Shown in pieces: positions 1 to 64,000 of a DNA stretch of 64,000 nt. Made by a program: the position numbers and the translations under genes. Origin of the DNA: Planococcus kocurii (GTDB lineage: Bacteria; Bacillota; Bacilli; Bacillales_A; Planococcaceae); assembly GCF_001465835.2 (NCBI RefSeq), contig NZ_CP013661.2:930001-994000 (forward strand), in the 5' to 3' direction. The number at the start of each line of letters is the position of its first letter. Position 1 is the first letter of the stretch. The notes beneath the pieces were generated by a model that was not told where the DNA came from, did no database searches, and saw only the letters and a program-made list of their open reading frames with translations.

Positions 1-894
1 GCCTAGTCCTGTCGACTTTTCTTGAAGGCGTCCATTCATGCCCGAATAGCCTTTGTTGAAAATCTTTGGCAAATCCTCAGAACCGATTCCAATACCCGTG
101 TCCTTAATGATCACTGTCTCTGCATTTACTGGGTCTAGGTAAATAGAAATTGTTCCTTCCAGCGTGTATTTTAAGCTATTCGACAAGATTTGCTCCAATA
201 AGTTCTGTAGCCATTTGCCATCCGATAATACTCGTATGCCAAGCGGTTTGTAATCGAGCTTAATACCTTTGTAGATGAACAAAATAGAATATTTTTTGAT
301 TGCTTTTTTGATAATGTCATCCAAATCGACCATTGCTAAATCCATATCAGCTCCAGGTTCTTCAAGCTTGATGTAATTGAGTACCATATGTGTATAATCC
401 TCGAGGCGCACCAACTCTTGCGAAATCTGTTTAGCTTCTTTGGCACGAGAGCTTTGTGTCAAGAGACTGATAGCAGAGATGGGCGTCTTAATTTGATGAA
501 GCCATAGTGTAAAGTAATCCAGTTGATCGGTTTGTCGCTCGGCATGCAAATTTTCTGATTCTCGCAGCTGTTCGAGTAAAGCAGCCATCTTTTCGATGTA
601 CAATTGATCTACAGAGTCGGTATGTTGCTGGAGTTCCTCCAGGCTTGAGGCATTCAACAACTCAAGCCTACTGATGAGCTTATATCGTTTAACATACCGA
701 AAATAGGAGATAACCAAATAAATTAGCAGCAGAAATCCTGCTAACTCAAGGCTATAGAAAAATAAAGTTATCGGTTGTCTTCCTAAAATGTACACTACTC
801 CAAAAATCACTGCCATTGCTACAAAAAGAAACAATTGATGACGAACAGATAGCAAGAAGCTTTTAAAAAGGATCCCCCTAGATACTTTAAGCAT
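1..894 (-). CDS. BceS-like sensor histidine kinase (3' end cut by window)
   Basis: Membrane histidine kinase; 298 residues are visible and the C-terminus lies outside the window. Two N-terminal membrane helices (about 20-37 and 44-63) are separated by only a few residues, the hallmark of intramembrane-sensing kinases of the BceS/GraS type, which usually sense cell-envelope antibiotics through a partner ABC transporter. The H-box HQIKTPIS puts the phospho-accepting His near residue 133. An ATPase N-box and a DTGIGIG G1 box follow, then a KGYSG..GR stretch typical of this subfamily. The ATG is preceded by AAGGAGA and overlaps the end of the response-regulator gene by 8 bases, so the two are translationally coupled. 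The expected BceAB-type transporter is not visible; it may lie beyond the left edge. Confidence 0.88.
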   Translation of the reverse strand, partial: MLKVSRGILFKSFLLSVRHQLFLFVAMAVIFGVVYILGRQPITLFFYSLELAGFLLLIYLVISYFRYVKRYKLISRLELLNASSLEELQQHTDSVDQLYIEKMAALLEQLRESENLHAERQTDQLDYFTLWLHQIKTPISAISLLTQSSRAKEAKQISQELVRLEDYTHMVLNYIKLEEPGADMDLAMVDLDDIIKKAIKKYSILFIYKGIKLDYKPLGIRVLSDGKWLQNLLEQILSNSLKYTLEGTISIYLDPVNAETVIIKDTGIGIGSEDLPKIFNKGYSGMNGRLQEKSTGLG

Positions 895-1576
895 GTAATG
901 TCTCCTTATTCAATGCATAACCCACATTCTTTTTAGTCAAAATAAAATCAGATAGCCCTACTTTTACTAGTTTTTTTCGTAGCCTCGCGATGTTGACGGC
1001 TAGTGTATTGTCGTCGATGAACGATTCATCTTCCCACAGATTAACCATGATTTCCTCTCTGGTGACGTAATTACCTTTCTGAAGAAACAAGAGTTCCATA
1101 ATTTTCAGTTCTGTACGTGTTAAGTTGACTTCTTGACCTTTCGCAAACAGCTTCGATTCTCCAGATTTTAACAAGACTTGATTGAAACTTAAAAAATGAT
1201 CCGATTCTTTAAAGTCATAAGTTCTTCTTAGAAGTGCCTGGGTTTTAGCGACTGCTACCGTCAAATCAAAAGGCTTAGAGATGAAATCGTCGGCGCCCAT
1301 TTGAATGGCCATCACAATGTCCATATTTTCGTTTCGCGACGAAATAAAAATGATCGGCACTTGTGAAAATTTACGAATCTCCTGACACCAGTAATAACCA
1401 TTAAAAGAAGGAAGCTGGATATCTAATAACACTAGTTGAGGAGTCTTATCTTTGAATTCTTTGAGTACTTGGTTAAAATCATCTATTAAAAATGCTTGGT
1501 AATTCCACTTCTCAAGTTCTTTTTTTAAAATGTTAGCAATCGTTAAATCATCTTCCACAATCATGATTTTGAACAT
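887..1576 (-). CDS. OmpR-family response regulator, BceR/GraR-like
   Basis: DNA-binding response regulator of 229 residues, partner of the overlapping histidine kinase. The receiver domain (about 1-118) keeps the acidic pair D9/D10, the phospho-acceptor D52 in LLDIQLP, the switch S79/S80 and K101 in SKPF. The C-terminal OmpR-type winged helix (about 130-225) has the usual TRTE and RLRKKL segments. In this family the pair normally activates an ABC transporter for bacitracin-type peptides or another envelope-stress gene; the target here is unknown because the neighbouring gene is cut off. It is the first gene of the visible operon and is separated from the DJ-1 gene by about 155 bases. Confidence 0.9.
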   Translation of the reverse strand: MFKIMIVEDDLTIANILKKELEKWNYQAFLIDDFNQVLKEFKDKTPQLVLLDIQLPSFNGYYWCQEIRKFSQVPIIFISSRNENMDIVMAIQMGADDFISKPFDLTVAVAKTQALLRRTYDFKESDHFLSFNQVLLKSGESKLFAKGQEVNLTRTELKIMELLFLQKGNYVTREEIMVNLWEDESFIDDNTLAVNIARLRKKLVKVGLSDFILTKKNVGYALNKETLHA

Positions 1577-1732
1577 TCTCTCATTCCATTCTTGTTCACT
1601 AATAACTTCTATTCGATCTATTTTTTACAATAGCTCATTTCAGTTTAGCGAAGTTCCTTATAGCCCACCATCAAAAATCACCTCTCCTTATAAAAGTACT
1701 CTCACAATGACAGCTGGTTTATTCAACTCGAT

Positions 1733-2344
1733 CTATTGGTTCGTGTTCATGTTTTCGTGATAGCCTTGTTTGAAAAAACGATACCATTCGTCAATTTCAG
1801 CTTGCGGTGCCGCATTCAGCGCCTCAAGCACTTGTTTTCCAAACTCCAGAAATGCCGAACCGTTGGCAGTGATGATTTGTCCACTCCGAACGGCCTGCTG
1901 ATGGAGATAGCCTGCCTCATTGCTGTAGTTCTCTCCAGCTGCCTCCTTCAAATCTTCTAGGTGATTGCTAGTATGTCGAATGTTGTTCAGGATTCCATTG
2001 TTCCCCAAAAATACAGTTGCGTCACAAATCGCACCAAGAACGACTCGTTTTTCGAGAGCTTTATCGACTAACTTCATGACCTGTTTGCTGTCTTTCTTTC
2101 TCCAAGAGTTTCCACCGATTAACATCAGTCCCACAAAATCCTTTGGTGCATCAGTCAATCCGTAATCCGGCAACACCGTAAAGCCCCCAATTGATTGAAT
2201 CGGATTTGTCGTCAACGACACCGTCTTGACATTAAACCGTTGTCCTTTACCTTCTGGCTCTTCATTCAGCGCAGCTGCTAATGAACCCGCTTCCCAATCC
2301 GCATAGTCATCTAACAACACAAATAAAACGGTGTTATTGCTCAT
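1733..2344 (-). CDS. DJ-1/PfpI family protein
   Basis: Cytosolic protein of 203 residues with a class I glutamine-amidotransferase-like fold of the DJ-1/PfpI superfamily. The nucleophile-elbow cysteine is C107 in GAICDAT, and an acidic residue near the N-terminus (E18 in DWEAG) matches the partner acid of this family. Members include proteases, chaperones, glyoxalases and many uncharacterised stress proteins, so the exact activity cannot be set from sequence. Family length is usual. It has its own ribosome site (AAAGGGAGAAG) and no obvious operon partner. Confidence 0.8.
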   Translation of the reverse strand: MSNNTVLFVLLDDYADWEAGSLAAALNEEPEGKGQRFNVKTVSLTTNPIQSIGGFTVLPDYGLTDAPKDFVGLMLIGGNSWRKKDSKQVMKLVDKALEKRVVLGAICDATVFLGNNGILNNIRHTSNHLEDLKEAAGENYSNEAGYLHQQAVRSGQIITANGSAFLEFGKQVLEALNAAPQAEIDEWYRFFKQGYHENMNTNQ

Positions 2345-2488
2345 ATAATCTTCTCCCTTTCGTTCGAATATTCACTTTCTCATTTACCGAATTATAGCAC
2401 ACGTAAATCACTCGAACAGCGGAGACATGTTCCTCTGTTCGAGAGGGTATAATGAAAGTAAATCCTACTTAAAGAAGGAGAATCGATA

Positions 2489-3961
2489 ATGAATAAAAAA
2501 GAACTTACACATACCGGATGGCAACTGGATAATAGCTATTCACGTTTGCCTGAAATTTTTTTTAGCAGGTTTTCTGTTAATCCAGTGCCGGCACCTAAAC
2601 TCGTGATGTTCAATGAACAATTAGCGGCAACACTGGGATTAGATTCTGAGGAATTAACAAGTGAAGACGGCATTGCCATTCTTGCAGGAAATGCCGTTCC
2701 AAAAGGCACGATCCCCCTTGCTCAAGCTTATGCTGGACATCAATTTGGTCATTTTACGATGCTTGGCGATGGCCGTGCTTTATTAATTGGCGAACAACTA
2801 ACGCCTACTGGCAAACGCTTAGACATTCAGTTAAAAGGTTCTGGTAGAACGCCTTATTCAAGAGGTGGTGATGGTCGTGCTGCACTTAAACCTATGCTAC
2901 GCGAATACCTCATCAGTGAAGCGATGCACGGGCTCGGCATTCCAACAACACGTAGCCTAGCTGTCGTCGAAACTGGCGAAACCGTTCGTCGTGAAACTAT
3001 ACTTCCCGGTGCAATTATGACGCGCATCGCCGATAGCCATCTGCGCGTTGGCACGTTTCAATACGCAGCCAGGTTCGGATCGACAGAAGATGTGAAGGCG
3101 TTAGCTGACTATGCATTAGAACGCCATTTCCCTCATATACAAGATGTTCCAAATCGGTATTTGGCATTGTTTCAAGAAGTGATCAAACGCCAGGCCGCGT
3201 TACTTGCCAAATGGCAAGTAGCCGGTTTTATTCACGGCGTAATGAACACCGACAACATGGCAATTAGTGGTGAAACAATCGACTACGGTCCTTGTGCATT
3301 TATGAATAGCTATGATCCGAAAACTGTTTTCAGTTCGATTGACGCTCAAGGTCGCTATGCTTACGGCAACCAACCGATGATTGCTGGTTGGAATTTGGCT
3401 CGCTTTGGTGAAAGTTTACTGCCTTTGCTGCACGACATACCGGGAGAGGCCGTCGAAATGGCACAGAGACAACTCTCTAACTACATCGAACTGTTCGAAA
3501 GTCACTGGCTTAACGGCATGCGCCGAAAACTTGGGCTCTTCAATGAAGAAGCAACTGATAAGATCTTAGTCGAAGAATTGCTCAATCTAATGCATGCCAA
3601 CGTTGCAGATTATACCAATACCTTTCGCGCATTAACTTTCGATAAACTGCAAGGCAACAATTTTTTCACAACACCCGAATTCTCGGAATGGCATCGCTCA
3701 TGGCAGACACGTCTCCACCGGCAAGAGGAATCCATAGAAGCCATTCAGCAATTGATGCGCGACAGTAATCCGGCTGTCATCGCGCGCAATCACCGAGTGG
3801 AGGAAGCTTTGGAAGCAGCTGAAGCACGAGGAGATTACCGTGTTCTCCACCAACTTCTGGCAGTATTGGCTAATCCGTATGCTCACTCACCCGAACAAGA
3901 AATCTATGCGCAGCCGCCGGGTCCTACGAGTGGACTTTACCAGACTTTTTGTGGAACTTGA
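2489..3961 (+). CDS. selO: Protein adenylyltransferase SelO (YdiU family)
   Basis: Pseudokinase-fold AMPylase of 490 residues that transfers AMP from ATP to hydroxyl side chains of target proteins; the family is tied to redox stress. Visible family signatures are [15 protein letters not shown] (83-97), [17 protein letters not shown] (114-130), the catalytic NTDN around D255 and the metal-binding DYGP around D265. The extreme C-terminus is YQTFCGT, with an ordinary cysteine where animal homologues carry selenocysteine; no UGA recoding is needed. The start is supported by GAAGGAG eight bases upstream. It stands alone, divergent from the DJ-1 gene. Confidence 0.93.
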
Positions 3962-4034
3962 TAGCTAAGGGAAGTTTGCAACCGTTTATACAGGGAAACC
4001 CTTACGTATAGATCGATTAGTAAAAAATTTCTTT

Positions 4035-4063
4035 TTGTAGTTTCTTGTATATATTGTTACAAT
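4035..4063 (+). promoter_or_regulatory. SigA-type promoter of the class I aldolase gene
   Basis: TTGTAG and TACAAT are separated by 17 bases, about 80 bases upstream of the aldolase start. This is a good match to a housekeeping promoter and is the only strong one in that gap. Confidence 0.55.
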
Positions 4064-4145
4064 ATTCAGTGAAAGAGTTTCTTTATAGTAAATTTTTTAC
4101 GCATACTGATCGACTTTCTAAAAACTTATCTAAGGAGCTGGGATG

Positions 4146-5033
4146 ATGAATCAGGAACAAATGGAATTCGTGAAAAACGGCAAAGGCTTTATTGCAGCAC
4201 TTGATCAAAGTGGCGGCAGCACACCGAAAGCTTTAGCGCTATACGGCGTTTCGGAAGACCAATACTCGACAGAAGAAGAAATGTATGACTTGATCCATAA
4301 AATGCGGACACGCGTCATGACAGCACCTTCTTTCAGTTCTGATTCGATTATCGGGGCAATCCTTTTTGAACAAACGATGGACCGCAAAGTGGAAGGTCAT
4401 TATACCCCTGATTATTTATGGCAGAAAAAAGGCGTCGTGCCTTTCCTAAAAGTCGACAAAGGACTAGCCGATGAAGAAAACGGCGTTCAGGTCATGAAGC
4501 TTATTTCAGACTTAGAAGATGTCTTAAAACGTGCCAACGAACGAAATGTTTTTGGTACGAAAATGCGTTCCGTTATTAAAGAAGCCAATTCTGAAGGCAT
4601 CAAAAAAGTAATCGAACAGCAGTTTGACGTTGGCAAACAAATTCTTGCAGCTGGTTTAGTGCCCATTCTTGAACCTGAAGTAGATATCAATAGCAAAGAC
4701 AAAGAACAATCCGAAACAATACTTAAAGAAGAAATGTTAAAGCAGTTAGACCAGTTAAAGGAAGACCAAAACGTCATGATCAAAATCACTATTCCTAACG
4801 TAGATAATTTCTTTAAGGAAATGATTGATCACCCACGTGTACTTCGAGTGGTCGCATTGTCAGGCGGCTATAAGCGAGACGATGCTAATAAGAAATTAGC
4901 TGCGAACGAAGGACTGATTGCTAGCTTCTCGCGTGCTTTATCTGAAGGTGTCAGCGCCAGTCAGTCAGATGAGGAATTTAATGCCCTGTTGGAAAACTCC
5001 ATTAAGAGCATTTACGAAGCTTCTATTACTTAA
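4146..5033 (+). CDS. fda: Fructose-bisphosphate aldolase class I
   Basis: Schiff-base aldolase that splits fructose 1,6-bisphosphate into dihydroxyacetone phosphate and glyceraldehyde 3-phosphate in glycolysis and works in reverse in gluconeogenesis. The protein (295 residues) matches the short bacterial class I type of Staphylococcus: [17 protein letters not shown] near the N-terminus, GTKMRSVI in the middle, EPEVDI and a KITIPN strand that carries the probable Schiff-base lysine (about residue 213), then LSGGYKRD near the phosphate site. Two ATG codons are adjacent; the second was chosen for its spacing to AAGGAGCTGGG, the first lies three bases upstream. Monocistronic, with a promoter upstream and a terminator downstream. 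Confidence 0.92.
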
Positions 5034-5040
5034 ACAAACA

Positions 5041-5088
5041 ACACAAAAATGCCTAGCAGCTTAACTTGCTGCGAGGCATTTTTGTGTT
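5041..5088. terminator. Bidirectional intrinsic terminator
   Basis: A long inverted repeat (AAAAATGCC..GCAGC / GCTGC..GGCATTTTT) has a T-run on both strands. It sits between the convergent aldolase and acyl-CoA synthetase genes and can serve both. Confidence 0.85.
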
Positions 5089-5096
5089 GCCAAAAC

Positions 5097-6653
5097 CTAA
5101 TAACGACTCTCTGGAATTTTACGGAACCATTCAAATTCGCTAATATGCAATTCACGCAATTTATACTTCACAATTTTCCCAGCTCCACTGCGTGGCAGTG
5201 AATCCGCGATTCTGTATTTGCGTGGAATTTTGTATCCCGGAAGATGCTCTAAAAAATAATCCATTAATTTCTCTTCATCAATAGTTTCTCCTTGTTTAGG
5301 TACGATAACCACGCCTACGATCTCGCCCCACTCTTCTTCCGGCAAACCAACCGTTGCAGCTTCAGCCACTTGCGGATGGCTGTTAATAACCTGCTCTACT
5401 TCAATCGAATAGATATTTTCTCCGGCTGAAATGATTCGATCTGCTTTACGATCGACAAGTGAGATAAATCCGTCTTCATCAATTGTTGCTAAATCTCCTG
5501 TTAATAACCAGCCATTTTGAAAAGCTTCTTCTGTTTCCTGCGGTTTTTTGAAATATTCTTTCATGACGGTCGCACCTTTTATGACAAACTCTCCAATAGT
5601 TCCAGGCTGAACATCCCGAAACTCTTCGTCAACTACTCGTACTTCTGTGAAGTACATCGGCTTTCCACCAGAGCCTACTTTGTATTCATGCTGAGCTGGC
5701 AATAAAAAGACGCCTCCAGGACCACCTTCCGTTAATAGGCATAGATTGTAAAATTGTTGGTGTCCAAAAAAGGTCATTGCTTGCTTGACTAGATCCGCTT
5801 CGATTGGATCTGCACCATACATGCATTTGGTGACAGAAGATACATCAACTGTATCTGCATCTGGCATTTGCAGCAATGCACTGTACATATCCGGTAAACC
5901 AAAGAAAACAGAAACTTGGAATTCATTGATTGCTTGAATGGCTTTGACTGGCTCGAAGTCGCGAACAATAACATTAGAGGTCCCTAGTAAAATGCCGGTC
6001 ACTAAATATAGATTTAATTGAACCGAATGGAAAAGCGGAACAGCATGAAGAATCCGATCTTCAGCTTTTAACTCCACTCCAAAAACAAAAGAAGCACTGA
6101 CATTAGCGAGACGCTGATGATCAAACAACGCGCCTTTTGGTTTTCCGGTAGTACCAGACGTATACAGAATTTCGGCGTCATCGGTACTGAATACTTCAAC
6201 GGAAGGTTCTAATGCATTTTCGCTTACCACGCTTTCCCAGCTAAGATAATCGTTATTGTCAGGTGCAGGATGAACGATAATTTGCTGAAGTGAGCTTGCT
6301 TGTGCTTTTTCTTCAGCTACGACAAGTTCAAATTCCGCATCACAAAAGATAAATCTACTATCAGATTGACCGAAAATATAGCCACTTTCATCTGAACTTA
6401 GCTGGTAGTTCACAGGTACAGCAACACCGCCGGCTTTTAGCACAGCAAAAAAAGCCAGGACGTAATAATCGGAATTTTTCATAAACAACGATACTTTATC
6501 GCCTTTTTGCAACCCGGTTTCCAACAGTCCATTGGCTAATCTATTTACTTCTTCATTAAGCTCTTGGTACGTATAGGATCTTCCTTCGCACGTAATGGCC
6601 ATCTTATCTGAAAAGCGTTTCGCATTTTGTCTGAGTGATGTTGTAATATTCAT
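5097..6653 (-). CDS. AMP-binding acyl-CoA synthetase
   Basis: Adenylate-forming enzyme of 518 residues that activates a carboxylic acid, probably a fatty acid, to its acyl-CoA through an acyl-AMP. The P-loop motif YTSGTTGKPKGA, the LTGDLATID hinge region and the C-terminal catalytic lysine segment SGAGKIVKYKLRE are all present, so the enzyme should be active. Substrate cannot be read from sequence. The start chosen is the ATG preceded by GAGGAGGAATTCAA; the open frame runs 32 codons further upstream to 6749, but that stretch has no ribosome site. A second, only distantly similar synthetase lies in the large catabolic operon near 39 kb. Confidence 0.87.
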   Translation of the reverse strand: MNITTSLRQNAKRFSDKMAITCEGRSYTYQELNEEVNRLANGLLETGLQKGDKVSLFMKNSDYYVLAFFAVLKAGGVAVPVNYQLSSDESGYIFGQSDSRFIFCDAEFELVVAEEKAQASSLQQIIVHPAPDNNDYLSWESVVSENALEPSVEVFSTDDAEILYTSGTTGKPKGALFDHQRLANVSASFVFGVELKAEDRILHAVPLFHSVQLNLYLVTGILLGTSNVIVRDFEPVKAIQAINEFQVSVFFGLPDMYSALLQMPDADTVDVSSVTKCMYGADPIEADLVKQAMTFFGHQQFYNLCLLTEGGPGGVFLLPAQHEYKVGSGGKPMYFTEVRVVDEEFRDVQPGTIGEFVIKGATVMKEYFKKPQETEEAFQNGWLLTGDLATIDEDGFISLVDRKADRIISAGENIYSIEVEQVINSHPQVAEAATVGLPEEEWGEIVGVVIVPKQGETIDEEKLMDYFLEHLPGYKIPRKYRIADSLPRSGAGKIVKYKLRELHISEFEWFRKIPESRY

Positions 6654-6972
6654 TTGAATTCCTCCTCGTGTAATCGACTTATTATGCTTATAGTCGTTCC
6701 TCCTATATTGAAGATTTCTAGTATCTTCATACTCATTAGAAATTTCCATACGTCCTTAAATAGTCTATTTAACTTTACAGTATTCTGAAAACATAGTCAA
6801 TTTGATTTATACAGAGCTAAGGCTAACAACGACGTCAAACAATAAAACCGTGCTCCATCTTTGTATAGATGTGCACGGTGTGGCGTATTTTCACACGATA
6901 TATCATGTAATTAATCGAGTTAGTAGATGAATATACTTAATTTATGGTGGAATATTACGCTGTTGAGAGGTA
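6654..6972. other. Intergenic region with one terminator
   Basis: This 319-base gap lies between two minus-strand genes. It holds the terminator of the downstream-facing aminotransferase gene and the AT-rich upstream region of the acyl-CoA synthetase gene. I see no small gene and no clear promoter hexamers. Confidence 0.5.
6842..6880 (-). terminator. Intrinsic terminator after the aminotransferase gene
   Basis: ACCGTGC and GCACGGT arms with an inner CATC/GATG pairing are followed on the minus strand by TTTTATTGTTT. It lies about 95 bases past the aminotransferase stop codon. Confidence 0.65.
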
Positions 6973-8181
6973 CTAGTGGTTTTCAGCTACTACTATATTT
7001 TTGCCAATTACTTGTCCTAGTAATTCCACGCCTTTGACAATTTCTTCTTCAGTAGCATAGCTAAATGATAAGCGCATATACTCAAGACCTTCTTGCTGCT
7101 CTAAGAAAAAGTATTTACCCGGCACAAAAGAAACTCCCGCGTCAAATGCTTCCGCAAGAATTTTTGACGTATCAACACCTGGAACTTTAACCCAAACGAA
7201 ATAGCCGCCTTTCGGCACGAACCACGAGACTTCAGATGGCAAAAACTTTTCTAGCGCTAACAACATGGTCTGACATTTAGATGCGTAGACGTTTGTTAAA
7301 GCGTGGAGGTGCTGATCAAAATCAGTAACTTCTAGGAAAGAAGCCATTGTTGCTTGATCGAATGGATGATCAAGATCTTTCTTAAACCAGCTTAATGGTT
7401 CGATTAGTAGCTTATCGGCAACTACCCAACCAATTCGCATACCCGGTGCTACCACTTTCGATAATGAACCTACGTAAAGTACACGGTTAGTGGGATCCAT
7501 CGCTTTTAGTAAATGCGGCACGTCTTGAAAGCCAAGCTCCCCATAAGCATCATCTTCTAAAATGACAAAATCGTATTGTTCCGCAAGTTCGAGCAAGTGT
7601 TGACGACGCTCAAGCGACAAAGTCGTACCGGTCGGATTTTGATAAGTCGGGATGGTATAGAGCAAACGCGGCAACGGTTGTCCTTTTTCTTTTCGGTCTT
7701 TCAACATGTCCGCAAACAGCTCTGTCTGCAATCCGTTCTCATCAATTGGAATGGTCATATAATGCGGTGTATAATTCTGGAATATTTCCAAAGCTTCCAT
7801 ATAACTTGGTGATTCAATAGCCACGACAGCTTCATTATCTAGTAGTACGCGAGCAATCAAATCAATGGCCTGACAAGCACCCGAAGTGATGAGCAGCTCA
7901 TTAAATGCTAATTCAACTCCGCGCTGTGCCATTCGTTTTTGAAGAAATTTCTTTAACTGCGGTATTCGTGGACTGCCCATATAATGAAGTGGCAAATCCC
8001 CTTCCTCTTCTAACAAGCGCGTTACCGCTAATTTTATTTCTTTTGATGGAACCAATACAGGGTCCGGATAACCCGAACTCAGACGCAAGCATCCTGGAGG
8101 TAAAGTAGAAAGCCACTGGCCAGGCGGATCATTTTTAAAAGCCATTTCAATATCTTTTGAAAAATGGAAAGCTGTTTTCAC
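6973..8181 (-). CDS. PLP-dependent aminotransferase, class I/II (MocR/LysN-like fold)
   Basis: Fold-type I aminotransferase of 402 residues. The PLP lysine is K242 in GSLSKVVAPGMRIGW, a signature of the group that includes 2-aminoadipate and aromatic aminotransferases and the enzyme half of MocR regulators. TIPTYQNPTG (177-186) and LEDDAYGEL (208-216) are the cofactor-binding segments. There is no N-terminal GntR winged helix, so this is a plain enzyme and not a MocR regulator. Substrate is unknown; a broad-specificity 2-oxoacid aminotransferase is likely. It is divergent from the BsuPI lipoprotein gene and ends in its own terminator. Confidence 0.88.
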   Translation of the reverse strand: MKTAFHFSKDIEMAFKNDPPGQWLSTLPPGCLRLSSGYPDPVLVPSKEIKLAVTRLLEEEGDLPLHYMGSPRIPQLKKFLQKRMAQRGVELAFNELLITSGACQAIDLIARVLLDNEAVVAIESPSYMEALEIFQNYTPHYMTIPIDENGLQTELFADMLKDRKEKGQPLPRLLYTIPTYQNPTGTTLSLERRQHLLELAEQYDFVILEDDAYGELGFQDVPHLLKAMDPTNRVLYVGSLSKVVAPGMRIGWVVADKLLIEPLSWFKKDLDHPFDQATMASFLEVTDFDQHLHALTNVYASKCQTMLLALEKFLPSEVSWFVPKGGYFVWVKVPGVDTSKILAEAFDAGVSFVPGKYFFLEQQEGLEYMRLSFSYATEEEIVKGVELLGQVIGKNIVVAENH

Positions 8182-8392
8182 GTAGATTGTTCTCCTTTCG
8201 TGTAGCTAATGGCATAATATAAAATCTCTTAATGCTTATTCTACAGTGTGCAACACCTAATGTGTAGAACGTCGTGGAAATCCTCTTTGTATTCGATGTA
8301 TTTATACCGGAAAATTGTAACTTTTCCAGCACTTTAACGTTCTTATGCTAAAGCGATTTACTTGTCTTTAAACCCATTAGGAGGAATCCACC

Positions 8393-8869
8393 ATGAAAAA
8401 AATGATTTGGTTGGGCGCCTTTCTGATTCTGTTTGCTGTTTTCGTGTTAACAGCTTGCGGAACGAGAGAGAGTAACGATACAGAAAAAGATCCGGCAACT
8501 GAAGAAATCGATACTAACGGTGAAGCAGCAGAAAAGGTAGAACCTACTATCGAGCAAGTTAACGACAATACCTATCGTTACACTTTGGTCAATCAAACAG
8601 AAAAAGCACAGCTTTTTGAATTCACCAGTAGCCAGCGCTTTGATTTTTCGTTAACAAATGACAGTGGAGAAGTAGCTTTCCTCTTTTCATCAGTCAGTTT
8701 GTACCTACAAGCTTTAGGCGAAGAAACGATAAATCAAGGGGATGAGCTAAGTTATGATTTTGAAATTCCCGCACTTGAGCTTGAACCCGGAACATATAAA
8801 CTGGCTGCTTGGTTAACGCCGAAACAAGGAAAAATGTATGAAGTGACCATGGACTACGTTGTAAAATAA
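8393..8869 (+). CDS. Lipoprotein with BsuPI-type domain
   Basis: Secreted, lipid-anchored protein of 158 residues. The signal peptide ends in a lipobox VLTAC with the lipidated Cys at 22. An acidic linker follows, then a BsuPI domain (about 55-155), the fold named after the B. subtilis intracellular proteinase inhibitor: a beta-sandwich with the SSQRFDFSL strand and a PGTYKL..W end. In secreted proteins the role of this domain is not established, so inhibition of a protease is only a possibility. The start has TAGGAGGAATCCACC upstream. Monocistronic, ending in a bidirectional terminator. Confidence 0.82.
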   Translation: MKKMIWLGAFLILFAVFVLTACGTRESNDTEKDPATEEIDTNGEAAEKVEPTIEQVNDNTYRYTLVNQTEKAQLFEFTSSQRFDFSLTNDSGEVAFLFSSVSLYLQALGEETINQGDELSYDFEIPALELEPGTYKLAAWLTPKQGKMYEVTMDYVVK

Positions 8870-8880
8870 GAATCGGTTAT

Positions 8881-8928
8881 AGAAAAAGCATTCACACCGT
8901 ATTGAGTTGGTGGGAATGCTTTTTCTAT
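8881..8928. terminator. Bidirectional intrinsic terminator
   Basis: AGAAAAAGCATTC and GAATGCTTTTTCT arms surround a short loop between two convergent reading frames; a T-run follows the stem on both strands. Confidence 0.8.
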
Positions 8929-8934
8929 TTTATG

Positions 8935-9500
8935 CTATTTTTCTAACGCAGCAATATACTCTTGCACAAATTTGTAAACATATTCTTGGTTCGCTGCAGC
9001 TGTTTCGGGGTTATATGCACCCTCATTTGTTTTGTTATTCGACAAAATACGGATTGCCAAAAACGGTACATCGTACGCCTTTGAAATCATAGCGGACGAT
9101 GCGGATTCCATTTCTTCGACTGACGTGCCATAGTTTTCATGAAACCAATGAATGCGATCAACTTCGTTATTCCATACGTCAGCTGAACCAATTGTTCCTT
9201 CAACCACTTTGCCTTGCGTGTAGCTATCTTTCACTCGGTTAGTTGCGGCCAATAGTTCTGTGTCACCTTCGTAATAACGTGCTTTTTCAGCATTTGGATC
9301 TTCCCCAGCGCTTCCTTCAGAAGCCATAACGTCCATCGGTTTCTATTCAGTTGCTTCGATGCCTTCACCTTCAGCACGGTCTCCAGTTTTCATAGAACCG
9401 ATATTCACTGTTCGCTCGCCCAAAACAATGTCGAAAACATTAAGTGCAGGATCATGCCCCCCTGATGTTCCTTGGTTAATGATAGCTTTTCCACAAAAAA
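8935..9500 (-). pseudogene. Decayed MTA/SAH nucleosidase (in-frame TAG, 5' part lost)
   Basis: Remnant of a 5'-methylthioadenosine/S-adenosylhomocysteine nucleosidase of the exported Bacillus type. Downstream, 130 residues read cleanly (PMDVMASEGSAGEDPNAEK, then the VEEMESASSA catalytic-site segment and a C-terminal helix). Upstream in the same frame the sequence GKAIINQGTSGGHDPALNV through GEGIEATE is also recognisable, but a TAG stop at 9343-9345 separates the two. One base change (TGG to TAG at a position where I expect Trp) would explain it. The first roughly 100 codons of such an enzyme are missing; the homology starts abruptly near 9500. An ATG after the stop could start a fragment but it would lack the purine-binding core. 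Non-functional in my reading, unless the TAG is a sequencing error. Confidence 0.78.
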
Positions 9501-9628
9501 TTAATTAGGTTCTTCGGGATCAAAAATATTTTACGCCACACACCCGGAGAGCGATAGCCAAATATGGTGTAAGAAAGCACGTTTTCATCGTTTTCATTTT
9601 TTACACAAATTCCGCTCGTTAGAAACAC
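9476..9628 (-). CDS. Unidentified 50-residue open frame at the pseudogene junction
   Basis: I do not recognise this sequence. A GTG-initiated frame of 50 codons starts directly after the stop of the YrzF-like gene and overlaps the 5' edge of the nucleosidase remnant in another frame. It reads like real protein (SYTIFGYRSPGVWRKIF, then LIPKNLINFLW) but is too short to judge. The ribosome site (GGAAATAA) is weak. The simplest view is a fragment of another gene joined to the truncated nucleosidase at a deletion or recombination point; a genuine small protein is possible but less likely. Confidence 0.3.
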   Translation of the reverse strand: MFLTSGICVKNENDENVLSYTIFGYRSPGVWRKIFLIPKNLINFLWKSYH

Positions 9629-9630
9629 AC

Positions 9631-10308
9631 TTATTTCCAATAATTCATTTGCTTTAATACCGTTTGCATAAATTCATCAAAAGAAGAGGCGTAGCGGTTC
9701 CAGTGATGATACCATTTCCTAATCGTATCCAGCAGCCAGAACGGCATCGGTCTGCCGTCAATAATCGCGTAATACTCTTCATATGCTTTTTTCAAGTGCT
9801 CCCATCTGAAATCATTGCCCGGCTTTATATACTCAGAAACGTCAAGCAGCTTCGCTCGACCGTTTTGTAATAAAATATTTTTCAAGTGAATATCTCGTGG
9901 ATTTAACCCGATTTGACGGATGTATTCCCTTGCCGCTTCAACATCTTGTATAACTTGATCCGGGACATGAATTCCTTGCAAAAGACAATCAAATAAAGTT
10001 ACTCCTTCTTCATATTTAATCACTAACAATCGATTGGTCACTCCATAGCAACTGGAGAAATAAGGAGACAACCCGATTTGTGCGTAAACCTTTGCCTCAG
10101 CTTCAAGTTTATCCTTTTTGTCTTTTGCGTATATTTTGAAGGCATATTCTGGTGCCTCTAAAAATTGAAATACTGCCGCATCCGTTCCTACTCCGATGCA
10201 GCGAAATCCATCCACATTTCCGTCAATACTGACGGGTTCGTTATTCGGATGGGCTACGACTTTAACTGCTGTCAGTAATTCTGCTAACTCTTGCCAAGAT
10301 TGCTTCAT
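9631..10308 (-). CDS. YrzF-like small protein kinase
   Basis: Cytosolic kinase-fold protein of 225 residues, similar in length and order of motifs to B. subtilis YrzF, which is annotated as a probable Ser/Thr kinase. A short glycine-rich loop GVGTDAAVF (39-47) is followed by the ATP-binding lysine in AFKIYAKD (about K58), the catalytic-loop equivalent NPRDIHLKNIL (about 137-147) and a metal-binding LLDVSEY in place of DFG (about 154-160). The compact lobes and DVS motif suggest a lipopolysaccharide-kinase/RIO-type branch. Substrate unknown. Good GGAGAG ribosome site before the ATG. Confidence 0.75.
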   Translation of the reverse strand: MKQSWQELAELLTAVKVVAHPNNEPVSIDGNVDGFRCIGVGTDAAVFQFLEAPEYAFKIYAKDKKDKLEAEAKVYAQIGLSPYFSSCYGVTNRLLVIKYEEGVTLFDCLLQGIHVPDQVIQDVEAAREYIRQIGLNPRDIHLKNILLQNGRAKLLDVSEYIKPGNDFRWEHLKKAYEEYYAIIDGRPMPFWLLDTIRKWYHHWNRYASSFDEFMQTVLKQMNYWK

Positions 10309-10442
10309 ATCAACTCTCCTTCATATTAAAATATCCTTACTGTAATAATAATCTGGACTTGACACATGATTCAAATGCCAAGGTCCTGTTTTGTAAATAT
10401 GCATAAACACGAAGAAAACAAGTACTATTTCCCGCTAAAATA

Positions 10443-10471
10443 TTGACAGTTTGTAGATTATCGACTAGTAT
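10443..10471 (+). promoter_or_regulatory. Strong SigA-type promoter of the candidate small RNA
   Basis: A perfect TTGACA is followed after exactly 17 bases by TAGTAT. This is the best housekeeping promoter I can see in the window, yet no open frame follows it on the plus strand. Confidence 0.75.
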
Positions 10472-10477
10472 TAACTA

Positions 10478-10597
10478 CGCGATGAGCTCGTTTGCATAAG
10501 ACGGACAAGCATTCCTTTTAGGAACACGTTGTGGAACGTGGCTTGAAACGCCGCAAACTATCAAAACCATCTTGCCCTCGGGCAAGGTGGTTTTTTT
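10478..10597 (+). ncRNA. Candidate free-standing small RNA, about 120 nt
   Basis: Between the promoter above and an intrinsic terminator lies an untranslated transcript unit of about 120 bases with no ribosome site or open frame. Three short hairpins can be drawn: TTCC/GGAA (10512-10524), CACGTT-GTGG-AACGTG (10525-10540, perfect) and GGC/GCC around a TTGAAAC loop (10540-10552). The terminator has a 12-pair stem ACCATCTTGCCC/GGGCAAGGTGGT with a TC loop and seven Ts. The plus-strand region after it holds no gene, so this is not a leader. It does not match the sequence of RoxS/RsaE, SRP RNA, 6S RNA or the common riboswitches as I know them. Function unknown; base-pairing regulation is the default guess. 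Confidence 0.65.
10566..10597 (+). terminator. Rho-independent terminator of the candidate small RNA
   Basis: Twelve paired bases (one G-T wobble), a two-base loop and a seven-T run on the plus strand. On the minus strand only four Ts follow, so the plus direction is favoured. Confidence 0.8.
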
Positions 10598-10694
10598 CTG
10601 TTTAAGTAGAGGATTTGTATAAGTCTCCTTGACTTTAAAGGGATTTATTTGAATAAACCTTGATTACTTAAGGATATGGTTTTTTGTGAAGCTT

Positions 10695-10799
10695 GTTTGC
10701 GTAAATAGGCTCGTTGTTTGCGGAATATCGCAGTTTTTTTGCACGATCTCACCTGTTGTTTGCGTAATCCAACTGGTTGTTTGCAAAATGACCGATTGG
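10695..10799. repeat. Five degenerate 21-bp tandem repeats
   Basis: Five head-to-tail units of exactly 21 bases, each starting with GTTTGC or a variant (TTTTGC in the third) and mostly ending in GTT, fill 105 bases. Conservation is strongest in the TTTGC core plus a following AAT-like triplet. The period is a multiple of three and no stop interrupts one minus-strand frame, giving heptads such as ITQTTGE, but there is no ribosome site and I do not consider it coding. The array lies just past the terminator of the alpha-glucosidase gene. Confidence 0.75.
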
Positions 10800-10808
10800 A
10801 TCAAATAA

Positions 10809-10851
10809 AAAAGCCATGCCCTCAAGTAAATCACTTGAGGGCATGGCTTTA
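10809..10851 (-). terminator. Intrinsic terminator of the alpha-glucosidase gene
   Basis: AAAGCCATGCCCTCAAGT and ACTTGAGGGCATGGCTTT arms around a short loop, followed on the minus strand by a six-T run. It begins a few bases after the stop codon. Confidence 0.88.
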
Positions 10852-10854
10852 GCT

Positions 10855-12468
10855 TCACAATTCGTAAACGCGTGCTTCAAAAGGTAATAATTGTTTTGGG
10901 TCGCATTGCTGATAATTATGCAACAAGCAATGTGCTGTTTCCGGTTCGTCCCAGTAACAAGAATACTCGGTTAAATTAGTGATAACCAATATTGTCTTGT
11001 TTTTATTTGTACGTGTATAAGCGTAAATTGATTCATGACCGACGTCCTGCAACTCGTAATTTCCGTAAACGAGCACATCTTGCTGCTTACGTAACCAAAT
11101 CATCTTCCGGTAAAACCACAGAACCGAATGTGGATCGCGAAGCTGTGCTGCTACATTAATTTTCTCATAATTCGGATTGACGCGCAGCCAAGGTTCTCCG
11201 CTTGAGAACCCCGCGTTCGGACTGGCATCCCATTGCATCGGCGTTCGTGAATGATCACGACTTTGTGCTTTGATGATGGTCATCACCGCATCGTGCTCCA
11301 TGCCTTCCGAACGATTATTATGATACAAATTATGTGTTTGTATATCGTTGTAATGTGCAAGCTCTTCAAAGGGCGCGTTGGTCATGCCAATTTCCTGACC
11401 TTGATAGATAAACGGGGTGCCTTGCATGAAAAAATACATGCAGGCAATAGCCGTGGCACTTTCCCGCCAGTACTGTTGGTCATTGCCCCAAGAAGAGACA
11501 ATTCGCGGCTTGTCGTGATTTTCAACGAAAAGCGCATTCCAACCTTGGCCTTCCACCGCTTTTTGCCATTTGGTCAATACTTCTTTTAACTTAGGCACGT
11601 CGATACCGGTTGTTGAATCCGTATCCCATAGCCCCATGCTTTCAAATTGAAATACCATATTGAATTTCCCATCGTCCTCTGAAATCCACTCGTTAATATC
11701 GCTTGCCTGGACCCCGTTCGCTTCGCCAACTGTCATAATGTCACGTTTCGCAAACGTCTCATCACGCAGTTCCGCAAGCAGCGGTTGAATGCCTTTGACA
11801 TTCATCATTTTCTCCCAAGCCGGTACATACAAATTTTGTTGGGGGTCTTCAACGTCGCTCACGTCTTTTTTGATGTGGCTAATTGCATCTACACGGAAAC
11901 CATCAATGCCTTTGTCTAACCACCAATTGACCATATCGTACAAAGCTTGTCGCACTTCTGGGTTTTCCCAGTTCAAGTCCGGCTGTTTTTTAGAGAACAA
12001 ATGCAAATAATACTGCTTAGTTGCTTGATCGTATTCCCAAGCACTACCACCGAAAATACTTTCCCAGTTGGTTGGCTCATCGCTCCAAATATACCAATCA
12101 CGTTTGTCATTATCTGTTGATGAACGTGATTCCATAAACCACGGATGCTCATCGCTTGTATGATTGATCACCAAATCAATAATAAGTTTCATGCCTCGTG
12201 CGTGTACTTCTTCAAGCAAGCGATCAAAATCCGCCATCGTCCCAAACTCATCCATAATTTCCTGATAGTCGCTTATGTCATAGCCATTGTCATCGTTGGG
12301 TGATTTATACATCGGACAAATCCAAATCACATCAATCCCAAGGTCTTTCAAATAATCTAGCTTGCTGGTTACGCCGTTGATATCACCTACTCCGTCTCCA
12401 GTTGAATCCTGAAAACTTCTCGGATACACTTGATACGCAACTGCTTCTTTCCACCATTTTCTGTTCAT
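10855..12468 (-). CDS. GH13 alpha-glucosidase (oligo-1,6-glucosidase family)
   Basis: Cytosolic exo-acting glycoside hydrolase of 537 residues that releases glucose from short alpha-glucosides. The (beta/alpha)8 barrel starts at WWKEAVAYQVYPRSF. Catalytic residues are all visible: nucleophile D194 in GFRVDAI, acid/base E249 in VGEANG and stabiliser D319 in ENHDKPR; the calcium-type loop DSTGDGVGD is at 21-29. The residue after the nucleophile is Ala, not the Val found in alpha-1,6-specific oligo-1,6-glucosidases, which points to preference for alpha-1,4 links such as maltose. The protein is somewhat shorter than the usual 555-565. No sugar transporter or regulator is adjacent. Confidence 0.9.
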   Translation of the reverse strand: MNRKWWKEAVAYQVYPRSFQDSTGDGVGDINGVTSKLDYLKDLGIDVIWICPMYKSPNDDNGYDISDYQEIMDEFGTMADFDRLLEEVHARGMKLIIDLVINHTSDEHPWFMESRSSTDNDKRDWYIWSDEPTNWESIFGGSAWEYDQATKQYYLHLFSKKQPDLNWENPEVRQALYDMVNWWLDKGIDGFRVDAISHIKKDVSDVEDPQQNLYVPAWEKMMNVKGIQPLLAELRDETFAKRDIMTVGEANGVQASDINEWISEDDGKFNMVFQFESMGLWDTDSTTGIDVPKLKEVLTKWQKAVEGQGWNALFVENHDKPRIVSSWGNDQQYWRESATAIACMYFFMQGTPFIYQGQEIGMTNAPFEELAHYNDIQTHNLYHNNRSEGMEHDAVMTIIKAQSRDHSRTPMQWDASPNAGFSSGEPWLRVNPNYEKINVAAQLRDPHSVLWFYRKMIWLRKQQDVLVYGNYELQDVGHESIYAYTRTNKNKTILVITNLTEYSCYWDEPETAHCLLHNYQQCDPKQLLPFEARVYEL

Positions 12469-12987
12469 AACTGATCCCTCACAAAGACCTTGGTCATTCT
12501 CCCCATCAATCGGCCTTGACCTAATCTGAAGATGTCCAAACGCCTATCTCAACTTTTTTCTATTCCATCGTCCAGCAACATTTTTCTAGAAAAATTAATT
12601 ATAAGTTGATAGTGTAGCAGAATTCGCAAAAAATTACCAAGGCAGTAAACCGAACATTTCATAGATATTGTCTCGTGCGCTCACCTTCTTTCCTTTAAAT
12701 ATCTTCTTAATATAACCGCTGTGGTCATATCAAAACTTAGATTCCGCTATTTTTCTCTATTAATTGGATGAACCCGTTATCATTTAACGATATAGCTGAT
12801 TTGTGACCAGACTTTCGCTCTTTTAAGTTAATGGTTGATCAGAATCCATAGTTGAATGTTATTTCTTTCTCACTGTATTTGATTAGAACAAAAATTCCTT
12901 TAGCTAAAATAAGGACATTATTACTGACATCGCTTTTAACTTCTCGTAATTCGGGAATAGTAAAGTATCTGGAAAGGATGATTACGA
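12469..12987. other. 519-base intergenic region
   Basis: This gap separates the divergent alpha-glucosidase and TM2 genes. It is AT-rich and carries no open frame with a ribosome site. One plausible plus-strand promoter, CTGACA-17-TAATTC at 12924-12952, could serve the TM2 gene. I see no convincing catabolite-responsive element before the alpha-glucosidase gene. Confidence 0.45.
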
Positions 12988-13194
12988 ATGAAAAACAAAT
13001 TAGCGGCCGCATTACTCGCTATTTTCCTTGGCGACTTTGGGGCACATAAATTTTATCTTGGGAAGCCGGGCATGGGAATCCTTTATCTGTTATTCTTTTG
13101 GACAGGTATCCCTGCAGTAATCGGGATTATTGAAGGCATTCTATATCTTCTGCAATCTGAAGAAAGCTTTCAAGAGAAACACGGTAGATCTTAA
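12988..13194 (+). CDS. TM2 domain membrane protein
   Basis: Small membrane protein of 68 residues consisting of a single TM2 domain: two helices (about 5-20 and 28-52) joined by the short GDFGAHKFYLGKPGMG turn that defines the family. Bacterial TM2 proteins are common and mostly uncharacterised. The start is supported by GAAAGGATGATTACG. A DNA glycosylase gene follows after 15 bases, so the two are probably cotranscribed, although no functional link is evident. Confidence 0.85.
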   Translation: MKNKLAAALLAIFLGDFGAHKFYLGKPGMGILYLLFFWTGIPAVIGIIEGILYLLQSEESFQEKHGRS

Positions 13195-13209
13195 AGGAGG
13201 ATATCTCGT

Positions 13210-13716
13210 TTGCACTTAGAACCGATTCCTGACCATATAAAAAAAGAGTTGAAGATTTTGTTCGTCGGGTTTAATCCGAGCATTCGATCTTCTGAAACCG
13301 GCTTTCACTACGCCAGTCCGAATAACCGATTTTGGAAGATTCTTTTCGAAGCTGGCTTGACACCTCGGAAGTACCTACCTGAAGAAAACAGTAAGCTGCT
13401 GGCTCTCGGCTATGGTTTAACAAATATTGTGGCACGACCGACCAAAGAAGCGGCAGAGATTTCAAAAGAAGAATATGCACAAGGGGCTAGCTTACTAGCA
13501 GCAAAAATTAAACAGCTGCAACCAAAAGCTGTCTGCTTTGTTGGCAAAGGTGTCTACCAGCAGTTTAGCCAAAGAAAAGCCGTTTCGTGGGGTGCTCAAA
13601 AAGAACCGGTCATTCCGGGCATTGTCGAATATGTAGCACCATCTTCGAGCGGACTCGTCCGTCTAAAGATGAAAGACATTGTCGAAATATACAGTGGCTT
13701 GAATACCTACACATAA
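13210..13716 (+). CDS. mug: Mug/TDG-type mismatch-specific DNA glycosylase
   Basis: Family-2 uracil-DNA glycosylase (Mug/TDG) of 168 residues that excises uracil or ethenocytosine opposite guanine and starts base-excision repair. Motif 1 is GFNPSIRSS (20-28), where the Asn activates water, and motif 2 is APSSSGLVR, the counterpart of the NPSGLSR minor-groove loop of E. coli Mug. NNRFW is the usual third signature. The start is a TTG placed nine bases after AAAGGAGG; no ATG is available nearby. Usual length. It shares a transcript with the TM2 gene and ends at a bidirectional terminator. Confidence 0.88.
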   Translation: MHLEPIPDHIKKELKILFVGFNPSIRSSETGFHYASPNNRFWKILFEAGLTPRKYLPEENSKLLALGYGLTNIVARPTKEAAEISKEEYAQGASLLAAKIKQLQPKAVCFVGKGVYQQFSQRKAVSWGAQKEPVIPGIVEYVAPSSSGLVRLKMKDIVEIYSGLNTYT

Positions 13717-13754
13717 AAACGACCTTTCTCTTATGACAAGAGGAGGGTCGTTTT
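13716..13754. terminator. Bidirectional intrinsic terminator
   Basis: AAAACGACC and GGGTCGTTTT arms plus inner TCTT/AAGA pairing lie between the convergent glycosylase and DUF1697 genes. Confidence 0.75.
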
Positions 13755-13770
13755 ATTCGTGCTCCATTTT

Positions 13771-14301
13771 CTATAACAGCATTAAAATTTTTCGGACCGT
13801 GTTGACGTTGCGAACAGTGACATGGCGATAAAGGGTCGTTCCTGCAACCTTGACCATTCCACTAGTTGAAACTTTGTCTTTATTAACCGACCAAAGAATG
13901 GCCCCCGGAACGTAAAAGACACGGTCAACTTCCTTATGGATGGTCAGTCTGTCTAGCACTGCTTCATGATCAACATCCTGCCATAGAAACAAGACATCAC
14001 TTTTCATCTGTGAATCGTTTGTCCACTGTTCCGGAATGGCTTGCGCAATTTTCCGGAACGCTTCTGCACTGTAAATCAATAGATGGATTCGCAAATTGAA
14101 ATGGCTATAGATTGTTTCCTCTAATCGTTCTGCCAGTTGTTCTTCGGAATGAGTAGGATTGGCAAAAATGATATTGCCTGAATTGATATAGGTCACAACC
14201 GATGACATGCCTAGTTCTTCAAAAGCTTGCTTTAACAGCTTCATCTCTATTTTGTTCTTGCCACCCACATTGATTCCTCGTAGTAATGCCACATATAACA
14301 C
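13771..14301 (-). CDS. DUF1697 family protein
   Basis: Cytosolic protein of 176 residues covering the whole DUF1697 domain. Signatures are LLRGINVGGKNKI at the N-terminus, VTYINSGNIIF (about 38-48) and a C-terminal TTLYRHVTVRNVNTVRKIL segment. No activity is established for the family. The start is a GTG preceded by GGAGAGG. It lies 20 bases after the Abi_2 gene on the same strand, so the two may be cotranscribed. Confidence 0.87.
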   Translation of the reverse strand: MLYVALLRGINVGGKNKIEMKLLKQAFEELGMSSVVTYINSGNIIFANPTHSEEQLAERLEETIYSHFNLRIHLLIYSAEAFRKIAQAIPEQWTNDSQMKSDVLFLWQDVDHEAVLDRLTIHKEVDRVFYVPGAILWSVNKDKVSTSGMVKVAGTTLYRHVTVRNVNTVRKILMLL

Positions 14302-14321
14302 CGCATTCCTCTCCTCACATG

Positions 14322-15272
14322 CTACTCATGAAAACCGGTATCTTTCATAATTTTTATAAATGCGTGCTCTTGAATCGATTTTTCAAGCGTCTCAATCAAT
14401 CGATTTAATTCTGTAGAAAACTGGCCGTAATCAGCTTGTGAGAGTACTAGTTTTAATAGGCGACTCACAGAAAAAACAGTCGCTCCACTCAAACTGCCTT
14501 TTGACATGGCCAGTCTTTCTTCAAGAGCACCTAGTTCTACAGGATGCGGAAGGCGGAAGCGGTAGAGTACTTCTTCATGTGCAGATTTATTGCGATACGG
14601 AAAAACAATACGCAAAATAGCATCTAATTCGTTTGCTTCTAAATGGATTGCTCGGTATTCTTCACTGTATTCATTGGCAAAATCAGCTGCAATTTGGTCA
14701 CGTAGTTTTTCGTCAATTACTGTGTAAAAATGTGTGGTTTGTCCAAGTGACAAGAAATTGACGAGCACCCATAGCGGTACATTTTTGTGCTTGTCATAAA
14801 ATTCACGGATGGCTGGATACCTTACTTTGTCTCGCTTTTTATGACTTTTGATTAGATTGGCGAGTGTTGAAATAATGCGGTCACGCTCGTGATGATGCTG
14901 GCTGTCGTGACTATAATTGACAGGGTTAAGAAAACTTTCTTTCTCTCTAAACTTCTCTGAAAAACGATATGCCACTTTTGATTTTATATTTTTTTCAAAC
15001 TTCAACAGTTCGTTTAGCAACAGCAACCGTAAATTCCGATCAAAACTGTGCAGTGCTTGAAGATGACTAAATTTTGTACCTTCTTTGTAACGTTCAAGAC
15101 CGTATGGATTGAGTCGCTCATCATGCTCCAAAAACGGTTCTTTATAGCCATCAACCAATGCGTAATAATTTTCACGAGACAAAATTCGTTTCGCAGCTGC
15201 TTGATCAGATACGTCCAAGCCTCGTTCCTCAAGAATTTTCAACTGCTCGCCGTGTGTAGCAAAATCTTTCAT
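14322..15272 (-). CDS. Abi_2 family (AbiD/AbiF-like) HEPN protein
   Basis: Probable abortive-infection protein of 316 residues. The N-terminal signature ENYYALVDGYKEPF and the FDRNLRLLLLNELLKFEKNIK helix are typical of Abi_2 (PF07751). Near the C-terminus YRNKSAHEE provides the R-x4-H pattern of HEPN ribonucleases, so RNA cleavage upon phage infection is a reasonable inference. The start is the ATG with AGGA eight bases upstream; the open frame extends 32 codons further to 15368 without a ribosome site. It is a single gene without a visible protein antitoxin, downstream of gdhA and its terminator. Codon use does not stand out from the neighbours. Confidence 0.82.
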   Translation of the reverse strand: MKDFATHGEQLKILEERGLDVSDQAAAKRILSRENYYALVDGYKEPFLEHDERLNPYGLERYKEGTKFSHLQALHSFDRNLRLLLLNELLKFEKNIKSKVAYRFSEKFREKESFLNPVNYSHDSQHHHERDRIISTLANLIKSHKKRDKVRYPAIREFYDKHKNVPLWVLVNFLSLGQTTHFYTVIDEKLRDQIAADFANEYSEEYRAIHLEANELDAILRIVFPYRNKSAHEEVLYRFRLPHPVELGALEERLAMSKGSLSGATVFSVSRLLKLVLSQADYGQFSTELNRLIETLEKSIQEHAFIKIMKDTGFHE

Positions 15273-15345
15273 ATGTCTCATCCTTTGCGTATTGTTCTTA
15301 TGCCTAACTATAAGTGAAGCGGCCACATCTATAAATACCTTCCAA

Positions 15346-15394
15346 ATAAAAAAACAGCTATTCCCCAAATTTCTACGTTAGGAATAGCCGTTTG
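15346..15394 (-). terminator. Intrinsic terminator of gdhA
   Basis: GGAATAGC and GCTATTCC arms with an adjoining A/T-rich extension are followed on the minus strand by a seven-T run. It lies about 25 bases past the gdhA stop and insulates the Abi_2 gene. Confidence 0.8.
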
Positions 15395-15417
15395 TTGTTC
15401 GTTCTGCTTACTCATGT

Positions 15418-16806
<1,389 letters not shown>

Positions 16807-17169
16807 TCAATCTCCTTTTTAAAAACAGCAACTAACTGTATAATTATTCGCTATTTTTAATATTTTCCTTTCATTATACAAACAGTTTTAAGCTAGCGCA
16901 AATCAATATTTCACTATAGTAGCCCATTAATTAGCTTCTTATCGATCAAGTCCAAAAAAGAAAACGCTATCATTCGCATTAATTCGACGTTTCTATTTTA
17001 AAATTATTTTTGAAAATAAAAATTATTTCCTGTGAAGTTCTTGTTTTTTAAAAGGGATTTTTAATAGTATTCAGCAAAACGGGTATACCTTAAACAAAGC
17101 TGTGTTGCTCCGGATGATGACCACTTTTGATGCATGAGTCGGTGAATACGCACAAAAGGAGTGAGCGTG
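16807..17169. other. Divergent intergenic region between gdhA and the SLH gene
   Basis: About 360 AT-rich bases. The gdhA promoter sits next to gdhA. The half nearest the SLH gene has long A/T runs but no hexamer pair I would defend, and I see no small gene. Confidence 0.45.
16873..16901 (-). promoter_or_regulatory. SigA-type promoter of gdhA
   Basis: TTGCGC and a perfect TATAAT are separated by 17 bases on the minus strand, about 70 bases upstream of the gdhA start. Confidence 0.6.
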
Positions 17170-18249
17170 TTGAAGAAATTATCAATAGGTACTTGTTTAG
17201 TTTTAATGCTTTCCTTAGCAATTCCTGCTCAAGCTGCTTCCGATTTAGCGACGTCTCATTTGTTTTATGAAGAAATCAGTTACTTAGTAGATCGTGATGT
17301 TTTAAGTGGGTACCCTGATGGTACGATGCGTCCCGATACAGGCGTAACACGTGCAGAAGCTGTTATTATGATGGGTCGCTTGAAAGGATTTGATCGTACA
17401 CAACGGCATACAGGATTTTCAGACGTCCCTTCTTCCCACAAAGCCAGTGGTTACATTGCAGCAGCTACAGAAGCGAAGTTGGTCAAAGGTTATCCAGACG
17501 GCAGCTACGGTCCGAACAACACCCTCACACGTGCCGAAATGGCGTTTATTCTATCTCGATTGTTTATTGTACCGTTCCGGACAGATATTAGTTTTACCGA
17601 CGTTTCACGTAATATGAGGGTATACGAACCTGTACAAAAAATACTAGCAGCCAACATTACCATCGGTTACCCAGATAATACATTCCGTCCAAACGATACG
17701 GTCACGCGTGGCCAATTTGCTGCATTTTTGGCACGGGGGCTCGAACCGAAGTTTAAAAATGACGCAACGATCAAACAGTCTTATTTAAGAGACAAAACAA
17801 AAACCTATGTGTACGATACAGAATTTGGTGTCGAACGTCACGTTTACAATTATGTGCCTGCCCGAAATGGGTTAGCGTTGGGTTATGTTTGGAGCATTAA
17901 CACAAAAGACAACTTGCTCTTAACAGATTCAGTGGAATTCGAGACCTCCACTCACTATACATTTGGCATGCCTTATTCAGAGTCCTATACCGAGCTTGAG
18001 TATCCTGTTAAAATCGGACAAAATTGGTATATGAACACGATGTACGCGGCTCCACGCGAAGTTACCAATATCGGAGTTACAGTCAAAACACCTTACCGAA
18101 TGTTTACCAACGCTGTAGAAGTGACCGTTGCGGCTAATTCTGAGCTTTTGGAAAAAGGTCATATCTACTATATGGTGGAAGGTTTTGGAGAAGTAAAATC
18201 GGTGGACTTGGACGGCACCGTAACAAAAGAATTGATTGCGATTGAATGA
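17170..18249 (+). CDS. Exported S-layer homology (SLH) domain protein
   Basis: Secreted cell-wall protein of about 359 residues. A signal peptide ends at PAQAAS. Three SLH domains follow (roughly 25-70, 85-130, 145-190 of the mature region), each with the YPDGT/YPDGS/YPDNT..TRA/TRG motif that binds pyruvylated wall polymer. The C-terminal 170 residues resemble no family I recognise; they are beta-rich and may carry the surface function. The TTG start is chosen because AAAGGAG lies eight bases upstream; a GTG at 17167 and one at 17161 are in frame but too close to that site. Monocistronic, with a terminator shared with the convergent stress gene. Confidence 0.85.
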   Translation: MKKLSIGTCLVLMLSLAIPAQAASDLATSHLFYEEISYLVDRDVLSGYPDGTMRPDTGVTRAEAVIMMGRLKGFDRTQRHTGFSDVPSSHKASGYIAAATEAKLVKGYPDGSYGPNNTLTRAEMAFILSRLFIVPFRTDISFTDVSRNMRVYEPVQKILAANITIGYPDNTFRPNDTVTRGQFAAFLARGLEPKFKNDATIKQSYLRDKTKTYVYDTEFGVERHVYNYVPARNGLALGYVWSINTKDNLLLTDSVEFETSTHYTFGMPYSESYTELEYPVKIGQNWYMNTMYAAPREVTNIGVTVKTPYRMFTNAVEVTVAANSELLEKGHIYYMVEGFGEVKSVDLDGTVTKELIAIE

Positions 18250-18374
18250 AAATCGGACATTGAAAAAGCCAACTGCTCGCTTTGTGTTGATTAATTGCAC
18301 GGAGCTCAGGACGGAAAAACGACAATCTCGCTAAAGAAGAGCCTACGCTAAAAACAGAAGTTCTTTAAAGTCAT

Positions 18375-18413
18375 AAAAGCTCGCAGACAACTAGTTGTCT
18401 GCGAGCTTTTTTA
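18375..18413. terminator. Bidirectional intrinsic terminator
   Basis: A near-perfect palindrome AAAAGCTCGCAGACAACT / AGTTGTCTGCGAGCTTTT with T-runs on both sides, between two convergent genes. Confidence 0.9.
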
Positions 18414-18428
18414 TAGCTGTATGTTTTC

Positions 18429-18929
18429 TTATTTAAAATCCACTGTATCGTTTATTTCTTTACGGTCTTTTTCTGTGTCCTTATTGGTCAATTTCTTCAC
18501 AAACGTTTTAACGGACTTTACCGTATTGCCAGAGTCCCAATACTCAGCTGAATCAGCATCAACGCGAATCAACACGACATTCGGATCGTCATAAGTAGTA
18601 TCGAGCATCTTATCAAAAATCGGATTCCAGTATTCCTTTTTCTTCGCTGCATCTTCAATAAACTCAGCAGTTCCGCTAATAGATACATAAGATTTCCCGG
18701 CATAGGCTAAATTGATGGTTGGATTGCTAATGATTTCATCGTATTTTTCCGTATCTTTCATTGTGAGGAACCACAAATTACCATCAAATTCTACTTCCTG
18801 TGTTTGCATAGGACGTGAAATGATTTTGTTATCAGTAGAAATGGTTGTGAACATCGCTACCTTAATGTCCTTAATCAAGTCATTAACTGTTTTGATGGCC
18901 TGTAGATCGTTTGTTGTGTCGTTTACCAT
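18429..18929 (-). CDS. General stress protein 26-like flavin-binding protein
   Basis: Split-barrel (pyridoxamine 5'-phosphate oxidase-like) protein of 166 residues, close in layout to B. subtilis YdaG/GSP26. Family signatures are VAMFTTISTDNKIISRPMQ (about 24-42) and FLTMKDTEKYDEI; the YWDSG segment is typical of GSP26. These proteins bind FMN, FAD or F420 and their substrates are unknown. Ribosome site AGGAGGAATAAAT precedes the ATG. A SigB-type promoter match upstream agrees with YdaG being a SigB-controlled general stress gene in B. subtilis. Confidence 0.85.
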   Translation of the reverse strand: MVNDTTNDLQAIKTVNDLIKDIKVAMFTTISTDNKIISRPMQTQEVEFDGNLWFLTMKDTEKYDEIISNPTINLAYAGKSYVSISGTAEFIEDAAKKKEYWNPIFDKMLDTTYDDPNVVLIRVDADSAEYWDSGNTVKSVKTFVKKLTNKDTEKDRKEINDTVDFK

Positions 18930-18986
18930 ATTATTTATTCCTCCTACATTTAAGTTGAATTAAAGTTAGATGGTTATACTTCTAGA

Positions 18987-19011
18987 TTTCCCTGTATTCG
19001 GTTCTCTAAAC
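18987..19011 (-). promoter_or_regulatory. SigB-type promoter of the GSP26-like gene
   Basis: GTTTAG, 13 bases, GGGAAA on the minus strand. The SigB consensus is GTTTAA, 12-15 bases, GGGTAT, so ten of twelve positions fit, and the downstream gene belongs to a family known to be SigB-controlled. Confidence 0.6.
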
Positions 19012-19191
19012 GTCATTGCCTTTTTCGTAAGTATTCTAGTATGTAGAAAAACTAAAAATGAATTTATAAAAATACTCATTAACTTATAAGAATTCCTCAC
19101 ACTTGTTTCGTCAAACTATCAACACCAATATGGTTATCTCTTATAAAATCAATAACTAACTAAAACTATTTAAAAATATTTTATTTTTCTC

Positions 19192-19227
19192 TTGTAATTT
19201 AATTATTCAATAATGTATAGTCTATAC
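19192..19227 (+). promoter_or_regulatory. Promoter overlapped by a 6-1-6 palindrome
   Basis: TTGTAA, 18 bases, TATAGT forms a plausible promoter. The perfect palindrome GTATAG-T-CTATAC (19215-19227) covers the -10 element and ends 24 bases before the regulator ATG. Its place suggests an operator for autorepression. Confidence 0.45.
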
Positions 19228-19251
19228 AAGAATGAATAAAGGAGGACAGTC

Positions 19252-20565
19252 ATGAATACTTTATTTCTGCTTCCCAATACGAACGAAGAAATTATCAACA
19301 CTTATGATGAAGACATTATTGTTACTACACGAGAAGGTCGTATTATCAAAGCTTCTACCTGCAGTGGTGAGCACTATGGAGTATCTGCTGATGAACTACT
19401 TGGAAAATCGGTCTATGATTTAGAAGCAGCTGGAATCTTCTCTCCTGCCATTACGCCACTCGTTTTAAAGCAAAAGAAAAAAGTTGTTTTGCGCCAAAAT
19501 ACACCTTCTGGGAAAAAGGTCTTGATCACTGGTATTCCACTTTTTAATGATAATGGCGATGTAGAGTTTGTCGTCAGTTATTCTTACGATATGTCACAGT
19601 TGATGGTTATGAAGGAATATTTAGAGAATCTGGAATCGGAAATGTCCAAGGTAAAAAGGGAACTGGCTCACCTACGAAACCAACAGCTTCATGTTGAAGG
19701 TTGTATCATGGAAAGTCCTTCTTCTAAACGTGCACTCCAAACAGCTATCAAAATGGCGCAACTTGAAGTTCCGGTTGTTATTTACGGTGAACCTGGCACC
19801 GGTAAAACATCGTTAGCTAAGTTTATCCATGCACAAAGCGATCGACGTGAAGAAGCATTTATCGAAGTCCATTGCAGCGCTATCCCCGAATCGGTGTTTG
19901 AAATCAGTTTTACCGGACTTGACGGAGAAGGCTACATAAACTTGGCTGCTCGAGGCACGCTTGTGCTCAATGAAGTGGAACAGCTCTCAGCTGCTTCTCA
20001 GGCCATACTGTTTAACGTTTTGCAGCAGCCACACGAGGCACGCATAATTGCCATCAGCACGGTTTCAATTGAAGAGGCCGTCATTGCAGGGAACTTCCGT
20101 GAAGACTTATTTTACTTTTTGCATTTAGCTTCGATTGAATTAAAAGCGCTAAGAGAACGTCCAGATGATTTAGATCAGTCTATCCATCGCGTTCTTGAAG
20201 AACTCAATATCAACTACAAAAATCAAAAAACGATTTCTGATGACTTCTACTTTCATGCGCTACAACTTTCTTGGAAAGGCAATTTCCGAGAGTTGCGCAA
20301 TGTACTAGAACGCAGCTTTATCGAAAGTGAATCTGCACTGATTACGCTCGATGACCTCCCGATTACTTATCAGCCAGATTCCAGTGAACGCATCGGCTTT
20401 GAACTTGATGGCCAGACGCTTCCACATATTTTAGAATCTGTCGAAAAGAAAGTGTTACTCAATGCACAAAAACGCTACAGAACAACGACTGAAATGGCTC
20501 ATATTCTCGGCATTAGCCAGCCGTCGGTTGTTCGTAAACTAAAAAAATACACAAACATCACTTAA
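19252..20565 (+). CDS. TyrR-like PAS-AAA-HTH regulator without GAFTGA
   Basis: Transcriptional regulator of 437 residues: an N-terminal PAS sensor (about 15-115), a short coiled coil, an AAA+ domain (about 150-385) and a C-terminal Fis/TyrR-type helix-turn-helix (TTEMAHILGISQPSVVRKLKK). Walker A is intact (GEPGTGKTS). The region that should read GAFTGA is replaced by a shorter ISFTGLDGEGYI stretch, and the Walker B acid is Asn (LVLNEV). Sigma-54 activation needs GAFTGA, so this protein probably regulates the housekeeping polymerase, as E. coli TyrR does. The Gate-domain transporter follows after 12 bases and is the likely target and operon partner. Confidence 0.85.
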   Translation: MNTLFLLPNTNEEIINTYDEDIIVTTREGRIIKASTCSGEHYGVSADELLGKSVYDLEAAGIFSPAITPLVLKQKKKVVLRQNTPSGKKVLITGIPLFNDNGDVEFVVSYSYDMSQLMVMKEYLENLESEMSKVKRELAHLRNQQLHVEGCIMESPSSKRALQTAIKMAQLEVPVVIYGEPGTGKTSLAKFIHAQSDRREEAFIEVHCSAIPESVFEISFTGLDGEGYINLAARGTLVLNEVEQLSAASQAILFNVLQQPHEARIIAISTVSIEEAVIAGNFREDLFYFLHLASIELKALRERPDDLDQSIHRVLEELNINYKNQKTISDDFYFHALQLSWKGNFRELRNVLERSFIESESALITLDDLPITYQPDSSERIGFELDGQTLPHILESVEKKVLLNAQKRYRTTTEMAHILGISQPSVVRKLKKYTNIT

Positions 20566-20577
20566 GGGGGAAATTAT

Positions 20578-21942
20578 ATGACATTGCTTCAAAGCGAAAA
20601 AAAGAAAATTGAATCTGTCGACACATGGAAATTCTTAATTCCTTCTAGTATAGGTGCGCTATTATTCTTATGCCCCATCTCTTACAACGATGAAATCACG
20701 ATTGGTGTCGGTATTTTGGCATCTTTCCTCTTAACAACATTCGGTGATGTAATTCCTGCATTTATTGTTTTTTTACTTGGTTTTTCCGCACTTGCTAGCG
20801 TACTTGCAACGATTACAAAACCTGCTTTCGTTCAAAATTCACCTTTTTTGCGCACTACTTTTATTAATGGACCATTTGGTTTAATCGTTCGTGTTCTTGC
20901 TTTTGCATTTGGCTTTATGACTTTTTATGAAATTGGCCCTGAAATCATTTCTTCAAGAGCTACGGGAGGCGTTGTGCTTTATGACTTAGCCCCTGTCCTA
21001 CTCACTTGGTTTTTGTTTGCTGGAATTTTATTGCCGTTACTAGTTGAATTTGGCTTAATGGAATTTGTCGGTACCTTGCTCAACAAATTCATGCGTCCTG
21101 TCTTCACCTTGCCTGGCCGTTCCTCAATCGATGCGATGGCATCATGGATGGGCGCTGCACCTGTTGGAGTTTTGGTAACAATGAAGCAATACGATGAAGG
21201 CAATTATACCGGACGTGAAGCTTCGGTCATTGCCACTACGTTTTCAATCGCTTCTGTGGCGTTTAGTTTAGTAGTTGCCAATGTCGTCGGCATCGGACAT
21301 TTGTTCTTTCCTTTTTACCTAGCTGTATCGGTTGCTTGTTTAGTAGCTGCCATCATTATGCCGCGCATCCCACCTTTGTCTCGTAAAAAAGACGACTATT
21401 ATGCGCCAGTTGGCAAACAAATTGACGATACCATTCCTGAAGGTGCACCGCTTTTACAATGGGGTTTTGACGAAGCTCGTCGTAAAGCAAGCAGCGCGGC
21501 AAGCCCGAAAAAACTTGCACAAATCGGCATTGAGACGGTACTGGATATATGGCTAGCGCTAATCCCACTCGTTATTGCTCTTGGTACTGTGGCATTGATT
21601 GTCGCAGAATACACACCATTATTCAAAATCATTTCTTATCCACTGATTCCCGTACTGACTTTATTCGGCTTACCCGAAGCCGCCGAAGCCGCTCCTACGT
21701 TCTTAGTTGGATTCGCAGATATGTTCTTGCCTGCTGTACTAGGTGCAGGTATCGAGAGTGAATTGACTCGCTTTGTGCTAGCTGGTGTTTCGTTAACGCA
21801 AATCATCTATATGTCTGAAATCGGCATTTTGATTTTACGTTCGAACATTCCAGTGAAATTCTGGGAACTGGCTGTAATTTTCGTATTACGTACCATCATC
21901 ACTTTACCAATTCTTGTGTTGTTCGGTCATTTGTTTGTTTAA
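20578..21942 (+). CDS. YjiH-family Gate-domain membrane protein
   Basis: Polytopic membrane protein of 454 residues with about ten helices and the nucleoside-recognition Gate domain (ARPs such as MASWMGAAPVGVL in the first half and PTFLVGFADMFLPAVLG in the second, a repeated pore-like element). It belongs to the YjiH family, whose substrate is unknown; nucleoside or amino-acid-like solutes have been guessed from distant relatives. The ATG is preceded by AAGGGGGAAATTAT. It is cotranscribed with the TyrR-like regulator, whose PAS domain may sense the transported molecule. Confidence 0.83.
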   Translation: MTLLQSEKKKIESVDTWKFLIPSSIGALLFLCPISYNDEITIGVGILASFLLTTFGDVIPAFIVFLLGFSALASVLATITKPAFVQNSPFLRTTFINGPFGLIVRVLAFAFGFMTFYEIGPEIISSRATGGVVLYDLAPVLLTWFLFAGILLPLLVEFGLMEFVGTLLNKFMRPVFTLPGRSSIDAMASWMGAAPVGVLVTMKQYDEGNYTGREASVIATTFSIASVAFSLVVANVVGIGHLFFPFYLAVSVACLVAAIIMPRIPPLSRKKDDYYAPVGKQIDDTIPEGAPLLQWGFDEARRKASSAASPKKLAQIGIETVLDIWLALIPLVIALGTVALIVAEYTPLFKIISYPLIPVLTLFGLPEAAEAAPTFLVGFADMFLPAVLGAGIESELTRFVLAGVSLTQIIYMSEIGILILRSNIPVKFWELAVIFVLRTIITLPILVLFGHLFV

Positions 21943-21943
21943 T

Positions 21944-21992
21944 AAAAAAGCGCTACTCCTAGAAATGTACATTCCTAGGAGTAGCGCTTTTT
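21944..21992. terminator. Bidirectional intrinsic terminator
   Basis: AAAAAAGCGCTACTCCTAG and CTAGGAGTAGCGCTTTTTT arms form a long perfect stem. It serves the transporter gene on the plus strand and the small membrane-peptide gene on the minus strand. Confidence 0.92.
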
Positions 21993-21995
21993 TAC

Positions 21996-22094
21996 TCACT
22001 TTGCCCAATGATGAAAGAAGAAATAAGACAAGATGAGCACAATGACAATGATGGAAAGGATGAGCATGGGCACAAAACCAAAGGTAGCTTCCAT
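21996..22094 (-). CDS. Small single-pass membrane peptide, 32 residues
   Basis: A short gene, easily missed. A very strong ribosome site GGAGGAGGAG stands five bases before the ATG. The peptide starts MEATFGFVP, has one hydrophobic helix rich in Ile, Val and Leu (about 9-26) and ends FFFHHWAK. It stops four bases before a strong terminator. Good initiation signal, membrane-helix composition and a fitting terminator make it a real small membrane protein in my view. Function unknown; such peptides often modulate a membrane partner. It lies between the Gate transporter and the PspA-type operon but is separated from both by terminators. Confidence 0.7.
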   Translation of the reverse strand: MEATFGFVPMLILSIIVIVLILSYFFFHHWAK

Positions 22095-22201
22095 TAGAAC
22101 TCCTCCTCCTTTTCCCTTTAGCATACTCTCTTTTTATCGAAAGTCAAAGTAATTAGCAGACTATTCAGTTATTAAGATGAAATTACATTTCTACCTAACA
22201 T

Positions 22202-22243
22202 AAAACCGACACTAGGATCTTTCACCCCAATGTCGGTTTTTTG
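22202..22243 (-). terminator. Intrinsic terminator of the PspA-type operon
   Basis: AAAACCGACA and TGTCGGTTTT arms around a loop of about 20 bases, directly after the stop codon of the last gene. Confidence 0.75.
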
Positions 22244-22244
22244 T

Positions 22245-23246
22245 TTATGAAACTAGCTTTTGCCCGCAATTCGGACAGAACTTGGCCCCTTCGTTTTTCT
22301 GACCGCAGTTCGGACAGAATTTTGGTGCTGGCTTATCGTTAGCACCTGGTTGTGTTGCTGAATCCATAGAACCTGTACCCGCTGTGTTTTGCTGCTTTCC
22401 GGACTCTTGTTCTTTCTGACCGTCCATCATTTCTTTGGCAATGTTCATTCCCATCATCATGCCTGCCATGTCAGAGGCTGCATTGGATCCAGATGACTTG
22501 CCCATGGCATCGGCCACTGAAATCTGTTGGTATTTGGCGACATCCCCGACCATTCCGTGTGATGCGCTTTTGTTAATCATATCCTGAATTTCCTTCGGAT
22601 AATTAAAGCTCATCACTTGGAAGCCTGTCACTTTTAAGCCATCTTCCATCAATTGCATATTCAAATCGTCTTGAATGCCTTGTCCAATTTCATGCGCATT
22701 GGCTTGCAAATTGAACATGTCCTTGCCTTCTTTACTTATCCATCTCATCAAAAGTTGATCCAAAATCGCCGTAATCCGGATTTTCACATCGTCAACGATG
22801 TAGCTATCTCGAACGCCTGCAATTTTATCGATCAAGCCGATATAATCGCTTACTGTAAACTGGAACGTTCCATTTGCACGAATTGGCATACCGCCTGGCA
22901 ACTGTGGGGATGGGATATTAATTGGATTTTGCGTCCCCCATCGAACCGTAAATTCTTTTGTATTGACGAACAATACCTCTACACGCATACCGCTATTAAA
23001 GCCAAAACGAAAGCCTTTTAAGGTCGACAAAAATGGCACGATTTGTGATTCGATATCGTACTCGCCTTCCTCTTCAAAAATCCCTTCGATTTTGCCATTA
23101 TTCATAAAGACGGCATCCTGACCTGGACGAATAATTAACTTACTCCCTTTTTTCACTTCATTATTCGTCCACTTCCAGAAAATCTGATCTTCCCTGAATT
23201 CTTCCCATTCCACTACATCCGAAAATTGGTTGCCAAAAAAACCCAT
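22245..23246 (-). CDS. ydjI: YdjI-like SPFH protein with C-terminal zinc ribbons
   Basis: Protein of 333 residues, counterpart of B. subtilis YdjI. An SPFH (stomatin/flotillin-like, virion core protein-type) domain fills about 20-240, with RPGQDAVFMNNGKI near its start. A Met-rich helix (MAGMMMGMNIAKEMM) and a polar linker follow, then a C-terminal zinc-ribbon pair FCPNCGQKN..FCPNCGQKL. It probably gathers on membrane patches together with PspA and YdjG. The ATG has AAGGAGGAG nine bases upstream; the open frame extends nine codons further to 23273. Last gene of the operon. Confidence 0.87.
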   Translation of the reverse strand: MGFFGNQFSDVVEWEEFREDQIFWKWTNNEVKKGSKLIIRPGQDAVFMNNGKIEGIFEEEGEYDIESQIVPFLSTLKGFRFGFNSGMRVEVLFVNTKEFTVRWGTQNPINIPSPQLPGGMPIRANGTFQFTVSDYIGLIDKIAGVRDSYIVDDVKIRITAILDQLLMRWISKEGKDMFNLQANAHEIGQGIQDDLNMQLMEDGLKVTGFQVMSFNYPKEIQDMINKSASHGMVGDVAKYQQISVADAMGKSSGSNAASDMAGMMMGMNIAKEMMDGQKEQESGKQQNTAGTGSMDSATQPGANDKPAPKFCPNCGQKNEGAKFCPNCGQKLVS

Positions 23247-23279
23247 TCTTCTTTTCTCCTCCTTTTCTATCATCTGTTT

Positions 23280-24065
23280 TTAAAATTTACGACCGCCTCC
23301 ACTGAAAGAAGCGCCGCCTCCCGTACTTCCGCCCCCACCAAAGCCTCCGCCGCTTCCACTGTTAGCCTTCGGAACTTTACGGCGGGAAACGGTTTTGTTG
23401 CGAAATTGGTCACGCGTGCCGGTCACTTTTGTATGATCCCCATCAAAATAAGTACTAGCAGTCGTTGTTACACGTCCACCAGAATTGTATAACATGAATC
23501 CGACAACACCTGTCGCCAGTAACAGCGCAATTAGCAGCTGAAACCAGCTTTTAAGAAGAATGTTTTCCGGATTGACACCTGGTCGATATTCCATATAGCG
23601 GCTTGATGTAGTGACGGTCTCCTGAAAAGCATCTGCATAGTCGCCGTTTTGCATTTCGGGAACAATTCGATCTAGTACCAAATCGACCCGCTTGTTATCT
23701 AGTGATGTTTCTGCCGTACCAAAGCCCGCTAAGTAAACATCGCGCGTGGCAATGTTCATCGTCAGCAGCACCGCATTTTTTTGATTGTTTTCTACAGACC
23801 ATGCATCATAAAAATCACCCATGTCCTCCATAATCGACAACGATTTTTCATCTGCCAAAGTTAAGAACAGGAAGTCTGTATCTTGCTCATCGCTGTATTT
23901 TGTTGCAACAGTTTCTAATTCTGCGATTTCTGATTCACTAAGCAAATTAGCGTTATCGTAAACATGTTGATCCACTGCAGCAAATGCAGTGACTCCAGTT
24001 ATAGTCATCAGTATTAGCAATAAGCAAAGAGTTTTAAGCCATGTACTTTGAAAAGCCTTCACCAT
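23280..24065 (-). CDS. ydjH: YdjH-like TPM-domain membrane protein
   Basis: Exported membrane-anchored protein of 261 residues, counterpart of B. subtilis YdjH. A signal sequence (LLLILMTITGVTAFA) is followed by a TPM domain (about 30-160; VYDNANLLSESEIAELE at its start), a single membrane helix (about 178-196) and a cytosolic tail that ends in a glycine-rich GGGFGGGGSTGGGASFSGGG stretch, typical of TPM proteins. The ATG has AGGAGG six bases upstream and overlaps the end of ydjG by seven bases, so translation is coupled. TPM domains recruit other membrane proteins in stress responses. Confidence 0.86.
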   Translation of the reverse strand: MVKAFQSTWLKTLCLLLILMTITGVTAFAAVDQHVYDNANLLSESEIAELETVATKYSDEQDTDFLFLTLADEKSLSIMEDMGDFYDAWSVENNQKNAVLLTMNIATRDVYLAGFGTAETSLDNKRVDLVLDRIVPEMQNGDYADAFQETVTTSSRYMEYRPGVNPENILLKSWFQLLIALLLATGVVGFMLYNSGGRVTTTASTYFDGDHTKVTGTRDQFRNKTVSRRKVPKANSGSGGGFGGGGSTGGGASFSGGGRKF

Positions 24066-25087
24066 AGAACACCTCCTACAGCGAACGCAACCACTTTCAT
24101 TACTGCAAAAACGGAAGCCGCAATACCGGTAAACCAAGCTGCAACTTTAAATCCACTAATTGGCGGTTTACCGACTACCTTACCGGTTTGACCGTTCATC
24201 GCAAAAGTATGTTCCTTATTGTCGAAATCATAATAAACCATCCACACAGGAAACAACGTATAGTAGACGTTTTTCTTATTCGTCAGAATTTGCTTATGGG
24301 TATAGCTGACAGTCGAATAGCCTGAAATGGTGCTGCCTATATACGAATCGATATAAGGGACGATCTTCGACTCGATCCGTGAGTACAGCGCTTCTTCGTC
24401 ATAATCGTATTTTTCAGCAAGAAAGCCTGCCAAATAAGGCATCTTGAAATCTTTCAATTCTTCGTAATTATAAGGTTCCAGCTTATCCATCAATTCGTCG
24501 TCCATTTTTTCCGAGGCATCTGCTGGAACTTTTAAATAGCTAAGATCTATTTCTCTACGAACGTCATAAAAATCAGTCTCTGTGTAGATCGTATCGCCCG
24601 ACGTATAGCTATGCACTCTAGTCGCAAGCGCCGCTACATCCGCTGTGCCATCAATGTCGTACAGCCAGAACGGCACATACATACCGGTCATTTTTTTAAT
24701 GCGGTCACCACTGGTAAAACCTCTTGGTGTCAATCGCCCATTATTCGTCCATTTTCGAAATGCAGCGACAGCTTCATCTTTGCTAATCGTAAAAGGAATT
24801 ACTTTGGCCGGAGCCAATTCACCTGTTAACCTGTCTGCAAGTAACACGGGTGCTCCGCAAAAACTGCAATGTGTCGCAGTAGTTTGTGCTTCGGTCAAAA
24901 TAACGGCGCCGCAGTTTTCACAGTGATATTCTTTCGCTTCTTGTGGATCAAATTTTCGTAAGATATTGGTTTCAGGAAACGTCTCAATGTTGTCCTGTCT
25001 GCCACAGTTCGGACAAGACAGGTGCCCTGACTCACTATCAAACGCCATGTCTGAACCACAGTTCGGACATTTATACTGAATGACCAT
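24059..25087 (-). CDS. ydjG: YdjG-like zinc-ribbon membrane protein
   Basis: Protein of 342 residues, counterpart of B. subtilis YdjG. Two N-terminal zinc ribbons (CPNC..CPNC at 8-27 and CENC..CSFC at 56-76) are followed by a large soluble region (about 90-305) and a C-terminal membrane helix (about 316-340). In B. subtilis YdjG and YdjH recruit PspA to the membrane under envelope stress, so the same role is likely here. It is 46 bases downstream of pspA and overlaps ydjH. ATG preceded by AAGGGGCG. Confidence 0.86.
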   Translation of the reverse strand: MVIQYKCPNCGSDMAFDSESGHLSCPNCGRQDNIETFPETNILRKFDPQEAKEYHCENCGAVILTEAQTTATHCSFCGAPVLLADRLTGELAPAKVIPFTISKDEAVAAFRKWTNNGRLTPRGFTSGDRIKKMTGMYVPFWLYDIDGTADVAALATRVHSYTSGDTIYTETDFYDVRREIDLSYLKVPADASEKMDDELMDKLEPYNYEELKDFKMPYLAGFLAEKYDYDEEALYSRIESKIVPYIDSYIGSTISGYSTVSYTHKQILTNKKNVYYTLFPVWMVYYDFDNKEHTFAMNGQTGKVVGKPPISGFKVAAWFTGIAASVFAVMKVVAFAVGGVLW

Positions 25088-25133
25088 CTTTTACGCCCCT
25101 TTCAACTTAAAGGAACTTCTTACACTGCACATA

Positions 25134-25850
25134 TCATTCATTTTTGCCCAACTGACTTTTCAATGCTTCTAGTTCATCGTCTACATTAATGCCTGCTTTT
25201 AGCGATTCCAATTCATCGTCGACAGATGTGTCGCCATCGTATTTCGAAGCTAAATCTTTAATATCTGTTTCCGATCCTTTGTTGAGTTCGGTCATAGCAA
25301 TAGCTTCGTCAAGTTCTTGGTTGATCTTCTGCTCCATTTTATCAAAAGCAGAAATCCGCTCGCCTGCACCGTCTACCGAAGAAGCAAAATCGTTCATGCG
25401 TTTTTGTGTCTTTGCAACTGCAGCTTTGCCTTTTAGCTCTGAACGGCGAGATTCAAGTTCTCCAATGTCCGACTCTAACTTGTCATGCATTTGGCGCATT
25501 TGTTGTGTATTGGCCGCTGCGAGTTCAACGGCTGTTCCTTTGTCTGTTACTCTTTCAGAAAGCTCTGCTTTTCGTTGCAAAAACTTCCGCGCATCGTCTT
25601 CATTGCCTGCTTCTAAAGCTTTTACGGCATAGCGCTGCATGTCGTCAATCTCTTGTTCAACCTCTGACAGTTCGCGACGTTCGCGTTTTTCAGCTGCCAT
25701 AATTGCGGCTGTTTCCGATTTCACTTTTCCTAAATCACTGTTCAAATCACGTAAATACTGATCAATCATTTTCTCAGGATCTTCTGCTTTGTCTAGTAAA
25801 GCGTTAATATTACTCGTCATAATATCTTTAAAGCGTTTTAAAATTTCCAT
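25134..25850 (-). CDS. pspA: PspA/IM30 family membrane-stress protein
   Basis: ESCRT-III-like coiled-coil protein of 238 residues that oligomerises on damaged membrane and maintains it. Signatures are ILKRFKDIMTSNINALLDKAEDPEKMI (helix 1, about 3-29; amphipathic start) and YLRDLNSDLGKV, followed by a long charged hairpin coiled coil (30-145) and an acidic tail with two VDDELE..LK repeats. Start chosen at the last of three consecutive ATGs, which best fits GAGGAG; upstream in-frame codons lack a ribosome site. First gene of pspA-ydjG-ydjH-ydjI, the same order as in B. subtilis, where SigW drives it; I do not see a clear TGAAAC/CGTA promoter here. Confidence 0.9.
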   Translation of the reverse strand: MEILKRFKDIMTSNINALLDKAEDPEKMIDQYLRDLNSDLGKVKSETAAIMAAEKRERRELSEVEQEIDDMQRYAVKALEAGNEDDARKFLQRKAELSERVTDKGTAVELAAANTQQMRQMHDKLESDIGELESRRSELKGKAAVAKTQKRMNDFASSVDGAGERISAFDKMEQKINQELDEAIAMTELNKGSETDIKDLASKYDGDTSVDDELESLKAGINVDDELEALKSQLGKNE

Positions 25851-26017
25851 CATCATTCTCCTCTTTGTATAGTTTTTCTTTACTTCCAATATTCACTGTA
25901 GCTATAGCGATGAAAAAACTTCTCCATTCTAGTATAACGCATTAATCGACTCATTTAATCTGTAACGAAAGAGAATTCAGTCTTTTCTATTTTTTAAAAC
26001 TAAACTAACCTGATCAA

Positions 26018-26075
26018 AAGAAAAAAGCCGGTAACCCCCTCGCAAAACTTGACTGCCATTCGCTTAGGGGCTTCC
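26018..26075 (-). terminator. Probable terminator of the acyl-CoA dehydrogenase gene
   Basis: A GC-rich, imperfect stem (AAGCCCC / GGGGG..GGCTT) is followed on the minus strand by six Ts, just past the dehydrogenase stop codon. The stem is bulged, so strength is uncertain. Confidence 0.5.
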
Positions 26076-26092
26076 AACTTTAAAACAAATTC

Positions 26093-27307
26093 TTAGCGGC
26101 TAGTTGTCGGATCGGCTTGATGCTCCCAAGCAGGTAAAGTTTTCGACAACGCCTTATCTTCTTTATAACCTAAAGCATATTCTGCTTGCATGATTGTATG
26201 AATTTCTCGTGTTCCTTCGTAAATAACAGGTGCTTTGGAATTGCGCAAATAACGGCTGACTGGATATTCATCGGAATAACCATAAGCTCCGTGTATTTGG
26301 AAAGCATCGTCCGCTGCTTGATTGGCAAAATCACAAGCCTGCCATTTTGCTAAAGACGTTTCACGTGTATTGCGTTTTCCTGTATTTTTTAATTCACCTG
26401 CACGGTAAACGAGCAAACGGCTCATCTGGAATCCTGCTTCCATTTTAGCAATCATTTGTTGAACCAACTGATGTCTACCGATTTCTTTACCGAATGTCTG
26501 ACGCTCGTGACAATAACTCACACTTGCCTCAAGACAGGCCATGATTTGCCCAACTGCTCCAGCGGCAACCGTAAATCGACCGTTATCTAGTGCCGACATC
26601 GCAATTTTAAATCCTTCGCCTTCTTGCCCTAACAAATTTTCTTTCGGTACTTTAACATCCTCAAAAAACAGTTCTCCTGTATTTCCTGCTCGTATGCCGT
26701 GTTTTCCTTTAATTGCCTTCGAGGAAAAACCTGGCCACGTACGTTCAACAATAAAGGCAGAAATCGCTCCATGCTTTTGTGATTGGTCGCCCGTGTAAGC
26801 AAAGACGAGAAAATAATCTGCCACATCACATAAAGAAATCCACGTTTTCTGGCCGTTTAACACGTAATGATCGCCTTGTTTCACAGCAGTCGATTTCATA
26901 GCTGCAACATCCGATCCGGCTTCTGGTTCCGTCAATCCAAAAGCACCCATCTTTTCCCCTTTTGCTTGTGGGATTAAGTACTGCTGCTTTTGTTGTTCTG
27001 TTCCCCATTGAAGAATGGTTAAGCTATTTAATCCCGTATGGACAGAAACGGCAGTACGGAAAGCCGTGTCTCCACGTTCAAGTTCTTCGCAAACGATTGC
27101 TAGCGAATTGTAATCCATGCCACTGCCCCCGTATGCTTCGGGAATACAGACACCCATCAATCCGAGCTTTGCCAATTTTTCATAAATCGCCGGATCTGAT
27201 TTACCTGCTCGGTCCCAGTCCTCAATAAATGGCATGATTTCTTTGTCGACAAAGTTTCGTGTCGTGCTGCGCAACATGTCTTGTTCTTCTGTGAACGAAA
27301 AATTCAT
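26093..27307 (-). CDS. Acyl-CoA dehydrogenase
   Basis: FAD-dependent enzyme of 404 residues that introduces an alpha,beta double bond into an acyl-CoA and passes electrons to ETF. Family segments are FGLTEPEAGSD (FAD/substrate loop), LNGQKTWIS, the GAYGYSDEYPVSRYLRN helix and the catalytic base Glu in VIYEGTREIHT near the C-terminus. It carries about 20 extra C-terminal residues past the usual end. The ATG follows AGGGGAGATTGACG; a TTG two codons earlier is in frame. It lies 29 bases after a CaiB-type CoA-transferase gene. This pairing occurs with glutaryl-CoA dehydrogenases, but chain length cannot be read from the sequence. Confidence 0.88.
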   Translation of the reverse strand: MNFSFTEEQDMLRSTTRNFVDKEIMPFIEDWDRAGKSDPAIYEKLAKLGLMGVCIPEAYGGSGMDYNSLAIVCEELERGDTAFRTAVSVHTGLNSLTILQWGTEQQKQQYLIPQAKGEKMGAFGLTEPEAGSDVAAMKSTAVKQGDHYVLNGQKTWISLCDVADYFLVFAYTGDQSQKHGAISAFIVERTWPGFSSKAIKGKHGIRAGNTGELFFEDVKVPKENLLGQEGEGFKIAMSALDNGRFTVAAGAVGQIMACLEASVSYCHERQTFGKEIGRHQLVQQMIAKMEAGFQMSRLLVYRAGELKNTGKRNTRETSLAKWQACDFANQAADDAFQIHGAYGYSDEYPVSRYLRNSKAPVIYEGTREIHTIMQAEYALGYKEDKALSKTLPAWEHQADPTTSR

Positions 27308-27336
27308 CGTCAATCTCCCCTTACTAATAAAGTGAA

Positions 27337-28485
27337 TTACGTAATAGAATATTGCCCTAAAATCTCTTCATTATGTTCTCCTACATTTGGCGGGTGACGT
27401 TCCATTTTGACCGGTGTCCGCGACAACTTTAGCGGACTGCCTATCAATTTAATTTTTCCAGCTGTCGGATGATTTTGTTCAATGAACATATCACGTGCTT
27501 GAAGCTGTGGATCATGGATCATTTCCGCTATCGTCTGAATGGGTCCGGCTGGGATGTTATTTTTTATGCATATAGCCTGCCAATACACTGTTTTTTGTGT
27601 CAACAAAGCTTCCTGCAATAATGGCACAAGGCTGTCACGGTTCTTTACTCGTTTCGGGTTGCTGTCGTAACGTTCGTCCACTGCGTACTGGGGTTTCCCT
27701 AAAACCGTACACAGTGCCTGAAATTGCTGATCTGTGCCAACAGCAATAACCATTTCTCCATCAGCTGTTCGGAATGTCTGATAAGGAACGATGTTGGCAT
27801 GCGCATTGCCTAGAGCTGTCGGTATGTGTTCGTCCATTAAATAATTGCTACCGATGTTCACCAACGCACTAACCGCTGTATCATACAAAGAGATATCTAG
27901 CTTTTGTCCTTTTCCTGAGTGAACGCGCTCGAGCACTGCCGCCTGTATACCAATGCAGGCGTACAATCCAGTCAGTACGTCGACAATCGCAACTCCTGAT
28001 TTTTGAGGCCCTGACTCGTTCGTACCCGTTATGCTCATAAGTCCGCTCATCGCTTGGATAATGAAATCATAACCTGGTAAATGTCGGTTAGGTCCTGTTT
28101 CGCCAAAACCCGTGATCGAACAGAATACGATAGCTGGATTAATAAGTGATAATGTCTCATAACCGAGTCCCAAGCGTTCCATCGTACCGGTCTTGAAATT
28201 ACTAACGATCACGTCACTTTCTGCTACAAGATTTTTAATAGTAGCGACACCTTCTGCCGTTTTCAAATCAACAGTAATGGCTTTTTTGTTGCGATTGACG
28301 CTCAGGTAATAAGCACTGACCCCTTTTTGAAAAGGAGGACCCCATTTACGGGTTTCATCGCTGCCACCGGGCGCTTCCACTTTGATTACTTCTGCCCCGA
28401 GATCTCCTAAAATCATCGTGCAATAAGGACCAGCCAGAACACGTGATAAATCGAGTATCTTCATGCCTGCCAATGCTCCTGCCAC
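27337..28485 (-). CDS. CaiB/BaiF-type (class III) CoA-transferase
   Basis: Enzyme of 382 residues that moves CoA from a donor acyl-CoA to a carboxylic acid. Family signatures are KILDLSRVLAGPYCTMILGDLGAEVIKVE at the start of the large domain, VNRNKKAITVDLK, SNFKTGTMERLGLGY and the RHLPGYDFIIQAMSGLM region with the catalytic Asp (GYD). The GTG start is chosen because AAAGGAGAGG precedes it; the frame stays open to 28515. It is probably translated with the acyl-CoA dehydrogenase gene, so the pair would activate and then oxidise one organic acid. Confidence 0.87.
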   Translation of the reverse strand: MAGALAGMKILDLSRVLAGPYCTMILGDLGAEVIKVEAPGGSDETRKWGPPFQKGVSAYYLSVNRNKKAITVDLKTAEGVATIKNLVAESDVIVSNFKTGTMERLGLGYETLSLINPAIVFCSITGFGETGPNRHLPGYDFIIQAMSGLMSITGTNESGPQKSGVAIVDVLTGLYACIGIQAAVLERVHSGKGQKLDISLYDTAVSALVNIGSNYLMDEHIPTALGNAHANIVPYQTFRTADGEMVIAVGTDQQFQALCTVLGKPQYAVDERYDSNPKRVKNRDSLVPLLQEALLTQKTVYWQAICIKNNIPAGPIQTIAEMIHDPQLQARDMFIEQNHPTAGKIKLIGSPLKLSRTPVKMERHPPNVGEHNEEILGQYSIT

Positions 28486-28514
28486 GTTCACCTCTCCTTT
28501 CCCTGCAACTGCCA

Positions 28515-28580
28515 TGCAAAAAAGCCAGCCAAAAAAGACAACAGCAAAACTGCTTGTCTGAATGGACTGGCTTTTATCTA
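28515..28580 (-). promoter_or_regulatory. Terminator-like hairpin in the CoA-transferase leader
   Basis: On the minus strand AAAGCCAG and CTGGCTTT arms enclose an inner hairpin AGACAAGCAG-TTTTG-CTGTTGTCT, and a six-T run follows about 30 bases before the CoA-transferase start. A possible promoter (TTTACA-17-TACAGT) lies roughly 130 bases further upstream. The layout is that of a transcription attenuator, but I recognise no riboswitch or T-box, and it could instead be the terminator of the small gene upstream. Confidence 0.45.
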
Positions 28581-28768
28581 CGTATGAAACTCCTGAAAAG
28601 AAATTTCAGCAGACTAGGCAGCATAATTTTTTTCGTATCGTACAGATCGTGCGAGATAAACGCTGTAACGTTTTAACACGACTCTTAGTATCACTGTAAT
28701 ACAGAACACAGGGTTTGTAAATCGAAAAGAGTGATTAATCTGACTATTCACCACTTTCTCCAGACTAA

Positions 28769-28981
28769 CTAAATAGTCCGGTTTTCTCCATTTCGTTTAT
28801 GGGGCGCCTCTTTAGAATAATCTTTCGCTTTCTCCATTTCATCTGTAGCGTCTTCGTAATTAGTCGCCTCACTGTCGCTGTCGAACGCTTCTTTTGTTTT
28901 CTTGACAGCTTTATCAATTACCGATTGTGAAGGAGCCGATTGTTGTTCAGGAGTTTTTCCTGCTGTCCCTTTTCTCGCCAT
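28769..28981 (-). CDS. Small hydrophilic hypothetical protein
   Basis: I do not recognise a family. The 70-residue product is highly charged and Gln/Ser/Asp/Glu-rich, begins MARKGTAGKTPEQQSAPS and ends in a short Lys-rich helix; it has no membrane segment or cysteine. The composition resembles small stress-induced or spore-associated hydrophilic proteins of Bacillales. The ATG is preceded by GGAGTGATCACA; an ATG three codons earlier at 28990 is in frame. Monocistronic as far as I can see. Confidence 0.6.
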   Translation of the reverse strand: MARKGTAGKTPEQQSAPSQSVIDKAVKKTKEAFDSDSEATNYEDATDEMEKAKDYSKEAPHKRNGENRTI

Positions 28982-29060
28982 TGTGATCACTCCGATTCCA
29001 AAGATTTACTTGTTGTTTACCCTGTGTGCTCGATACTAATCACGCGCCGTCAATTGATTT

Positions 29061-29073
29061 GGTGCCAGGCACC
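29061..29073. repeat. Palindrome GGTGCCAGGCACC
   Basis: A perfect 13-base palindrome lies in the short gap between the small hydrophilic gene and the DUF3870 gene. I recall similar GGTGCC-N-GGCACC palindromes scattered between genes in Bacillales; only this intergenic copy is visible here. Confidence 0.4.
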
Positions 29074-29081
29074 CAAACAAT

Positions 29082-29405
29082 TCAAAATAAACGCGAGTTT
29101 TCTTGATAGCCTTCGTAATGCTTATATAAATCTTTCAAAGCAGAAGCTAACGCATTTCCAGCTTTTCCTAAGTAATGGACTTTGATATCAGCCAGCGGTT
29201 TTTCAATGCCGTCTTGTAGGCTATGTCCTCTTAGTAACTGATGAACAAATTCTTGTCCATGAGTAGTGGCCAGCGTACAACTCGCTGCGACAATCACGCT
29301 ATATTTCTTATCAATTTCTGCAGTAATGGTTAACGTTTCGTACATATTTTGAGCTGCCATTCCAGCCGGAAGTCTTGCATGCCCAGCGATAAAAAGTGTG
29401 TTCAT
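29082..29405 (-). CDS. DUF3870 domain protein
   Basis: Cytosolic protein of 107 residues that spans the entire DUF3870 domain: MNTLFIAGHARLPAGM at the N-terminus, IAVS-like VIVAASCTLATTHGQEF in the middle (one conserved Cys) and LLRGHSL / GKAGNALASALKDLY toward the end. No function is known for the family; it often lies near catabolic genes. The second of two in-frame starts (ATG after TTG) is used, preceded by GGGGGAGAG. Monocistronic. Confidence 0.8.
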   Translation of the reverse strand: MNTLFIAGHARLPAGMAAQNMYETLTITAEIDKKYSVIVAASCTLATTHGQEFVHQLLRGHSLQDGIEKPLADIKVHYLGKAGNALASALKDLYKHYEGYQENSRLF

Positions 29406-29726
29406 CAATAACTCTCCCCCTTGCTATTTCGAACGTTTCACTTATTGAAACTCAATATTGTTACTGACACAAGACTTTTTTCAGAAACTAGATTGTCTCT
29501 ATTATTCTCTATTCTGTAGAACATGCGAATAGTCCTTTTACTAAAAAGTCATATACCTAACGCAAATGAACTATGAATTTATACAAACGTTCAATTCTTC
29601 AATGAAAAACTTAAAAATCTCTCCTTCTACTTCTATTCAAGTACTTGTATATAGATTTTTTACTTTTAGAGGACTATGCTATGAATATCTTTTAAGATAA
29701 CTTACAAAGAATGGCAGGTGGGAATT
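29406..29726. other. Divergent intergenic region before the MFS gene
   Basis: This 321-base gap is AT-rich. A perfect CAAGTACTTG palindrome at 29638-29647 lies about 80 bases before the MFS gene and might be an operator; no regulator gene is adjacent. I see no small gene. Confidence 0.4.
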
Positions 29727-31220
29727 ATGAATACTGCAAAACAAAGCAATATGAAAGTCGTAATCGGGGGGTTGCTACTAGCGATTTTGGTAGCTGCGAT
29801 GGACAATACGATCGTCACAACGGCCCTACCGTCCATTGTCGGTGAACTCGGTGGAGTCGACAAATTCGTCTGGGTAACTTCTGCATATTTGGTCGCACAG
29901 ATGGCCGGCATGCCGATTTTCGGTAAATTATCCGATATGTATGGACGCAAACGATTTTTCATTTTTGGATTGATCGTCTTTATGATTGGTTCCGTTCTTT
30001 GCGGTACAGCCGATACGATTAATGAATTAATTATTTTCCGAGCCATTCAAGGAGTCGGTGGCGGTGCCTTAATGCCGATTGCATTTACCATTATGTTTGA
30101 TGTCGTGCCGTTAAAAGACCGTGGCAAAATGAGTGGCATGTTCGGCGCGGTTTTCGGTATTTCGAGTGTCTTTGGACCGTTACTCGGTGCTTATATAACA
30201 GAATACATTGACTGGACGTGGGTTTTCTACATCAATATTCCACTTGGCTTAATCGCTTTTGCCATGGTCGCATTCTTCTATAAAGAATCACTCGAGCATT
30301 CCAATCAAAAAATTGACTGGCTCGGTGCTTTTACGTTGGTCGGTGCTGTCGTGTCATTGATGTTCGCAGTCGAACTTGGCGGCAAAGAATTTGCTTGGGT
30401 ATCCCCACAAAGCTTCGGCTTATTTGCGAGTTTCATCGGATTAACTGTTCTCTTCATCATTGCAGAGCGTCGTGCTGATGAACCGGTTATAGACTTCAGC
30501 ATGTTCAAAGAACGTTTATTTGCAACAAGTGGTCTCATTTCCATTTTTAGTGGAGCCGCTTTTATTACTGCTTCTGTTTACATTCCGTTCTACATCCAAG
30601 GCGTACAAGGCGGCGACGCAACAAATGCAGGATTCGTCTTATTACCAATGATGGTCGGTTCCGTCGTTAGCGCTTCTATTGGAGGAGCTTTAATGACCAA
30701 GTTCCGGTATCGCTCGTTCCTCATTCCAACACTTGCTTTACTAACTGCTGGCATGGCGTTACTGGCCACTTTGTCCGTCGACACTTCAAGAATTTGGGTT
30801 GTCGTATTTATGATCCTAGTTGGTCTTGGAATCGGCGCTTCGTTTTCGGTCATTCCGTCAGCGGCCATTCATCCATTTTCAGTTCGCAAGCGAGGTGCCG
30901 CAACCTCTACTGTTAGTTTCTTGCGTACATTCGGGATGACGATCGGGATCACAGTTTTTGGTATTGTTCAAAGCCAGCTATTCACACGCAACATAACCGA
31001 TAGTTTTGGTGCAGGAGCGGCTAGTTTTTCCGGGGATCCTCGTGCATTGCTATCTCCTGAAGGACGTGCCAATATTCCAGCTGAAGTGTCAGACCAATTG
31101 ATTGCTGCATTGTCTTCTTCTATTGCTAGCACTTTCTTTTGGGCTACCGTTCCAGCTGCTTTGGCCTTACTAACAGCATTTTGGATGAGCAAAGAAAAAC
31201 TTAGTGATAAGTTGGATTAA
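29727..31220 (+). CDS. DHA2-family 14-helix multidrug MFS transporter
   Basis: Proton-driven exporter of 497 residues with 14 predicted membrane helices. Motif A is GKLSDMYGRKR after helix 2, the Asp of motif D1 is in helix 1 (AMDNTIVTTALPSIV), and motif C-like GAVFGISSVFGPLLGAYI lies in helix 5; all are typical of DHA2 drug exporters such as the EmrB/LfrA group. The ATG is preceded by AGGTGGGAATT; a GTG three codons upstream is in frame. No cognate TetR or MarR regulator is adjacent. Substrate unknown. Confidence 0.9.
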   Translation: MNTAKQSNMKVVIGGLLLAILVAAMDNTIVTTALPSIVGELGGVDKFVWVTSAYLVAQMAGMPIFGKLSDMYGRKRFFIFGLIVFMIGSVLCGTADTINELIIFRAIQGVGGGALMPIAFTIMFDVVPLKDRGKMSGMFGAVFGISSVFGPLLGAYITEYIDWTWVFYINIPLGLIAFAMVAFFYKESLEHSNQKIDWLGAFTLVGAVVSLMFAVELGGKEFAWVSPQSFGLFASFIGLTVLFIIAERRADEPVIDFSMFKERLFATSGLISIFSGAAFITASVYIPFYIQGVQGGDATNAGFVLLPMMVGSVVSASIGGALMTKFRYRSFLIPTLALLTAGMALLATLSVDTSRIWVVVFMILVGLGIGASFSVIPSAAIHPFSVRKRGAATSTVSFLRTFGMTIGITVFGIVQSQLFTRNITDSFGAGAASFSGDPRALLSPEGRANIPAEVSDQLIAALSSSIASTFFWATVPAALALLTAFWMSKEKLSDKLD

Positions 31221-31475
31221 AAAGGCTACAACCTGAGAAACTTAAACTAGTACACCGCTATTAATAGAACTCAAAACAACCATTTTTTAGTAAACAATGC
31301 TCTTTTTACACTAGTGAACATTCTAAAATTCGTCTACTCACACTATGACAAAACAGTGAATTTCCACAAAGCTTCCAACCCTTGAGATAAATCATTGGTA
31401 TACTAGACAAAGAAAATCACTTGCTTCACCCTTTGTACAGCTTGATTTACTCAACTATCTTTTGGAGGTTTTAAT

Positions 31476-31865
31476 TTGGAAAAAACATGGAGTCTTCGTT
31501 TAATACGCTTTTCAGCTATTTTCGGATTGTTTGGCACTTTTCTTGGTTCGCAAATGGCCGGTGAAATGGATTATTCCCTGCGCCCAATTCACGCCCATAT
31601 CTTGCTTGTCGGGTGGTTGTCCGTTTTTGCTTGGGGTATCTTTTACCGCGTCTATACCATCCGTTTCAAAAAATTAGTAGCGATTCACAGTGTGCTCGCA
31701 ATGGTTGGAGCTTTCACGCTTACTGGGGGTATGTGGCTATACACTATCAACCCATTTAATTGGAATGAAACCTTGGTCATGATTTTATTCATTGTAGGTG
31801 GCAGTTTGTTGTTGCTCGCATTCTTGCTGTTCTTAATCATTACCTTTTTAACAGAAAAAGAATAG
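31476..31865 (+). CDS. Small four-helix membrane protein resembling a heme-copper oxidase fragment
   Basis: Membrane protein of 129 residues with four helices. RPIHAHILLVGWLSVFAWGIFYR resembles the helix of cbb3-type oxidase subunit I that carries a heme-ligand His, and similar stand-alone proteins are often annotated as cytochrome-c oxidase-like; the other heme and copper ligands are missing, so catalysis is not expected. It may bind one heme or be structural. The TTG start follows GGAGGTTTTAAT. Monocistronic, ending at a bidirectional terminator. Confidence 0.65.
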   Translation: MEKTWSLRLIRFSAIFGLFGTFLGSQMAGEMDYSLRPIHAHILLVGWLSVFAWGIFYRVYTIRFKKLVAIHSVLAMVGAFTLTGGMWLYTINPFNWNETLVMILFIVGGSLLLLAFLLFLIITFLTEKE

Positions 31866-31870
31866 AAAGC

Positions 31871-31919
31871 AAAAACCCCTGGCAGAAAAGCACGTTTTTC
31901 TGCCAGGGGTTTTATTTTT
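31871..31919. terminator. Bidirectional intrinsic terminator
   Basis: AAAACCCCTGGCAGAAAA and TTTTTCTGCCAGGGGTTTT arms form a strong stem between two convergent genes. Confidence 0.9.
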
Positions 31920-31922
31920 AGA

Positions 31923-32345
31923 TTATCCAAAAATCGCTTTCCCACTTTCCATGTCAATCGGCAGCGACGAATGTTCATGAACAATACGCCAAGAATCGTC
32001 TATTTTTTCCATAACAAAAGTAAACCGATTGCTCATCTTTCTCAATTCCTTACCTGTCTGGTCTAAAGCTGCAAAGCTAACAGAGCCATGAACATAAGCC
32101 ATTTCTGCATTTTCTTTTCCTACTTCTTTGTGAATTTCTACCCCAAGCTTCATCTCTTCTTCAGCCAATCTACGAAACCATTCTGTCACCATCGTACTCC
32201 ACTGCTCTATTCCATGGTATTCCCACTCTTCCCAGCAATCAAAAACATGAACATTTGGTGCATAGCTTAAAAGGAATTTCTCTACATCTTGCTCGTAAAC
32301 AGCATCCCGGTAGTTTTGAAGTACATCTTGAACATCAGTGAACAT
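31923..32345 (-). CDS. SnoaL-like / NTF2-fold protein
   Basis: Cytosolic protein of 140 residues with the cone-shaped NTF2-like fold of SnoaL/ketosteroid isomerase relatives: an N-terminal helix pair (VLQNYRDAVYEQDVEKFLLSY), a HVFDCWEEWEYHG segment and C-terminal strands (NRFTFVMEKIDDSWRIVHEHSS). The last motif is characteristic of SnoaL_3-type proteins. Enzymatic activity or simple ligand binding are both possible. ATG with GAGGAGGGG upstream. Monocistronic. Confidence 0.78.
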   Translation of the reverse strand: MFTDVQDVLQNYRDAVYEQDVEKFLLSYAPNVHVFDCWEEWEYHGIEQWSTMVTEWFRRLAEEEMKLGVEIHKEVGKENAEMAYVHGSVSFAALDQTGKELRKMSNRFTFVMEKIDDSWRIVHEHSSLPIDMESGKAIFG

Positions 32346-32450
32346 AAAGCCCCTCCTCTAGTTCGTTTTCTAGTTAGTATCTTTCGCTAAATTCAGTAAA
32401 ATGTCCTGCATGGATCAGTTTACTTTGCGTAAAATCATCTTTTCAAGCAC

Positions 32451-32490
32451 AAAAAAACCCACGAACTTCCTTAGAGGAATTTCGTGGGTG
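32451..32490 (-). terminator. Intrinsic terminator of the iron-uptake operon
   Basis: CACCCACGAAA and TTCGTGGGT arms plus inner TTCCT/AGGAA pairing are followed by seven Ts on the minus strand, four bases past the efeU stop. Confidence 0.88.
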
Positions 32491-32493
32491 TAA

Positions 32494-34248
32494 TCACCCT
32501 TCTACTGCTACATTGCTAGTTTTAGCTGCGTTCTTTTTATAAAGTATGGTCGCTACAATCAGTATGACCAATACCAACTGACCGCTCAGCGTTTCTACAG
32601 ACGGATAAAATCCGATGACGTTAATGACAGGCAAATCAGCAAGAATATGAGTTGGCAACACATTGGTTAATTGCAAGGTATGAATACTCGCGCCAATAAT
32701 TTTAAATGCTAACAGGTAAATGAAGACAGTTGCTACACCAAAAAATAAGTGCATCGGGATCTTTTTACTGGCTTTTGCAAAAAAGAAAGCTGCTGCTACT
32801 AGTATCAGTAGCGCAAGGACGATTCCCAAACTAAAATCGAAGGTCGACATTTTCGGTGCAATGCCCATATAAAACACGACCGTTTCTGCCCCTTCTCTAA
32901 ATACCGTCAAAAAACTCAAGACCGTCATGGCCAAAACGCTTTGTGTGGATAACGCTTGGTTCATTTGTTTTGCAATGTATTGATTCCATGCAGTGACAGT
33001 CGATTTCCTGTGAAGCCATACACCAACACCTAGCATCATCGCTGCCGCGAGTAGGCCGATATAGCCTTCCATCACTTCGCGACTGGCATCAATGGTTCCG
33101 GACTGAAGCAGCGTAGACATCAATACTGCAGCAAGGATACTCACCGCAATGCCCGCTGCCGCTCCGATATAGACATAATGCTGCATATGTTGCTGACCCG
33201 CTTTTTTCAAGAACGCAATCAACGCAGAAATAATGAGCAACGCTTCTAATCCTTCACGTAACAAGATCAAGGCAGAGTCCCAAAAACTGTATTCCGTATC
33301 TTGTTGGATAAAATTGATTTGTTGTTTTAAAGAAGCAATCTTCTCAACAACTGCAGAAACTTGTACTTCGTCACGGGTCAAATCACTCACAAGAAGAGGG
33401 AGTTCCGCTTCAATTTCGCTGTACAAGCCGGCGTTTTTTGTGCGAATTTCGCCTTCGACACTTGGCCAAATTGTGATGAATTTCTTCAACGCCTCTGCAG
33501 CTTGGTCAAACTCTTTTTCTTCAATAGAAGCTTCACTTTTTTCTAACAAGCCAATCAAAGTTGCTAAAGAATAAGTAGTCGTTGCAGTTGATTCTTTTAT
33601 TTTTCCAGCAGCAAAATTTTGAATCGTTTGATCAAGTGCTTCAACCTGCTCACTAAATGCCGCAACATCAAGATTATCTTCAGCTAAAGAAATCCGCATA
33701 AAGGACATTTGTGTTTCTACTTGCCCATAGGCTGCAATGCTCTGCTCTTGAACAACTCGCTCATTTTTCGACCAACCCCCCAGAAAAACTGAATACGCAT
33801 CTTGAATTTCTTGTGTGTTTCCAGAATCGACTGCTGTTTTTAAGTCAACGACAAATGGCTCTATTGCTTGCAAAAAATCCTCTCGTCCCGCTTTTTCGTC
33901 AACGGGGTTTTCAGCTTTTTCGTAGGCAGTCAGTGCTTTTGATAGTCCGGTTAATGCAGTTAATCGCTCTTCACTGGTTGTTGCAACCAAAGCTTTTTCA
34001 AGCGAGTTCGTTACTGCTTGGGATTCCTCCCCTTCCGTAACACTTAGCTGTTGCCATTCTTTTTGAAAATCTTCAATGGCTTCAACAGCTTTTACATCAT
34101 CATCATTTTGAGTGCTCATAATCGCGTCGGTAATCGAAACATAGAAAAGACCAAAAGATTGTTCGGCAGAAGCATGATTATGAGCCGGAACCAATAGTAA
34201 TACAATCGCTAGTAGAAGAATTTTAAAGTACGTTAAAAAGTTTCTCAC
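32494..34248 (-). CDS. efeU: FTR1-type iron permease EfeU with extracytoplasmic N-domain
   Basis: High-affinity iron permease of about 584 residues. A signal-anchor helix is followed by a helical extracytoplasmic region of about 280 residues, then the FTR1 membrane domain with seven helices. Both iron-binding REGxE motifs are present: LREGLEALL in the first and FREGAETVVF in the fourth helix region. The GTG start lies in the end of efeB (26-base overlap) after GGGAGC; a TTG one codon earlier is possible. Together with EfeO and EfeB it imports iron across the cell membrane. The long N-domain is typical of Gram-positive YwbL-type permeases. Confidence 0.9.
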   Translation of the reverse strand: MRNFLTYFKILLLAIVLLLVPAHNHASAEQSFGLFYVSITDAIMSTQNDDDVKAVEAIEDFQKEWQQLSVTEGEESQAVTNSLEKALVATTSEERLTALTGLSKALTAYEKAENPVDEKAGREDFLQAIEPFVVDLKTAVDSGNTQEIQDAYSVFLGGWSKNERVVQEQSIAAYGQVETQMSFMRISLAEDNLDVAAFSEQVEALDQTIQNFAAGKIKESTATTTYSLATLIGLLEKSEASIEEKEFDQAAEALKKFITIWPSVEGEIRTKNAGLYSEIEAELPLLVSDLTRDEVQVSAVVEKIASLKQQINFIQQDTEYSFWDSALILLREGLEALLIISALIAFLKKAGQQHMQHYVYIGAAAGIAVSILAAVLMSTLLQSGTIDASREVMEGYIGLLAAAMMLGVGVWLHRKSTVTAWNQYIAKQMNQALSTQSVLAMTVLSFLTVFREGAETVVFYMGIAPKMSTFDFSLGIVLALLILVAAAFFFAKASKKIPMHLFFGVATVFIYLLAFKIIGASIHTLQLTNVLPTHILADLPVINVIGFYPSVETLSGQLVLVILIVATILYKKNAAKTSNVAVEG

Positions 34249-35506
34249 CAATATAGCTCCCTTTTTGTATACCAGGGAAGCAAGCGAAAATACCGCTACC
34301 TCGATGGGTAATATATTCATTCAGTTTATCCGCACGTCCTAATGCATTTTGAATATTGATAAACTGCTTTGGATTTTTCTGAAACGAAATGAATAATAAG
34401 CCTGCATCATATGCGCCTGTTTCATCGATCAATCCACTGGAATAAGAAAAGCCTCTTCTCAAAATCCGATCTTTCACTTTTCGCGCAAGTGCCATATGTG
34501 AGTCGGCCGGAATATGCGGATTGCCACTAGCATCTTTCGCATTTAAATCGACTTCGTCAAATTCTTTCTTTTTACCAATTGGAGCGCCGCTGTCACGATG
34601 TCTTCCAAAAGTTGCTTCTTGTCCTTGCAATGAAGTTCGATCCCATGTCTCTAAATGCATCTGAATTTTGCGGACGACTAAATAAGTTCCGTTAGTCATC
34701 CAGCCTGTTGATTCATTAGGTTGCACCCATACAACTTCCTTCATATCAGCAGCGCTTTTCGGACTTGGGTTGACGGTTCCATCTTTAAAGGCAAATAAAT
34801 TTCGGGGCGTTTCTTTTTTATCTTTTACTTTAGGTGTCGATGTAAATCCTGTCTGTGTCCATTTTAATGTCACTTTTCCTGTAGCAGCACGCACTAAATT
34901 ACGGACGGCATGAAACGCGACTTGTGGATCATCAGCGCATGCTTGTATACAAATATCTCCGCCTGCAAATTTATCGTCAATTTGGTCTTTAGAAAAATGA
35001 GGCAGCTCAGTCAATTCAGTTGGTCTCTTAGATCCAAGACCAAGCTTGTTGTTGTCGAATAACGATGGGCCAACGCCAAACGTAACGGTTAAGTTAGCAG
35101 CATCTAACCCCGCTGATTCACCGGTGTCTTTCGGTGGCGTAAATACCCCTTGAGAACTTTCTTCCAATCGTTCTCCGTTCATTAAACGTACGGCCAGAGG
35201 AGTCCACATCTTAAACAAGTCCTGTAACTCACTTTGTGACTCCACCAATACATTCAACGAAGCAAAGTAAATGTGCGTGGTGGTATCAGTTGTTATGCCT
35301 GACTGATGTTTTCCGTAAAACAAAACTTTGTTTTCAGCCGTTTGATCGTCATCAAGAATGTCAAAGCCAAAAGCTTTTGCCACGCCACCCATTCCAGAAG
35401 CAAGCACAGCAGCTCCTGCTGCACTTGCTCCTGTGATTTTCAGCATATGGCGTCTTGAAATTTTCTTCTCCAACCATTTTTCGTCTTTTTCAGTCATTAC
35501 ATTCAC
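34223..35506 (-). CDS. efeB: EfeB deferrochelatase / Dyp-type peroxidase (Tat substrate)
   Basis: Heme-dependent peroxidase of 427 residues exported by the Tat system. The signal has the twin-arginine motif SRRHMLK and an AASGMGG-type hydrophobic core. The Dyp signature FKDGTVNP (GxxDG-like) contains the distal Asp, and the proximal heme-ligand His lies in the LETWDRTSLQGQEATFGRHR region. In EfeUOB systems it oxidises ferrous iron or removes iron from heme before uptake. Its stop lies inside efeU, and it overlaps the end of efeO by four bases, so translation of all three genes is coupled. Confidence 0.9.
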   Translation of the reverse strand: MNVMTEKDEKWLEKKISRRHMLKITGASAAGAAVLASGMGGVAKAFGFDILDDDQTAENKVLFYGKHQSGITTDTTTHIYFASLNVLVESQSELQDLFKMWTPLAVRLMNGERLEESSQGVFTPPKDTGESAGLDAANLTVTFGVGPSLFDNNKLGLGSKRPTELTELPHFSKDQIDDKFAGGDICIQACADDPQVAFHAVRNLVRAATGKVTLKWTQTGFTSTPKVKDKKETPRNLFAFKDGTVNPSPKSAADMKEVVWVQPNESTGWMTNGTYLVVRKIQMHLETWDRTSLQGQEATFGRHRDSGAPIGKKKEFDEVDLNAKDASGNPHIPADSHMALARKVKDRILRRGFSYSSGLIDETGAYDAGLLFISFQKNPKQFINIQNALGRADKLNEYITHRGSGIFACFPGIQKGSYIGEKLFNVL

Positions 35507-36348
35507 TCCATTATGATACCCATCCGACTAAGTGGTTCGCCTAACTGGTTTACTGCTTCTGCTAATTGTTTCGTGTCTTCAGAAGTCAATTCCTCGTAAG
35601 AAACAAAACCATCTTCACCCGTTGCGTGTTTGTCTAATAGCTCATATAAAGCATCGAATTTCGCTTGCAAGTCTTCCGTAAGTGCCGCATCTTTCTTTTC
35701 GATTTCAGGTTCTAAAATGTGGAAAATCTTTTCTGCACCTTCGACATTTGCTTGAAAGTCATATAAGTCTGTATGAGAGAATATTTCTTCTTCTCCAGTA
35801 ATTTTCGAAGTAGATACTTCATTCAACAAATCGACTGCGCCTGTCATCATCAAGTCTGGCGTCACTTCTACCGTTTCAACTCGAGCACGAAGTTCTTTCG
35901 TATCGACCAATAATTGATCCGCTACTTCTTCATAACCTTCTGTTGTATTTTCTACCCATAGGCCGTACTCAATTTTGTGGTAACCTGACCAGTCTTCTTC
36001 ACCTTGACCGGCCTCTTCGATATCTGCAAGTCGAGCATCAATACGAGGATCTAAATCGCCAAAACTTTCTGCAATTGGTTCCGATCGCTCGAAATACATA
36101 CGTGCTTGTGGATAAATCGCTTTCGCAGTTTCAATATCCCCGCTTTTCACAGCTTCTGTAAATTTTTCTGTTTCTACTACAAATTGGTTCATTTGCTCAA
36201 TCGCAAATTGTTTATAAGCATCTACTTCATTTTGTAAGTCGATCGTTTCTGCAGCTACTTCAGGCTGTGAACTCGCTTCTTTTTCTGCACATCCTGCTAA
36301 TGCAGCACTTATTAATATGGAAGATAGTAAAAACGGAGCTTTTTTCAT
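35503..36348 (-). CDS. efeO: EfeO/EfeM iron-binding lipoprotein
   Basis: Lipid-anchored iron-binding protein of 281 residues. Lipobox LAGC with the lipidated Cys at 20 replaces the cupredoxin domain of E. coli EfeO, so this is the short Gram-positive type. The rest is an M75 (imelysin-like) helical domain with the metal motif HKIEYGLW (HxxE, about residues 125-128) and a second conserved helix in SHTDLYDFQANVEGA. It delivers iron to EfeU. First gene of the operon and directly under the Fur box; ATG preceded by AGAGGGATATAC. Confidence 0.9.
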   Translation of the reverse strand: MKKAPFLLSSILISAALAGCAEKEASSQPEVAAETIDLQNEVDAYKQFAIEQMNQFVVETEKFTEAVKSGDIETAKAIYPQARMYFERSEPIAESFGDLDPRIDARLADIEEAGQGEEDWSGYHKIEYGLWVENTTEGYEEVADQLLVDTKELRARVETVEVTPDLMMTGAVDLLNEVSTSKITGEEEIFSHTDLYDFQANVEGAEKIFHILEPEIEKKDAALTEDLQAKFDALYELLDKHATGEDGFVSYEELTSEDTKQLAEAVNQLGEPLSRMGIIME

Positions 36349-36384
36349 GTATATCCCTCTTTCATCTTTTGTTTCTAATTAATA

Positions 36385-36412
36385 ATGATAATCGTTATCA
36401 ATGAAAAGTCAA
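36385..36412 (-). promoter_or_regulatory. efe promoter overlapped by a Fur box
   Basis: TTGACT, 16 bases, TATCAT reads toward efeO. TGATAATCGTTATCA (36386-36400) matches the Fur consensus TGATAATNATTATCA in 14 of 15 positions and covers the -10 element, so iron-replete Fur should block transcription. Confidence 0.85.
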
Positions 36413-36580
36413 TGGGATTTGAATGGATATTAGTGACAGAGCTACAACTCTTACAAAGAAATATTGTAACCCCTCTTTTCTCTCCTTACATAAGAGTGCC
36501 AGTTGCTTAGCTATTCAAAACCGTGCATAATTTAATAAAAGTCAGTTTGTAGAACGTCGAGAACGACAGGAGGAAAGCGC

Positions 36581-37144
36581 ATGGCTAAGAAAAATGCATT
36601 AACAGCTGAACAGCGAGAAGAACTACTCGGTACGCTGAAAATCCGTTTCGAAGAAAATATCCAGCGTCACGAGTGGATGCAGTGGGACGAAATCCAGAAA
36701 AAGCTGGAAACCCAGCCTGACAAGCTTTGGTCACTACACGAAATGGAGCGAACTGGCGGAGAACCAGACGTCCTAGAGTTTGATGAGACAACAAGCAATT
36801 ATGTCTTTTACGACTGTTCACCAGAAAGCCCGAGTGGTCGCCGAAGTATTTGCTATGATCAAAAGGCATTGGATGCTAGAAAGAAAAACAAACCTGACAA
36901 CAATGCTCTGTCAATGGCTACTGCTATGGGTATTGAACTGCTGTCTGAAGATCAATACCGGGTATTGCAAAAACACGGTAGCTTTGATTTGAAAACATCA
37001 AGCTGGGTTCTGACACCTAAAGAAATCCGCGATCTCGGCGGCGCTCTGTTCTGTGATTTCCGCTATGGACAAGTCTTTTTGTACCATAACGGTGCGGACT
37101 CGTATTACGGAGCAAGAGGATTTAGAGGGTTTTTGAGAGTTTAA
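36581..37144 (+). CDS. DUF4256 domain protein
   Basis: Cytosolic protein of 187 residues matching DUF4256 over its whole length: RFEENIQRHEWMQWDEI near the N-terminus, SLHEMERTGGEPDV, YDCSPESPSGRRSICYD in the middle and FDLKTSSWVLTPKEIRDLGGALFCDFRYG toward the end. Function is unknown. The family is widespread in bacteria, often single-gene. ATG with AGGAGGAAAGCGC upstream. It ends at a strong bidirectional terminator. Confidence 0.85.
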   Translation: MAKKNALTAEQREELLGTLKIRFEENIQRHEWMQWDEIQKKLETQPDKLWSLHEMERTGGEPDVLEFDETTSNYVFYDCSPESPSGRRSICYDQKALDARKKNKPDNNALSMATAMGIELLSEDQYRVLQKHGSFDLKTSSWVLTPKEIRDLGGALFCDFRYGQVFLYHNGADSYYGARGFRGFLRV

Positions 37145-37146
37145 CT

Positions 37147-37205
37147 AAATGCAAAAACCTTCCAGTAGGCACAATGTGTCCTACTGGAAGGTTTTTGCAT
37201 TTTTA
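37147..37205. terminator. Bidirectional terminator, end of the large catabolic operon
   Basis: AAATGCAAAAACCTTCCAGT / ACTGGAAGGTTTTTGCATTT arms form an almost perfect stem of over 20 pairs between convergent genes. It closes both the DUF4256 transcript and the minus-strand operon. Confidence 0.92.
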
Positions 37206-37505
37206 TGAAATTCGCTTATAAATATAGGCTTCATTTTCAATTCGGTCCAAACTTACTTTGTCCCCGATCTCTACGTCTTTTTCGATACGCGTTGTCACTT
37301 TAGCATTGGCTTCATCTAAAGCAACTAATACTACATTATAAGGTGCAATATCTGCGAATTCAGCAGGTGCGATGTGAATTTTGGTGTAGCTATAGACGGT
37401 TCCTGCGTCAGATACTTCTTTTTCTTCGAATGTAGATCCACCACATTCTGAACAGAAATATTTTTTTGTAATAGATTCAGTGCCGCAACAAGAGTAAATT
37501 TTCAT
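37203..37505 (-). CDS. DUF35 OB-fold / zinc-ribbon protein
   Basis: Acyl-CoA-binding partner protein of 100 residues. An N-terminal zinc ribbon (C6/C7 and C18..C21) precedes an OB-fold (about 30-95; GTVYSYTKIH). Proteins of this type form complexes with SCP-x/archaeal-type thiolases and hold the acyl-CoA near the thiolase active site. The gene follows the thiolase gene after three bases, exactly the expected pairing. It is the last gene of the operon, and its stop codon lies in the terminator stem. Confidence 0.85.
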   Translation of the reverse strand: MKIYSCCGTESITKKYFCSECGGSTFEEKEVSDAGTVYSYTKIHIAPAEFADIAPYNVVLVALDEANAKVTTRIEKDVEIGDKVSLDRIENEAYIYKRIS

Positions 37506-37508
37506 GCA

Positions 37509-38642
37509 TTACACCCTTTCTAAAATATGGACAGTTGAGTAAGAACCTGTTCCACCCAAATTTTGTGCCAATGCGAGACGAGATGTTCTATCTAGTTGAT
37601 TAGCCGCAGTTCCACGCAATTGACGTACAAGTTGATAAATCTGCGCGATACCTGTTGCGCCTATTGGATGACCTCTGGACAATAAGCCCCCACTTGTATT
37701 TACCGGCTTATCGCCAGTCACTTTTGTACGCCCTTCTTCGATAGCTTTCCATCCTTCCAAGCGGTTAAAAAATCCAAGTTCTTCTGTTGCAATGATTTCG
37801 GTCATTGAGAAACAATCGTGAATTTCTATCACATCGATATCTCCTGGGCTGACACCTGCTTTTTCATAAGCAATACGTCCAGATTCACCGATTGCTGGCA
37901 GCGATAGTAAATTACTGACATCCTGCATTTTTGTAGGTCCTGAAACTTGTGACGATGCTCTCACATAGATTGGAGATTTTTTACGTGAAATGACAATTGC
38001 CGAAGCTCCGTCTGTCATTGGCGAGCAATCAAACAAGCCAAGTGGATCTGTAATCATTCGTGCCCCCATAATTTCTTCTATTGAAGTTGGTTTTAAAAAT
38101 TGCGCTAACGGATTATTCACAGCATTTTGACGATTTTTCAACGCCACTTGTGCCAAATGTTCTTTGGTTGCACCTGTTTCGTAAAAATAACGGTTTGCTA
38201 GCACGCCGAAAAATCCCGGAAACGTTAATCCAGCATGCTTTTCAGTTGTCGTTGTATCCATTGCCGCATTAATCGCCTGCGTGACGTCTGGTGTAGAAGC
38301 ATGTTTCATCTTTTCAACACCCGCTACTAAAACTGTATCGTATTCGCCGCTCATAATACCTAGCAATCCTTGACGGAAAGCAATACCGCCTGATGCACAA
38401 GCTCCTTCGACTTTAGTTGAAGGAATATAACCAAGCCCTAGTTCATTTGCAACGATTGCTCCTAAGATTTCTTGGTTGGCAATGCTCCCCCCCATAAAGT
38501 TACCTACGAATATAGCATCTATCTTTGGTCTCCCTGCATCAATTAACGCTTCAGCACTCGCTTCTACTAATAATTCTTTCAGCGAAGACGCTGATTTCCC
38601 GAATTTCGTCATCCCGATTCCATGAATATAAACATTCGTCAT
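37509..38642 (-). CDS. SCP-x/archaeal-type thiolase
   Basis: Thiolase-superfamily enzyme of 377 residues that cleaves or forms a carbon-carbon bond on an acyl-CoA. The nucleophile is C82 in EGACASGG, a second Cys lies in EIHDCFS (about 275) and the histidine motif is SRGHPIGATG. The final region reads NLGGTGSYS without the classical second-cysteine motif, as in archaeal thiolases and SCP-x proteins. Because the nucleophile is kept, true thiolase activity is more likely than the aldolase activity of Ltp2-like relatives. It overlaps the acyl-CoA ligase gene by four bases and is followed by its DUF35 partner. Confidence 0.87.
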   Translation of the reverse strand: MTNVYIHGIGMTKFGKSASSLKELLVEASAEALIDAGRPKIDAIFVGNFMGGSIANQEILGAIVANELGLGYIPSTKVEGACASGGIAFRQGLLGIMSGEYDTVLVAGVEKMKHASTPDVTQAINAAMDTTTTEKHAGLTFPGFFGVLANRYFYETGATKEHLAQVALKNRQNAVNNPLAQFLKPTSIEEIMGARMITDPLGLFDCSPMTDGASAIVISRKKSPIYVRASSQVSGPTKMQDVSNLLSLPAIGESGRIAYEKAGVSPGDIDVIEIHDCFSMTEIIATEELGFFNRLEGWKAIEEGRTKVTGDKPVNTSGGLLSRGHPIGATGIAQIYQLVRQLRGTAANQLDRTSRLALAQNLGGTGSYSTVHILERV

Positions 38643-40120
38643 TTGCTCACCTCCTCATGTTGAGTTTTCATTTCACGTTTCAATATTTTTCCATACGAAC
38701 TTTTCGGTAATTCGTCCACAATAAATACTTCTTTTGGCTTTTTGAAACTAGCTAAATTTTCTTTACACAGCACAATCAGCTGATCAACTGTGACTTCTTC
38801 TCTTCCATTTGGTACAACAAAAGCGATGACGCTTTCTCCCCATTTATCATCGGGTATTCCAATGACGCATGTCTCTTTAACACCTTTATGCAAGTTCAAA
38901 ACTTCTTCTACTTCACGCGGATAAATATTCACGCCACCCGAGATAATAACGTCTTTTTTGCGATCTACAATATAGACATAGCCAAATTCATCTCGCTTGC
39001 CTAAATCCCCCGTATGCAACCATCCATCTTTTAACGTTTCATTGGTCGCCTTCTCATTATTCCAGTAGCCTTGCATGACAAGCGAACCTTTTGCAATAAT
39101 CTCACCGACTTCGCCGTACGGAACTTCGTTGCCTTCGTCATCCACTATTTTTACATCAACAAACACACCAATTCTTCCACAAGAATCCAAATGTTCATGG
39201 ATTTCATTGCGTGGCATCATTGTGATACACATCGGAGCTTCTACTTGTCCATACGTTTCTACGAAGATATTGCCCGCTTTATCTAACGCTTCTTGTAGTT
39301 TACTAGCAGCAATTGGAGAACCTGCCATATTGATTGATTTGACTGTCGCTAATTTTGAGGCGTCAAACTTAGGATGCTGAATCATCAAGTTGACCATTGT
39401 CGGAACTAAAAATAGAACTGAAATATTATCTTCTACTAGAACGTCTAAGAATTCTTCTGGTTCGAATTTGTTATAAACGACTTGTGTCAAACCAAACAGC
39501 CAAGCGACGTGACTCAAAAAGTTAGCCCCGTGTGTCAAAGGCGCGACGTGACCAATAATATCGTTATAGTCGACTTCGCATACTTGAGATAACGACAGTG
39601 CCCCAGCAATGATATTGCGATGCGACAACATGACGCCTTTTGGATTCCCCGTAGTTCCAGATGTATACATAATGGCGAACAAATCGTCTTCATCTACTTT
39701 TTCAACAAATGACTGTCCAGTAAACTGCGAAATTGTTTCTTCAAAGTCACGATTCATGTATAAAAAGGGCACAGTTTTATCGACTGTATCGAGTAGATTT
39801 TTTTCTCCAATCAACAAACTCAACTGTGAATCATCAATCATATACTTATGCTCTTTTGGATGAAGACGATAATTCAGAGGGACTTTAACGAGTCCTGTTA
39901 GTGCTACAGCTACATCCAACTCAATATGTTCAAGTCGATTCGACATCAAAATTCCGATACGATCACCTTTTCTAAAACCTGATGCATGAAAAAATGCGGC
40001 CAACGCATTGGCACGAGCTAAAAACTCTTTATAGGTGAATGAACGTTTATCATCTTTTACTGCGATTTTGTTCGGATAAGCATGTGCTGACCTGACTGCT
40101 AACTGTCCTAAAGTTTCCAT
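38639..40120 (-). CDS. AMP-dependent acyl-CoA ligase of the catabolic operon
   Basis: Adenylate-forming ligase of 493 residues. Motifs are MYTSGTTGNPKGV (P-loop), LHTGDLGKRDE (hinge), SGGVNIYPREVEEVL and the C-terminal lysine segment SYGKILKREMK. It most resembles medium/long-chain or aromatic acyl-CoA ligases; the substrate is probably the acid imported by the TRAP system or a product made from it. Placement between the PPC-domain gene (adjacent, no gap) and the thiolase gene (four-base overlap) supports a single pathway. Ribosome site AAAGGAG before the ATG. Confidence 0.88.
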   Translation of the reverse strand: METLGQLAVRSAHAYPNKIAVKDDKRSFTYKEFLARANALAAFFHASGFRKGDRIGILMSNRLEHIELDVAVALTGLVKVPLNYRLHPKEHKYMIDDSQLSLLIGEKNLLDTVDKTVPFLYMNRDFEETISQFTGQSFVEKVDEDDLFAIMYTSGTTGNPKGVMLSHRNIIAGALSLSQVCEVDYNDIIGHVAPLTHGANFLSHVAWLFGLTQVVYNKFEPEEFLDVLVEDNISVLFLVPTMVNLMIQHPKFDASKLATVKSINMAGSPIAASKLQEALDKAGNIFVETYGQVEAPMCITMMPRNEIHEHLDSCGRIGVFVDVKIVDDEGNEVPYGEVGEIIAKGSLVMQGYWNNEKATNETLKDGWLHTGDLGKRDEFGYVYIVDRKKDVIISGGVNIYPREVEEVLNLHKGVKETCVIGIPDDKWGESVIAFVVPNGREEVTVDQLIVLCKENLASFKKPKEVFIVDELPKSSYGKILKREMKTQHEEVSK

Positions 40121-40606
40121 TTATGAGCCACTCCTTTTTGAAAATTGAAATACGGGCAAACCCCAGTGAGGATCAACTCCACGTTGCATACCAACTCCGT
40201 TAATCGGAAAAATTACATATTCGATCGTGACCGCTACCGGGTTTTCCCCATTCAAGAAATGGCCACCATTAATTTGGCGATCGCAGTCAATCATCATGCC
40301 ATGAAAATGAATATCGAGCTCTCTATCTTCTCCATATCCTATAAAGCCAGATCCAGACAATAATTCAACTGGAGACGTGGAGCGAATTTTCTCTGAGTAA
40401 CGAACAGAGCCTTCTTCATCGCCACGCTCCATTTGGACAAATGTTGCATATTGCAGTGATCCAAAACATTGAAAATGGGCGGACTCCACATCATAATAAC
40501 GACATACTTCCTTAATCCCTTCAAACAAATCGACATCTTTCATTAATCGACCTGCAATTCGATGAGATGCTTCATCGAAGACAGCTTGGATGCGAAGATT
40601 ATCCAA
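40121..40606 (-). CDS. PPC/DUF296-domain protein
   Basis: Protein of about 161 residues consisting of one PPC (DUF296) domain: AHFQCFGSLQYATF near the middle, LDIHFHGMMIDCDRQINGGHF with clustered His and Asp residues, and VAVTIEYVIFPI at the end. The motif H-x-H..D..GGH suggests a metal or ligand site. Bacterial single-domain members are of unknown function; plant relatives are AT-hook DNA-binding proteins. The TTG start follows GGAGGG and overlaps the SDR gene by eight bases; an ATG at 40621 is in frame. Tight coupling with pathway enzymes suggests an enzymatic or sensor role here. Confidence 0.72.
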   Translation of the reverse strand: MDNLRIQAVFDEASHRIAGRLMKDVDLFEGIKEVCRYYDVESAHFQCFGSLQYATFVQMERGDEEGSVRYSEKIRSTSPVELLSGSGFIGYGEDRELDIHFHGMMIDCDRQINGGHFLNGENPVAVTIEYVIFPINGVGMQRGVDPHWGLPVFQFSKRSGS

Positions 40607-41345
40607 TGCTAATCCCTCCATCAACTTTAAGCACTTGAGAAGTTGTATAGCTGGCTTCTTTTGTAGCAAAGTACATGACTGCATTCGCAATATCTCGTGA
40701 TTCGCCCATGCGATCGATTACTTGTTGACTCGTGTCATATGGCACACCAGCTGTAATACCAGTTAACGTGGCACCAGGAGCAACTGAGTTACAGGTAATG
40801 CCGTATTTACCCACCTCTTTTGCTACCCATTTGGTTAAAGCAATAACGCCACCTTTTGACGCTGAATATGCAGGTCCTGAACGACCATTTTTTTCACCAC
40901 CAGATACTACACCACCGTTGATTCCTGATACTGAGCTAATATTGACGATTCGCCCATATCCACCTTCTTTCATATGTGGATAAACAACTGCTTGTGTAAA
41001 TAAGAAGGTCGCTTTTAGATTGGTATCTAAATCTCTGTCCCACATCTCAATTGTCATATCTTCCAAATTTAAGCGACTACACGTACCTGCATTATTTACT
41101 AGCACATGGATTTCGTGGTATTTTTCAATCGTCCGATTGATGACAGCTTTGACAAACTCTGGTTCTCTAATATCTCCTAGACATTCCAAATACTCAGCTT
41201 CACCCAATAACGCAATTGTCTTGTCACATGAATTCAAATCCACCAAAACGACACGGGCACCTTCTTTTGCCATTTGAATCGCTACTTCTTGTCCAATTCC
41301 ACTTGCCGCGCCTGTTATAATCGCTACTTCATTTTGCATTCTCAA
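40599..41345 (-). CDS. Short-chain dehydrogenase/reductase
   Basis: Classical SDR of about 248 residues, NAD(P)-dependent. The cofactor motif TGAASGIGQ, NNAG (about 86-89), the catalytic Ser in ISSVSG, and YSASKGG (Tyr and Lys) are intact. An acidic residue (VDLN) after strand 2 favours NAD+ over NADP+, pointing to a catabolic oxidation. A short insertion, GGVVSGGEKNGRSG, precedes the catalytic Tyr. The TTG start is chosen for its nine-base distance from AAGGGG; an ATG at 41354 lies too close and one at 41339 is further away. Probably oxidises a hydroxy acid or hydroxyacyl-CoA of this pathway. Confidence 0.85.
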   Translation of the reverse strand: MRMQNEVAIITGAASGIGQEVAIQMAKEGARVVLVDLNSCDKTIALLGEAEYLECLGDIREPEFVKAVINRTIEKYHEIHVLVNNAGTCSRLNLEDMTIEMWDRDLDTNLKATFLFTQAVVYPHMKEGGYGRIVNISSVSGINGGVVSGGEKNGRSGPAYSASKGGVIALTKWVAKEVGKYGITCNSVAPGATLTGITAGVPYDTSQQVIDRMGESRDIANAVMYFATKEASYTTSQVLKVDGGISIG

Positions 41346-41358
41346 CTTATTCATCCCC

Positions 41359-42684
41359 TTATTTTACATTTAGTAAGTCAGGTAAAAATGTAGAAATTTG
41401 CGGAATATATGTAACTAACATCAGTACAACAATTGCCGCAACGATAAATGGTACAACTCCTCGTGAAATTTCGACGATATTGGTCCCAGAAATCCCAGCA
41501 GCAACGTATAGATTCAAACCAACAGGAGGTGTAAATAATCCAATTGCTAAGTTGACGGTCATGATGACGCCGAATACGGCTGGATCTACTTCTAAAAAGA
41601 TAATGATTGGCAATAAAATTGGAACAAAAATATAATAAGCTGAAATAGCATCGATAAACGCACCGGCAATTAGTAGCAAGACGTTGATTAACAATAAAAT
41701 AAGAATTGGATTACTTGTCAAGCCCATAATGCCATCTGAAATATCGCGCGCAATTTGTTCAGTAGTCACAATATACGCAAAGACCGATGCAGCACTAACA
41801 ATGATCATAACGACCGCTGTCTGTACGGCTGCTTCGATAAAAATTCGATACATTTTCTTGAATGTATCTTTTCGGTTGACGACCATTCCAACAAGTAAGC
41901 CATAAACGACCGCTACAACTGCAGCTTCAGTGGGGGTGAAGAATCCGCCATAAATACCGCCTAAAATAATAACAGGAATCATCAGGCCAGGAAATGCACC
42001 AACAAAAGCATCCCACCGTTCTTTCCCTGTAGCTTTTCTAATTTCTACACCTTCTGGCAAAATGAATTCTCCACGTTTTTCTTGTCGTGAACGTACGACA
42101 AGCGCGGCAATAACAAAAGCAACTCCCATTAAAATCCCTGGAACAACACCAGCCATAAATAATCGATTGATCGTTACAGGAATTTGATCTCCTGCTACAA
42201 CTGCGAATACGATGAACGCAATACTTGGTGGAATAACAATTCCGATCGCTCCCGAACTCGCAACTAAGGCTCCGGCAGTTTCTTTTTTGTAGCCGTTCTT
42301 GATCATTGCGGGAATCAGGATACCTCCAATTGCTGCAACAGTAGCCGGACCGGAGCCAGATATAGCAGCAAAGAAAACAGCGACAATAACTGTAACTAAC
42401 ACAATTCCACTTTTACGGTGGCCAACTAATGTCTGCGCAAAATCAATCAGTCGTTTAGAGATTCCTACATGCTCCATAATGACCCCTGCTAATATGAAGA
42501 ATGGTATAGCTAGTAATGTGAATTTCGCGACACTCGTGTACATAATATCTGTGACCATCTCTAAGCCAAAAATGCCACTTGATGAGACGAGCACAATAAT
42601 AGAAGAAACACCAAGTGAAATCGCAATCGGAACACGCAAGAAGACCAATAAGAAGAATAATCCAAATAACACCAAAGCAATCAT
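41359..42684 (-). CDS. dctM: TRAP transporter large membrane subunit DctM
   Basis: Large permease of a tripartite ATP-independent periplasmic (TRAP) system, 441 residues and about 12 helices. Typical segments are LAIPFFILAGVIMEH, the ISGSGPATVAAIG loop, the GIVIPPSIAFIVFA half-helix and FTPTEAAVVAVVYG. It drives uptake of a carboxylate with sodium ions. It overlaps the small-subunit gene by four bases. The substrate cannot be read from the permease; the clustered oxidase and ligase genes suggest a hydroxy acid. Confidence 0.93.
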   Translation of the reverse strand: MIALVLFGLFFLLVFLRVPIAISLGVSSIIVLVSSSGIFGLEMVTDIMYTSVAKFTLLAIPFFILAGVIMEHVGISKRLIDFAQTLVGHRKSGIVLVTVIVAVFFAAISGSGPATVAAIGGILIPAMIKNGYKKETAGALVASSGAIGIVIPPSIAFIVFAVVAGDQIPVTINRLFMAGVVPGILMGVAFVIAALVVRSRQEKRGEFILPEGVEIRKATGKERWDAFVGAFPGLMIPVIILGGIYGGFFTPTEAAVVAVVYGLLVGMVVNRKDTFKKMYRIFIEAAVQTAVVMIIVSAASVFAYIVTTEQIARDISDGIMGLTSNPILILLLINVLLLIAGAFIDAISAYYIFVPILLPIIIFLEVDPAVFGVIMTVNLAIGLFTPPVGLNLYVAAGISGTNIVEISRGVVPFIVAAIVVLMLVTYIPQISTFLPDLLNVK

Positions 42685-43172
42685 ACTGCCTCATCTCCTT
42701 TATTCACCGAATGCTTTTCTAATTTCAACTCTTCAATGCCCACTTGAATGGTTCTTATGACGCAAAGGAAAGCACCAATTGGGAGTGCAGAAGATAAGAT
42801 CCATTGTGGCCAACCTAAAGAGGGCGTTTTCTGACCCATATCCATTTGGAACATGACCATTTGAAGGCCGTACCAAAGCAAAACACCAAACAAGATTAAA
42901 CTCATCAAAGTTGAAAAGACAATAAAGACTTTTCTGAAAAGCGGATTCATATGATCAAAAATCAACGTAAATCCAAGATGTCCATAGCGACGGACACCGA
43001 CTGCTGTTCCTACAAATGTAAGTAGCACAAAAAGATTAATCGTAATTTCTTCAGTAAATGAAAGCGATAAGCTAGCCATGTTTCGTGCCACAATATTTGA
43101 AAATGCAATAATGGTCATTGTTAAGAAAGCCAGAAATAAAATAACTTCTTCAAAATAATTTAAAATTTTCAA
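42681..43172 (-). CDS. dctQ: TRAP transporter small membrane subunit DctQ
   Basis: Four-helix subunit of 163 residues that pairs with DctM. Family features are the FSNIVARNMASLSLSFTEEI segment after helix 1, VGVRRYGHLGF between helices 2 and 3, and a Pro-containing last helix. Its stop codon overlaps the dctM start. A stem-loop separates it from the upstream binding-protein gene. ATG; the ribosome site is GGGGAGGG. Confidence 0.9.
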   Translation of the reverse strand: MKILNYFEEVILFLAFLTMTIIAFSNIVARNMASLSLSFTEEITINLFVLLTFVGTAVGVRRYGHLGFTLIFDHMNPLFRKVFIVFSTLMSLILFGVLLWYGLQMVMFQMDMGQKTPSLGWPQWILSSALPIGAFLCVIRTIQVGIEELKLEKHSVNKGDEAV

Positions 43173-43210
43173 TACAGTACCCTCCCCGTATCCTGACTTT
43201 ATAACAGGTG

Positions 43211-43246
43211 ACAGGGCTCCTTCATCTGAATTCGAAGAAGCCCTGT
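43211..43246 (-). promoter_or_regulatory. Intercistronic stem-loop between dctP and dctQ
   Basis: ACAGGGCT and AGCCCTGT arms with inner TCTTC/GAAG pairing form a stable hairpin without a T-run. Such elements after binding-protein genes usually protect the upstream mRNA and allow excess binding protein over permease. Confidence 0.6.
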
Positions 43247-43315
43247 AACTATTATAAATACATTAAACCCAATGACTTTCTAGTAAAAGTTTCCCCTGTT
43301 ATATTGAGTTATGTT

Positions 43316-44338
43316 TTACTCTCCTTGGAATGCTTTTAGTAAATCTGCACCCCAGATATCCGTGTATTTATCGTAAATCGGATTTGAAGCTTCTTTAAAT
43401 TGAGCAATTTCTTCTTCAGTTGGCGTGTAAATTTGCATACCTGCAGCTTCTAGATCTGCAATTTGAGTCGTTTCTTTTTCACGTGCAATTTCAACTTGGT
43501 AAGCTGCGGCTTCCTTACCTAGACGATCAAATAATTCTTTGTCTTCATCACTCATGGAGTCATAAAGTTCTTTGTTCATCCCAAGCACGAGTGGATCATA
43601 TGAGTAATTCCAAAGTGTCATATAATCTTGAACTTCTTGTAATTTAGAAGATGAAATAACATCAATCGGATTTTCCTGTCCATCGATTGTTCCTTGCTGC
43701 AGCGCTGTAAATACTTCAGAGAAGGTCATCGTCTGTGGATCTGTTCCTAACTCGCGGTAAAGGTCTGTATACATTGTGATGCCAGGAATACGGATTTTTA
43801 AGCCTTTTAAATCTTCAGGGTTCTTGATTTCCAATTTACTATTTGTCAATTGACGGAAACCATTTTCACCGTAGCCAAGTGCCTGAACGCCTTTTTCAGC
43901 TAAAATTTCCTTAAACATTTCTCCGCCTTCTCCAGCAAATACAGGATCAACTTCATCCGTATTATTGAATAGGAACGGCGCACTAGCTACACCGAAACGA
44001 TCATCCAAAATAGAATAAATAATTGTAGAGTTAAAAGTCAGATCAATTGAACCTTTTGCTAAACTTTCTACCGCTTTACCTGAATCTCCACCCGATAATT
44101 GCTCATTTGCGAATAATTCTAGGTTAATGCGTCCATCTGATTCTTTAGCAAGATCTTCTTTGAGTTTTTCAGCTGCTTCATACCAAGTTGAAGAATCTGA
44201 AACCGTTACCGACATTTTTAAGTCATAATCTTTTGCTTCCGAACCTTCACTACTTTCAGCTTCGTTTGAACCGCATGCTCCTAATACTAAAACTGCTGAT
44301 AACCCAAGTACCGCCATACTCATTTTTTTCTTCAACAT
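43316..44338 (-). CDS. dctP: TRAP substrate-binding lipoprotein DctP
   Basis: Extracytoplasmic solute receptor of about 340 residues, lipid-anchored at the Cys of LGACGS (residue 22). The DctP fold shows in KLEIKNPEDLKGLKIRIPG with the carboxylate-binding Arg, QQGTIDGQENP and the GYGENGFRQLTNS segment. It binds the carboxylate and presents it to DctQM. The ATG has GGGGTGGAG upstream; a GTG three codons earlier at 44347 is in frame but too close to that site. It follows glcF after about ten bases. Confidence 0.92.
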   Translation of the reverse strand: MLKKKMSMAVLGLSAVLVLGACGSNEAESSEGSEAKDYDLKMSVTVSDSSTWYEAAEKLKEDLAKESDGRINLELFANEQLSGGDSGKAVESLAKGSIDLTFNSTIIYSILDDRFGVASAPFLFNNTDEVDPVFAGEGGEMFKEILAEKGVQALGYGENGFRQLTNSKLEIKNPEDLKGLKIRIPGITMYTDLYRELGTDPQTMTFSEVFTALQQGTIDGQENPIDVISSSKLQEVQDYMTLWNYSYDPLVLGMNKELYDSMSDEDKELFDRLGKEAAAYQVEIAREKETTQIADLEAAGMQIYTPTEEEIAQFKEASNPIYDKYTDIWGADLLKAFQGE

Positions 44339-44349
44339 TCTCTCCACCC

Positions 44350-45672
44350 CTAATTTTGGTTTTTGTAAATCGCATCATACAAAAAATCAACAATGTGCAC
44401 TGCCTGCATCTCTTTTTCTAATCCTTCACGCTGAATACCTACTTGCATTTGCATCAAACACCCTGGATTGGATGTCACAACCTTGGCGGGTTGCAACTCT
44501 TTCACTCCTTTCATTTTTAAGTCGAGTATTTTCTTTGCCATTTCAGGCTGCAGAATATTATATATACCTGCAGATCCACAACAGCTCCCAGCGTCGATCA
44601 ATTCTTTATATTCAAAGCCAGGTGCATCTTGTAAAAGAGTACGTGGCTCTAAAAACACTTTATTTACATTGCGTAAATGACAAGAATCTTGATAAGTTAC
44701 AATCGCTTTGCTTTCTACTTGAATTTCTTTTAGACGCTCATTCAAGCCAAGTTTTACTAATAACGACGAAATATCAATCATCTTTCTTGAAAATCGAGTT
44801 GTTTTTTCAGCATATGCTGTATCAGATTGCAGGTGTTTTTCATATTCACTTAAGAAAGCACCACAGCCACCTGCATTATTGACGATAAAGTCGAAGCTGT
44901 CCGAATCGAATGCATCAACATTCGTCCTAGCATTGCGCAGCCCTTTTTCCAACTCTCCGCTATGACCATGCAAAGCCCCGCAACATTGTTGTTCTTTTGG
45001 AATCATTACATCTACTCCGAGTGATTCAAGTAATTCAATGGTCTTACGGTTGGTTTCTTGAAAAAGGGTATCCATCAAACAACCTGTAAAAAATGCAACG
45101 GTTGTTGTTTTTGGTTCAGATGGGGTTGCTCTTTTTTTCTTCGATTCAATTGCTGGAAGTACAGCTTCCATTTCTTTCATAAATGGTGGAAATAGATTTA
45201 AAAACCCAATTTTACGTGTCACGGTTTGTAAGCCGCTTTTTTGGTAAAACTGAACAAGCTTTACCGCTCCTGCCATTTTCTTTTGATCTGCGAATACGCC
45301 ATCAAAAGTGGATTTTCGAACAGCTTTTTCTACGACTGATTTGGTCTTTACTTGTTCAATCGCAACGCGAGTTTCTTCAAGTAACACGCCATATTGAACT
45401 CCCGCAGGACAAGCAGGCTCACAAGCTCGACATCCAAGACACATGTCAAATGACTCTTCTACCGAACCGTCCCATACCACATCACCGTCTCGCATCCCTT
45501 TCATTAAGGCGATACGACCACGTGGCGAGTGAATTTCATCTTTGTTTGTTACTAAGTATGTTGGACAGGCTGGTAAGCAAAAGCCGCAGCGCATGCAGTC
45601 CATCAAATACTCTTCATCGACATTGTCCTTAAACGATTCTTGCATCCGCTGCTGCAATTCAGTTACCACCAT
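44350..45672 (-). CDS. glcF: GlcF-like iron-sulfur subunit of a 2-hydroxy-acid oxidase
   Basis: Electron-transfer subunit of 440 residues. Two 4Fe-4S motifs (CMRCGFCLPACP and CLGCRACEPACP, about 25-90) are followed by two cysteine-rich CCG domains (QQCCGA and DAGSCCGSAG). It accepts electrons from the flavoprotein GlcD and passes them to the quinone pool at the membrane. The ATG lies within the last codons of glcD (14-base overlap) after GGCTGGTG. No GlcE subunit is encoded here; in Gram-positive bacteria two-subunit GlcDF systems are common. Confidence 0.9.
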   Translation of the reverse strand: MVVTELQQRMQESFKDNVDEEYLMDCMRCGFCLPACPTYLVTNKDEIHSPRGRIALMKGMRDGDVVWDGSVEESFDMCLGCRACEPACPAGVQYGVLLEETRVAIEQVKTKSVVEKAVRKSTFDGVFADQKKMAGAVKLVQFYQKSGLQTVTRKIGFLNLFPPFMKEMEAVLPAIESKKKRATPSEPKTTTVAFFTGCLMDTLFQETNRKTIELLESLGVDVMIPKEQQCCGALHGHSGELEKGLRNARTNVDAFDSDSFDFIVNNAGGCGAFLSEYEKHLQSDTAYAEKTTRFSRKMIDISSLLVKLGLNERLKEIQVESKAIVTYQDSCHLRNVNKVFLEPRTLLQDAPGFEYKELIDAGSCCGSAGIYNILQPEMAKKILDLKMKGVKELQPAKVVTSNPGCLMQMQVGIQREGLEKEMQAVHIVDFLYDAIYKNQN

Positions 45673-47092
45673 GAATCACCAGCCTTTTCTTTGTTTCTTT
45701 TGCAAAAATCTTACCTGGGTTCATAATGTTTTGCGGATCGATTGACTGTTTAATCGTTCGCATCAAGTTCATGCCAACAGTTCCAAGCTTCCATTCAAGA
45801 TAAGGCGCTTTCATTTCTCCAACGCCATGCTCACCTGTTATTGTTCCGCCTAACTCAATCGCTACTTGAAATATTTCTTCTAACGCCTTTTCAACTCTTG
45901 CCATTTCTTCTTGATCTCGGACATCCGTTAAGCAAGTTGGGTGCAGATTGCCATCACCAGCATGACCAAATGTACTAATCTGCAAATCATGCTTTAGTGC
46001 AATTTCTTGTATCGCTTTAACCATTTTCGCGATTTCAGAGCGTGGGACTGTTGCATCTTCTAAGATAGTAGTAGGGCGTTTTCGAGATAAAGCAGAAAGT
46101 GCAGCTCTTCTTCCTGTTTTCAAAATATCTGACTCTTCTTCTGAAGCTGCTAAAATTGCGGAAGTTGCTCCGTTCTCTTTTGCTATGGCAATCATTTTTT
46201 GAATATCTTCATCTACTTGCTTATCGTTCCCATCTTGCTCCATCAATAGCATGGCCTCAGCTTCACGTGGTAGACCGATCTTCATAAAATCTTCCACAGC
46301 ACCGATTGTCCCTTTGTCCATAAATTCAAGCGTCACTGGAATAATCCGATTTGCGATAATGGCTGATACTGTTTCTGCAGCGTCCTCTAATGAGTTGAAA
46401 TAAGCAATTCCTGTTTTCTTAGCGATAGGTAGCGGAATTAGCTTTAACGTAATTTCTGTAATGACTCCGAGAGTTCCTTCAGAACCTACTAGCAAAGATA
46501 ACAAGTCGTAGCCTGCCACGTCTTTCGCAAGTTTCCCTCCGAGTTTCATTACTTCTCCAGCGGGTGTAACAACAGTAAGCGCTTTCACATAGTCTTTCGT
46601 TACACCGTATTTTAGTCCTCTTAGTCCACCTGAATTTTCACTAACATTGCCACCGATTGTAGAAATCTTCATCGAACTTGGATCAGGAGGATAGAACAAT
46701 CCGTTGCTTTCGACATAATTACTTAAATCTTGCGTAATGACGCCTGGCTGTACAGTAACTGTTAAATTTTCTTTGTCTAGTTCTAAAATTTCACTCATAT
46801 TATTAAACAACAGCACGATACCACCTTGAGTGGGAACAGTGCCTGCAGCTAAGTTTGTTCCCGATCCTCTTGGTACAATCGGAATTTGTTCTTTTGCACA
46901 AATCTTCACAATTTCTACAATCTCTTGTGTACTTCTAGGCGATAACACCAAGTCGGGCATCGCTTGGAAATTTGCCGTTGCGTCGTAGGAATAGGCAAGC
47001 ATATGAGCTTGCGAATATTTTACGTTTTCTACTCCAACTATCGATAGGAAAGAGTTCTTCATCTCAAGCCCCACGTTTCTCACCACTTTCAT
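45659..47092 (-). CDS. glcD: GlcD-like FAD-linked 2-hydroxy-acid oxidase subunit
   Basis: Flavoprotein of up to 477 residues that oxidises a 2-hydroxy acid such as glycolate or D-lactate to the 2-keto acid. The PCMH-type FAD domain shows in VPRGSGTNLAAGTVP and PPDPSSMKISTIGGNVSENSGG; the C-terminal domain carries the metal-ligand segments FGHAGDGNLHP and GTITGEHGVG. Start is uncertain: ATGs at residues 1 and 11 both have weak ribosome sites. First gene of the ten-gene operon. The cognate CdaR-like regulator gene lies just upstream on the same strand, after its terminator. Confidence 0.9.
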   Translation of the reverse strand: MKVVRNVGLEMKNSFLSIVGVENVKYSQAHMLAYSYDATANFQAMPDLVLSPRSTQEIVEIVKICAKEQIPIVPRGSGTNLAAGTVPTQGGIVLLFNNMSEILELDKENLTVTVQPGVITQDLSNYVESNGLFYPPDPSSMKISTIGGNVSENSGGLRGLKYGVTKDYVKALTVVTPAGEVMKLGGKLAKDVAGYDLLSLLVGSEGTLGVITEITLKLIPLPIAKKTGIAYFNSLEDAAETVSAIIANRIIPVTLEFMDKGTIGAVEDFMKIGLPREAEAMLLMEQDGNDKQVDEDIQKMIAIAKENGATSAILAASEEESDILKTGRRAALSALSRKRPTTILEDATVPRSEIAKMVKAIQEIALKHDLQISTFGHAGDGNLHPTCLTDVRDQEEMARVEKALEEIFQVAIELGGTITGEHGVGEMKAPYLEWKLGTVGMNLMRTIKQSIDPQNIMNPGKIFAKETKKRLVIHGGN

Positions 47093-47192
47093 CTCATCTC
47101 TTTTTATAATTATAATATTCTAACTGTTCTTTCTTCTATGTCCTTTCAACCAAAGTTAGACACAAATCCGTCATATTTTTTGTACAAAAAAC

Positions 47193-47232
47193 CAAATGAC
47201 TCCCTGACTAAAAGTCAGAGAGTCATTTTTTT
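47193..47232 (-). terminator. Intrinsic terminator of the CdaR-like regulator gene
   Basis: AAATGACTC-CTGACT and AGTCAG-GAGTCATTT arms; the stop codon of the regulator lies inside the stem. It insulates the regulator from the operon downstream. Confidence 0.8.
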
Positions 47233-48314
47233 CTATAAAGGCGAATCGCTGTATAAACAATTACTAAATCATTCATGTCATTCAAATTTAACTTTAATAT
47301 TGCTTGTATTTTGTTCAATCTATAAATCAACGTATTTTTATGAATGTGCAGTTCGTCCGCTACATCTTGAAGAGAATTCTTTCGTTGAAGCCATGTTTCC
47401 AAACTCAGCATTAACTCATCTTCTTTCAGCAGTGGTTCGATTGTGCGCTTTAAAAACTCCTCTTGAACTTCTTCCCGGATCGAGTAATAAAGCAATTCTA
47501 ACTTTAGATCTTCCTCAAACACTATTTTTTCTTGTCTTTCAGATACTAAAAGTGCAGTTTCCGCTTGACTGAATGATTCTTTTAAATGCTCAAAGCTATT
47601 AAAGTTGCCTATGCCAATCGGTAATTTTTGTCGTATTTTTTTTTGAATTTTTATTGATAAACTATTTAATCCCTCTATCATTTTTTCTTTTTTAATATCT
47701 GGCATTAACAGGACCAATTTTTCCATCCCCCAGCGAATAATCTTCAATTCTGGATGGATTGTCTGGATTTTCAATAGACCTTCTACATCTGTAACTTCAA
47801 GTTGCTGGTATGTTTGGATTACCGCAACTCGGCGATACAGAGAACTGTCAATATTAATCATTCGTGCACGATCTTCAATAACCTCTTTAGGTGAATTTGT
47901 CGTTACCAAATCAAAGAAAAAGAATTCAATTTCTCGAATGCCCCGCTCTTTCTCTTCTCTTGAAATAGAATCCGTAATGAAAAGCTCTACAACTTTTCTT
48001 ACGAGCTTCGCATATTTCTCTACTTCAGTCGGCTTGCCTGTAATTCCGAGAACTCCAATTGGTGTCCCCGAAACAATAATTGGCATAACAATACCCGGTC
48101 GTACTCCACGTAATTGATTACTCATTTCAGTAGTCAAATGAAACTCTTGCTGATTTCTCATCGAAATGGCAGCACCCTCGTGATAAGAATTCAAGCGATT
48201 AGCATCTGTACTTGCAATAATAAATCCGTTTTTATCGGTAACAATTACATGTTTATCAATCAACGAAGTTAGTTCCTCTACAATTTGAGAACTTAATGCT
48301 TCAAAGTCGAACAT
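47223..48314 (-). CDS. CdaR-like sugar-diacid/hydroxy-acid regulator
   Basis: Transcriptional regulator of 363 residues. The N-terminal sugar-diacid-recognition domain (about 1-130; SSQIVEELTSLIDKHVIVTDKNGFIIAS) senses small hydroxy- or dicarboxylic acids such as glycolate or glycerate. A GGDEF-like central region and a C-terminal PucR-type helix-turn-helix (LQDVADELHIHKNTLIYRLNKI) follow. Members typically activate genes for catabolism of the acid they sense. Position between the glcDF-TRAP operon and a divergent transporter strongly suggests control of both. ATG with GGGGAGATAGGCG upstream. Confidence 0.87.
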   Translation of the reverse strand: MFDFEALSSQIVEELTSLIDKHVIVTDKNGFIIASTDANRLNSYHEGAAISMRNQQEFHLTTEMSNQLRGVRPGIVMPIIVSGTPIGVLGITGKPTEVEKYAKLVRKVVELFITDSISREEKERGIREIEFFFFDLVTTNSPKEVIEDRARMINIDSSLYRRVAVIQTYQQLEVTDVEGLLKIQTIHPELKIIRWGMEKLVLLMPDIKKEKMIEGLNSLSIKIQKKIRQKLPIGIGNFNSFEHLKESFSQAETALLVSERQEKIVFEEDLKLELLYYSIREEVQEEFLKRTIEPLLKEDELMLSLETWLQRKNSLQDVADELHIHKNTLIYRLNKIQAILKLNLNDMNDLVIVYTAIRLYRKK

Positions 48315-48484
48315 CGCCTATCTCCCCTAACTCCTAAATACTTTATGAATTTTCTGTATATGTCCTATATAGCTTAACAGATTCAAAAAGATTTCCCTTT
48401 TTAAATTTAAAACTGAATTTTTAAAATTTTTTCACGTATAATGAATTCTATTGACCAAATACAAAAGGAAGGAAGTGTCTATTC

Positions 48485-49441
48485 ATGTCGTTGATTATGT
48501 TTATCTCTAGTAAATTGCCTTTTCTTATCCTATTGGTTTCAATAGCCACTTATTTTTCTCCAGTTTACTGGCAAGTATCTTCATGGGTGCCTAGCTTGCT
48601 GTTAGGAGCTGTTATTTTTTTTGCTGGTCTATCAATGAATATAGAAGCCTTTAAACAAATTAAAAAGAAAACGAAAGAATTATTAGTTATTACCGGATTA
48701 AAATGGACACTCACTGTGTCTGTTTCCATCGCATTAGCACACCTTTTCTTTTCATCAAAACCAGAAATTGCTGCGGGACTCATACTAGCTGGAACTGTAC
48801 CAAGTGCTACAGCTGCGACTGTTTATACCTTTCTTGCCGGGGGCAACGCTTCACTGGTCGTCGTTGCATCTTTACTTGATGTTGTGATTAGTCCTGTCGT
48901 TACACCACTCGCAATGCTTGGATTATCCAGTGAACAGATCTCTCTATCTTTTTCCGACCTCCTGACATCCTTTTTTTTAATCGTCGTTTTGCCTATGGGA
49001 CTTGGCTTATGGATTCAAAAAATCATTCCTAATTTAAATTCCTACACCGGCTCCGTCACAAAACTGGGAACCTCTTTAGCGTTATTAGTTATTGTCCATA
49101 CGATTATTGGTAGCGGTAAAGAAGCCATCACTTCTGAACTAGCAACCATCCCACTTATTGCAGTAGCCACTTTTATCCAAGTTACTTTGCCAATGGCTTC
49201 AGCATACCTTATTGCCAAAGGACTGAAGATGGAAGAACAAGACGCGCGTGCTGCTTTATTTCAAGTAGGACTTTGCAACACTGCACTCGCTGCCATTCTC
49301 GCTTATAAATTCATTGGAGAACTTGGTGTAATTGCACCTATTTTCAATATGATTTTCAATTTGTCGATTGGCGCGATGATTGCTAACCGTTTCAGTAAAA
49401 TAAACAGTAATTTGAAAGAACAGAAATGGATCGAGACATAA
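48485..49441 (+). CDS. BASS-family sodium-coupled transporter
   Basis: Membrane protein of 318 residues with ten helices, from the bile acid:sodium symporter superfamily (PanS/KpdB-like bacterial branch). Signature segments are the GLSMNIEAFKQI start, AGTVPSATAATVYTFLAGGN (crossing helix 4) and QVGLCNTALAAILAY (crossing helix 9). Bacterial members move organic anions such as pantoate or keto acids. Its position divergent from the CdaR-like regulator suggests transport of a substrate or by-product of the adjacent pathway. ATG after GAAGGAAG. Ends in a strong terminator. Confidence 0.83.
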   Translation: MSLIMFISSKLPFLILLVSIATYFSPVYWQVSSWVPSLLLGAVIFFAGLSMNIEAFKQIKKKTKELLVITGLKWTLTVSVSIALAHLFFSSKPEIAAGLILAGTVPSATAATVYTFLAGGNASLVVVASLLDVVISPVVTPLAMLGLSSEQISLSFSDLLTSFFLIVVLPMGLGLWIQKIIPNLNSYTGSVTKLGTSLALLVIVHTIIGSGKEAITSELATIPLIAVATFIQVTLPMASAYLIAKGLKMEEQDARAALFQVGLCNTALAAILAYKFIGELGVIAPIFNMIFNLSIGAMIANRFSKINSNLKEQKWIET

Positions 49442-49470
49442 GAGTTATAGTGAGTTCTTCATTTTATAAC

Positions 49471-49522
49471 AAAAAGAAGCATCCTAAAGACGGTGTAATC
49501 CGTCTTTAGGATGCTTTTTTGT
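49471..49522. terminator. Bidirectional intrinsic terminator
   Basis: AAGCATCCTAAAGACGG and CCGTCTTTAGGATGCTT arms form a perfect 17-pair stem with T-runs on both strands between convergent genes. Confidence 0.93.
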
Positions 49523-49527
49523 TATCG

Positions 49528-51480
49528 TTACTCAGCTTCTTCTACTTTATCATTTTGATAGTTATAGTCAGCCGGATCAATTGGTGTAAATCCGTCAGGT
49601 GTGTAGAACCTCAGCAAGTCACTAGTAACTAATTGATCAGATAATTCCAGTTCGTAATTAGATTGTTGTTGGAATTTCTCTGCTTGCTCGAGTTGTGCAT
49701 CTTCTAACGGCAATCCTGTTTTAGGGTTGTAATATTTTTCGCCGATTGAATAGATTTCAGGACTGACGTAATCACCATTTCTAAATGTCACCAGTTCCTC
49801 GTGGTCTTCAGATAGTAAATCTGCACCAAAGTGAATGTAATTTTCTGTTTCAACGCCAAGCATGTGCATAACAGTCGGCAGAAGATCGATTTGTCCACCA
49901 TAAGTATGGTCAACGCCGCCTTTCATACCTGGTACATGAATGAATAGTGGCACGCGCTGAAGATTAGCATTTTCAACTGGTGTAATTTCTTTTGATAGAA
50001 TTTGTTCCATTGCTTGATTGTGATTATCGGAAATCCCGTAATGGTCACCGTACAAGACAACCATCGTGTTATCATCCAAACCAGACTCTTCTAGTTGCGT
50101 GAAAAACTGCTCGATTGCTTCATCTGCATAACGAGCCGTTTGGAAATAATTATCAACACTTGGATCGCCCGTTGTAGCTTTTCCAATTGTCGTCAAATCC
50201 TGATTGATGTGATAAGGGAAATGATGCGACACTGTCATTAATTTCGTGTAAAAAGGTTCTGGCAAGGTTTCTAATAGTTCACCTGACTGCTCAAAAAACG
50301 GCTTATCCATAACGCCGTATTCTGCCATGTCTTCTTCAGTCAAATTGGTATACGATTCGATGTCGAAGAAATGATCATAACCAAAGGATTTATAAATTTC
50401 CGAACGATTCCAAAACGTTCCGTTATTGCCATGGAACACAGCTGATGTATAACCTTTATCCTTCAATATTGCCGGAGCTGCTTGGTACGTATTCTGGCCT
50501 TTTGTTATAAATGCCGAGCCTTTTGGTAACCCATACAAAGAGTTTTCAAGCATGAATTCTGCATCTGATGTTTTACCTTGAGCTGTTTGATGGAAGAAAT
50601 TATCGAAATACAATGTGTTTTGATCACCGATCAGTGAATTCAAGAACGGCGTCACTTCTTCCCCGTCCAGTTCATAGTCCAGCAAGAAGGTTTGGAACGA
50701 TTCAAGATGTAGGTAAACAACGTTCATGTCTTCAGCAGCACCAAAATAGTCTTCGTTGGGCTTTGCGTAATTCGATTTTGTATAATTTAATACTTCAGTT
50801 TTATCATCACTATCAGCAAGAACCCGTTGTGAAGAGGATTTCAAGGTTTCGACCGTGTCATAAAGCGCGTAATTGTACATACCTAAATATTTTACGATAT
50901 AGCTTCGATCAAATCCACGCGTCAACAACTGCGGGCGATCTTTTTCCGCTAGAGCCAAGTTAAAGAACGAAATGGCTAACGCAATCGTAATAACCGGGAG
51001 AATAACTTTCGTCTTAAAATTTCCCGACTCTTTTTTAACTCGATTTGATCCTATAAGAATCGCGAGTACTATTACATCAACAAAGAATAGCACATCGGTT
51101 GGCTGGATTAATGTAATAATACTGCCGCCTAAATCACCGAAATTTTGCGTTTGAAACAAAGTTGGCAAGGTTATAAAATCACTAAAGAAACGGAAATACA
51201 CGACGTTGGCATATAATAACACCGACATTAATGTGTAAATGAGTAGCAGCGACCAGTATTTTCGCGCACCTTTAAAGAAGAACGACAAACTTAATAGGAG
51301 TAACGCGGACCCAAGTGGATTGATAAACAGCAGAAACTCTTGGAGCACTCCGTCAACATCTAGTTTAAATTGCATTTTCTGAGATACATAGGTTTTTATC
51401 CAGAGCATAGCGACTGCCAAAACGAACAGAGGCACATACTTGTTAACTGTTTTTTTATTTAATGATTTACTCTTTTCCAT
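49528..51480 (-). CDS. LTA synthase family protein
   Basis: Membrane-anchored phosphoglycerol transferase of 650 residues. Five N-terminal helices (about 12-215) precede an extracellular sulfatase-fold domain. The nucleophile Thr lies in QTAQGKTSDAEFM, HGNNGTFWNR contributes to substrate binding and GDHYGISDNH carries metal ligands. It polymerises glycerophosphate from phosphatidylglycerol into lipoteichoic acid, or primes it. Some homologues (YfnI, YqgS, YvgJ) are secondary enzymes; I cannot tell which type this is. The ATG follows AGAAGGTG; the frame stays open five codons more. The C-terminal tail is acidic. Confidence 0.9.
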   Translation of the reverse strand: MEKSKSLNKKTVNKYVPLFVLAVAMLWIKTYVSQKMQFKLDVDGVLQEFLLFINPLGSALLLLSLSFFFKGARKYWSLLLIYTLMSVLLYANVVYFRFFSDFITLPTLFQTQNFGDLGGSIITLIQPTDVLFFVDVIVLAILIGSNRVKKESGNFKTKVILPVITIALAISFFNLALAEKDRPQLLTRGFDRSYIVKYLGMYNYALYDTVETLKSSSQRVLADSDDKTEVLNYTKSNYAKPNEDYFGAAEDMNVVYLHLESFQTFLLDYELDGEEVTPFLNSLIGDQNTLYFDNFFHQTAQGKTSDAEFMLENSLYGLPKGSAFITKGQNTYQAAPAILKDKGYTSAVFHGNNGTFWNRSEIYKSFGYDHFFDIESYTNLTEEDMAEYGVMDKPFFEQSGELLETLPEPFYTKLMTVSHHFPYHINQDLTTIGKATTGDPSVDNYFQTARYADEAIEQFFTQLEESGLDDNTMVVLYGDHYGISDNHNQAMEQILSKEITPVENANLQRVPLFIHVPGMKGGVDHTYGGQIDLLPTVMHMLGVETENYIHFGADLLSEDHEELVTFRNGDYVSPEIYSIGEKYYNPKTGLPLEDAQLEQAEKFQQQSNYELELSDQLVTSDLLRFYTPDGFTPIDPADYNYQNDKVEEAE

Positions 51481-51739
51481 ATTGCACCTTCTCATTGTTA
51501 GTATTCACAGGGACTTGGGGACGTTTGGTTAAAAAATTGAACCCAATAGCTTAAGTAAATTTCATGTAAAAATTATGACAAACTCTATTTTACTCTAATA
51601 TACTAGAAAATGACAGCTTGTCGTTCTTTCAGAATATTCATTTAAACCAATAGAAAAAGACATAGTTTCAGTTTCGAAACCATGCCTGCTTTCTTCAACC
51701 TATTAAGTTAGTAGACGTCACTGCAGTAGAATTAGTTCC

Positions 51740-52501
51740 TCAACTTAAAGCTACTTTTTGTTCTTCCATCACTTTGCGCCATTTCACAAGCTCACGTGCT
51801 TCAATCTGCTGCTCCAACATTTCATCCCAACCGCCAGTTGCTGTATTCCAGACACGAGCATAAAAAATGTCCTGCTTTTCGTCGTATAATTGAAATTCAA
51901 TGCACGGGAGATAATCTGTAATTTGTTCGATACATGCTGTAATGCCTGTAACGATTGTTTGGAAACCTTCTTCTTTTAAAGCTGATTTTTTCTCAAAAAG
52001 AAGTTGTTGCATGCGTTCTTTATTCAAACTGCCTTTTCCCGGATAGCGATACACCGGTAATGGTTCTTCGGCTTCGGGATGTCTATTTTCTTCTGCTAAC
52101 TTGTAGTTGTCGTGACTAGCACTATAGGCAATTACGGTTTCGTCACCTGCAATTTCTTCATCAAAAATACCTTGACTAAGATAATCATAGCCTTTGGTCG
52201 TTAACTTATAACCTGGCTTTTCTAGTTGGATCAATCCGGTGCGTTGCATTTTATCAATCAAGTCACGAATAAACAATTCTTCTACAAACAGTATTTCAGC
52301 CAAAGTCGCAGCTCGGCGAATATCCGCTTCTTGAAACGATAACAGCAGCATTTTCATTAAAATGTCCATCTTTAATCGCTTAACTTGGCTAAAGCTGACT
52401 TCGTATAATACACTTGGCAACTTCCATAGCTGTTCGTTGACGACGGTGACCTCTGGATTTTCTGCTACAGTTGATCGTAGCTCTTTTATCAATTCGTCCA
52501 C
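51740..52501 (-). CDS. Winged-helix hypothetical protein paired with the SF1 helicase
   Basis: Protein of 253 residues that I cannot assign to a named family. The N-terminal half (about 30-115) contains a winged-helix-like segment: a helix pair followed by FIRDLIDKMQRTGLIQLEKPGYKLTTKGYDYL, the typical recognition helix and wing of replication-initiation or MarR-like proteins. The C-terminal half is mixed and has no motif I know. It starts four bases after the helicase stop, so both form one unit. A role in recruiting the helicase to nucleic acid is a reasonable inference. Confidence 0.65.
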   Translation of the reverse strand: MDELIKELRSTVAENPEVTVVNEQLWKLPSVLYEVSFSQVKRLKMDILMKMLLLSFQEADIRRAATLAEILFVEELFIRDLIDKMQRTGLIQLEKPGYKLTTKGYDYLSQGIFDEEIAGDETVIAYSASHDNYKLAEENRHPEAEEPLPVYRYPGKGSLNKERMQQLLFEKKSALKEEGFQTIVTGITACIEQITDYLPCIEFQLYDEKQDIFYARVWNTATGGWDEMLEQQIEARELVKWRKVMEEQKVALS

Positions 52502-52505
52502 ATCG

Positions 52506-55500
52506 TCACCCCTTGCTGCTTTCTAAGGTCTTTAAGCCATCTGTCTTTTTCACGACTGCTAATACATGCTTGTACATTTTTTTGGTTTCTGTTTGCTTGG
52601 CCCGTTCTGTAAACATCTGAGAACTACCGACAAGTACCAGTAATTCTTTGGCACGTGACAATGCGACGTTCAATCGCCGGTAGTCTTTCGCAAAGCCAAT
52701 ATCGCCATGCTTGTTTTGGTTGTTGCGCACCATACTTAGTACGATGATGTCTCTTTCACTTCCTTGGAAACGGTCGACTGTGCCTGTTCGAACCGTTAAA
52801 TGTGGCAACTGTAGCTCTTGGTCAATCATTCGCTGAAGTCGTTTTACTTGTTCCCCGTAAAAACTGATGACGCCAATACTTTTTTGTTGGTCTAGAGCGA
52901 TTCGTCCAGCTTGTTTCGCTTCACCAGCTGCTTTATTCAATTCTACCAATAACGAACGGATTTCCTGAATTTCCGCTGCGTTGTACAAGCTCTTGCCCCC
53001 GTTCATGCGTTCTTCAAAATACGCCGATTCGTTTGGCAAATCGAGCCACATCAGATGATTGCTACGCTTCACGGTGGTTGATTCGAGTAAATGGTCACGC
53101 TCTTTGTCAGAATCCTCAATGCCACATTGCAGCTGGTCGTTTTCTAACCGGTAAAACGGCGAAATGGTTTCCATAATATCTTCGTGCATTCGGTACTGAA
53201 TGGCCAACATCGTTTTATTGGCTGCTGGTAGATTTTTATACAATCGTTCAAACAACGATTCCTCAAGTAACTTCTCAAGCTCTTTCTTTTCTTCAAAACC
53301 GTTGTCTTCATCAATCATTTCTTGAAGCGTTTCCTCTAATGTGTCATTGCCAAGAAGTGGTGGCAATTGATGATGGTCACCGACTAAAATAATCTTTTGG
53401 CCTTTAAGCATGGGCAGTAATAATTCGGGCGGCGTGGCTTTGGATACTTCATCAATGATGACGACATCAAACTCGGGATAGTTGTCGATAAAATCTTTGC
53501 GTGCCGAAGCAACACAAGTCGTACCAATAACGTTGGCATGCTTAATATACATTTTTCGGATTTCGTCCAAATCGTGCTCGCTCGCTCCTACTAGTAAATC
53601 CAGCCATTTTTTCTGTACCGATTGAAGCAGCGGTAAATTTTTCATTTCTTGCTTGAGCGATTCTTTTGTAAAGGACAAACTAGCTAGTTCTTTTGCCGTT
53701 CTTTCATAATCCTGTTCTGGATTTAAAGCTAGTACTTCACTCAAAGAATTCAACTCTTGTTCGTAGCTGGTGGCAACTGTTTTTAGTTGTTGGATTTCGA
53801 CATCTACTTTGCCAATCTGGGCTTCTTTTTCTGCTAGTAAAGTTAGCTGTTGCGTGCGCTTAGCTTTATCGTTCTCAATTCTTTGTTGCACTTGTTCCAC
53901 TAAAGCTTGTTCTTTTTGCAACTCCACAAGTTCTGTTTTGTGTTGACGAATCGCGGCTTCTACATCAGCTGGCAAGTCCGCTGAGTTGGGCATTTGGCGG
54001 TAACGTTGTTCAAGCGGCGCTAGATCTTCTTCTAGCTTTTCTTGTTTTTCTAACCATTTTTCGTCCCACACACGATATTGTTCTTGCTGTTTTTTTAGTT
54101 CTTCGCATAACGCCTTTTTCAAGTCATCGAAAGCTCGCTTAGATTCAGCTGCATAGACGTCGACCGGTTTAAACTTTGCGCCTCTTCTCCACAAATTATG
54201 TTGCCGTCTGTACAACCCAATTAACGCTTTTTGTAAAATGGTCGGATCGTTGCGTTGTGTACTTTTCAAAACTGCTCTCAGCTTCTCTAAATACTCATCA
54301 ATTTCAGCTGAACTATACGTTTCTGTTTTCAACAATGCTTGCTTTTTTAACTTATCTACAGAAATATCAACAGAAGTCAGTAGGTTTTCAATATACGTAA
54401 TGGCGTTAGATACCAGCACGTTGTATTCGTTAAGCTTAGTCCAATCTGCCATATTTTCACGGTTGGCTTCTAGCCGATTCACTAAATAAGTAATAGCAGA
54501 TGTTTCTTCAATTCGTTGAACTTTCATTACCTGAAGCAAGTCATCCATTTTTTTAATGCTATCCATATTCTCAACAGCTATTGCCTTTTGTTCAATAATC
54601 TCTGCCATTTGATCACGCTTTTCGGTAATCACTGCAATTTCTTGTCTTTTCACGACTAAGTCTTGTTCCAGTCTTTTCAAACCGAGTGCACGTTCAAGCA
54701 ACTGTATAGTTTGTTGAATATGCTGTTCTTGCTGAAGTCTTTTGTCGCTGTCATGATGATCAGTAAATGCTGTGTCTCGGTGAATAGATGCATTAATTTT
54801 CTCGACAACTTGCGTTATCTCCTGGCTTTCAGAGGTCGTCTTGTCTTTTTGAAGTTCGAGAGCGTCTACCTTTTTTTGTTCACTATCAAGCAGTTGCTGA
54901 ATTTTTTGTTGTTTAACTTGCGCTGCCTTTTTCTCTTCGACGGCTGTTGCCAAACTTTTATATAGCGGCTGCAACTTCTCAGTAGCTTGTTGGTTACTCG
55001 TTAGTTCACTTTCCAACTGCGGTTTACGTTTTTCACGCATCTCGTATTGAGCCGTAATTTCTTTTAAGGTATGGTCTTTCCAATACTGACCGACATTTTC
55101 CTCAATAAATTTCTTGCCTTCTTCTTCGATGCTTTCCGTTCGTCCGACACGTAAAATCCGAATATCTTTGTTGGCAAGTAGCCTTCCAAGTGCGTTATCA
55201 ACAGCTAAATTCGACTGCGAAGCGACAAGTGTTCGCAGCCCCTTTTTAGCATTTTGTAAGCAAATTTCCGAAATAACTGTAGTTTTCCCGGTACCCGGCG
55301 GACCTTGAATAACGTATAAGTCTTTCGCCGCCATTGCTCCCGACACCGCTCGTTGTTGGAACTCATTGAGTCGGTTATGGAAAGTTAAACGCTCTAAAGG
55401 TTGAAGTGGTTGGACTGGAGGCTTTTCTTCAAACAAGATTCGGTCTAGATTTGGATTTACCGCGAGACCTTTTTCAAGATTCGCAAATCCTTGCCGCAAC

Positions 55501-56276
55501 CTTCTGATTTGGCTCAAGGCTGCGAAATTGCTGAAAACCACTTCTTTCTTATCGAGTGTTAACCCTTTTTCCCGTAGTTGCTTGACGATATAGTTTTGCA
55601 ATTCTACTTCCACTGTTCGATTTGCCGCTTTAATAACCGTTCCAACATCCCCTGTAATTCCAGTGAGGCGCACTGTCAGGTTTTTCACCTGTTTCCATTG
55701 CGTCTCTTTTAACTGACACCCTTTTAACGTAATACGGCTAAAATCATGGCTAAATGACAAGTTAGAAAAAGAAGTCTTCATGTCTGGTATGTCCATGCCA
55801 CGCTCTTGAATCTTCAAATAGCCTTCCCAACTACCAATCCGTTTTTTAACATAATCTGAACTTTCTTTGGCTGGCGTCAACCGTTTGATCATATTGATCA
55901 AAGGCACCGACGCTGGTTCACGTGTTTTTTCAAACGTCAAGTTTGCCTCTCGTTGCCAATTAGTTCCGAGCGCGTGGTAGGATTTCCGTTGCGTCAAGTT
56001 AGTGATGAGCAACTGATGATTGGTAAAGACCCCGTGCAAAACAATCGAGGCTTCTGCTTCTTTGCCAGTCAATCGTGCGTTCTCCGACCTGTCCAAAATC
56101 AACGCAACCGAAAGCTCGCCATCCGCATTGGAAGGATAACGCTCGATAAACACCTTAAAGGCTTTGTCCACAACAAAAAATGAGCGTTCGCTGATACCGA
56201 ACACGCCCATTTTTTCCGCTGCCGTCTTAGTTAGTCGTACCGAAGTTTTATATGTTGCTGTCTGTGCATTCGTCAT
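52506..56276 (-). CDS. Large SF1 (UPF1/SMUBP2-like) helicase with coiled-coil insertion
   Basis: Protein of 1256 residues. An N-terminal region of about 300 residues of unknown fold is followed by an SF1B helicase core: Q-motif FQQRAV, Walker A GPPGTGKT (325-332), motif II VIIDEVSK, GDHHQLPPLLG (motif III), and near the C-terminus VDRFQGSERDIIVLS and RRLNVALSRAK (motifs V and VI). Between Walker A and motif II lies a coiled coil of roughly 500 residues, far longer than in ordinary DNA2/NAM7 proteins. The ATG with AGGTGA upstream is used; the frame is open 22 codons further. Target (DNA or RNA) unknown. A winged-helix gene follows directly. Confidence 0.82.
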   Translation of the reverse strand: MTNAQTATYKTSVRLTKTAAEKMGVFGISERSFFVVDKAFKVFIERYPSNADGELSVALILDRSENARLTGKEAEASIVLHGVFTNHQLLITNLTQRKSYHALGTNWQREANLTFEKTREPASVPLINMIKRLTPAKESSDYVKKRIGSWEGYLKIQERGMDIPDMKTSFSNLSFSHDFSRITLKGCQLKETQWKQVKNLTVRLTGITGDVGTVIKAANRTVEVELQNYIVKQLREKGLTLDKKEVVFSNFAALSQIRRLRQGFANLEKGLAVNPNLDRILFEEKPPVQPLQPLERLTFHNRLNEFQQRAVSGAMAAKDLYVIQGPPGTGKTTVISEICLQNAKKGLRTLVASQSNLAVDNALGRLLANKDIRILRVGRTESIEEEGKKFIEENVGQYWKDHTLKEITAQYEMREKRKPQLESELTSNQQATEKLQPLYKSLATAVEEKKAAQVKQQKIQQLLDSEQKKVDALELQKDKTTSESQEITQVVEKINASIHRDTAFTDHHDSDKRLQQEQHIQQTIQLLERALGLKRLEQDLVVKRQEIAVITEKRDQMAEIIEQKAIAVENMDSIKKMDDLLQVMKVQRIEETSAITYLVNRLEANRENMADWTKLNEYNVLVSNAITYIENLLTSVDISVDKLKKQALLKTETYSSAEIDEYLEKLRAVLKSTQRNDPTILQKALIGLYRRQHNLWRRGAKFKPVDVYAAESKRAFDDLKKALCEELKKQQEQYRVWDEKWLEKQEKLEEDLAPLEQRYRQMPNSADLPADVEAAIRQHKTELVELQKEQALVEQVQQRIENDKAKRTQQLTLLAEKEAQIGKVDVEIQQLKTVATSYEQELNSLSEVLALNPEQDYERTAKELASLSFTKESLKQEMKNLPLLQSVQKKWLDLLVGASEHDLDEIRKMYIKHANVIGTTCVASARKDFIDNYPEFDVVIIDEVSKATPPELLLPMLKGQKIILVGDHHQLPPLLGNDTLEETLQEMIDEDNGFEEKKELEKLLEESLFERLYKNLPAANKTMLAIQYRMHEDIMETISPFYRLENDQLQCGIEDSDKERDHLLESTTVKRSNHLMWLDLPNESAYFEERMNGGKSLYNAAEIQEIRSLLVELNKAAGEAKQAGRIALDQQKSIGVISFYGEQVKRLQRMIDQELQLPHLTVRTGTVDRFQGSERDIIVLSMVRNNQNKHGDIGFAKDYRRLNVALSRAKELLVLVGSSQMFTERAKQTETKKMYKHVLAVVKKTDGLKTLESSKG

Positions 56277-56643
56277 GTAATCACCTGTTCTTTGGAGCTG
56301 ACTAAATTTCAAATCGACGTATTTCGCCTGATCTGTTTTCATCTAATCATATCATCTATTGGAGCTTATGCGTTTTTTTAGTTGTGAATTTTACTAGACG
56401 CCTGAGATTTATTAACGAACAAACGGATAATTTTTAATTACTCTCAGCTTAGCTTTAAATGACATCCGGTTATGTTTAGTAGAAGAAATAGCATATTTGA
56501 AGATCCAGCAATCAAGAAGAAACAGATACTCTTCCGTGTAAATTTTAATTTACGTACACTCTTTCAAACACAAATGCCCCCTTCAAAAATGAAGGGGGCA
56601 TTTAATCGTTTTATTTATTTTCTTACTCACATGGACGGATCAA
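56277..56643. other. Intergenic region upstream of the helicase gene
   Basis: About 370 bases. It holds the terminator of the PepSY gene and AT-rich sequence before the helicase start. No small gene or clear promoter pair is visible. Confidence 0.45.
56573..56604. terminator. Intrinsic terminator of the PepSY gene
   Basis: AAATGCCCCCTTCA and TGAAGGGGGCATTT arms around a four-base loop. It lies about 40 bases after the PepSY stop; T-runs are modest on both strands. Confidence 0.75.
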
Positions 56644-57207
56644 TTAAATCGTACCGTTATACACCAATCCACCATTGTTCACATCAATAATTTTAAGGTG
56701 CTGATCGTATTTCACAAAAATGGTTTTGTATTGTTTTTTTCCATCTTCGCTCACTAAGAACATAATCCGATTTCCTTGATTGTCAGTAGATAAGTGGAAA
56801 GTTAGTCCATCTGTGTTCACTTGATCAACAATCATGCCGTACTCCTCAAAAGAAGCTACATCAGCTGGCTCATTTGGATAATGACCATTATCTGAAGGAT
56901 TGCCTTCCTCTTCTTCTTGCTCCACATTACCTGCATGTTGATCTAAGATTTCACCTTTTACTGCATCAACGTTAAATTCATACTCACTCGTATTGCTTGT
57001 GATTTCAATTTCATAATAATTGCCATCTTCTTCAAAAGAAAGTTCGACTTCTTGAACAGTTCCTTCTGCATGATCAAATGCAATTTCAAGTGCTCTTTCT
57101 GCAGTAATTCCAGATTGCCCTACCGAATTACTGTCATTGGACGCTGCAAAAGCTGCTACTCCACCAAGACTCCCTACAACCACCGTACCTACTACTGTTC
57201 CAATCAT
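56644..57207 (-). CDS. Exported PepSY-domain protein (start region probably frameshifted)
   Basis: Secreted or membrane-anchored protein of at least 187 residues. A hydrophobic signal segment ends at GVAAFAA. A PepSY domain follows (about 34-92; ITAERALEIAFDHAEGTVQEVEL, EIEI, DAVKGEIL), then an acidic Glu-rich linker and a C-terminal beta-rich region. PepSY domains regulate proteases or bind the cell wall. The ATG in frame has no ribosome site at proper distance. A GAGGAGG site stands seven bases before a TTG whose frame (TTG AAA AAA AAG TTA TGA) stops at once; with nine As instead of eight it would read MKKKVMIGTVV and give a perfect signal peptide. I think the tract is one base short. Confidence 0.75.
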   Translation of the reverse strand: MIGTVVGTVVVGSLGGVAAFAASNDSNSVGQSGITAERALEIAFDHAEGTVQEVELSFEEDGNYYEIEITSNTSEYEFNVDAVKGEILDQHAGNVEQEEEEGNPSDNGHYPNEPADVASFEEYGMIVDQVNTDGLTFHLSTDNQGNRIMFLVSEDGKKQYKTIFVKYDQHLKIIDVNNGGLVYNGTI

Positions 57208-57362
57208 AACTTTTTTTTCAAAATTATTCCTCCTCTACTTGTTTTACACATTAAGCATAATCTTTGAAAATGAGCTGAGAATGAGAAGAACATTAAAATT
57301 TGATGAGAACTATCTATATGTTTACATAAAGTATTTATTAAGTTCCACTAATCTTTTCATAA

Positions 57363-57397
57363 TAAAAACCCTTACACCAAATCTGCTAGCGTAAGGA
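57363..57397 (-). terminator. Intrinsic terminator of the M20 gene
   Basis: CCTTAC and GTAAGG arms with a T-rich tail (GTTTTTATT) on the minus strand, a few bases after the M20 stop codon. The stem is short. Confidence 0.6.
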
Positions 57398-57404
57398 TTT
57401 CTCT

Positions 57405-58622
57405 TTATAAAAGTACCGAATTTTTTTTCAAGTCCTTCTTTATTTCTCCATCTGACAAATAATTCAATGCCCCACCAATAAAAATTTTACCGATATGTTG
57501 AATGGACAGTTCATCCACATCAAACTTAGGATGATGGTGAGGATAAACGGCATTTAGTTGAGGATTTCCTCCACCAACCATAAAGTAGGTGCCAGGCACT
57601 ACTTGTTGATAGAAAGCGAAATCTTCACTGCCTGTCATTTTTTCTGCATCACTAACATTCTCAGTGCCTAATACCCATTTTGCAACTTCGCGAATGCGAT
57701 CTGTTTCGGTCGCATCATTGAATATCGATGGACAGTCTCGAATGTAGTTGAACTTCACAGTTGCTCCCGCTGCTTCACAAGTAGATGCTGTTACTTGTTG
57801 CATAGCATTTTCAATCACGTCACGCGTCTCTTCGTCAAATGTTCGAACTGTCCCTTTTAACGAAGCTGTATCTGGAATGATATTCGTTACACTCCCACTA
57901 TGAATAGCTCCTACTGTTAATGCAGCTTGACGCATTGGACTCACACGGCGGCTAATGATTTGCTGGTAGTTCACGACTAATTGACAAGCTGTAACAAGCG
58001 CATCAACCGTCATATGTGGTGATGCACCATGTCCGCCAACACCTTGGACTTCCACGTAAAAATCATCTTGTGCTGAAGACGCATAACCTTCAATCACTTG
58101 CGCGGTACCCACTGGTTCGTGTGACATAACATGAGCGCCATAAACCACATCTACTCCGTCAAGACAGCCATCTTCTATCATAAATTGTGCACCACCAGGA
58201 GTTGTTTCTTCAGCAAATTGATGCAAAAACACAATAGTCCCTGGTATCTCTTCTTTGATTTCACTTAACACTTTCGCTACTCCAAGCAGCGTCGTCGTGT
58301 GTAGATCATGTCCACACGCGTGCATAGCTCCAGCTACTTGTGATTTGTATTCGACTTGTTTTTCGTCTTGAATTGGCAATGCATCAAAGTCTGCACGAAG
58401 AGCAATTGTTTTTCCCGGTTTCCCACCTTTAAGATACCCGACAACACCCCGTCCACCTACGCCTGTTCGTACATCAAGCCCAAGTTCGATTAAATATGCC
58501 GCTATTTTTTTCGGAGTCTCTACTTCTTCGTTTGATATTTCAGGATTCCTATGCAGTTCTCGTCGAATTTCAACTAACTCTGGATAAAGCTCTTCGTAAC
58601 GCGCAAACAATTTATCAAGCAA
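57405..58622 (-). CDS. M20-family amidohydrolase (N-acyl-amino-acid hydrolase type)
   Basis: Metallo-amidohydrolase of 405 residues, related to hippurate hydrolase and N-acyl-L-amino-acid amidohydrolase. Metal-site segments are AMHACGHDLHTT (with Cys and His ligands, as in the aminoacylase-1/HipO branch), HQFAEETTPGGA with the catalytic Glu pair, GAHVMSHEP and, near the C-terminus, MTGSEDFAFY and HHPKFDVDE. The dimerisation lid lies in the middle. It is 33 bases after a YfcC-type permease gene, so it probably hydrolyses an N-acyl amino acid or similar amide brought in by that permease. Confidence 0.9.
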   Translation of the reverse strand: MLDKLFARYEELYPELVEIRRELHRNPEISNEEVETPKKIAAYLIELGLDVRTGVGGRGVVGYLKGGKPGKTIALRADFDALPIQDEKQVEYKSQVAGAMHACGHDLHTTTLLGVAKVLSEIKEEIPGTIVFLHQFAEETTPGGAQFMIEDGCLDGVDVVYGAHVMSHEPVGTAQVIEGYASSAQDDFYVEVQGVGGHGASPHMTVDALVTACQLVVNYQQIISRRVSPMRQAALTVGAIHSGSVTNIIPDTASLKGTVRTFDEETRDVIENAMQQVTASTCEAAGATVKFNYIRDCPSIFNDATETDRIREVAKWVLGTENVSDAEKMTGSEDFAFYQQVVPGTYFMVGGGNPQLNAVYPHHHPKFDVDELSIQHIGKIFIGGALNYLSDGEIKKDLKKNSVLL

Positions 58623-58655
58623 CAGATTGTCCTCCTTCTAATTTTAACTCTTCTA

Positions 58656-60071
58656 TTACACCGGCCAGATAAAGAAATGAGCTACAGTTACGAAAATCAG
58701 GCTCAATACTGCTTGTACTAAGATTAAAGGCCATACCCATTTAAACCATTTAAGAATTGGTATTCCTGCCATAGCAAGCGCTGCAAACAACAAGCCGTTC
58801 GTTGGAGAAAACATATTCGTAATGCCATCCCCCATTTGGAAAGCTAAGACCGCAGTTTGACGACTAACGCCAATCAAATCTGAGAGAGGTACCATAATCG
58901 GCATACTAAGCGCCGCTTGGCCACTGCCTGAAGCTACTGCAATATTCAACAGCGCTTGTGTAATAAACATTGCCCCAGCACTCAAACTCGCTGGAATAGT
59001 AGAGATCAAGCTTGAAATACTATAGAGAATTGTATCAATGATGAAACTTTCTTGAAGAATGACAACGGCAGCATAAGCGAGACCCACAATTAAGGCCCCA
59101 GTTGCCATTTCTTCGCAGCCTTTGACAAATGACTTGGTGATTTTGTTGAAGCCCATTCCATAAACAAGACCCATCACTAACGCCATAATAATAAAGAGCG
59201 CGGAAATTTCACCAATATACCAGCCAAATTGAATAACGGAATACGCTAAAACCACAAGTGTCAGACCCAGTACGCTAAGAACTGCAACTTGTCTTTTAGT
59301 GATTTTCTCCATCCCCATCATGTTCCGGTCAATTTCACGCGCTTGGTCTACTTCGTAAACAATACTTTTGGTTGGATCTTTTTTCACTTTATTTGCATAC
59401 AACATGACAAAAATGATCGCTGCAGCCATATAGACGAGCCAAAAACCGACACGTGGTAACATGCCAGAAAATAGTGGTAGTTCAGCTAATCCTTGAGCAA
59501 CTCCAACAGTGAAGGGGTTCATAAATGCAGCGGTAAATCCAGCCGATACACCAATCAACACCATAGCAAGTCCGACCATTGAGTCATAGCCTAAAATCAT
59601 AGCAAGTGGCACCATAATCATGACAAATGGAAATGCTTCTTCGAACATTCCAATTGTTGCACCACCTATGCCGAAGAAAATCATTACAATTGGAATCATG
59701 ATCATTTCTTTTCCTTTTGTCTTCGCAGACAAACTGGCAAACGCACCTTCGATTGCTTTTGTGTCACGGAACACATGGAATGCCCCACCTACAATAAAGA
59801 TAAAGAAAATAATCGGTGCACTTTGCACCATTCCTTTATGAATGGCTTGAAACACAGTTAAAAATCCTGCTGGGTTTGAATCGATTTGTGCATACGATCC
59901 GTCAACAACGATCGTTTGCCCAGCATCGTTTGTTAATCGTTCATATTCACCTGCTGGAACAAAATAAGTCAAAATAGCCATAAACAAAATAACAATGAAT
60001 AAAATATTAAACGGGTGAATTGCCTCTTTTTTCTTTTTCTCTTTCGTTGTTGCGTCAGTAACGATCGTCAT
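58656..60071 (-). CDS. YfcC-family permease
   Basis: Polytopic membrane protein of 471 residues with about 12 helices, from the YfcC group of the IT/DcuC-related superfamily. FNILFIVILFMAILTYFVPAGEYER at the N-terminus is the family signature; ASGSGQAALSMPIMVPLSDLIG and GDGITNMFSPTNG near the C-terminus are re-entrant substrate loops. Members are predicted to carry amino acids, peptides or C4-dicarboxylates. Paired with an M20 hydrolase gene. ATG with AAAGGAG upstream. It is the first gene of the pair, 170 bases downstream of the regulator gene. Confidence 0.88.
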   Translation of the reverse strand: MTIVTDATTKEKKKKEAIHPFNILFIVILFMAILTYFVPAGEYERLTNDAGQTIVVDGSYAQIDSNPAGFLTVFQAIHKGMVQSAPIIFFIFIVGGAFHVFRDTKAIEGAFASLSAKTKGKEMIMIPIVMIFFGIGGATIGMFEEAFPFVMIMVPLAMILGYDSMVGLAMVLIGVSAGFTAAFMNPFTVGVAQGLAELPLFSGMLPRVGFWLVYMAAAIIFVMLYANKVKKDPTKSIVYEVDQAREIDRNMMGMEKITKRQVAVLSVLGLTLVVLAYSVIQFGWYIGEISALFIIMALVMGLVYGMGFNKITKSFVKGCEEMATGALIVGLAYAAVVILQESFIIDTILYSISSLISTIPASLSAGAMFITQALLNIAVASGSGQAALSMPIMVPLSDLIGVSRQTAVLAFQMGDGITNMFSPTNGLLFAALAMAGIPILKWFKWVWPLILVQAVLSLIFVTVAHFFIWPV

Positions 60072-60239
60072 TTTATTAGCTCCTTTTTTAGGGATTACAG
60101 ATCACTACACTTCATCAATCACTACACTTTCCTCTCTGTCGTTATATAGTCGTTAAATGTTTTTACTAGATTACTATAGAAAGAAAAGTCAGTCAATAGA
60201 ATTCAGATATGTTGCATACCTAAATGAAAAACAAATAAG

Positions 60240-61547
60240 TTAGTTTAGATTCATTCGATACACTGAACGTGGACGTCCTTTGCTATAAGGCTGTTCTTCT
60301 CCAATTTGCAGAGCATAACCTTCTTCAGTTATTTTTTTCATTAGTCGCTCCGCACTGCGTCGACCAATTTCAAGATATTCTGAAAGTTGGACTGTCGTAA
60401 ATCCCTCGTCATGACGCAATTTCGCAAACTCTTGGAGCTTTGTCACTGTAGCTACACTTAAATGCGTTTTACCTGCTACCTTCAACGTCTCCGTATCTTC
60501 AGTTTTGACTTGAAACGTTTTTACTAATTCATTAAGTGGTCCAATAATTTTCTTTTCAGCAGTCATAAAGAAAACACCGTGTTCCAAACTTTTTCGACGA
60601 GCATAAAACAATGCAGTCTGCGCATTTTCTTCAGCTTCTTTCGCGGTCATACCTGCGCCACAACCGATATGAATAACCAACTGTTGGACCTCACTAAAAT
60701 GGTTCAACAATTTCTGTAATCTTTCACTATACAAGAAAAGTTCCATGCTTCCGATAGTCCCATAAACTATAAATTGTCCCGGTGATTTTTTTTGAATAGG
60801 AGACTCCAAATTTCGTGCCAAATACGTTAACATTTGCTCTGCCAAGACTGCTTGTTCTCCTTCAGTAGTGAGTTCTGCACCAGATAAGGTAACAGAAATA
60901 ATACCTACTGAGAATTCCATGTTTTTACTAATGGATAATTTCCCACACATGATTGCTTGCTGAAAGGTATCAATAATGGCTTTCCCTGGTACGATGATTG
61001 CCGTGGACGGAATACCCATTTTCTGGAGCCTGTCTCTCACGTAATCGATGTTTGTTACCGCATAAGTTGTTTTTCCACTCTCCCATAAATTTTGATGAAA
61101 TTCGAGAACTGCATTGGGATCGATAGTTACTTGGTTTTCAGTTATTGTTTCTTTTGAATCTAAGACATGCCAATCCGACACATCCATATTCATTTCCTCT
61201 GCTACTTGATGTAAATGATGCTCATTATGGATATCTATTGATAATCCTTTTAGTCCTTCTTTTCGATTGAGCAACAAGTACAGTAAAGTGTGCGTTAATG
61301 TATATTCATCTGATGGAATAAATACCGAGGGTAAGTTTCGAGCTTTAGTACATGCTTTTGACAGAAAGTAAGGAAGCGGACCAGCGAACATAATGACGTC
61401 ACATTCACGAATTTTCTTAACAATTGCTAGACTTTCCAAAGGATTGTCGTATGTATAATAAGTAACTCGACTAGTCGGAACTTCATTCTCAAATTTCTTA
61501 ATCTCTTCAGCAAATTTTTTTGAACTTACGACTGCAATCCGGATCAT
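60240..61547 (-). CDS. Three-part regulator: PrpR-like, GGDEF-like and winged-helix domains
   Basis: Putative transcription regulator of 435 residues. Its N-terminal part (about 1-180) resembles the sensor half of periplasmic-binding/PrpR_N-like proteins (IRECDVIMFAGPLPYFL). The middle has HIGCGAGMTAKEAEENAQTALFYARR, similar to a degenerate GGDEF or GTP-cyclohydrolase-III-like strand-helix unit. The C-terminus is a winged helix (TVQLSEYLEIGRRSAERLMKKITEEGYAL). No cyclase signature is intact. The ATG follows AAAGGAGGGTGTTTA; an upstream in-frame ATG at 61574 lacks a site. It lies upstream of yfcC-M20 on the same strand and probably controls them in response to a ligand or nucleotide. Confidence 0.68.
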   Translation of the reverse strand: MIRIAVVSSKKFAEEIKKFENEVPTSRVTYYTYDNPLESLAIVKKIRECDVIMFAGPLPYFLSKACTKARNLPSVFIPSDEYTLTHTLLYLLLNRKEGLKGLSIDIHNEHHLHQVAEEMNMDVSDWHVLDSKETITENQVTIDPNAVLEFHQNLWESGKTTYAVTNIDYVRDRLQKMGIPSTAIIVPGKAIIDTFQQAIMCGKLSISKNMEFSVGIISVTLSGAELTTEGEQAVLAEQMLTYLARNLESPIQKKSPGQFIVYGTIGSMELFLYSERLQKLLNHFSEVQQLVIHIGCGAGMTAKEAEENAQTALFYARRKSLEHGVFFMTAEKKIIGPLNELVKTFQVKTEDTETLKVAGKTHLSVATVTKLQEFAKLRHDEGFTTVQLSEYLEIGRRSAERLMKKITEEGYALQIGEEQPYSKGRPRSVYRMNLN

Positions 61548-61771
61548 TAAACACCCTCCTTTCTTTAGGAGCAACTATTTTATAAAATGGTAAAGACATA
61601 TCTTGTCATTTATTTTAACAATCATGTATTCAATTTTTTAGAAAAAGAATTTTCCAATGCTGAAATGTATGTATTATATCACTAGCGCTCGATTAAAATA
61701 GTTGGGAATCACTACTTTTACTCGATTCGGAATGAAACCTACATTTGATATTCACGTCATCATTATTTAAT

Positions 61772-61816
61772 AAAAAACTACCCCTTAGGAGATAAATCCC
61801 TTCGGAGTAGCTATTT
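61772..61816 (-). terminator. Intrinsic terminator of the YkvI-like remnant
   Basis: CTACTCCGAAGGGA and TCCTAAGGGGTAG arms, followed on the minus strand by six Ts, lie about 55 bases after the stop of the truncated gene. It shows that the original 3' end is still in place. Confidence 0.75.
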
Positions 61817-61868
61817 ACATTGCACAAATTTTACAGACTAGTAAACCTTAAATCTATCGTAAATATTC

Positions 61869-62108
61869 TTAATAACTCAGCACTTTGCGTTCAGCTGCTA
61901 CTTTTTTCGAACGGAACCAAGCTACAACAAGCGCAGGGATCAAGACAAATCCTAAATAACCCATAACCGGATAAACTGTGCTGACCAAAGTGACGAAGCC
62001 AACAAAACTCGAGGCAAATGCTACAACACCGAAAATGCCAACAGATACTTTAAATTTTGCTGTATCTGGTTTTACGAATCGCGCTGTAAAGGAAATCTCT
62101 TGTCTATC
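61869..62108 (-). pseudogene. 3' remnant of a YkvI-like membrane protein gene
   Basis: An open frame of about 79 codons without a start codon encodes two membrane helices (GIFGVVAFASSFVGFVTLV and VMGYLGFVLIPALVVAWF) followed by a basic tail RSKKVAAERKVLSY. It matches the end of YkvI-type proteins of the amino-acid/spore-germination transporter superfamily, which are about 340 residues long. The 5' two thirds are gone; upstream the frame hits TAG exactly where the endonuclease gene ends. A terminator remains downstream. Deletion with replacement by the endonuclease gene is the simplest explanation. Confidence 0.7.
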
Positions 62109-62658
62109 CTACCTTCTTTGCCAATAGAATCTCTACCAATTCATCGCGATTTACTAATTTCACTTTATTGCTTCGCGCTAGTTCCGCTGCCGCTTTTGTG
62201 AAAAAACTATTGGTAACCACCCATGCTTCATTTGCTCCGTAATGCAGTTTTGCTGCGGAAATTTCTTGCACGGCTTTGATGCCAACATTACTTTTATATC
62301 GCTTTGCCTGCACAGCAATTTTTTGCGATCCTTTTTCCAAAATAAGGTCTGCCCCGTAATCGCCCGTATAAGGCGTTTTACGAACTGCATATCCTTCAGC
62401 CTTGTAACGGAGACGCAGAAACTCTTCAAATTCTGCCCCCGACATTGCATCCACTTGCAAAATACCTGACGCATTTAATTTCTTCTGCTTATTGTTTTGA
62501 ATGGTCTTTACGATTGCTAGCATGCCAACAAAGCCGACAGCAAATACAGCGACCGTTGCTGTGAGTGACTGTGTGTAAACAAATGTGATTGCGCTACTAA
62601 GCATTAAAACTGCCATTAGCAGTTCTGATAGATTATCTTTCTTTTTCTTTCTGGCCAT
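62104..62658 (-). CDS. Membrane-anchored Mrr-type restriction endonuclease-like protein
   Basis: Protein of 184 residues. Two membrane helices (about 13-29 and 32-52) lead into a C-terminal Mrr_cat domain of the PD-(D/E)XK nuclease fold: MSGAEFEEFLRLRYKAEGY, TGDYGADLIL with the catalytic Asp, and VQAKRY with the Gln-x-Lys pair, followed by TNSFFTKAAAELA. Mrr-type nucleases cut modified or foreign DNA; the membrane-bound subgroup has unknown function. No methyltransferase is nearby. Its TAG stop overlaps the truncated YkvI-like remnant. ATG after AGGAAGTTTCCC. Confidence 0.84.
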   Translation of the reverse strand: MARKKKKDNLSELLMAVLMLSSAITFVYTQSLTATVAVFAVGFVGMLAIVKTIQNNKQKKLNASGILQVDAMSGAEFEEFLRLRYKAEGYAVRKTPYTGDYGADLILEKGSQKIAVQAKRYKSNVGIKAVQEISAAKLHYGANEAWVVTNSFFTKAAAELARSNKVKLVNRDELVEILLAKKVG

Positions 62659-62894
62659 GGGAAACTTCCTTTTTTAAAAATAAAATTTTATTTCTAGTTA
62701 CTATTCATAAGTTTGTTTAAAAAAGAGTAGTTCAACTCAATAAACTAGGACAGTGAAGAAATCACTCCAATGTGTAGTGACTGCGACATAACATTTCCTA
62801 TATGTCTCTTCTCTTTAACGACATTAAATTGCTCTCTATCGATTATGCAATGAGTTTCATTATAATTTGAACGTTTTCTTATTACTTCAATCAT

Positions 62895-63248
62895 TCAATT
62901 CAAATCAAACTTCTGCTTCAACCTTTTCACAATGTCTGCTTCTTTGCTTTGAATAAATTGGTTACCTAATTGTTTCACTAGGACATTAATCTCTTTAGTC
63001 ATTTCTTTCTTCATTAACAATTGGTTAATTATTTGACCATTAGCTGCAAACTCTCTACCAACTAAATCGTCTAAAGAAATACTATATAGATCAGCTAGTT
63101 TGATCATTAATCTCAGAGGTGGTTCTGTAGTACCCACCTCAAATTTCCCATAAACTGCTTTAGTAATCTTTAAATGCTCTGCAACGATTTGATGTGACAA
63201 TTTGTTCTGTAAGCGAAGTGATTTTAGGTTCTCAGTTAGTTTTGTCAT
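62895..63248 (-). CDS. XRE-family transcriptional regulator
   Basis: DNA-binding protein of 117 residues. The N-terminal HTH_XRE domain (about 6-62: LRLQNKLSHQIVAEHLKITKAVYGKFEVG) resembles small repressors of mobile elements and stress loci. The C-terminal half is a helical segment with alternating Lys and Leu/Ile (LLMKKEMTKEINVLVKQLG), probably a dimerisation domain. No obvious target operon lies next to it; the endonuclease gene is about 235 bases downstream on the same strand. ATG with AGGAGC upstream. Confidence 0.78.
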   Translation of the reverse strand: MTKLTENLKSLRLQNKLSHQIVAEHLKITKAVYGKFEVGTTEPPLRLMIKLADLYSISLDDLVGREFAANGQIINQLLMKKEMTKEINVLVKQLGNQFIQSKEADIVKRLKQKFDLN

Positions 63249-63391
63249 CGGTTTGCTCCTTGAGTTTTTTTGTGATGTAGTTAAAATCGCCTTCCTAATT
63301 AATAAGACCTAACTAATGATTCAATAGTATCACATCAAGCATCTATTACTAACTAAATTTTTACTGATTTTGTAAATATTATTTCTCTTTT

Positions 63392-63436
63392 AAAAATGCC
63401 TCACCCTGGATATGCATTCCAGGGTGAGGCATTTTT
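63392..63436 (-). terminator. Intrinsic terminator of the gntP gene
   Basis: AAAAATGCCTCACCCTGG and CCAGGGTGAGGCATTTTT arms form a perfect stem. It lies about 30 bases after the permease stop codon. Confidence 0.88.
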
Positions 63437-63464
63437 CATTTATACAGTTATTTGTACTACCCCA

Positions 63465-64000
63465 TCAAACTAAAATTGTCCACAAGATCATCGTGAAGAC
63501 AATCGTCGTTACACCTTGCAACAAAGTCGCCATTGTTTGCGCTTTGTAGGCTTCCGTTACTTTCATGCCTGTAAACTGTGTGATAACCCAGAAAAAGCTA
63601 TCGTTAACATGACTCACTGTCATTGCGCCTGCCCCAATCGCCATCACGACAAGCGCCAGTGGTACTGCGCCTTCGATGCCGAGCGTCGGCAACAGCGGTG
63701 CCATCAACGTTGACGTGATAACCAGTGCTGCTGTTGAAGAACCTTGAGCGGTTTTTAATGCCGCTGCAATAATGAATGGAATGAGTAAGAACAACGAGCC
63801 ACCAGCAAGTGCTGTCATGTCCATTCCCGCTATCAAATCTGCCACACCTGAATTGCTAATAACTCGTCCGAATGCGCCACCTGCTCCAGTAATTAATAGA
63901 ATAGGTGCTGCACCGACGATTCCTTCGCCAATCCACCCAGATAAGGTTTCTTCGTTCCATTTTGGCAGTAATAAGAGCGCTGCTAAGACACCAAATAATA
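63465..64000 (-). CDS. gntP: GntP-family permease (5' part outside the window)
   Basis: C-terminal 178 residues of a gluconate:proton symporter-family permease; the start lies beyond the right edge. Visible segments are the helix LFGVLAALLLLPKW, the ILLITGAGGAFGRVI half-helix, KTAQGSSTAALVIT and the VSHVNDSFFWVITQFTG loop, all characteristic of GntP transporters of gluconate, glycerate or related sugar acids. The reading frame is open to the window end. Confidence 0.87.
   Translation of the reverse strand, partial: LFGVLAALLLLPKWNEETLSGWIGEGIVGAAPILLITGAGGAFGRVISNSGVADLIAGMDMTALAGGSLFLLIPFIIAAALKTAQGSSTAALVITSTLMAPLLPTLGIEGAVPLALVVMAIGAGAMTVSHVNDSFFWVITQFTGMKVTEAYKAQTMATLLQGVTTIVFTMILWTILV

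Follow-up and report, generated by a model that had tools for sequence, protein, structure and literature searches.

In Bacillus subtilis, a CdaR-type regulator adjoins glcDF in the ysfB-glcD-glcF locus, as it does in the locus described here, but unlike here, no TRAP transporter, PPC protein, ligase or thiolase is known to be attached. The pairing of a thiolase with a separate small DUF35 protein is known from the BbsAB benzoylsuccinyl-CoA thiolase and the archaeal acetoacetyl-CoA thiolase. The steroid aldolases Sal and Ltp2 also combine a thiolase fold with DUF35; in the sections of PMC12329534 that describe them, they have a YDHF or YDCY motif, with Gly replacing the nucleophile in CtSal. 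As regards the chemistry, deoxyribonate catabolism in Klebsiella michiganensis has been proposed from mutant fitness data to run through CoA ligation, oxidation of the 3-hydroxyl and thiolysis to acetyl-CoA and a 2-hydroxyacyl-CoA (Price et al. 2019, PMC6365646). The inferred logic of our operon resembles this route in its ligase, dehydrogenase and thiolase, while the gene set differs: in PMC6365646, as far as it describes the Klebsiella cluster, no PPC, GlcDF, DUF35 or TRAP is named, and the cluster has a CoA-transferase and a glycerate kinase, neither family of which is found among our cassette proteins. The author of an earlier note on this DNA knew of no named pathway with exactly this set. 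Full-text literature searches for the gene set or PPC listed no paper with this set, and the same chemical logic with other genes had been published in the part of PMC6365646 cited above.

The window, i.e., the whole stretch of DNA analysed, comprises 64,000 nucleotides of Planococcus kocurii. The coordinates and families that the earlier note had given for twelve genes are all confirmed by the open reading frame list and Pfam, and the features are as follows.

37203–37505, minus strand: DUF35 (OB_ChsH2_C) partner protein, 100 aa; Pfam PF01796, 50.8 bits (cut-off 27.1)
37509–38642, minus strand: thiolase of the archaeal/SCP2-like class working with DUF35; Pfam PF22691 and PF00108; nearest solved chains 7yvy and 6esq
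38639–40120, minus strand: AMP-forming acyl-CoA ligase; Pfam PF00501, 270 bits
40121–40621, minus strand: PPC (PCC/DUF296) protein, 166 aa, HxHG...GGH motif; Pfam PF03479, 59.4 bits (cut-off 25)
40599–41354, minus strand: SDR (short-chain dehydrogenase), YxxxK intact in the window copy by alignment; Pfam PF13561 and PF00106
41359–42684, minus strand: dctM, TRAP large permease; TIGR00786, 410.7 bits (cut-off 268.45)
42681–43172, minus strand: dctQ, TRAP small permease; Pfam PF04290, 102.2 bits (cut-off 28.3)
43316–44347, minus strand: dctP, TRAP solute-binding lipoprotein; TIGR00787, 224.5 bits (cut-off 175.05)
44350–45672, minus strand: glcF-like iron-sulphur subunit, accessory; Pfam CCG and Fer4 families; in 45 of 53 cassettes
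45659–47092, minus strand: glcD-like FAD 2-hydroxyacid dehydrogenase, accessory; TIGR00387, 550.2 bits; in 45 of 53 cassettes
47194–47228, minus strand: terminator-like hairpin separating cdaR from glcD; stem of 16 pairs, then a T-rich tail
47223–48314, minus strand: CdaR/PucR-type regulator (Pfam Diacid_rec, GGDEF_2, HTH_30); in 50 of 53 cassettes
48485–49441, plus strand: BASS (SBF) family transporter, divergent in the window; Pfam PF01758; in 36 of 53 cassettes

The minus-strand genes had been described as overlapping or spaced by a few bases. This is true of all other junctions measured, but not of dctP-dctQ, where the gap is 143 bp. According to the ORF coordinates, glcD and glcF overlap by 14 bp, dctQ and dctM by 4 bp, and ligase and thiolase by 4 bp, while the gaps are 2 bp for glcF-dctP, 4 bp for dctM-SDR, 0 bp for PPC-ligase and 3 bp for thiolase-DUF35. 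With the ATG at 40621 taken from the alignment as the PPC start, SDR and PPC overlap by 23 bp; the listed TTG at 40690 may be the start instead. GlcD, too, may start downstream of 47092. A fusion of PPC and ligase, suggested by open frames of ~660 aa, has been rejected: at the junctions examined, in a class to which L062 and L068 do not belong, a TGA stop is followed within a few codons by another start. Because of the strong terminator-like hairpin (47228–47194) between it and glcD, the regulator is probably transcribed separately. Of 17 upstream regions of glcD, 7 contain cre (catabolite-repression) sites against 0.02 expected, and no cre match was found in the window.

We have then compared the neighbourhoods across the family. 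The thiolase type of the window occurs in 56 of 261 family genomes. The genomes with this PPC type number 53, and all of them are among the 56. In all 53 loci, from 10 genera, dctPQM-SDR-PPC-ligase-thiolase-DUF35 stand in one order, which exceeds chance and supports the earlier view of one functional unit. That is, the genome sequences show the eight-gene core to occur together, with GlcDF, CdaR and BASS as separable accessories; for BASS, it is not in the stretch read for 17 of the 53. The constant presence of PPC is circular as long as loci are picked by PPC, and the thiolase-based search is the independent check: it returned three loci without PPC (genomes G229, G261 and G262). An empty site is seen in three congeners without the cassette, and positions 37203 and 49441 lie approximately at the ends of the extra stretch relative to them. 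Judged from these comparisons, the probable catabolic operon is either there in one piece or missing across Planococcaceae/Caryophanaceae. As to marks of transfer, no tRNA was found in the window, the two end regions share no direct repeat longer than 9 bp, and GC is 0.35–0.42 over the cassette versus 0.38–0.43 around it. Further afield, PPC proteins occur in 147 of 398 sampled same-phylum genomes. The cassette was found in 0 of 40 other same-phylum PPC loci, where a BLAST survey with a 24-protein panel, which remote panel relatives would escape and which detected PPC itself in just 5 of the 40, gave isolated matches only, among them two FMN-oxidase-like genes in one locus (L146).

All three TRAP components exceed their curated cut-offs. 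Residues D88, R165, R186, F209 and N226 of DctP are invariant in 15 of 15 aligned sequences, and they align to D76, R152, R173, position 196 and N213 of 4P47, positions which bind the carboxylate and the ligand hydroxyl. DctP thus carries the residues predicted to bind a carboxylate together with an adjacent hydroxyl, and the import of a hydroxylated carboxylate, as earlier proposed, is supported to this extent; the DctP structure model itself is poor (pLDDT 46.6).

The thiolytic cleavage proposed earlier is similarly supported by the alignment, since Cys82, HDCF 275–278 (H275, C277, F278) and the GHP His325 are invariant in 12 of 12 aligned thiolases. These are thiolase and not aldolase residues: unlike in Sal/Ltp2, the nucleophile Cys and HDCF are retained and neither YDHF nor YDCY is present, so a retro-aldolase reading has been ruled out. 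In the DUF35 protein, C6, C7, C18 and C21 are kept throughout the alignment (14 of 14) and probably form a zinc knuckle; in two Psychrobacillus rows the first Cys pair is C-x2-C. The profile and chain matches for thiolase and DUF35 are 7pxp, 6esq and 7yvy, whereas the window proteins fall far under the NCBIfam cut-offs of BbsA and BbsB (28.1 vs 250 and 203.3 vs 750). The ligase is under the cut-off of every NCBIfam family among the best 25 of 109.

The thiolase and DUF35 genes, whose products are predicted to form a complex, are adjacent in the 53 cassettes and also in the three loci without PPC (L161–L163). The latter contain an MFS transporter, another acyl-CoA ligase, the thiolase and DUF35, and no PPC, SDR, TRAP or GlcDF was found near the thiolase. 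This small module shares DUF35 and an AMP-ligase with the window cassette, and its thiolase is 67–70% identical, but it differs in its MFS protein (metabolite/H+ symporter class), its TetR regulator and its ligase, which is just 32% identical. The top score of the L162 ligase, under the cut-off, is carnitine/crotonobetaine-CoA ligase, a match that would agree with a thiolase acting on 4-substituted acetoacetyl-CoAs. It seems that the thiolase can work without PPC, and we infer that ligase and thiolase-DUF35 are a self-contained beta-keto acid module.

For PPC, H105, H107 and H121 of the three-His motif together with E86 are invariant in 25 of 25 aligned sequences, and the structure model is of high confidence (pLDDT 93.7). 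In the fold search, PPC proteins come top, one of them titled 'metal-containing protein AF0104', followed by acetolactate decarboxylases (ALDC) as the best outside the family, from E 8.5e-4. The match to 1xv2_C has a Foldseek probability of 1.00 (E 8.5e-4), but TM is 0.46 and rmsd 11.1 Å, a poor overall superposition. Both proteins have HxH...H, but the His spacing differs; the hhalign profile alignment with ALDC is not significant (probability 1.7%), and Pfam at E up to 0.001 gives PF03479 only, not PF03306. No ALDC was found elsewhere as a redundant enzyme in 151 family genomes. A second PPC type, 31–38% identical, adjoins FMN 2-hydroxyacid oxidase, CaiB and crotonase genes (families scanned in L046 only). 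In L040, a role of PPC in place of a tetronate decarboxylase is unneeded, as what we take to be a PdxA-like gene stands there beside a presumed DUF1537-type kinase, both recognised from the protein starts. Overall, going by the matches of its model, PPC most likely acts as a decarboxylase or a hydrolase upstream of the ligase step.

Based on the above, we give an even chance to the reading that the operon burns a hydroxylated carboxylate through beta-keto thiolysis, with TRAP, SDR and PPC feeding ligase, thiolase and DUF35, and GlcDF as an accessory. TRAP would import the hydroxy acid and SDR would oxidise its hydroxyl at the beta position; PPC, with its putative metal site and a fold possibly like that of acetolactate decarboxylase, would then convert an alpha-hydroxy/beta-keto acid ahead of CoA activation, with decarboxylation the most likely reaction and hydrolysis a less likely one. 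The ligase would activate the beta-keto acid, and thiolase-DUF35 would split the product to give acetyl-CoA plus a shorter acyl-CoA. The latter is probably a 2-hydroxyacyl-CoA, and GlcDF, where present, may oxidise the corresponding free acid. Candidate substrates are 3,4-dihydroxy (2-deoxyaldonate-like) acids or 2,3-dihydroxy diacids. For instance, a 2,3-dihydroxyglutarate-type acid would be converted by PPC to 4-hydroxyacetoacetate and cut into glycolyl-CoA and acetyl-CoA, which would use every gene.

On the other hand, the same thiolysis might serve a 3,4-dihydroxy (2-deoxyaldonate) acid or lactone, with PPC as a lactonase, or a hydrolase freeing the 2-hydroxyacyl-CoA, instead of a decarboxylase. 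An ester hydrolase does exist in the PPC fold superfamily. PMC6365646 describes CoA-synthetase, 3-hydroxyacyl-CoA dehydrogenase, thiolase and CoA-transferase in the Klebsiella cluster and a lactonase in that of Pseudomonas; neither CoA-transferase nor lactonase families are among the window cassette proteins, so PPC would be the sole remaining candidate. This possibility is however unlikely in our judgement, since the closest characterised fold in the model comparison is a decarboxylase, and PPC is kept in the eight cassettes without glcDF, where a 2-hydroxy acid needs no freeing for GlcDF.

Those eight cassettes also weigh on the earlier linear scheme, in which GlcDF first oxidises the imported 2-hydroxy acid, followed by SDR, ligase and thiolase. 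In its favour, glcD and glcF head the structural genes wherever they occur (45 of 45 cassettes), and the SDR catalytic tyrosine is lost in seven of the eight glcDF-less cassettes in the alignment, a joint absence which would also fit GlcDF acting upstream. But TRAP, PPC, ligase and thiolase are present in the eight without glcDF, which does not support GlcDF as an obligatory oxidation step; of five such genomes checked, G253 has a GlcD relative at 47%, and in the other four (G251, G252, G254 and G161) all such relatives are remote; and a 2-keto acid needs further steps before being a thiolase precursor. We therefore regard the scheme as quite improbable. As glycolate oxidase equivalogs, both subunits are below the curated NCBIfam cut-offs, GlcD just under (550.2 vs 567.9) and GlcF at 269.6 vs 333. 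If, as in the reading with accessory GlcDF, GlcDF removes a thiolysis product, another outlet would be needed in the eight cassettes. Malate synthase, a glyoxylate sink, is uninformative as a marker of glyoxylate production, with 234 of 261 family genomes having it and six of the 53 cassette genomes, among the rows listed, lacking it (G001, G010, G032, G148, G200 and G227, the last being absent from every matching row). The seven cassettes with an apparently dead SDR retain PPC, even though this SDR would be expected to supply the PPC substrate, and dN/dS is well under 1 for both broken and intact SDR (20 of 21 and 3 of 21 pairs used, those outside dS 0.05–1.5 being excluded); the contrast is weak because few intact-SDR pairs were kept and the pairs are non-independent.

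It is very improbable that PPC has no catalytic step and serves the operon as a small DNA-binding or regulatory protein: some records do name its relatives 'PPC domain-containing DNA-binding protein' or 'putative DNA-binding protein', and plant PPC proteins are nuclear according to published abstracts, but a CdaR-type regulator is already in 50 of 53 cassettes and PPC is flanked by SDR and ligase in all 53, with an invariant three-His motif.

We would go further only tentatively, and with considerable doubt: the PPC/DUF296 proteins of this branch may be metal-dependent enzymes, probably alpha-hydroxy-beta-keto acid decarboxylases, that supply the missing step of an undescribed pathway from a polyhydroxylated acid to acetyl-CoA and a 2-hydroxy acid. 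TRAP, SDR and PPC would have been added to a smaller beta-keto acid module, and one group would have been rewired around a catalytically dead but constrained SDR. The cassette is a clear example of a metabolic unit of 12 kb that occurs as one block or not at all. An operon holding PPC between a dehydrogenase and a CoA ligase without exception offers a direct test of whether the PPC family contains enzymes, and its smaller relative without PPC, TRAP and SDR helps to test this and what their job may be.

We have located the genes of the cassette by ORF listing together with Pfam and NCBIfam scans, with the following layout.

37203-37505, minus strand, DUF35 protein
minus strand, thiolase, AMP-ligase, PPC (PCC/DUF296) protein, SDR, dctM, dctQ, dctP, glcF and glcD
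beyond glcD, Diacid_rec/HTH_30 regulator
plus strand, SBF/BASS transporter

All the gene families named in the earlier note, including the CdaR-like regulator and the divergent BASS transporter, have been recovered in this way. Its description of the minus-strand genes as overlapped or spaced by a few bases holds throughout (gaps of 0–4 bp or overlaps of 4–23 bp), except between dctP and dctQ, which are separated by 143 bp. Among the matches listed, only DctP and DctM pass the NCBIfam cut-off. A terminator-like hairpin of 16 pairs lies between the regulator and glcD. The cassette is adjoined by an Efe-like iron uptake set (FTR1, a Dyp peroxidase with a Tat signal, and an imelysin-type M75 protein) at 32494–36348 of the window.

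We have run the neighbourhood search suggested by the earlier note in 261 family genomes. Any PPC match occurs in 78 of them, and in 53 of these 78 the match is of the cassette type (identity of at least 43%, E-value no more than 1.1e-33, and at least 118 bits, the next match having 82 bits); these genomes belong to 10 genera and include 11 of the 46 same-genus ones. All the 53 loci (the window, L014–L022, L038, L052–L087 and L112–L117) were read, with a census by tblastn using the window proteins (E ≤ 1e-8, query coverage of 40% or more). In these PPC-selected loci, the core set of dctP, dctQ, dctM, SDR, PPC, ligase, thiolase and DUF35 is found together and in the same order in every case (53/53). 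In addition, cdaR occurs in 50, glcD and glcF in 45, and BASS in 36 of them, and the regulator varies in position, lying between glcF and dctP in 9 cassettes. The outer neighbours seen in the window, DUF4256 and efeM/B/U, flank the cassette in 3 of the 53 loci (the window, L014 and L015).

Scanning named genomes with two degenerate patterns over 84,980 species gave 27 loci, of which 14 (L025–L038) belong to the cassette type and 13 have a more distant PPC; as the named and the 261-genome sets overlap, their counts are not additive. The closest named loci are from Planococcus and Planomicrobium, and the block also occurs in Psychrobacillus, Ureibacillus, Lysinibacillus and Paenisporosarcina (L034–L038). 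The cassette is absent from the remote-PPC family loci that were read (L023, L024, L088–L091), which cover few of the 25 family genomes with a remote PPC match alone.

Certain loci carry further genes. At the BASS place, a carboxylate/amino acid/amine (DMT)-type transporter, called from a scan of L036 with a score under the cut-off, is seen in Ureibacillus (L036, 13487–14461) and Lysinibacillus (L037, 13660–14583). Genes of YibE/F-like membrane proteins separate cdaR from the TRAP genes or from glcDF in L057, L059 and L066 (by Pfam) and in L058 and L074 (by eye). In L018, which comes from a relative of Planococcus, the cassette is prolonged downstream of DUF35 by an additional SDR and by two short proteins, MaoC-like by eye (4878–6502).

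Because the 53 loci had been picked by PPC, we have also searched the same 261 genomes independently with the thiolase (E ≤ 1e-100). Matches were found in 56 genomes, 53 of them identical with the PPC-selected ones, and the remaining three (G229, G261 and G262) have a thiolase 67–70% identical to that of the window, in a small module.

L161 (G229), 6946-11404, small module
L162 (G261), 9044-13770, small module
L163 (G262), 6166-10892, small module

Besides the thiolase, the module contains a TetR-type gene (assigned by Pfam in G261), an MFS transporter, a different type of acyl-CoA ligase (32%) and DUF35 (35–42%), and no PPC, SDR, TRAP or GlcDF is present in the stretches read in these three genomes. 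These PPC-free loci argue that the ligase and thiolase–DUF35 can stand alone, and that TRAP, SDR and PPC come and go together. In G261, the best NCBIfam scores, both under the cut-off, are metabolite/H+ symporter for the transporter and carnitine/crotonobetaine-CoA ligase for the ligase. The module may serve as a thiolytic route for carnitine or dehydrocarnitine, and a carnitine-type ligase beside this thiolase would suit a thiolase for 4-substituted acetoacetyl-CoAs.

The earlier note had included GlcDF in a single set, which has to be revised, since glcDF is separable and absent from eight of the 53 cassettes (L057, L066, L074, L076, L084, L113, L114 and L116). A GlcD search in five of those genomes found nothing closer than remote relatives in G251, G252 and G254 (32–33%) and in G161, the genome of L084 (36%), and one relative at 47% in G253. 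PPC, ligase, thiolase, DUF35 and TRAP are kept in all eight, and PPC therefore tracks TRAP and the cassette ligase, not GlcDF.

In seven of the eight, i.e., all except L084, the SDR gene is open, the tyrosine that we take to be catalytic is replaced by phenylalanine (7/7), and the active-site region has lost about 15 residues; in L114 the lysine, presumably catalytic as well, is also altered. The dN/dS of these seven SDRs is 0.15 (20 of 21 pairs), so the gene is still constrained; the broken SDRs are candidate pseudoenzymes, and the change probably happened as one event. PPC persists beside this SDR that looks dead. L084 has an intact SDR, and an IclR regulator with no CdaR. Its core copy is divergent and leads on to the genes of a TPP/lipoate 2-oxoacid dehydrogenase complex and to that of a hydroxyacid dehydrogenase, for which the best score, under the cut-off, is 2-hydroxy-3-oxopropionate reductase (tartronate-semialdehyde-reductase-like).

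We have located DUF4256 and LtaS in 45 same-genus genomes. In three congeners with no PPC match (G002, G014 and G030), the point where one of these two matches stops and the point where the other begins are 66–69 bp apart. By BLAST against the window, these empty-site stretches show homology to 37131–37147 on one side and 49462–49510 on the other, with short hits only inside the cassette (13–23 bp, E ≥ 0.15). This flank homology without the cassette shows that ~12.3 kb, the cassette plus BASS, is present or absent as a single piece. The ends of the cassette carry no tRNA, no long direct repeat and no clear change in GC.

For regulation, the regions upstream of glcD in 17 of the 45 glcD-bearing cassettes were compared with the CcpA (cre) consensus. 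An exact match occurs in 7 of the 17 regions, with 0.02 expected from mononucleotide shuffles, and a match with one mismatch in 11, with 0.9 expected. The window's own region has no cre match. The enrichment supports a catabolic role of the cassette.

As for uptake, DctP residues D88, R165, R186, F209 and N226 align with D76, R152, R173, position 196 and N213 of 4P47 (numbering matched by counting along the printed alignment), and none of the five varies among 15 aligned proteins. In a 2024 paper (PMC11668362) on a set of relatives whose ligands are mainly pantoate, erythronate, 2-keto-3-deoxygluconate or uronates, the two Arg and the Asn are described as binding the carboxylate, the acidic residue usually pairs with a hydroxyl of the ligand, and an aromatic residue occupies position 196. 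This conservation supports a hydroxylated carboxylate as ligand, in line with the TRAP uptake proposed earlier, the residues not naming the specific acid.

The thiolase Cys82, HDCF (275–278) and the His325 of GHP show no variation among the 12 sequences aligned, out of 15 from the window and the named loci. According to a 2025 paper (PMC12329534), DUF35-bound steroid aldolases carry YDHF or YDCY and SCP-2 thiolases HDCF, and CtSal has Gly at the thiolase nucleophile position. With Cys82 and HDCF retained, unlike in the aldolases, whose motifs are not present, the cassette protein looks like a thiolase, which favours the thiolytic pair of the earlier note. Four Cys are kept in 14 aligned DUF35 proteins (L033, missed by ORF calling, is omitted).

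In PPC, H105, H107, H121 and E86 are invariant in 25 of 25 aligned proteins (the window and 24 of the 27 named loci). Among the matches of its structural model (pLDDT 93.7), ranks 1–8 are solved PPC proteins, one of them the metal-containing AF0104, and ranks 9–17 are acetolactate decarboxylases, from E 8.5e-4. The PPC profile gave no significant alignment with nine acetolactate decarboxylases, and their Pfam family has no match to PPC. The model thus hints at a relation in fold only, and we do not claim family membership.

No cassette parts were found at 40 other same-phylum PPC loci (20 low-score and 20 high-score). In L124, PPC is flanked by a TPP-enzyme-like pair on one side and by two zinc-type alcohol dehydrogenase-like genes on the other, and two FMN-oxidase-like genes are near PPC in L146. 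The genes opposite a second PPC type, seen in several Bacillales (L042–L049, L051), comprise a MetQ-like ABC uptake system together with crotonase, FMN 2-hydroxyacid oxidase and CaiB; these families were assigned by a scan in L046 and by layout in the other loci.

We propose that a hydroxy acid would be imported, its beta-hydroxyl oxidised by SDR, and the product acted on by PPC before the ligase and then thiolase–DUF35, with GlcDF finally oxidising a 2-hydroxy acid. PPC may be an alpha-hydroxy-beta-keto acid decarboxylase, the leftover alpha-hydroxyl becoming the 2-hydroxyl of the thiolysis product; this idea is appealing because that 2-hydroxyl is what GlcDF-type enzymes oxidise. Among the papers listed by full-text searches of open-access literature, none deals with the cassette gene set, for which the earlier note knew of no named pathway, and none assigns a bacterial PPC protein an enzymatic role. 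The nearest published logic is that of the Klebsiella deoxyribonate cluster (PMC6365646). We take the cassette to be a variant of thiolytic hydroxy-acid catabolism, a known kind of pathway, with a PPC step of unassigned function.
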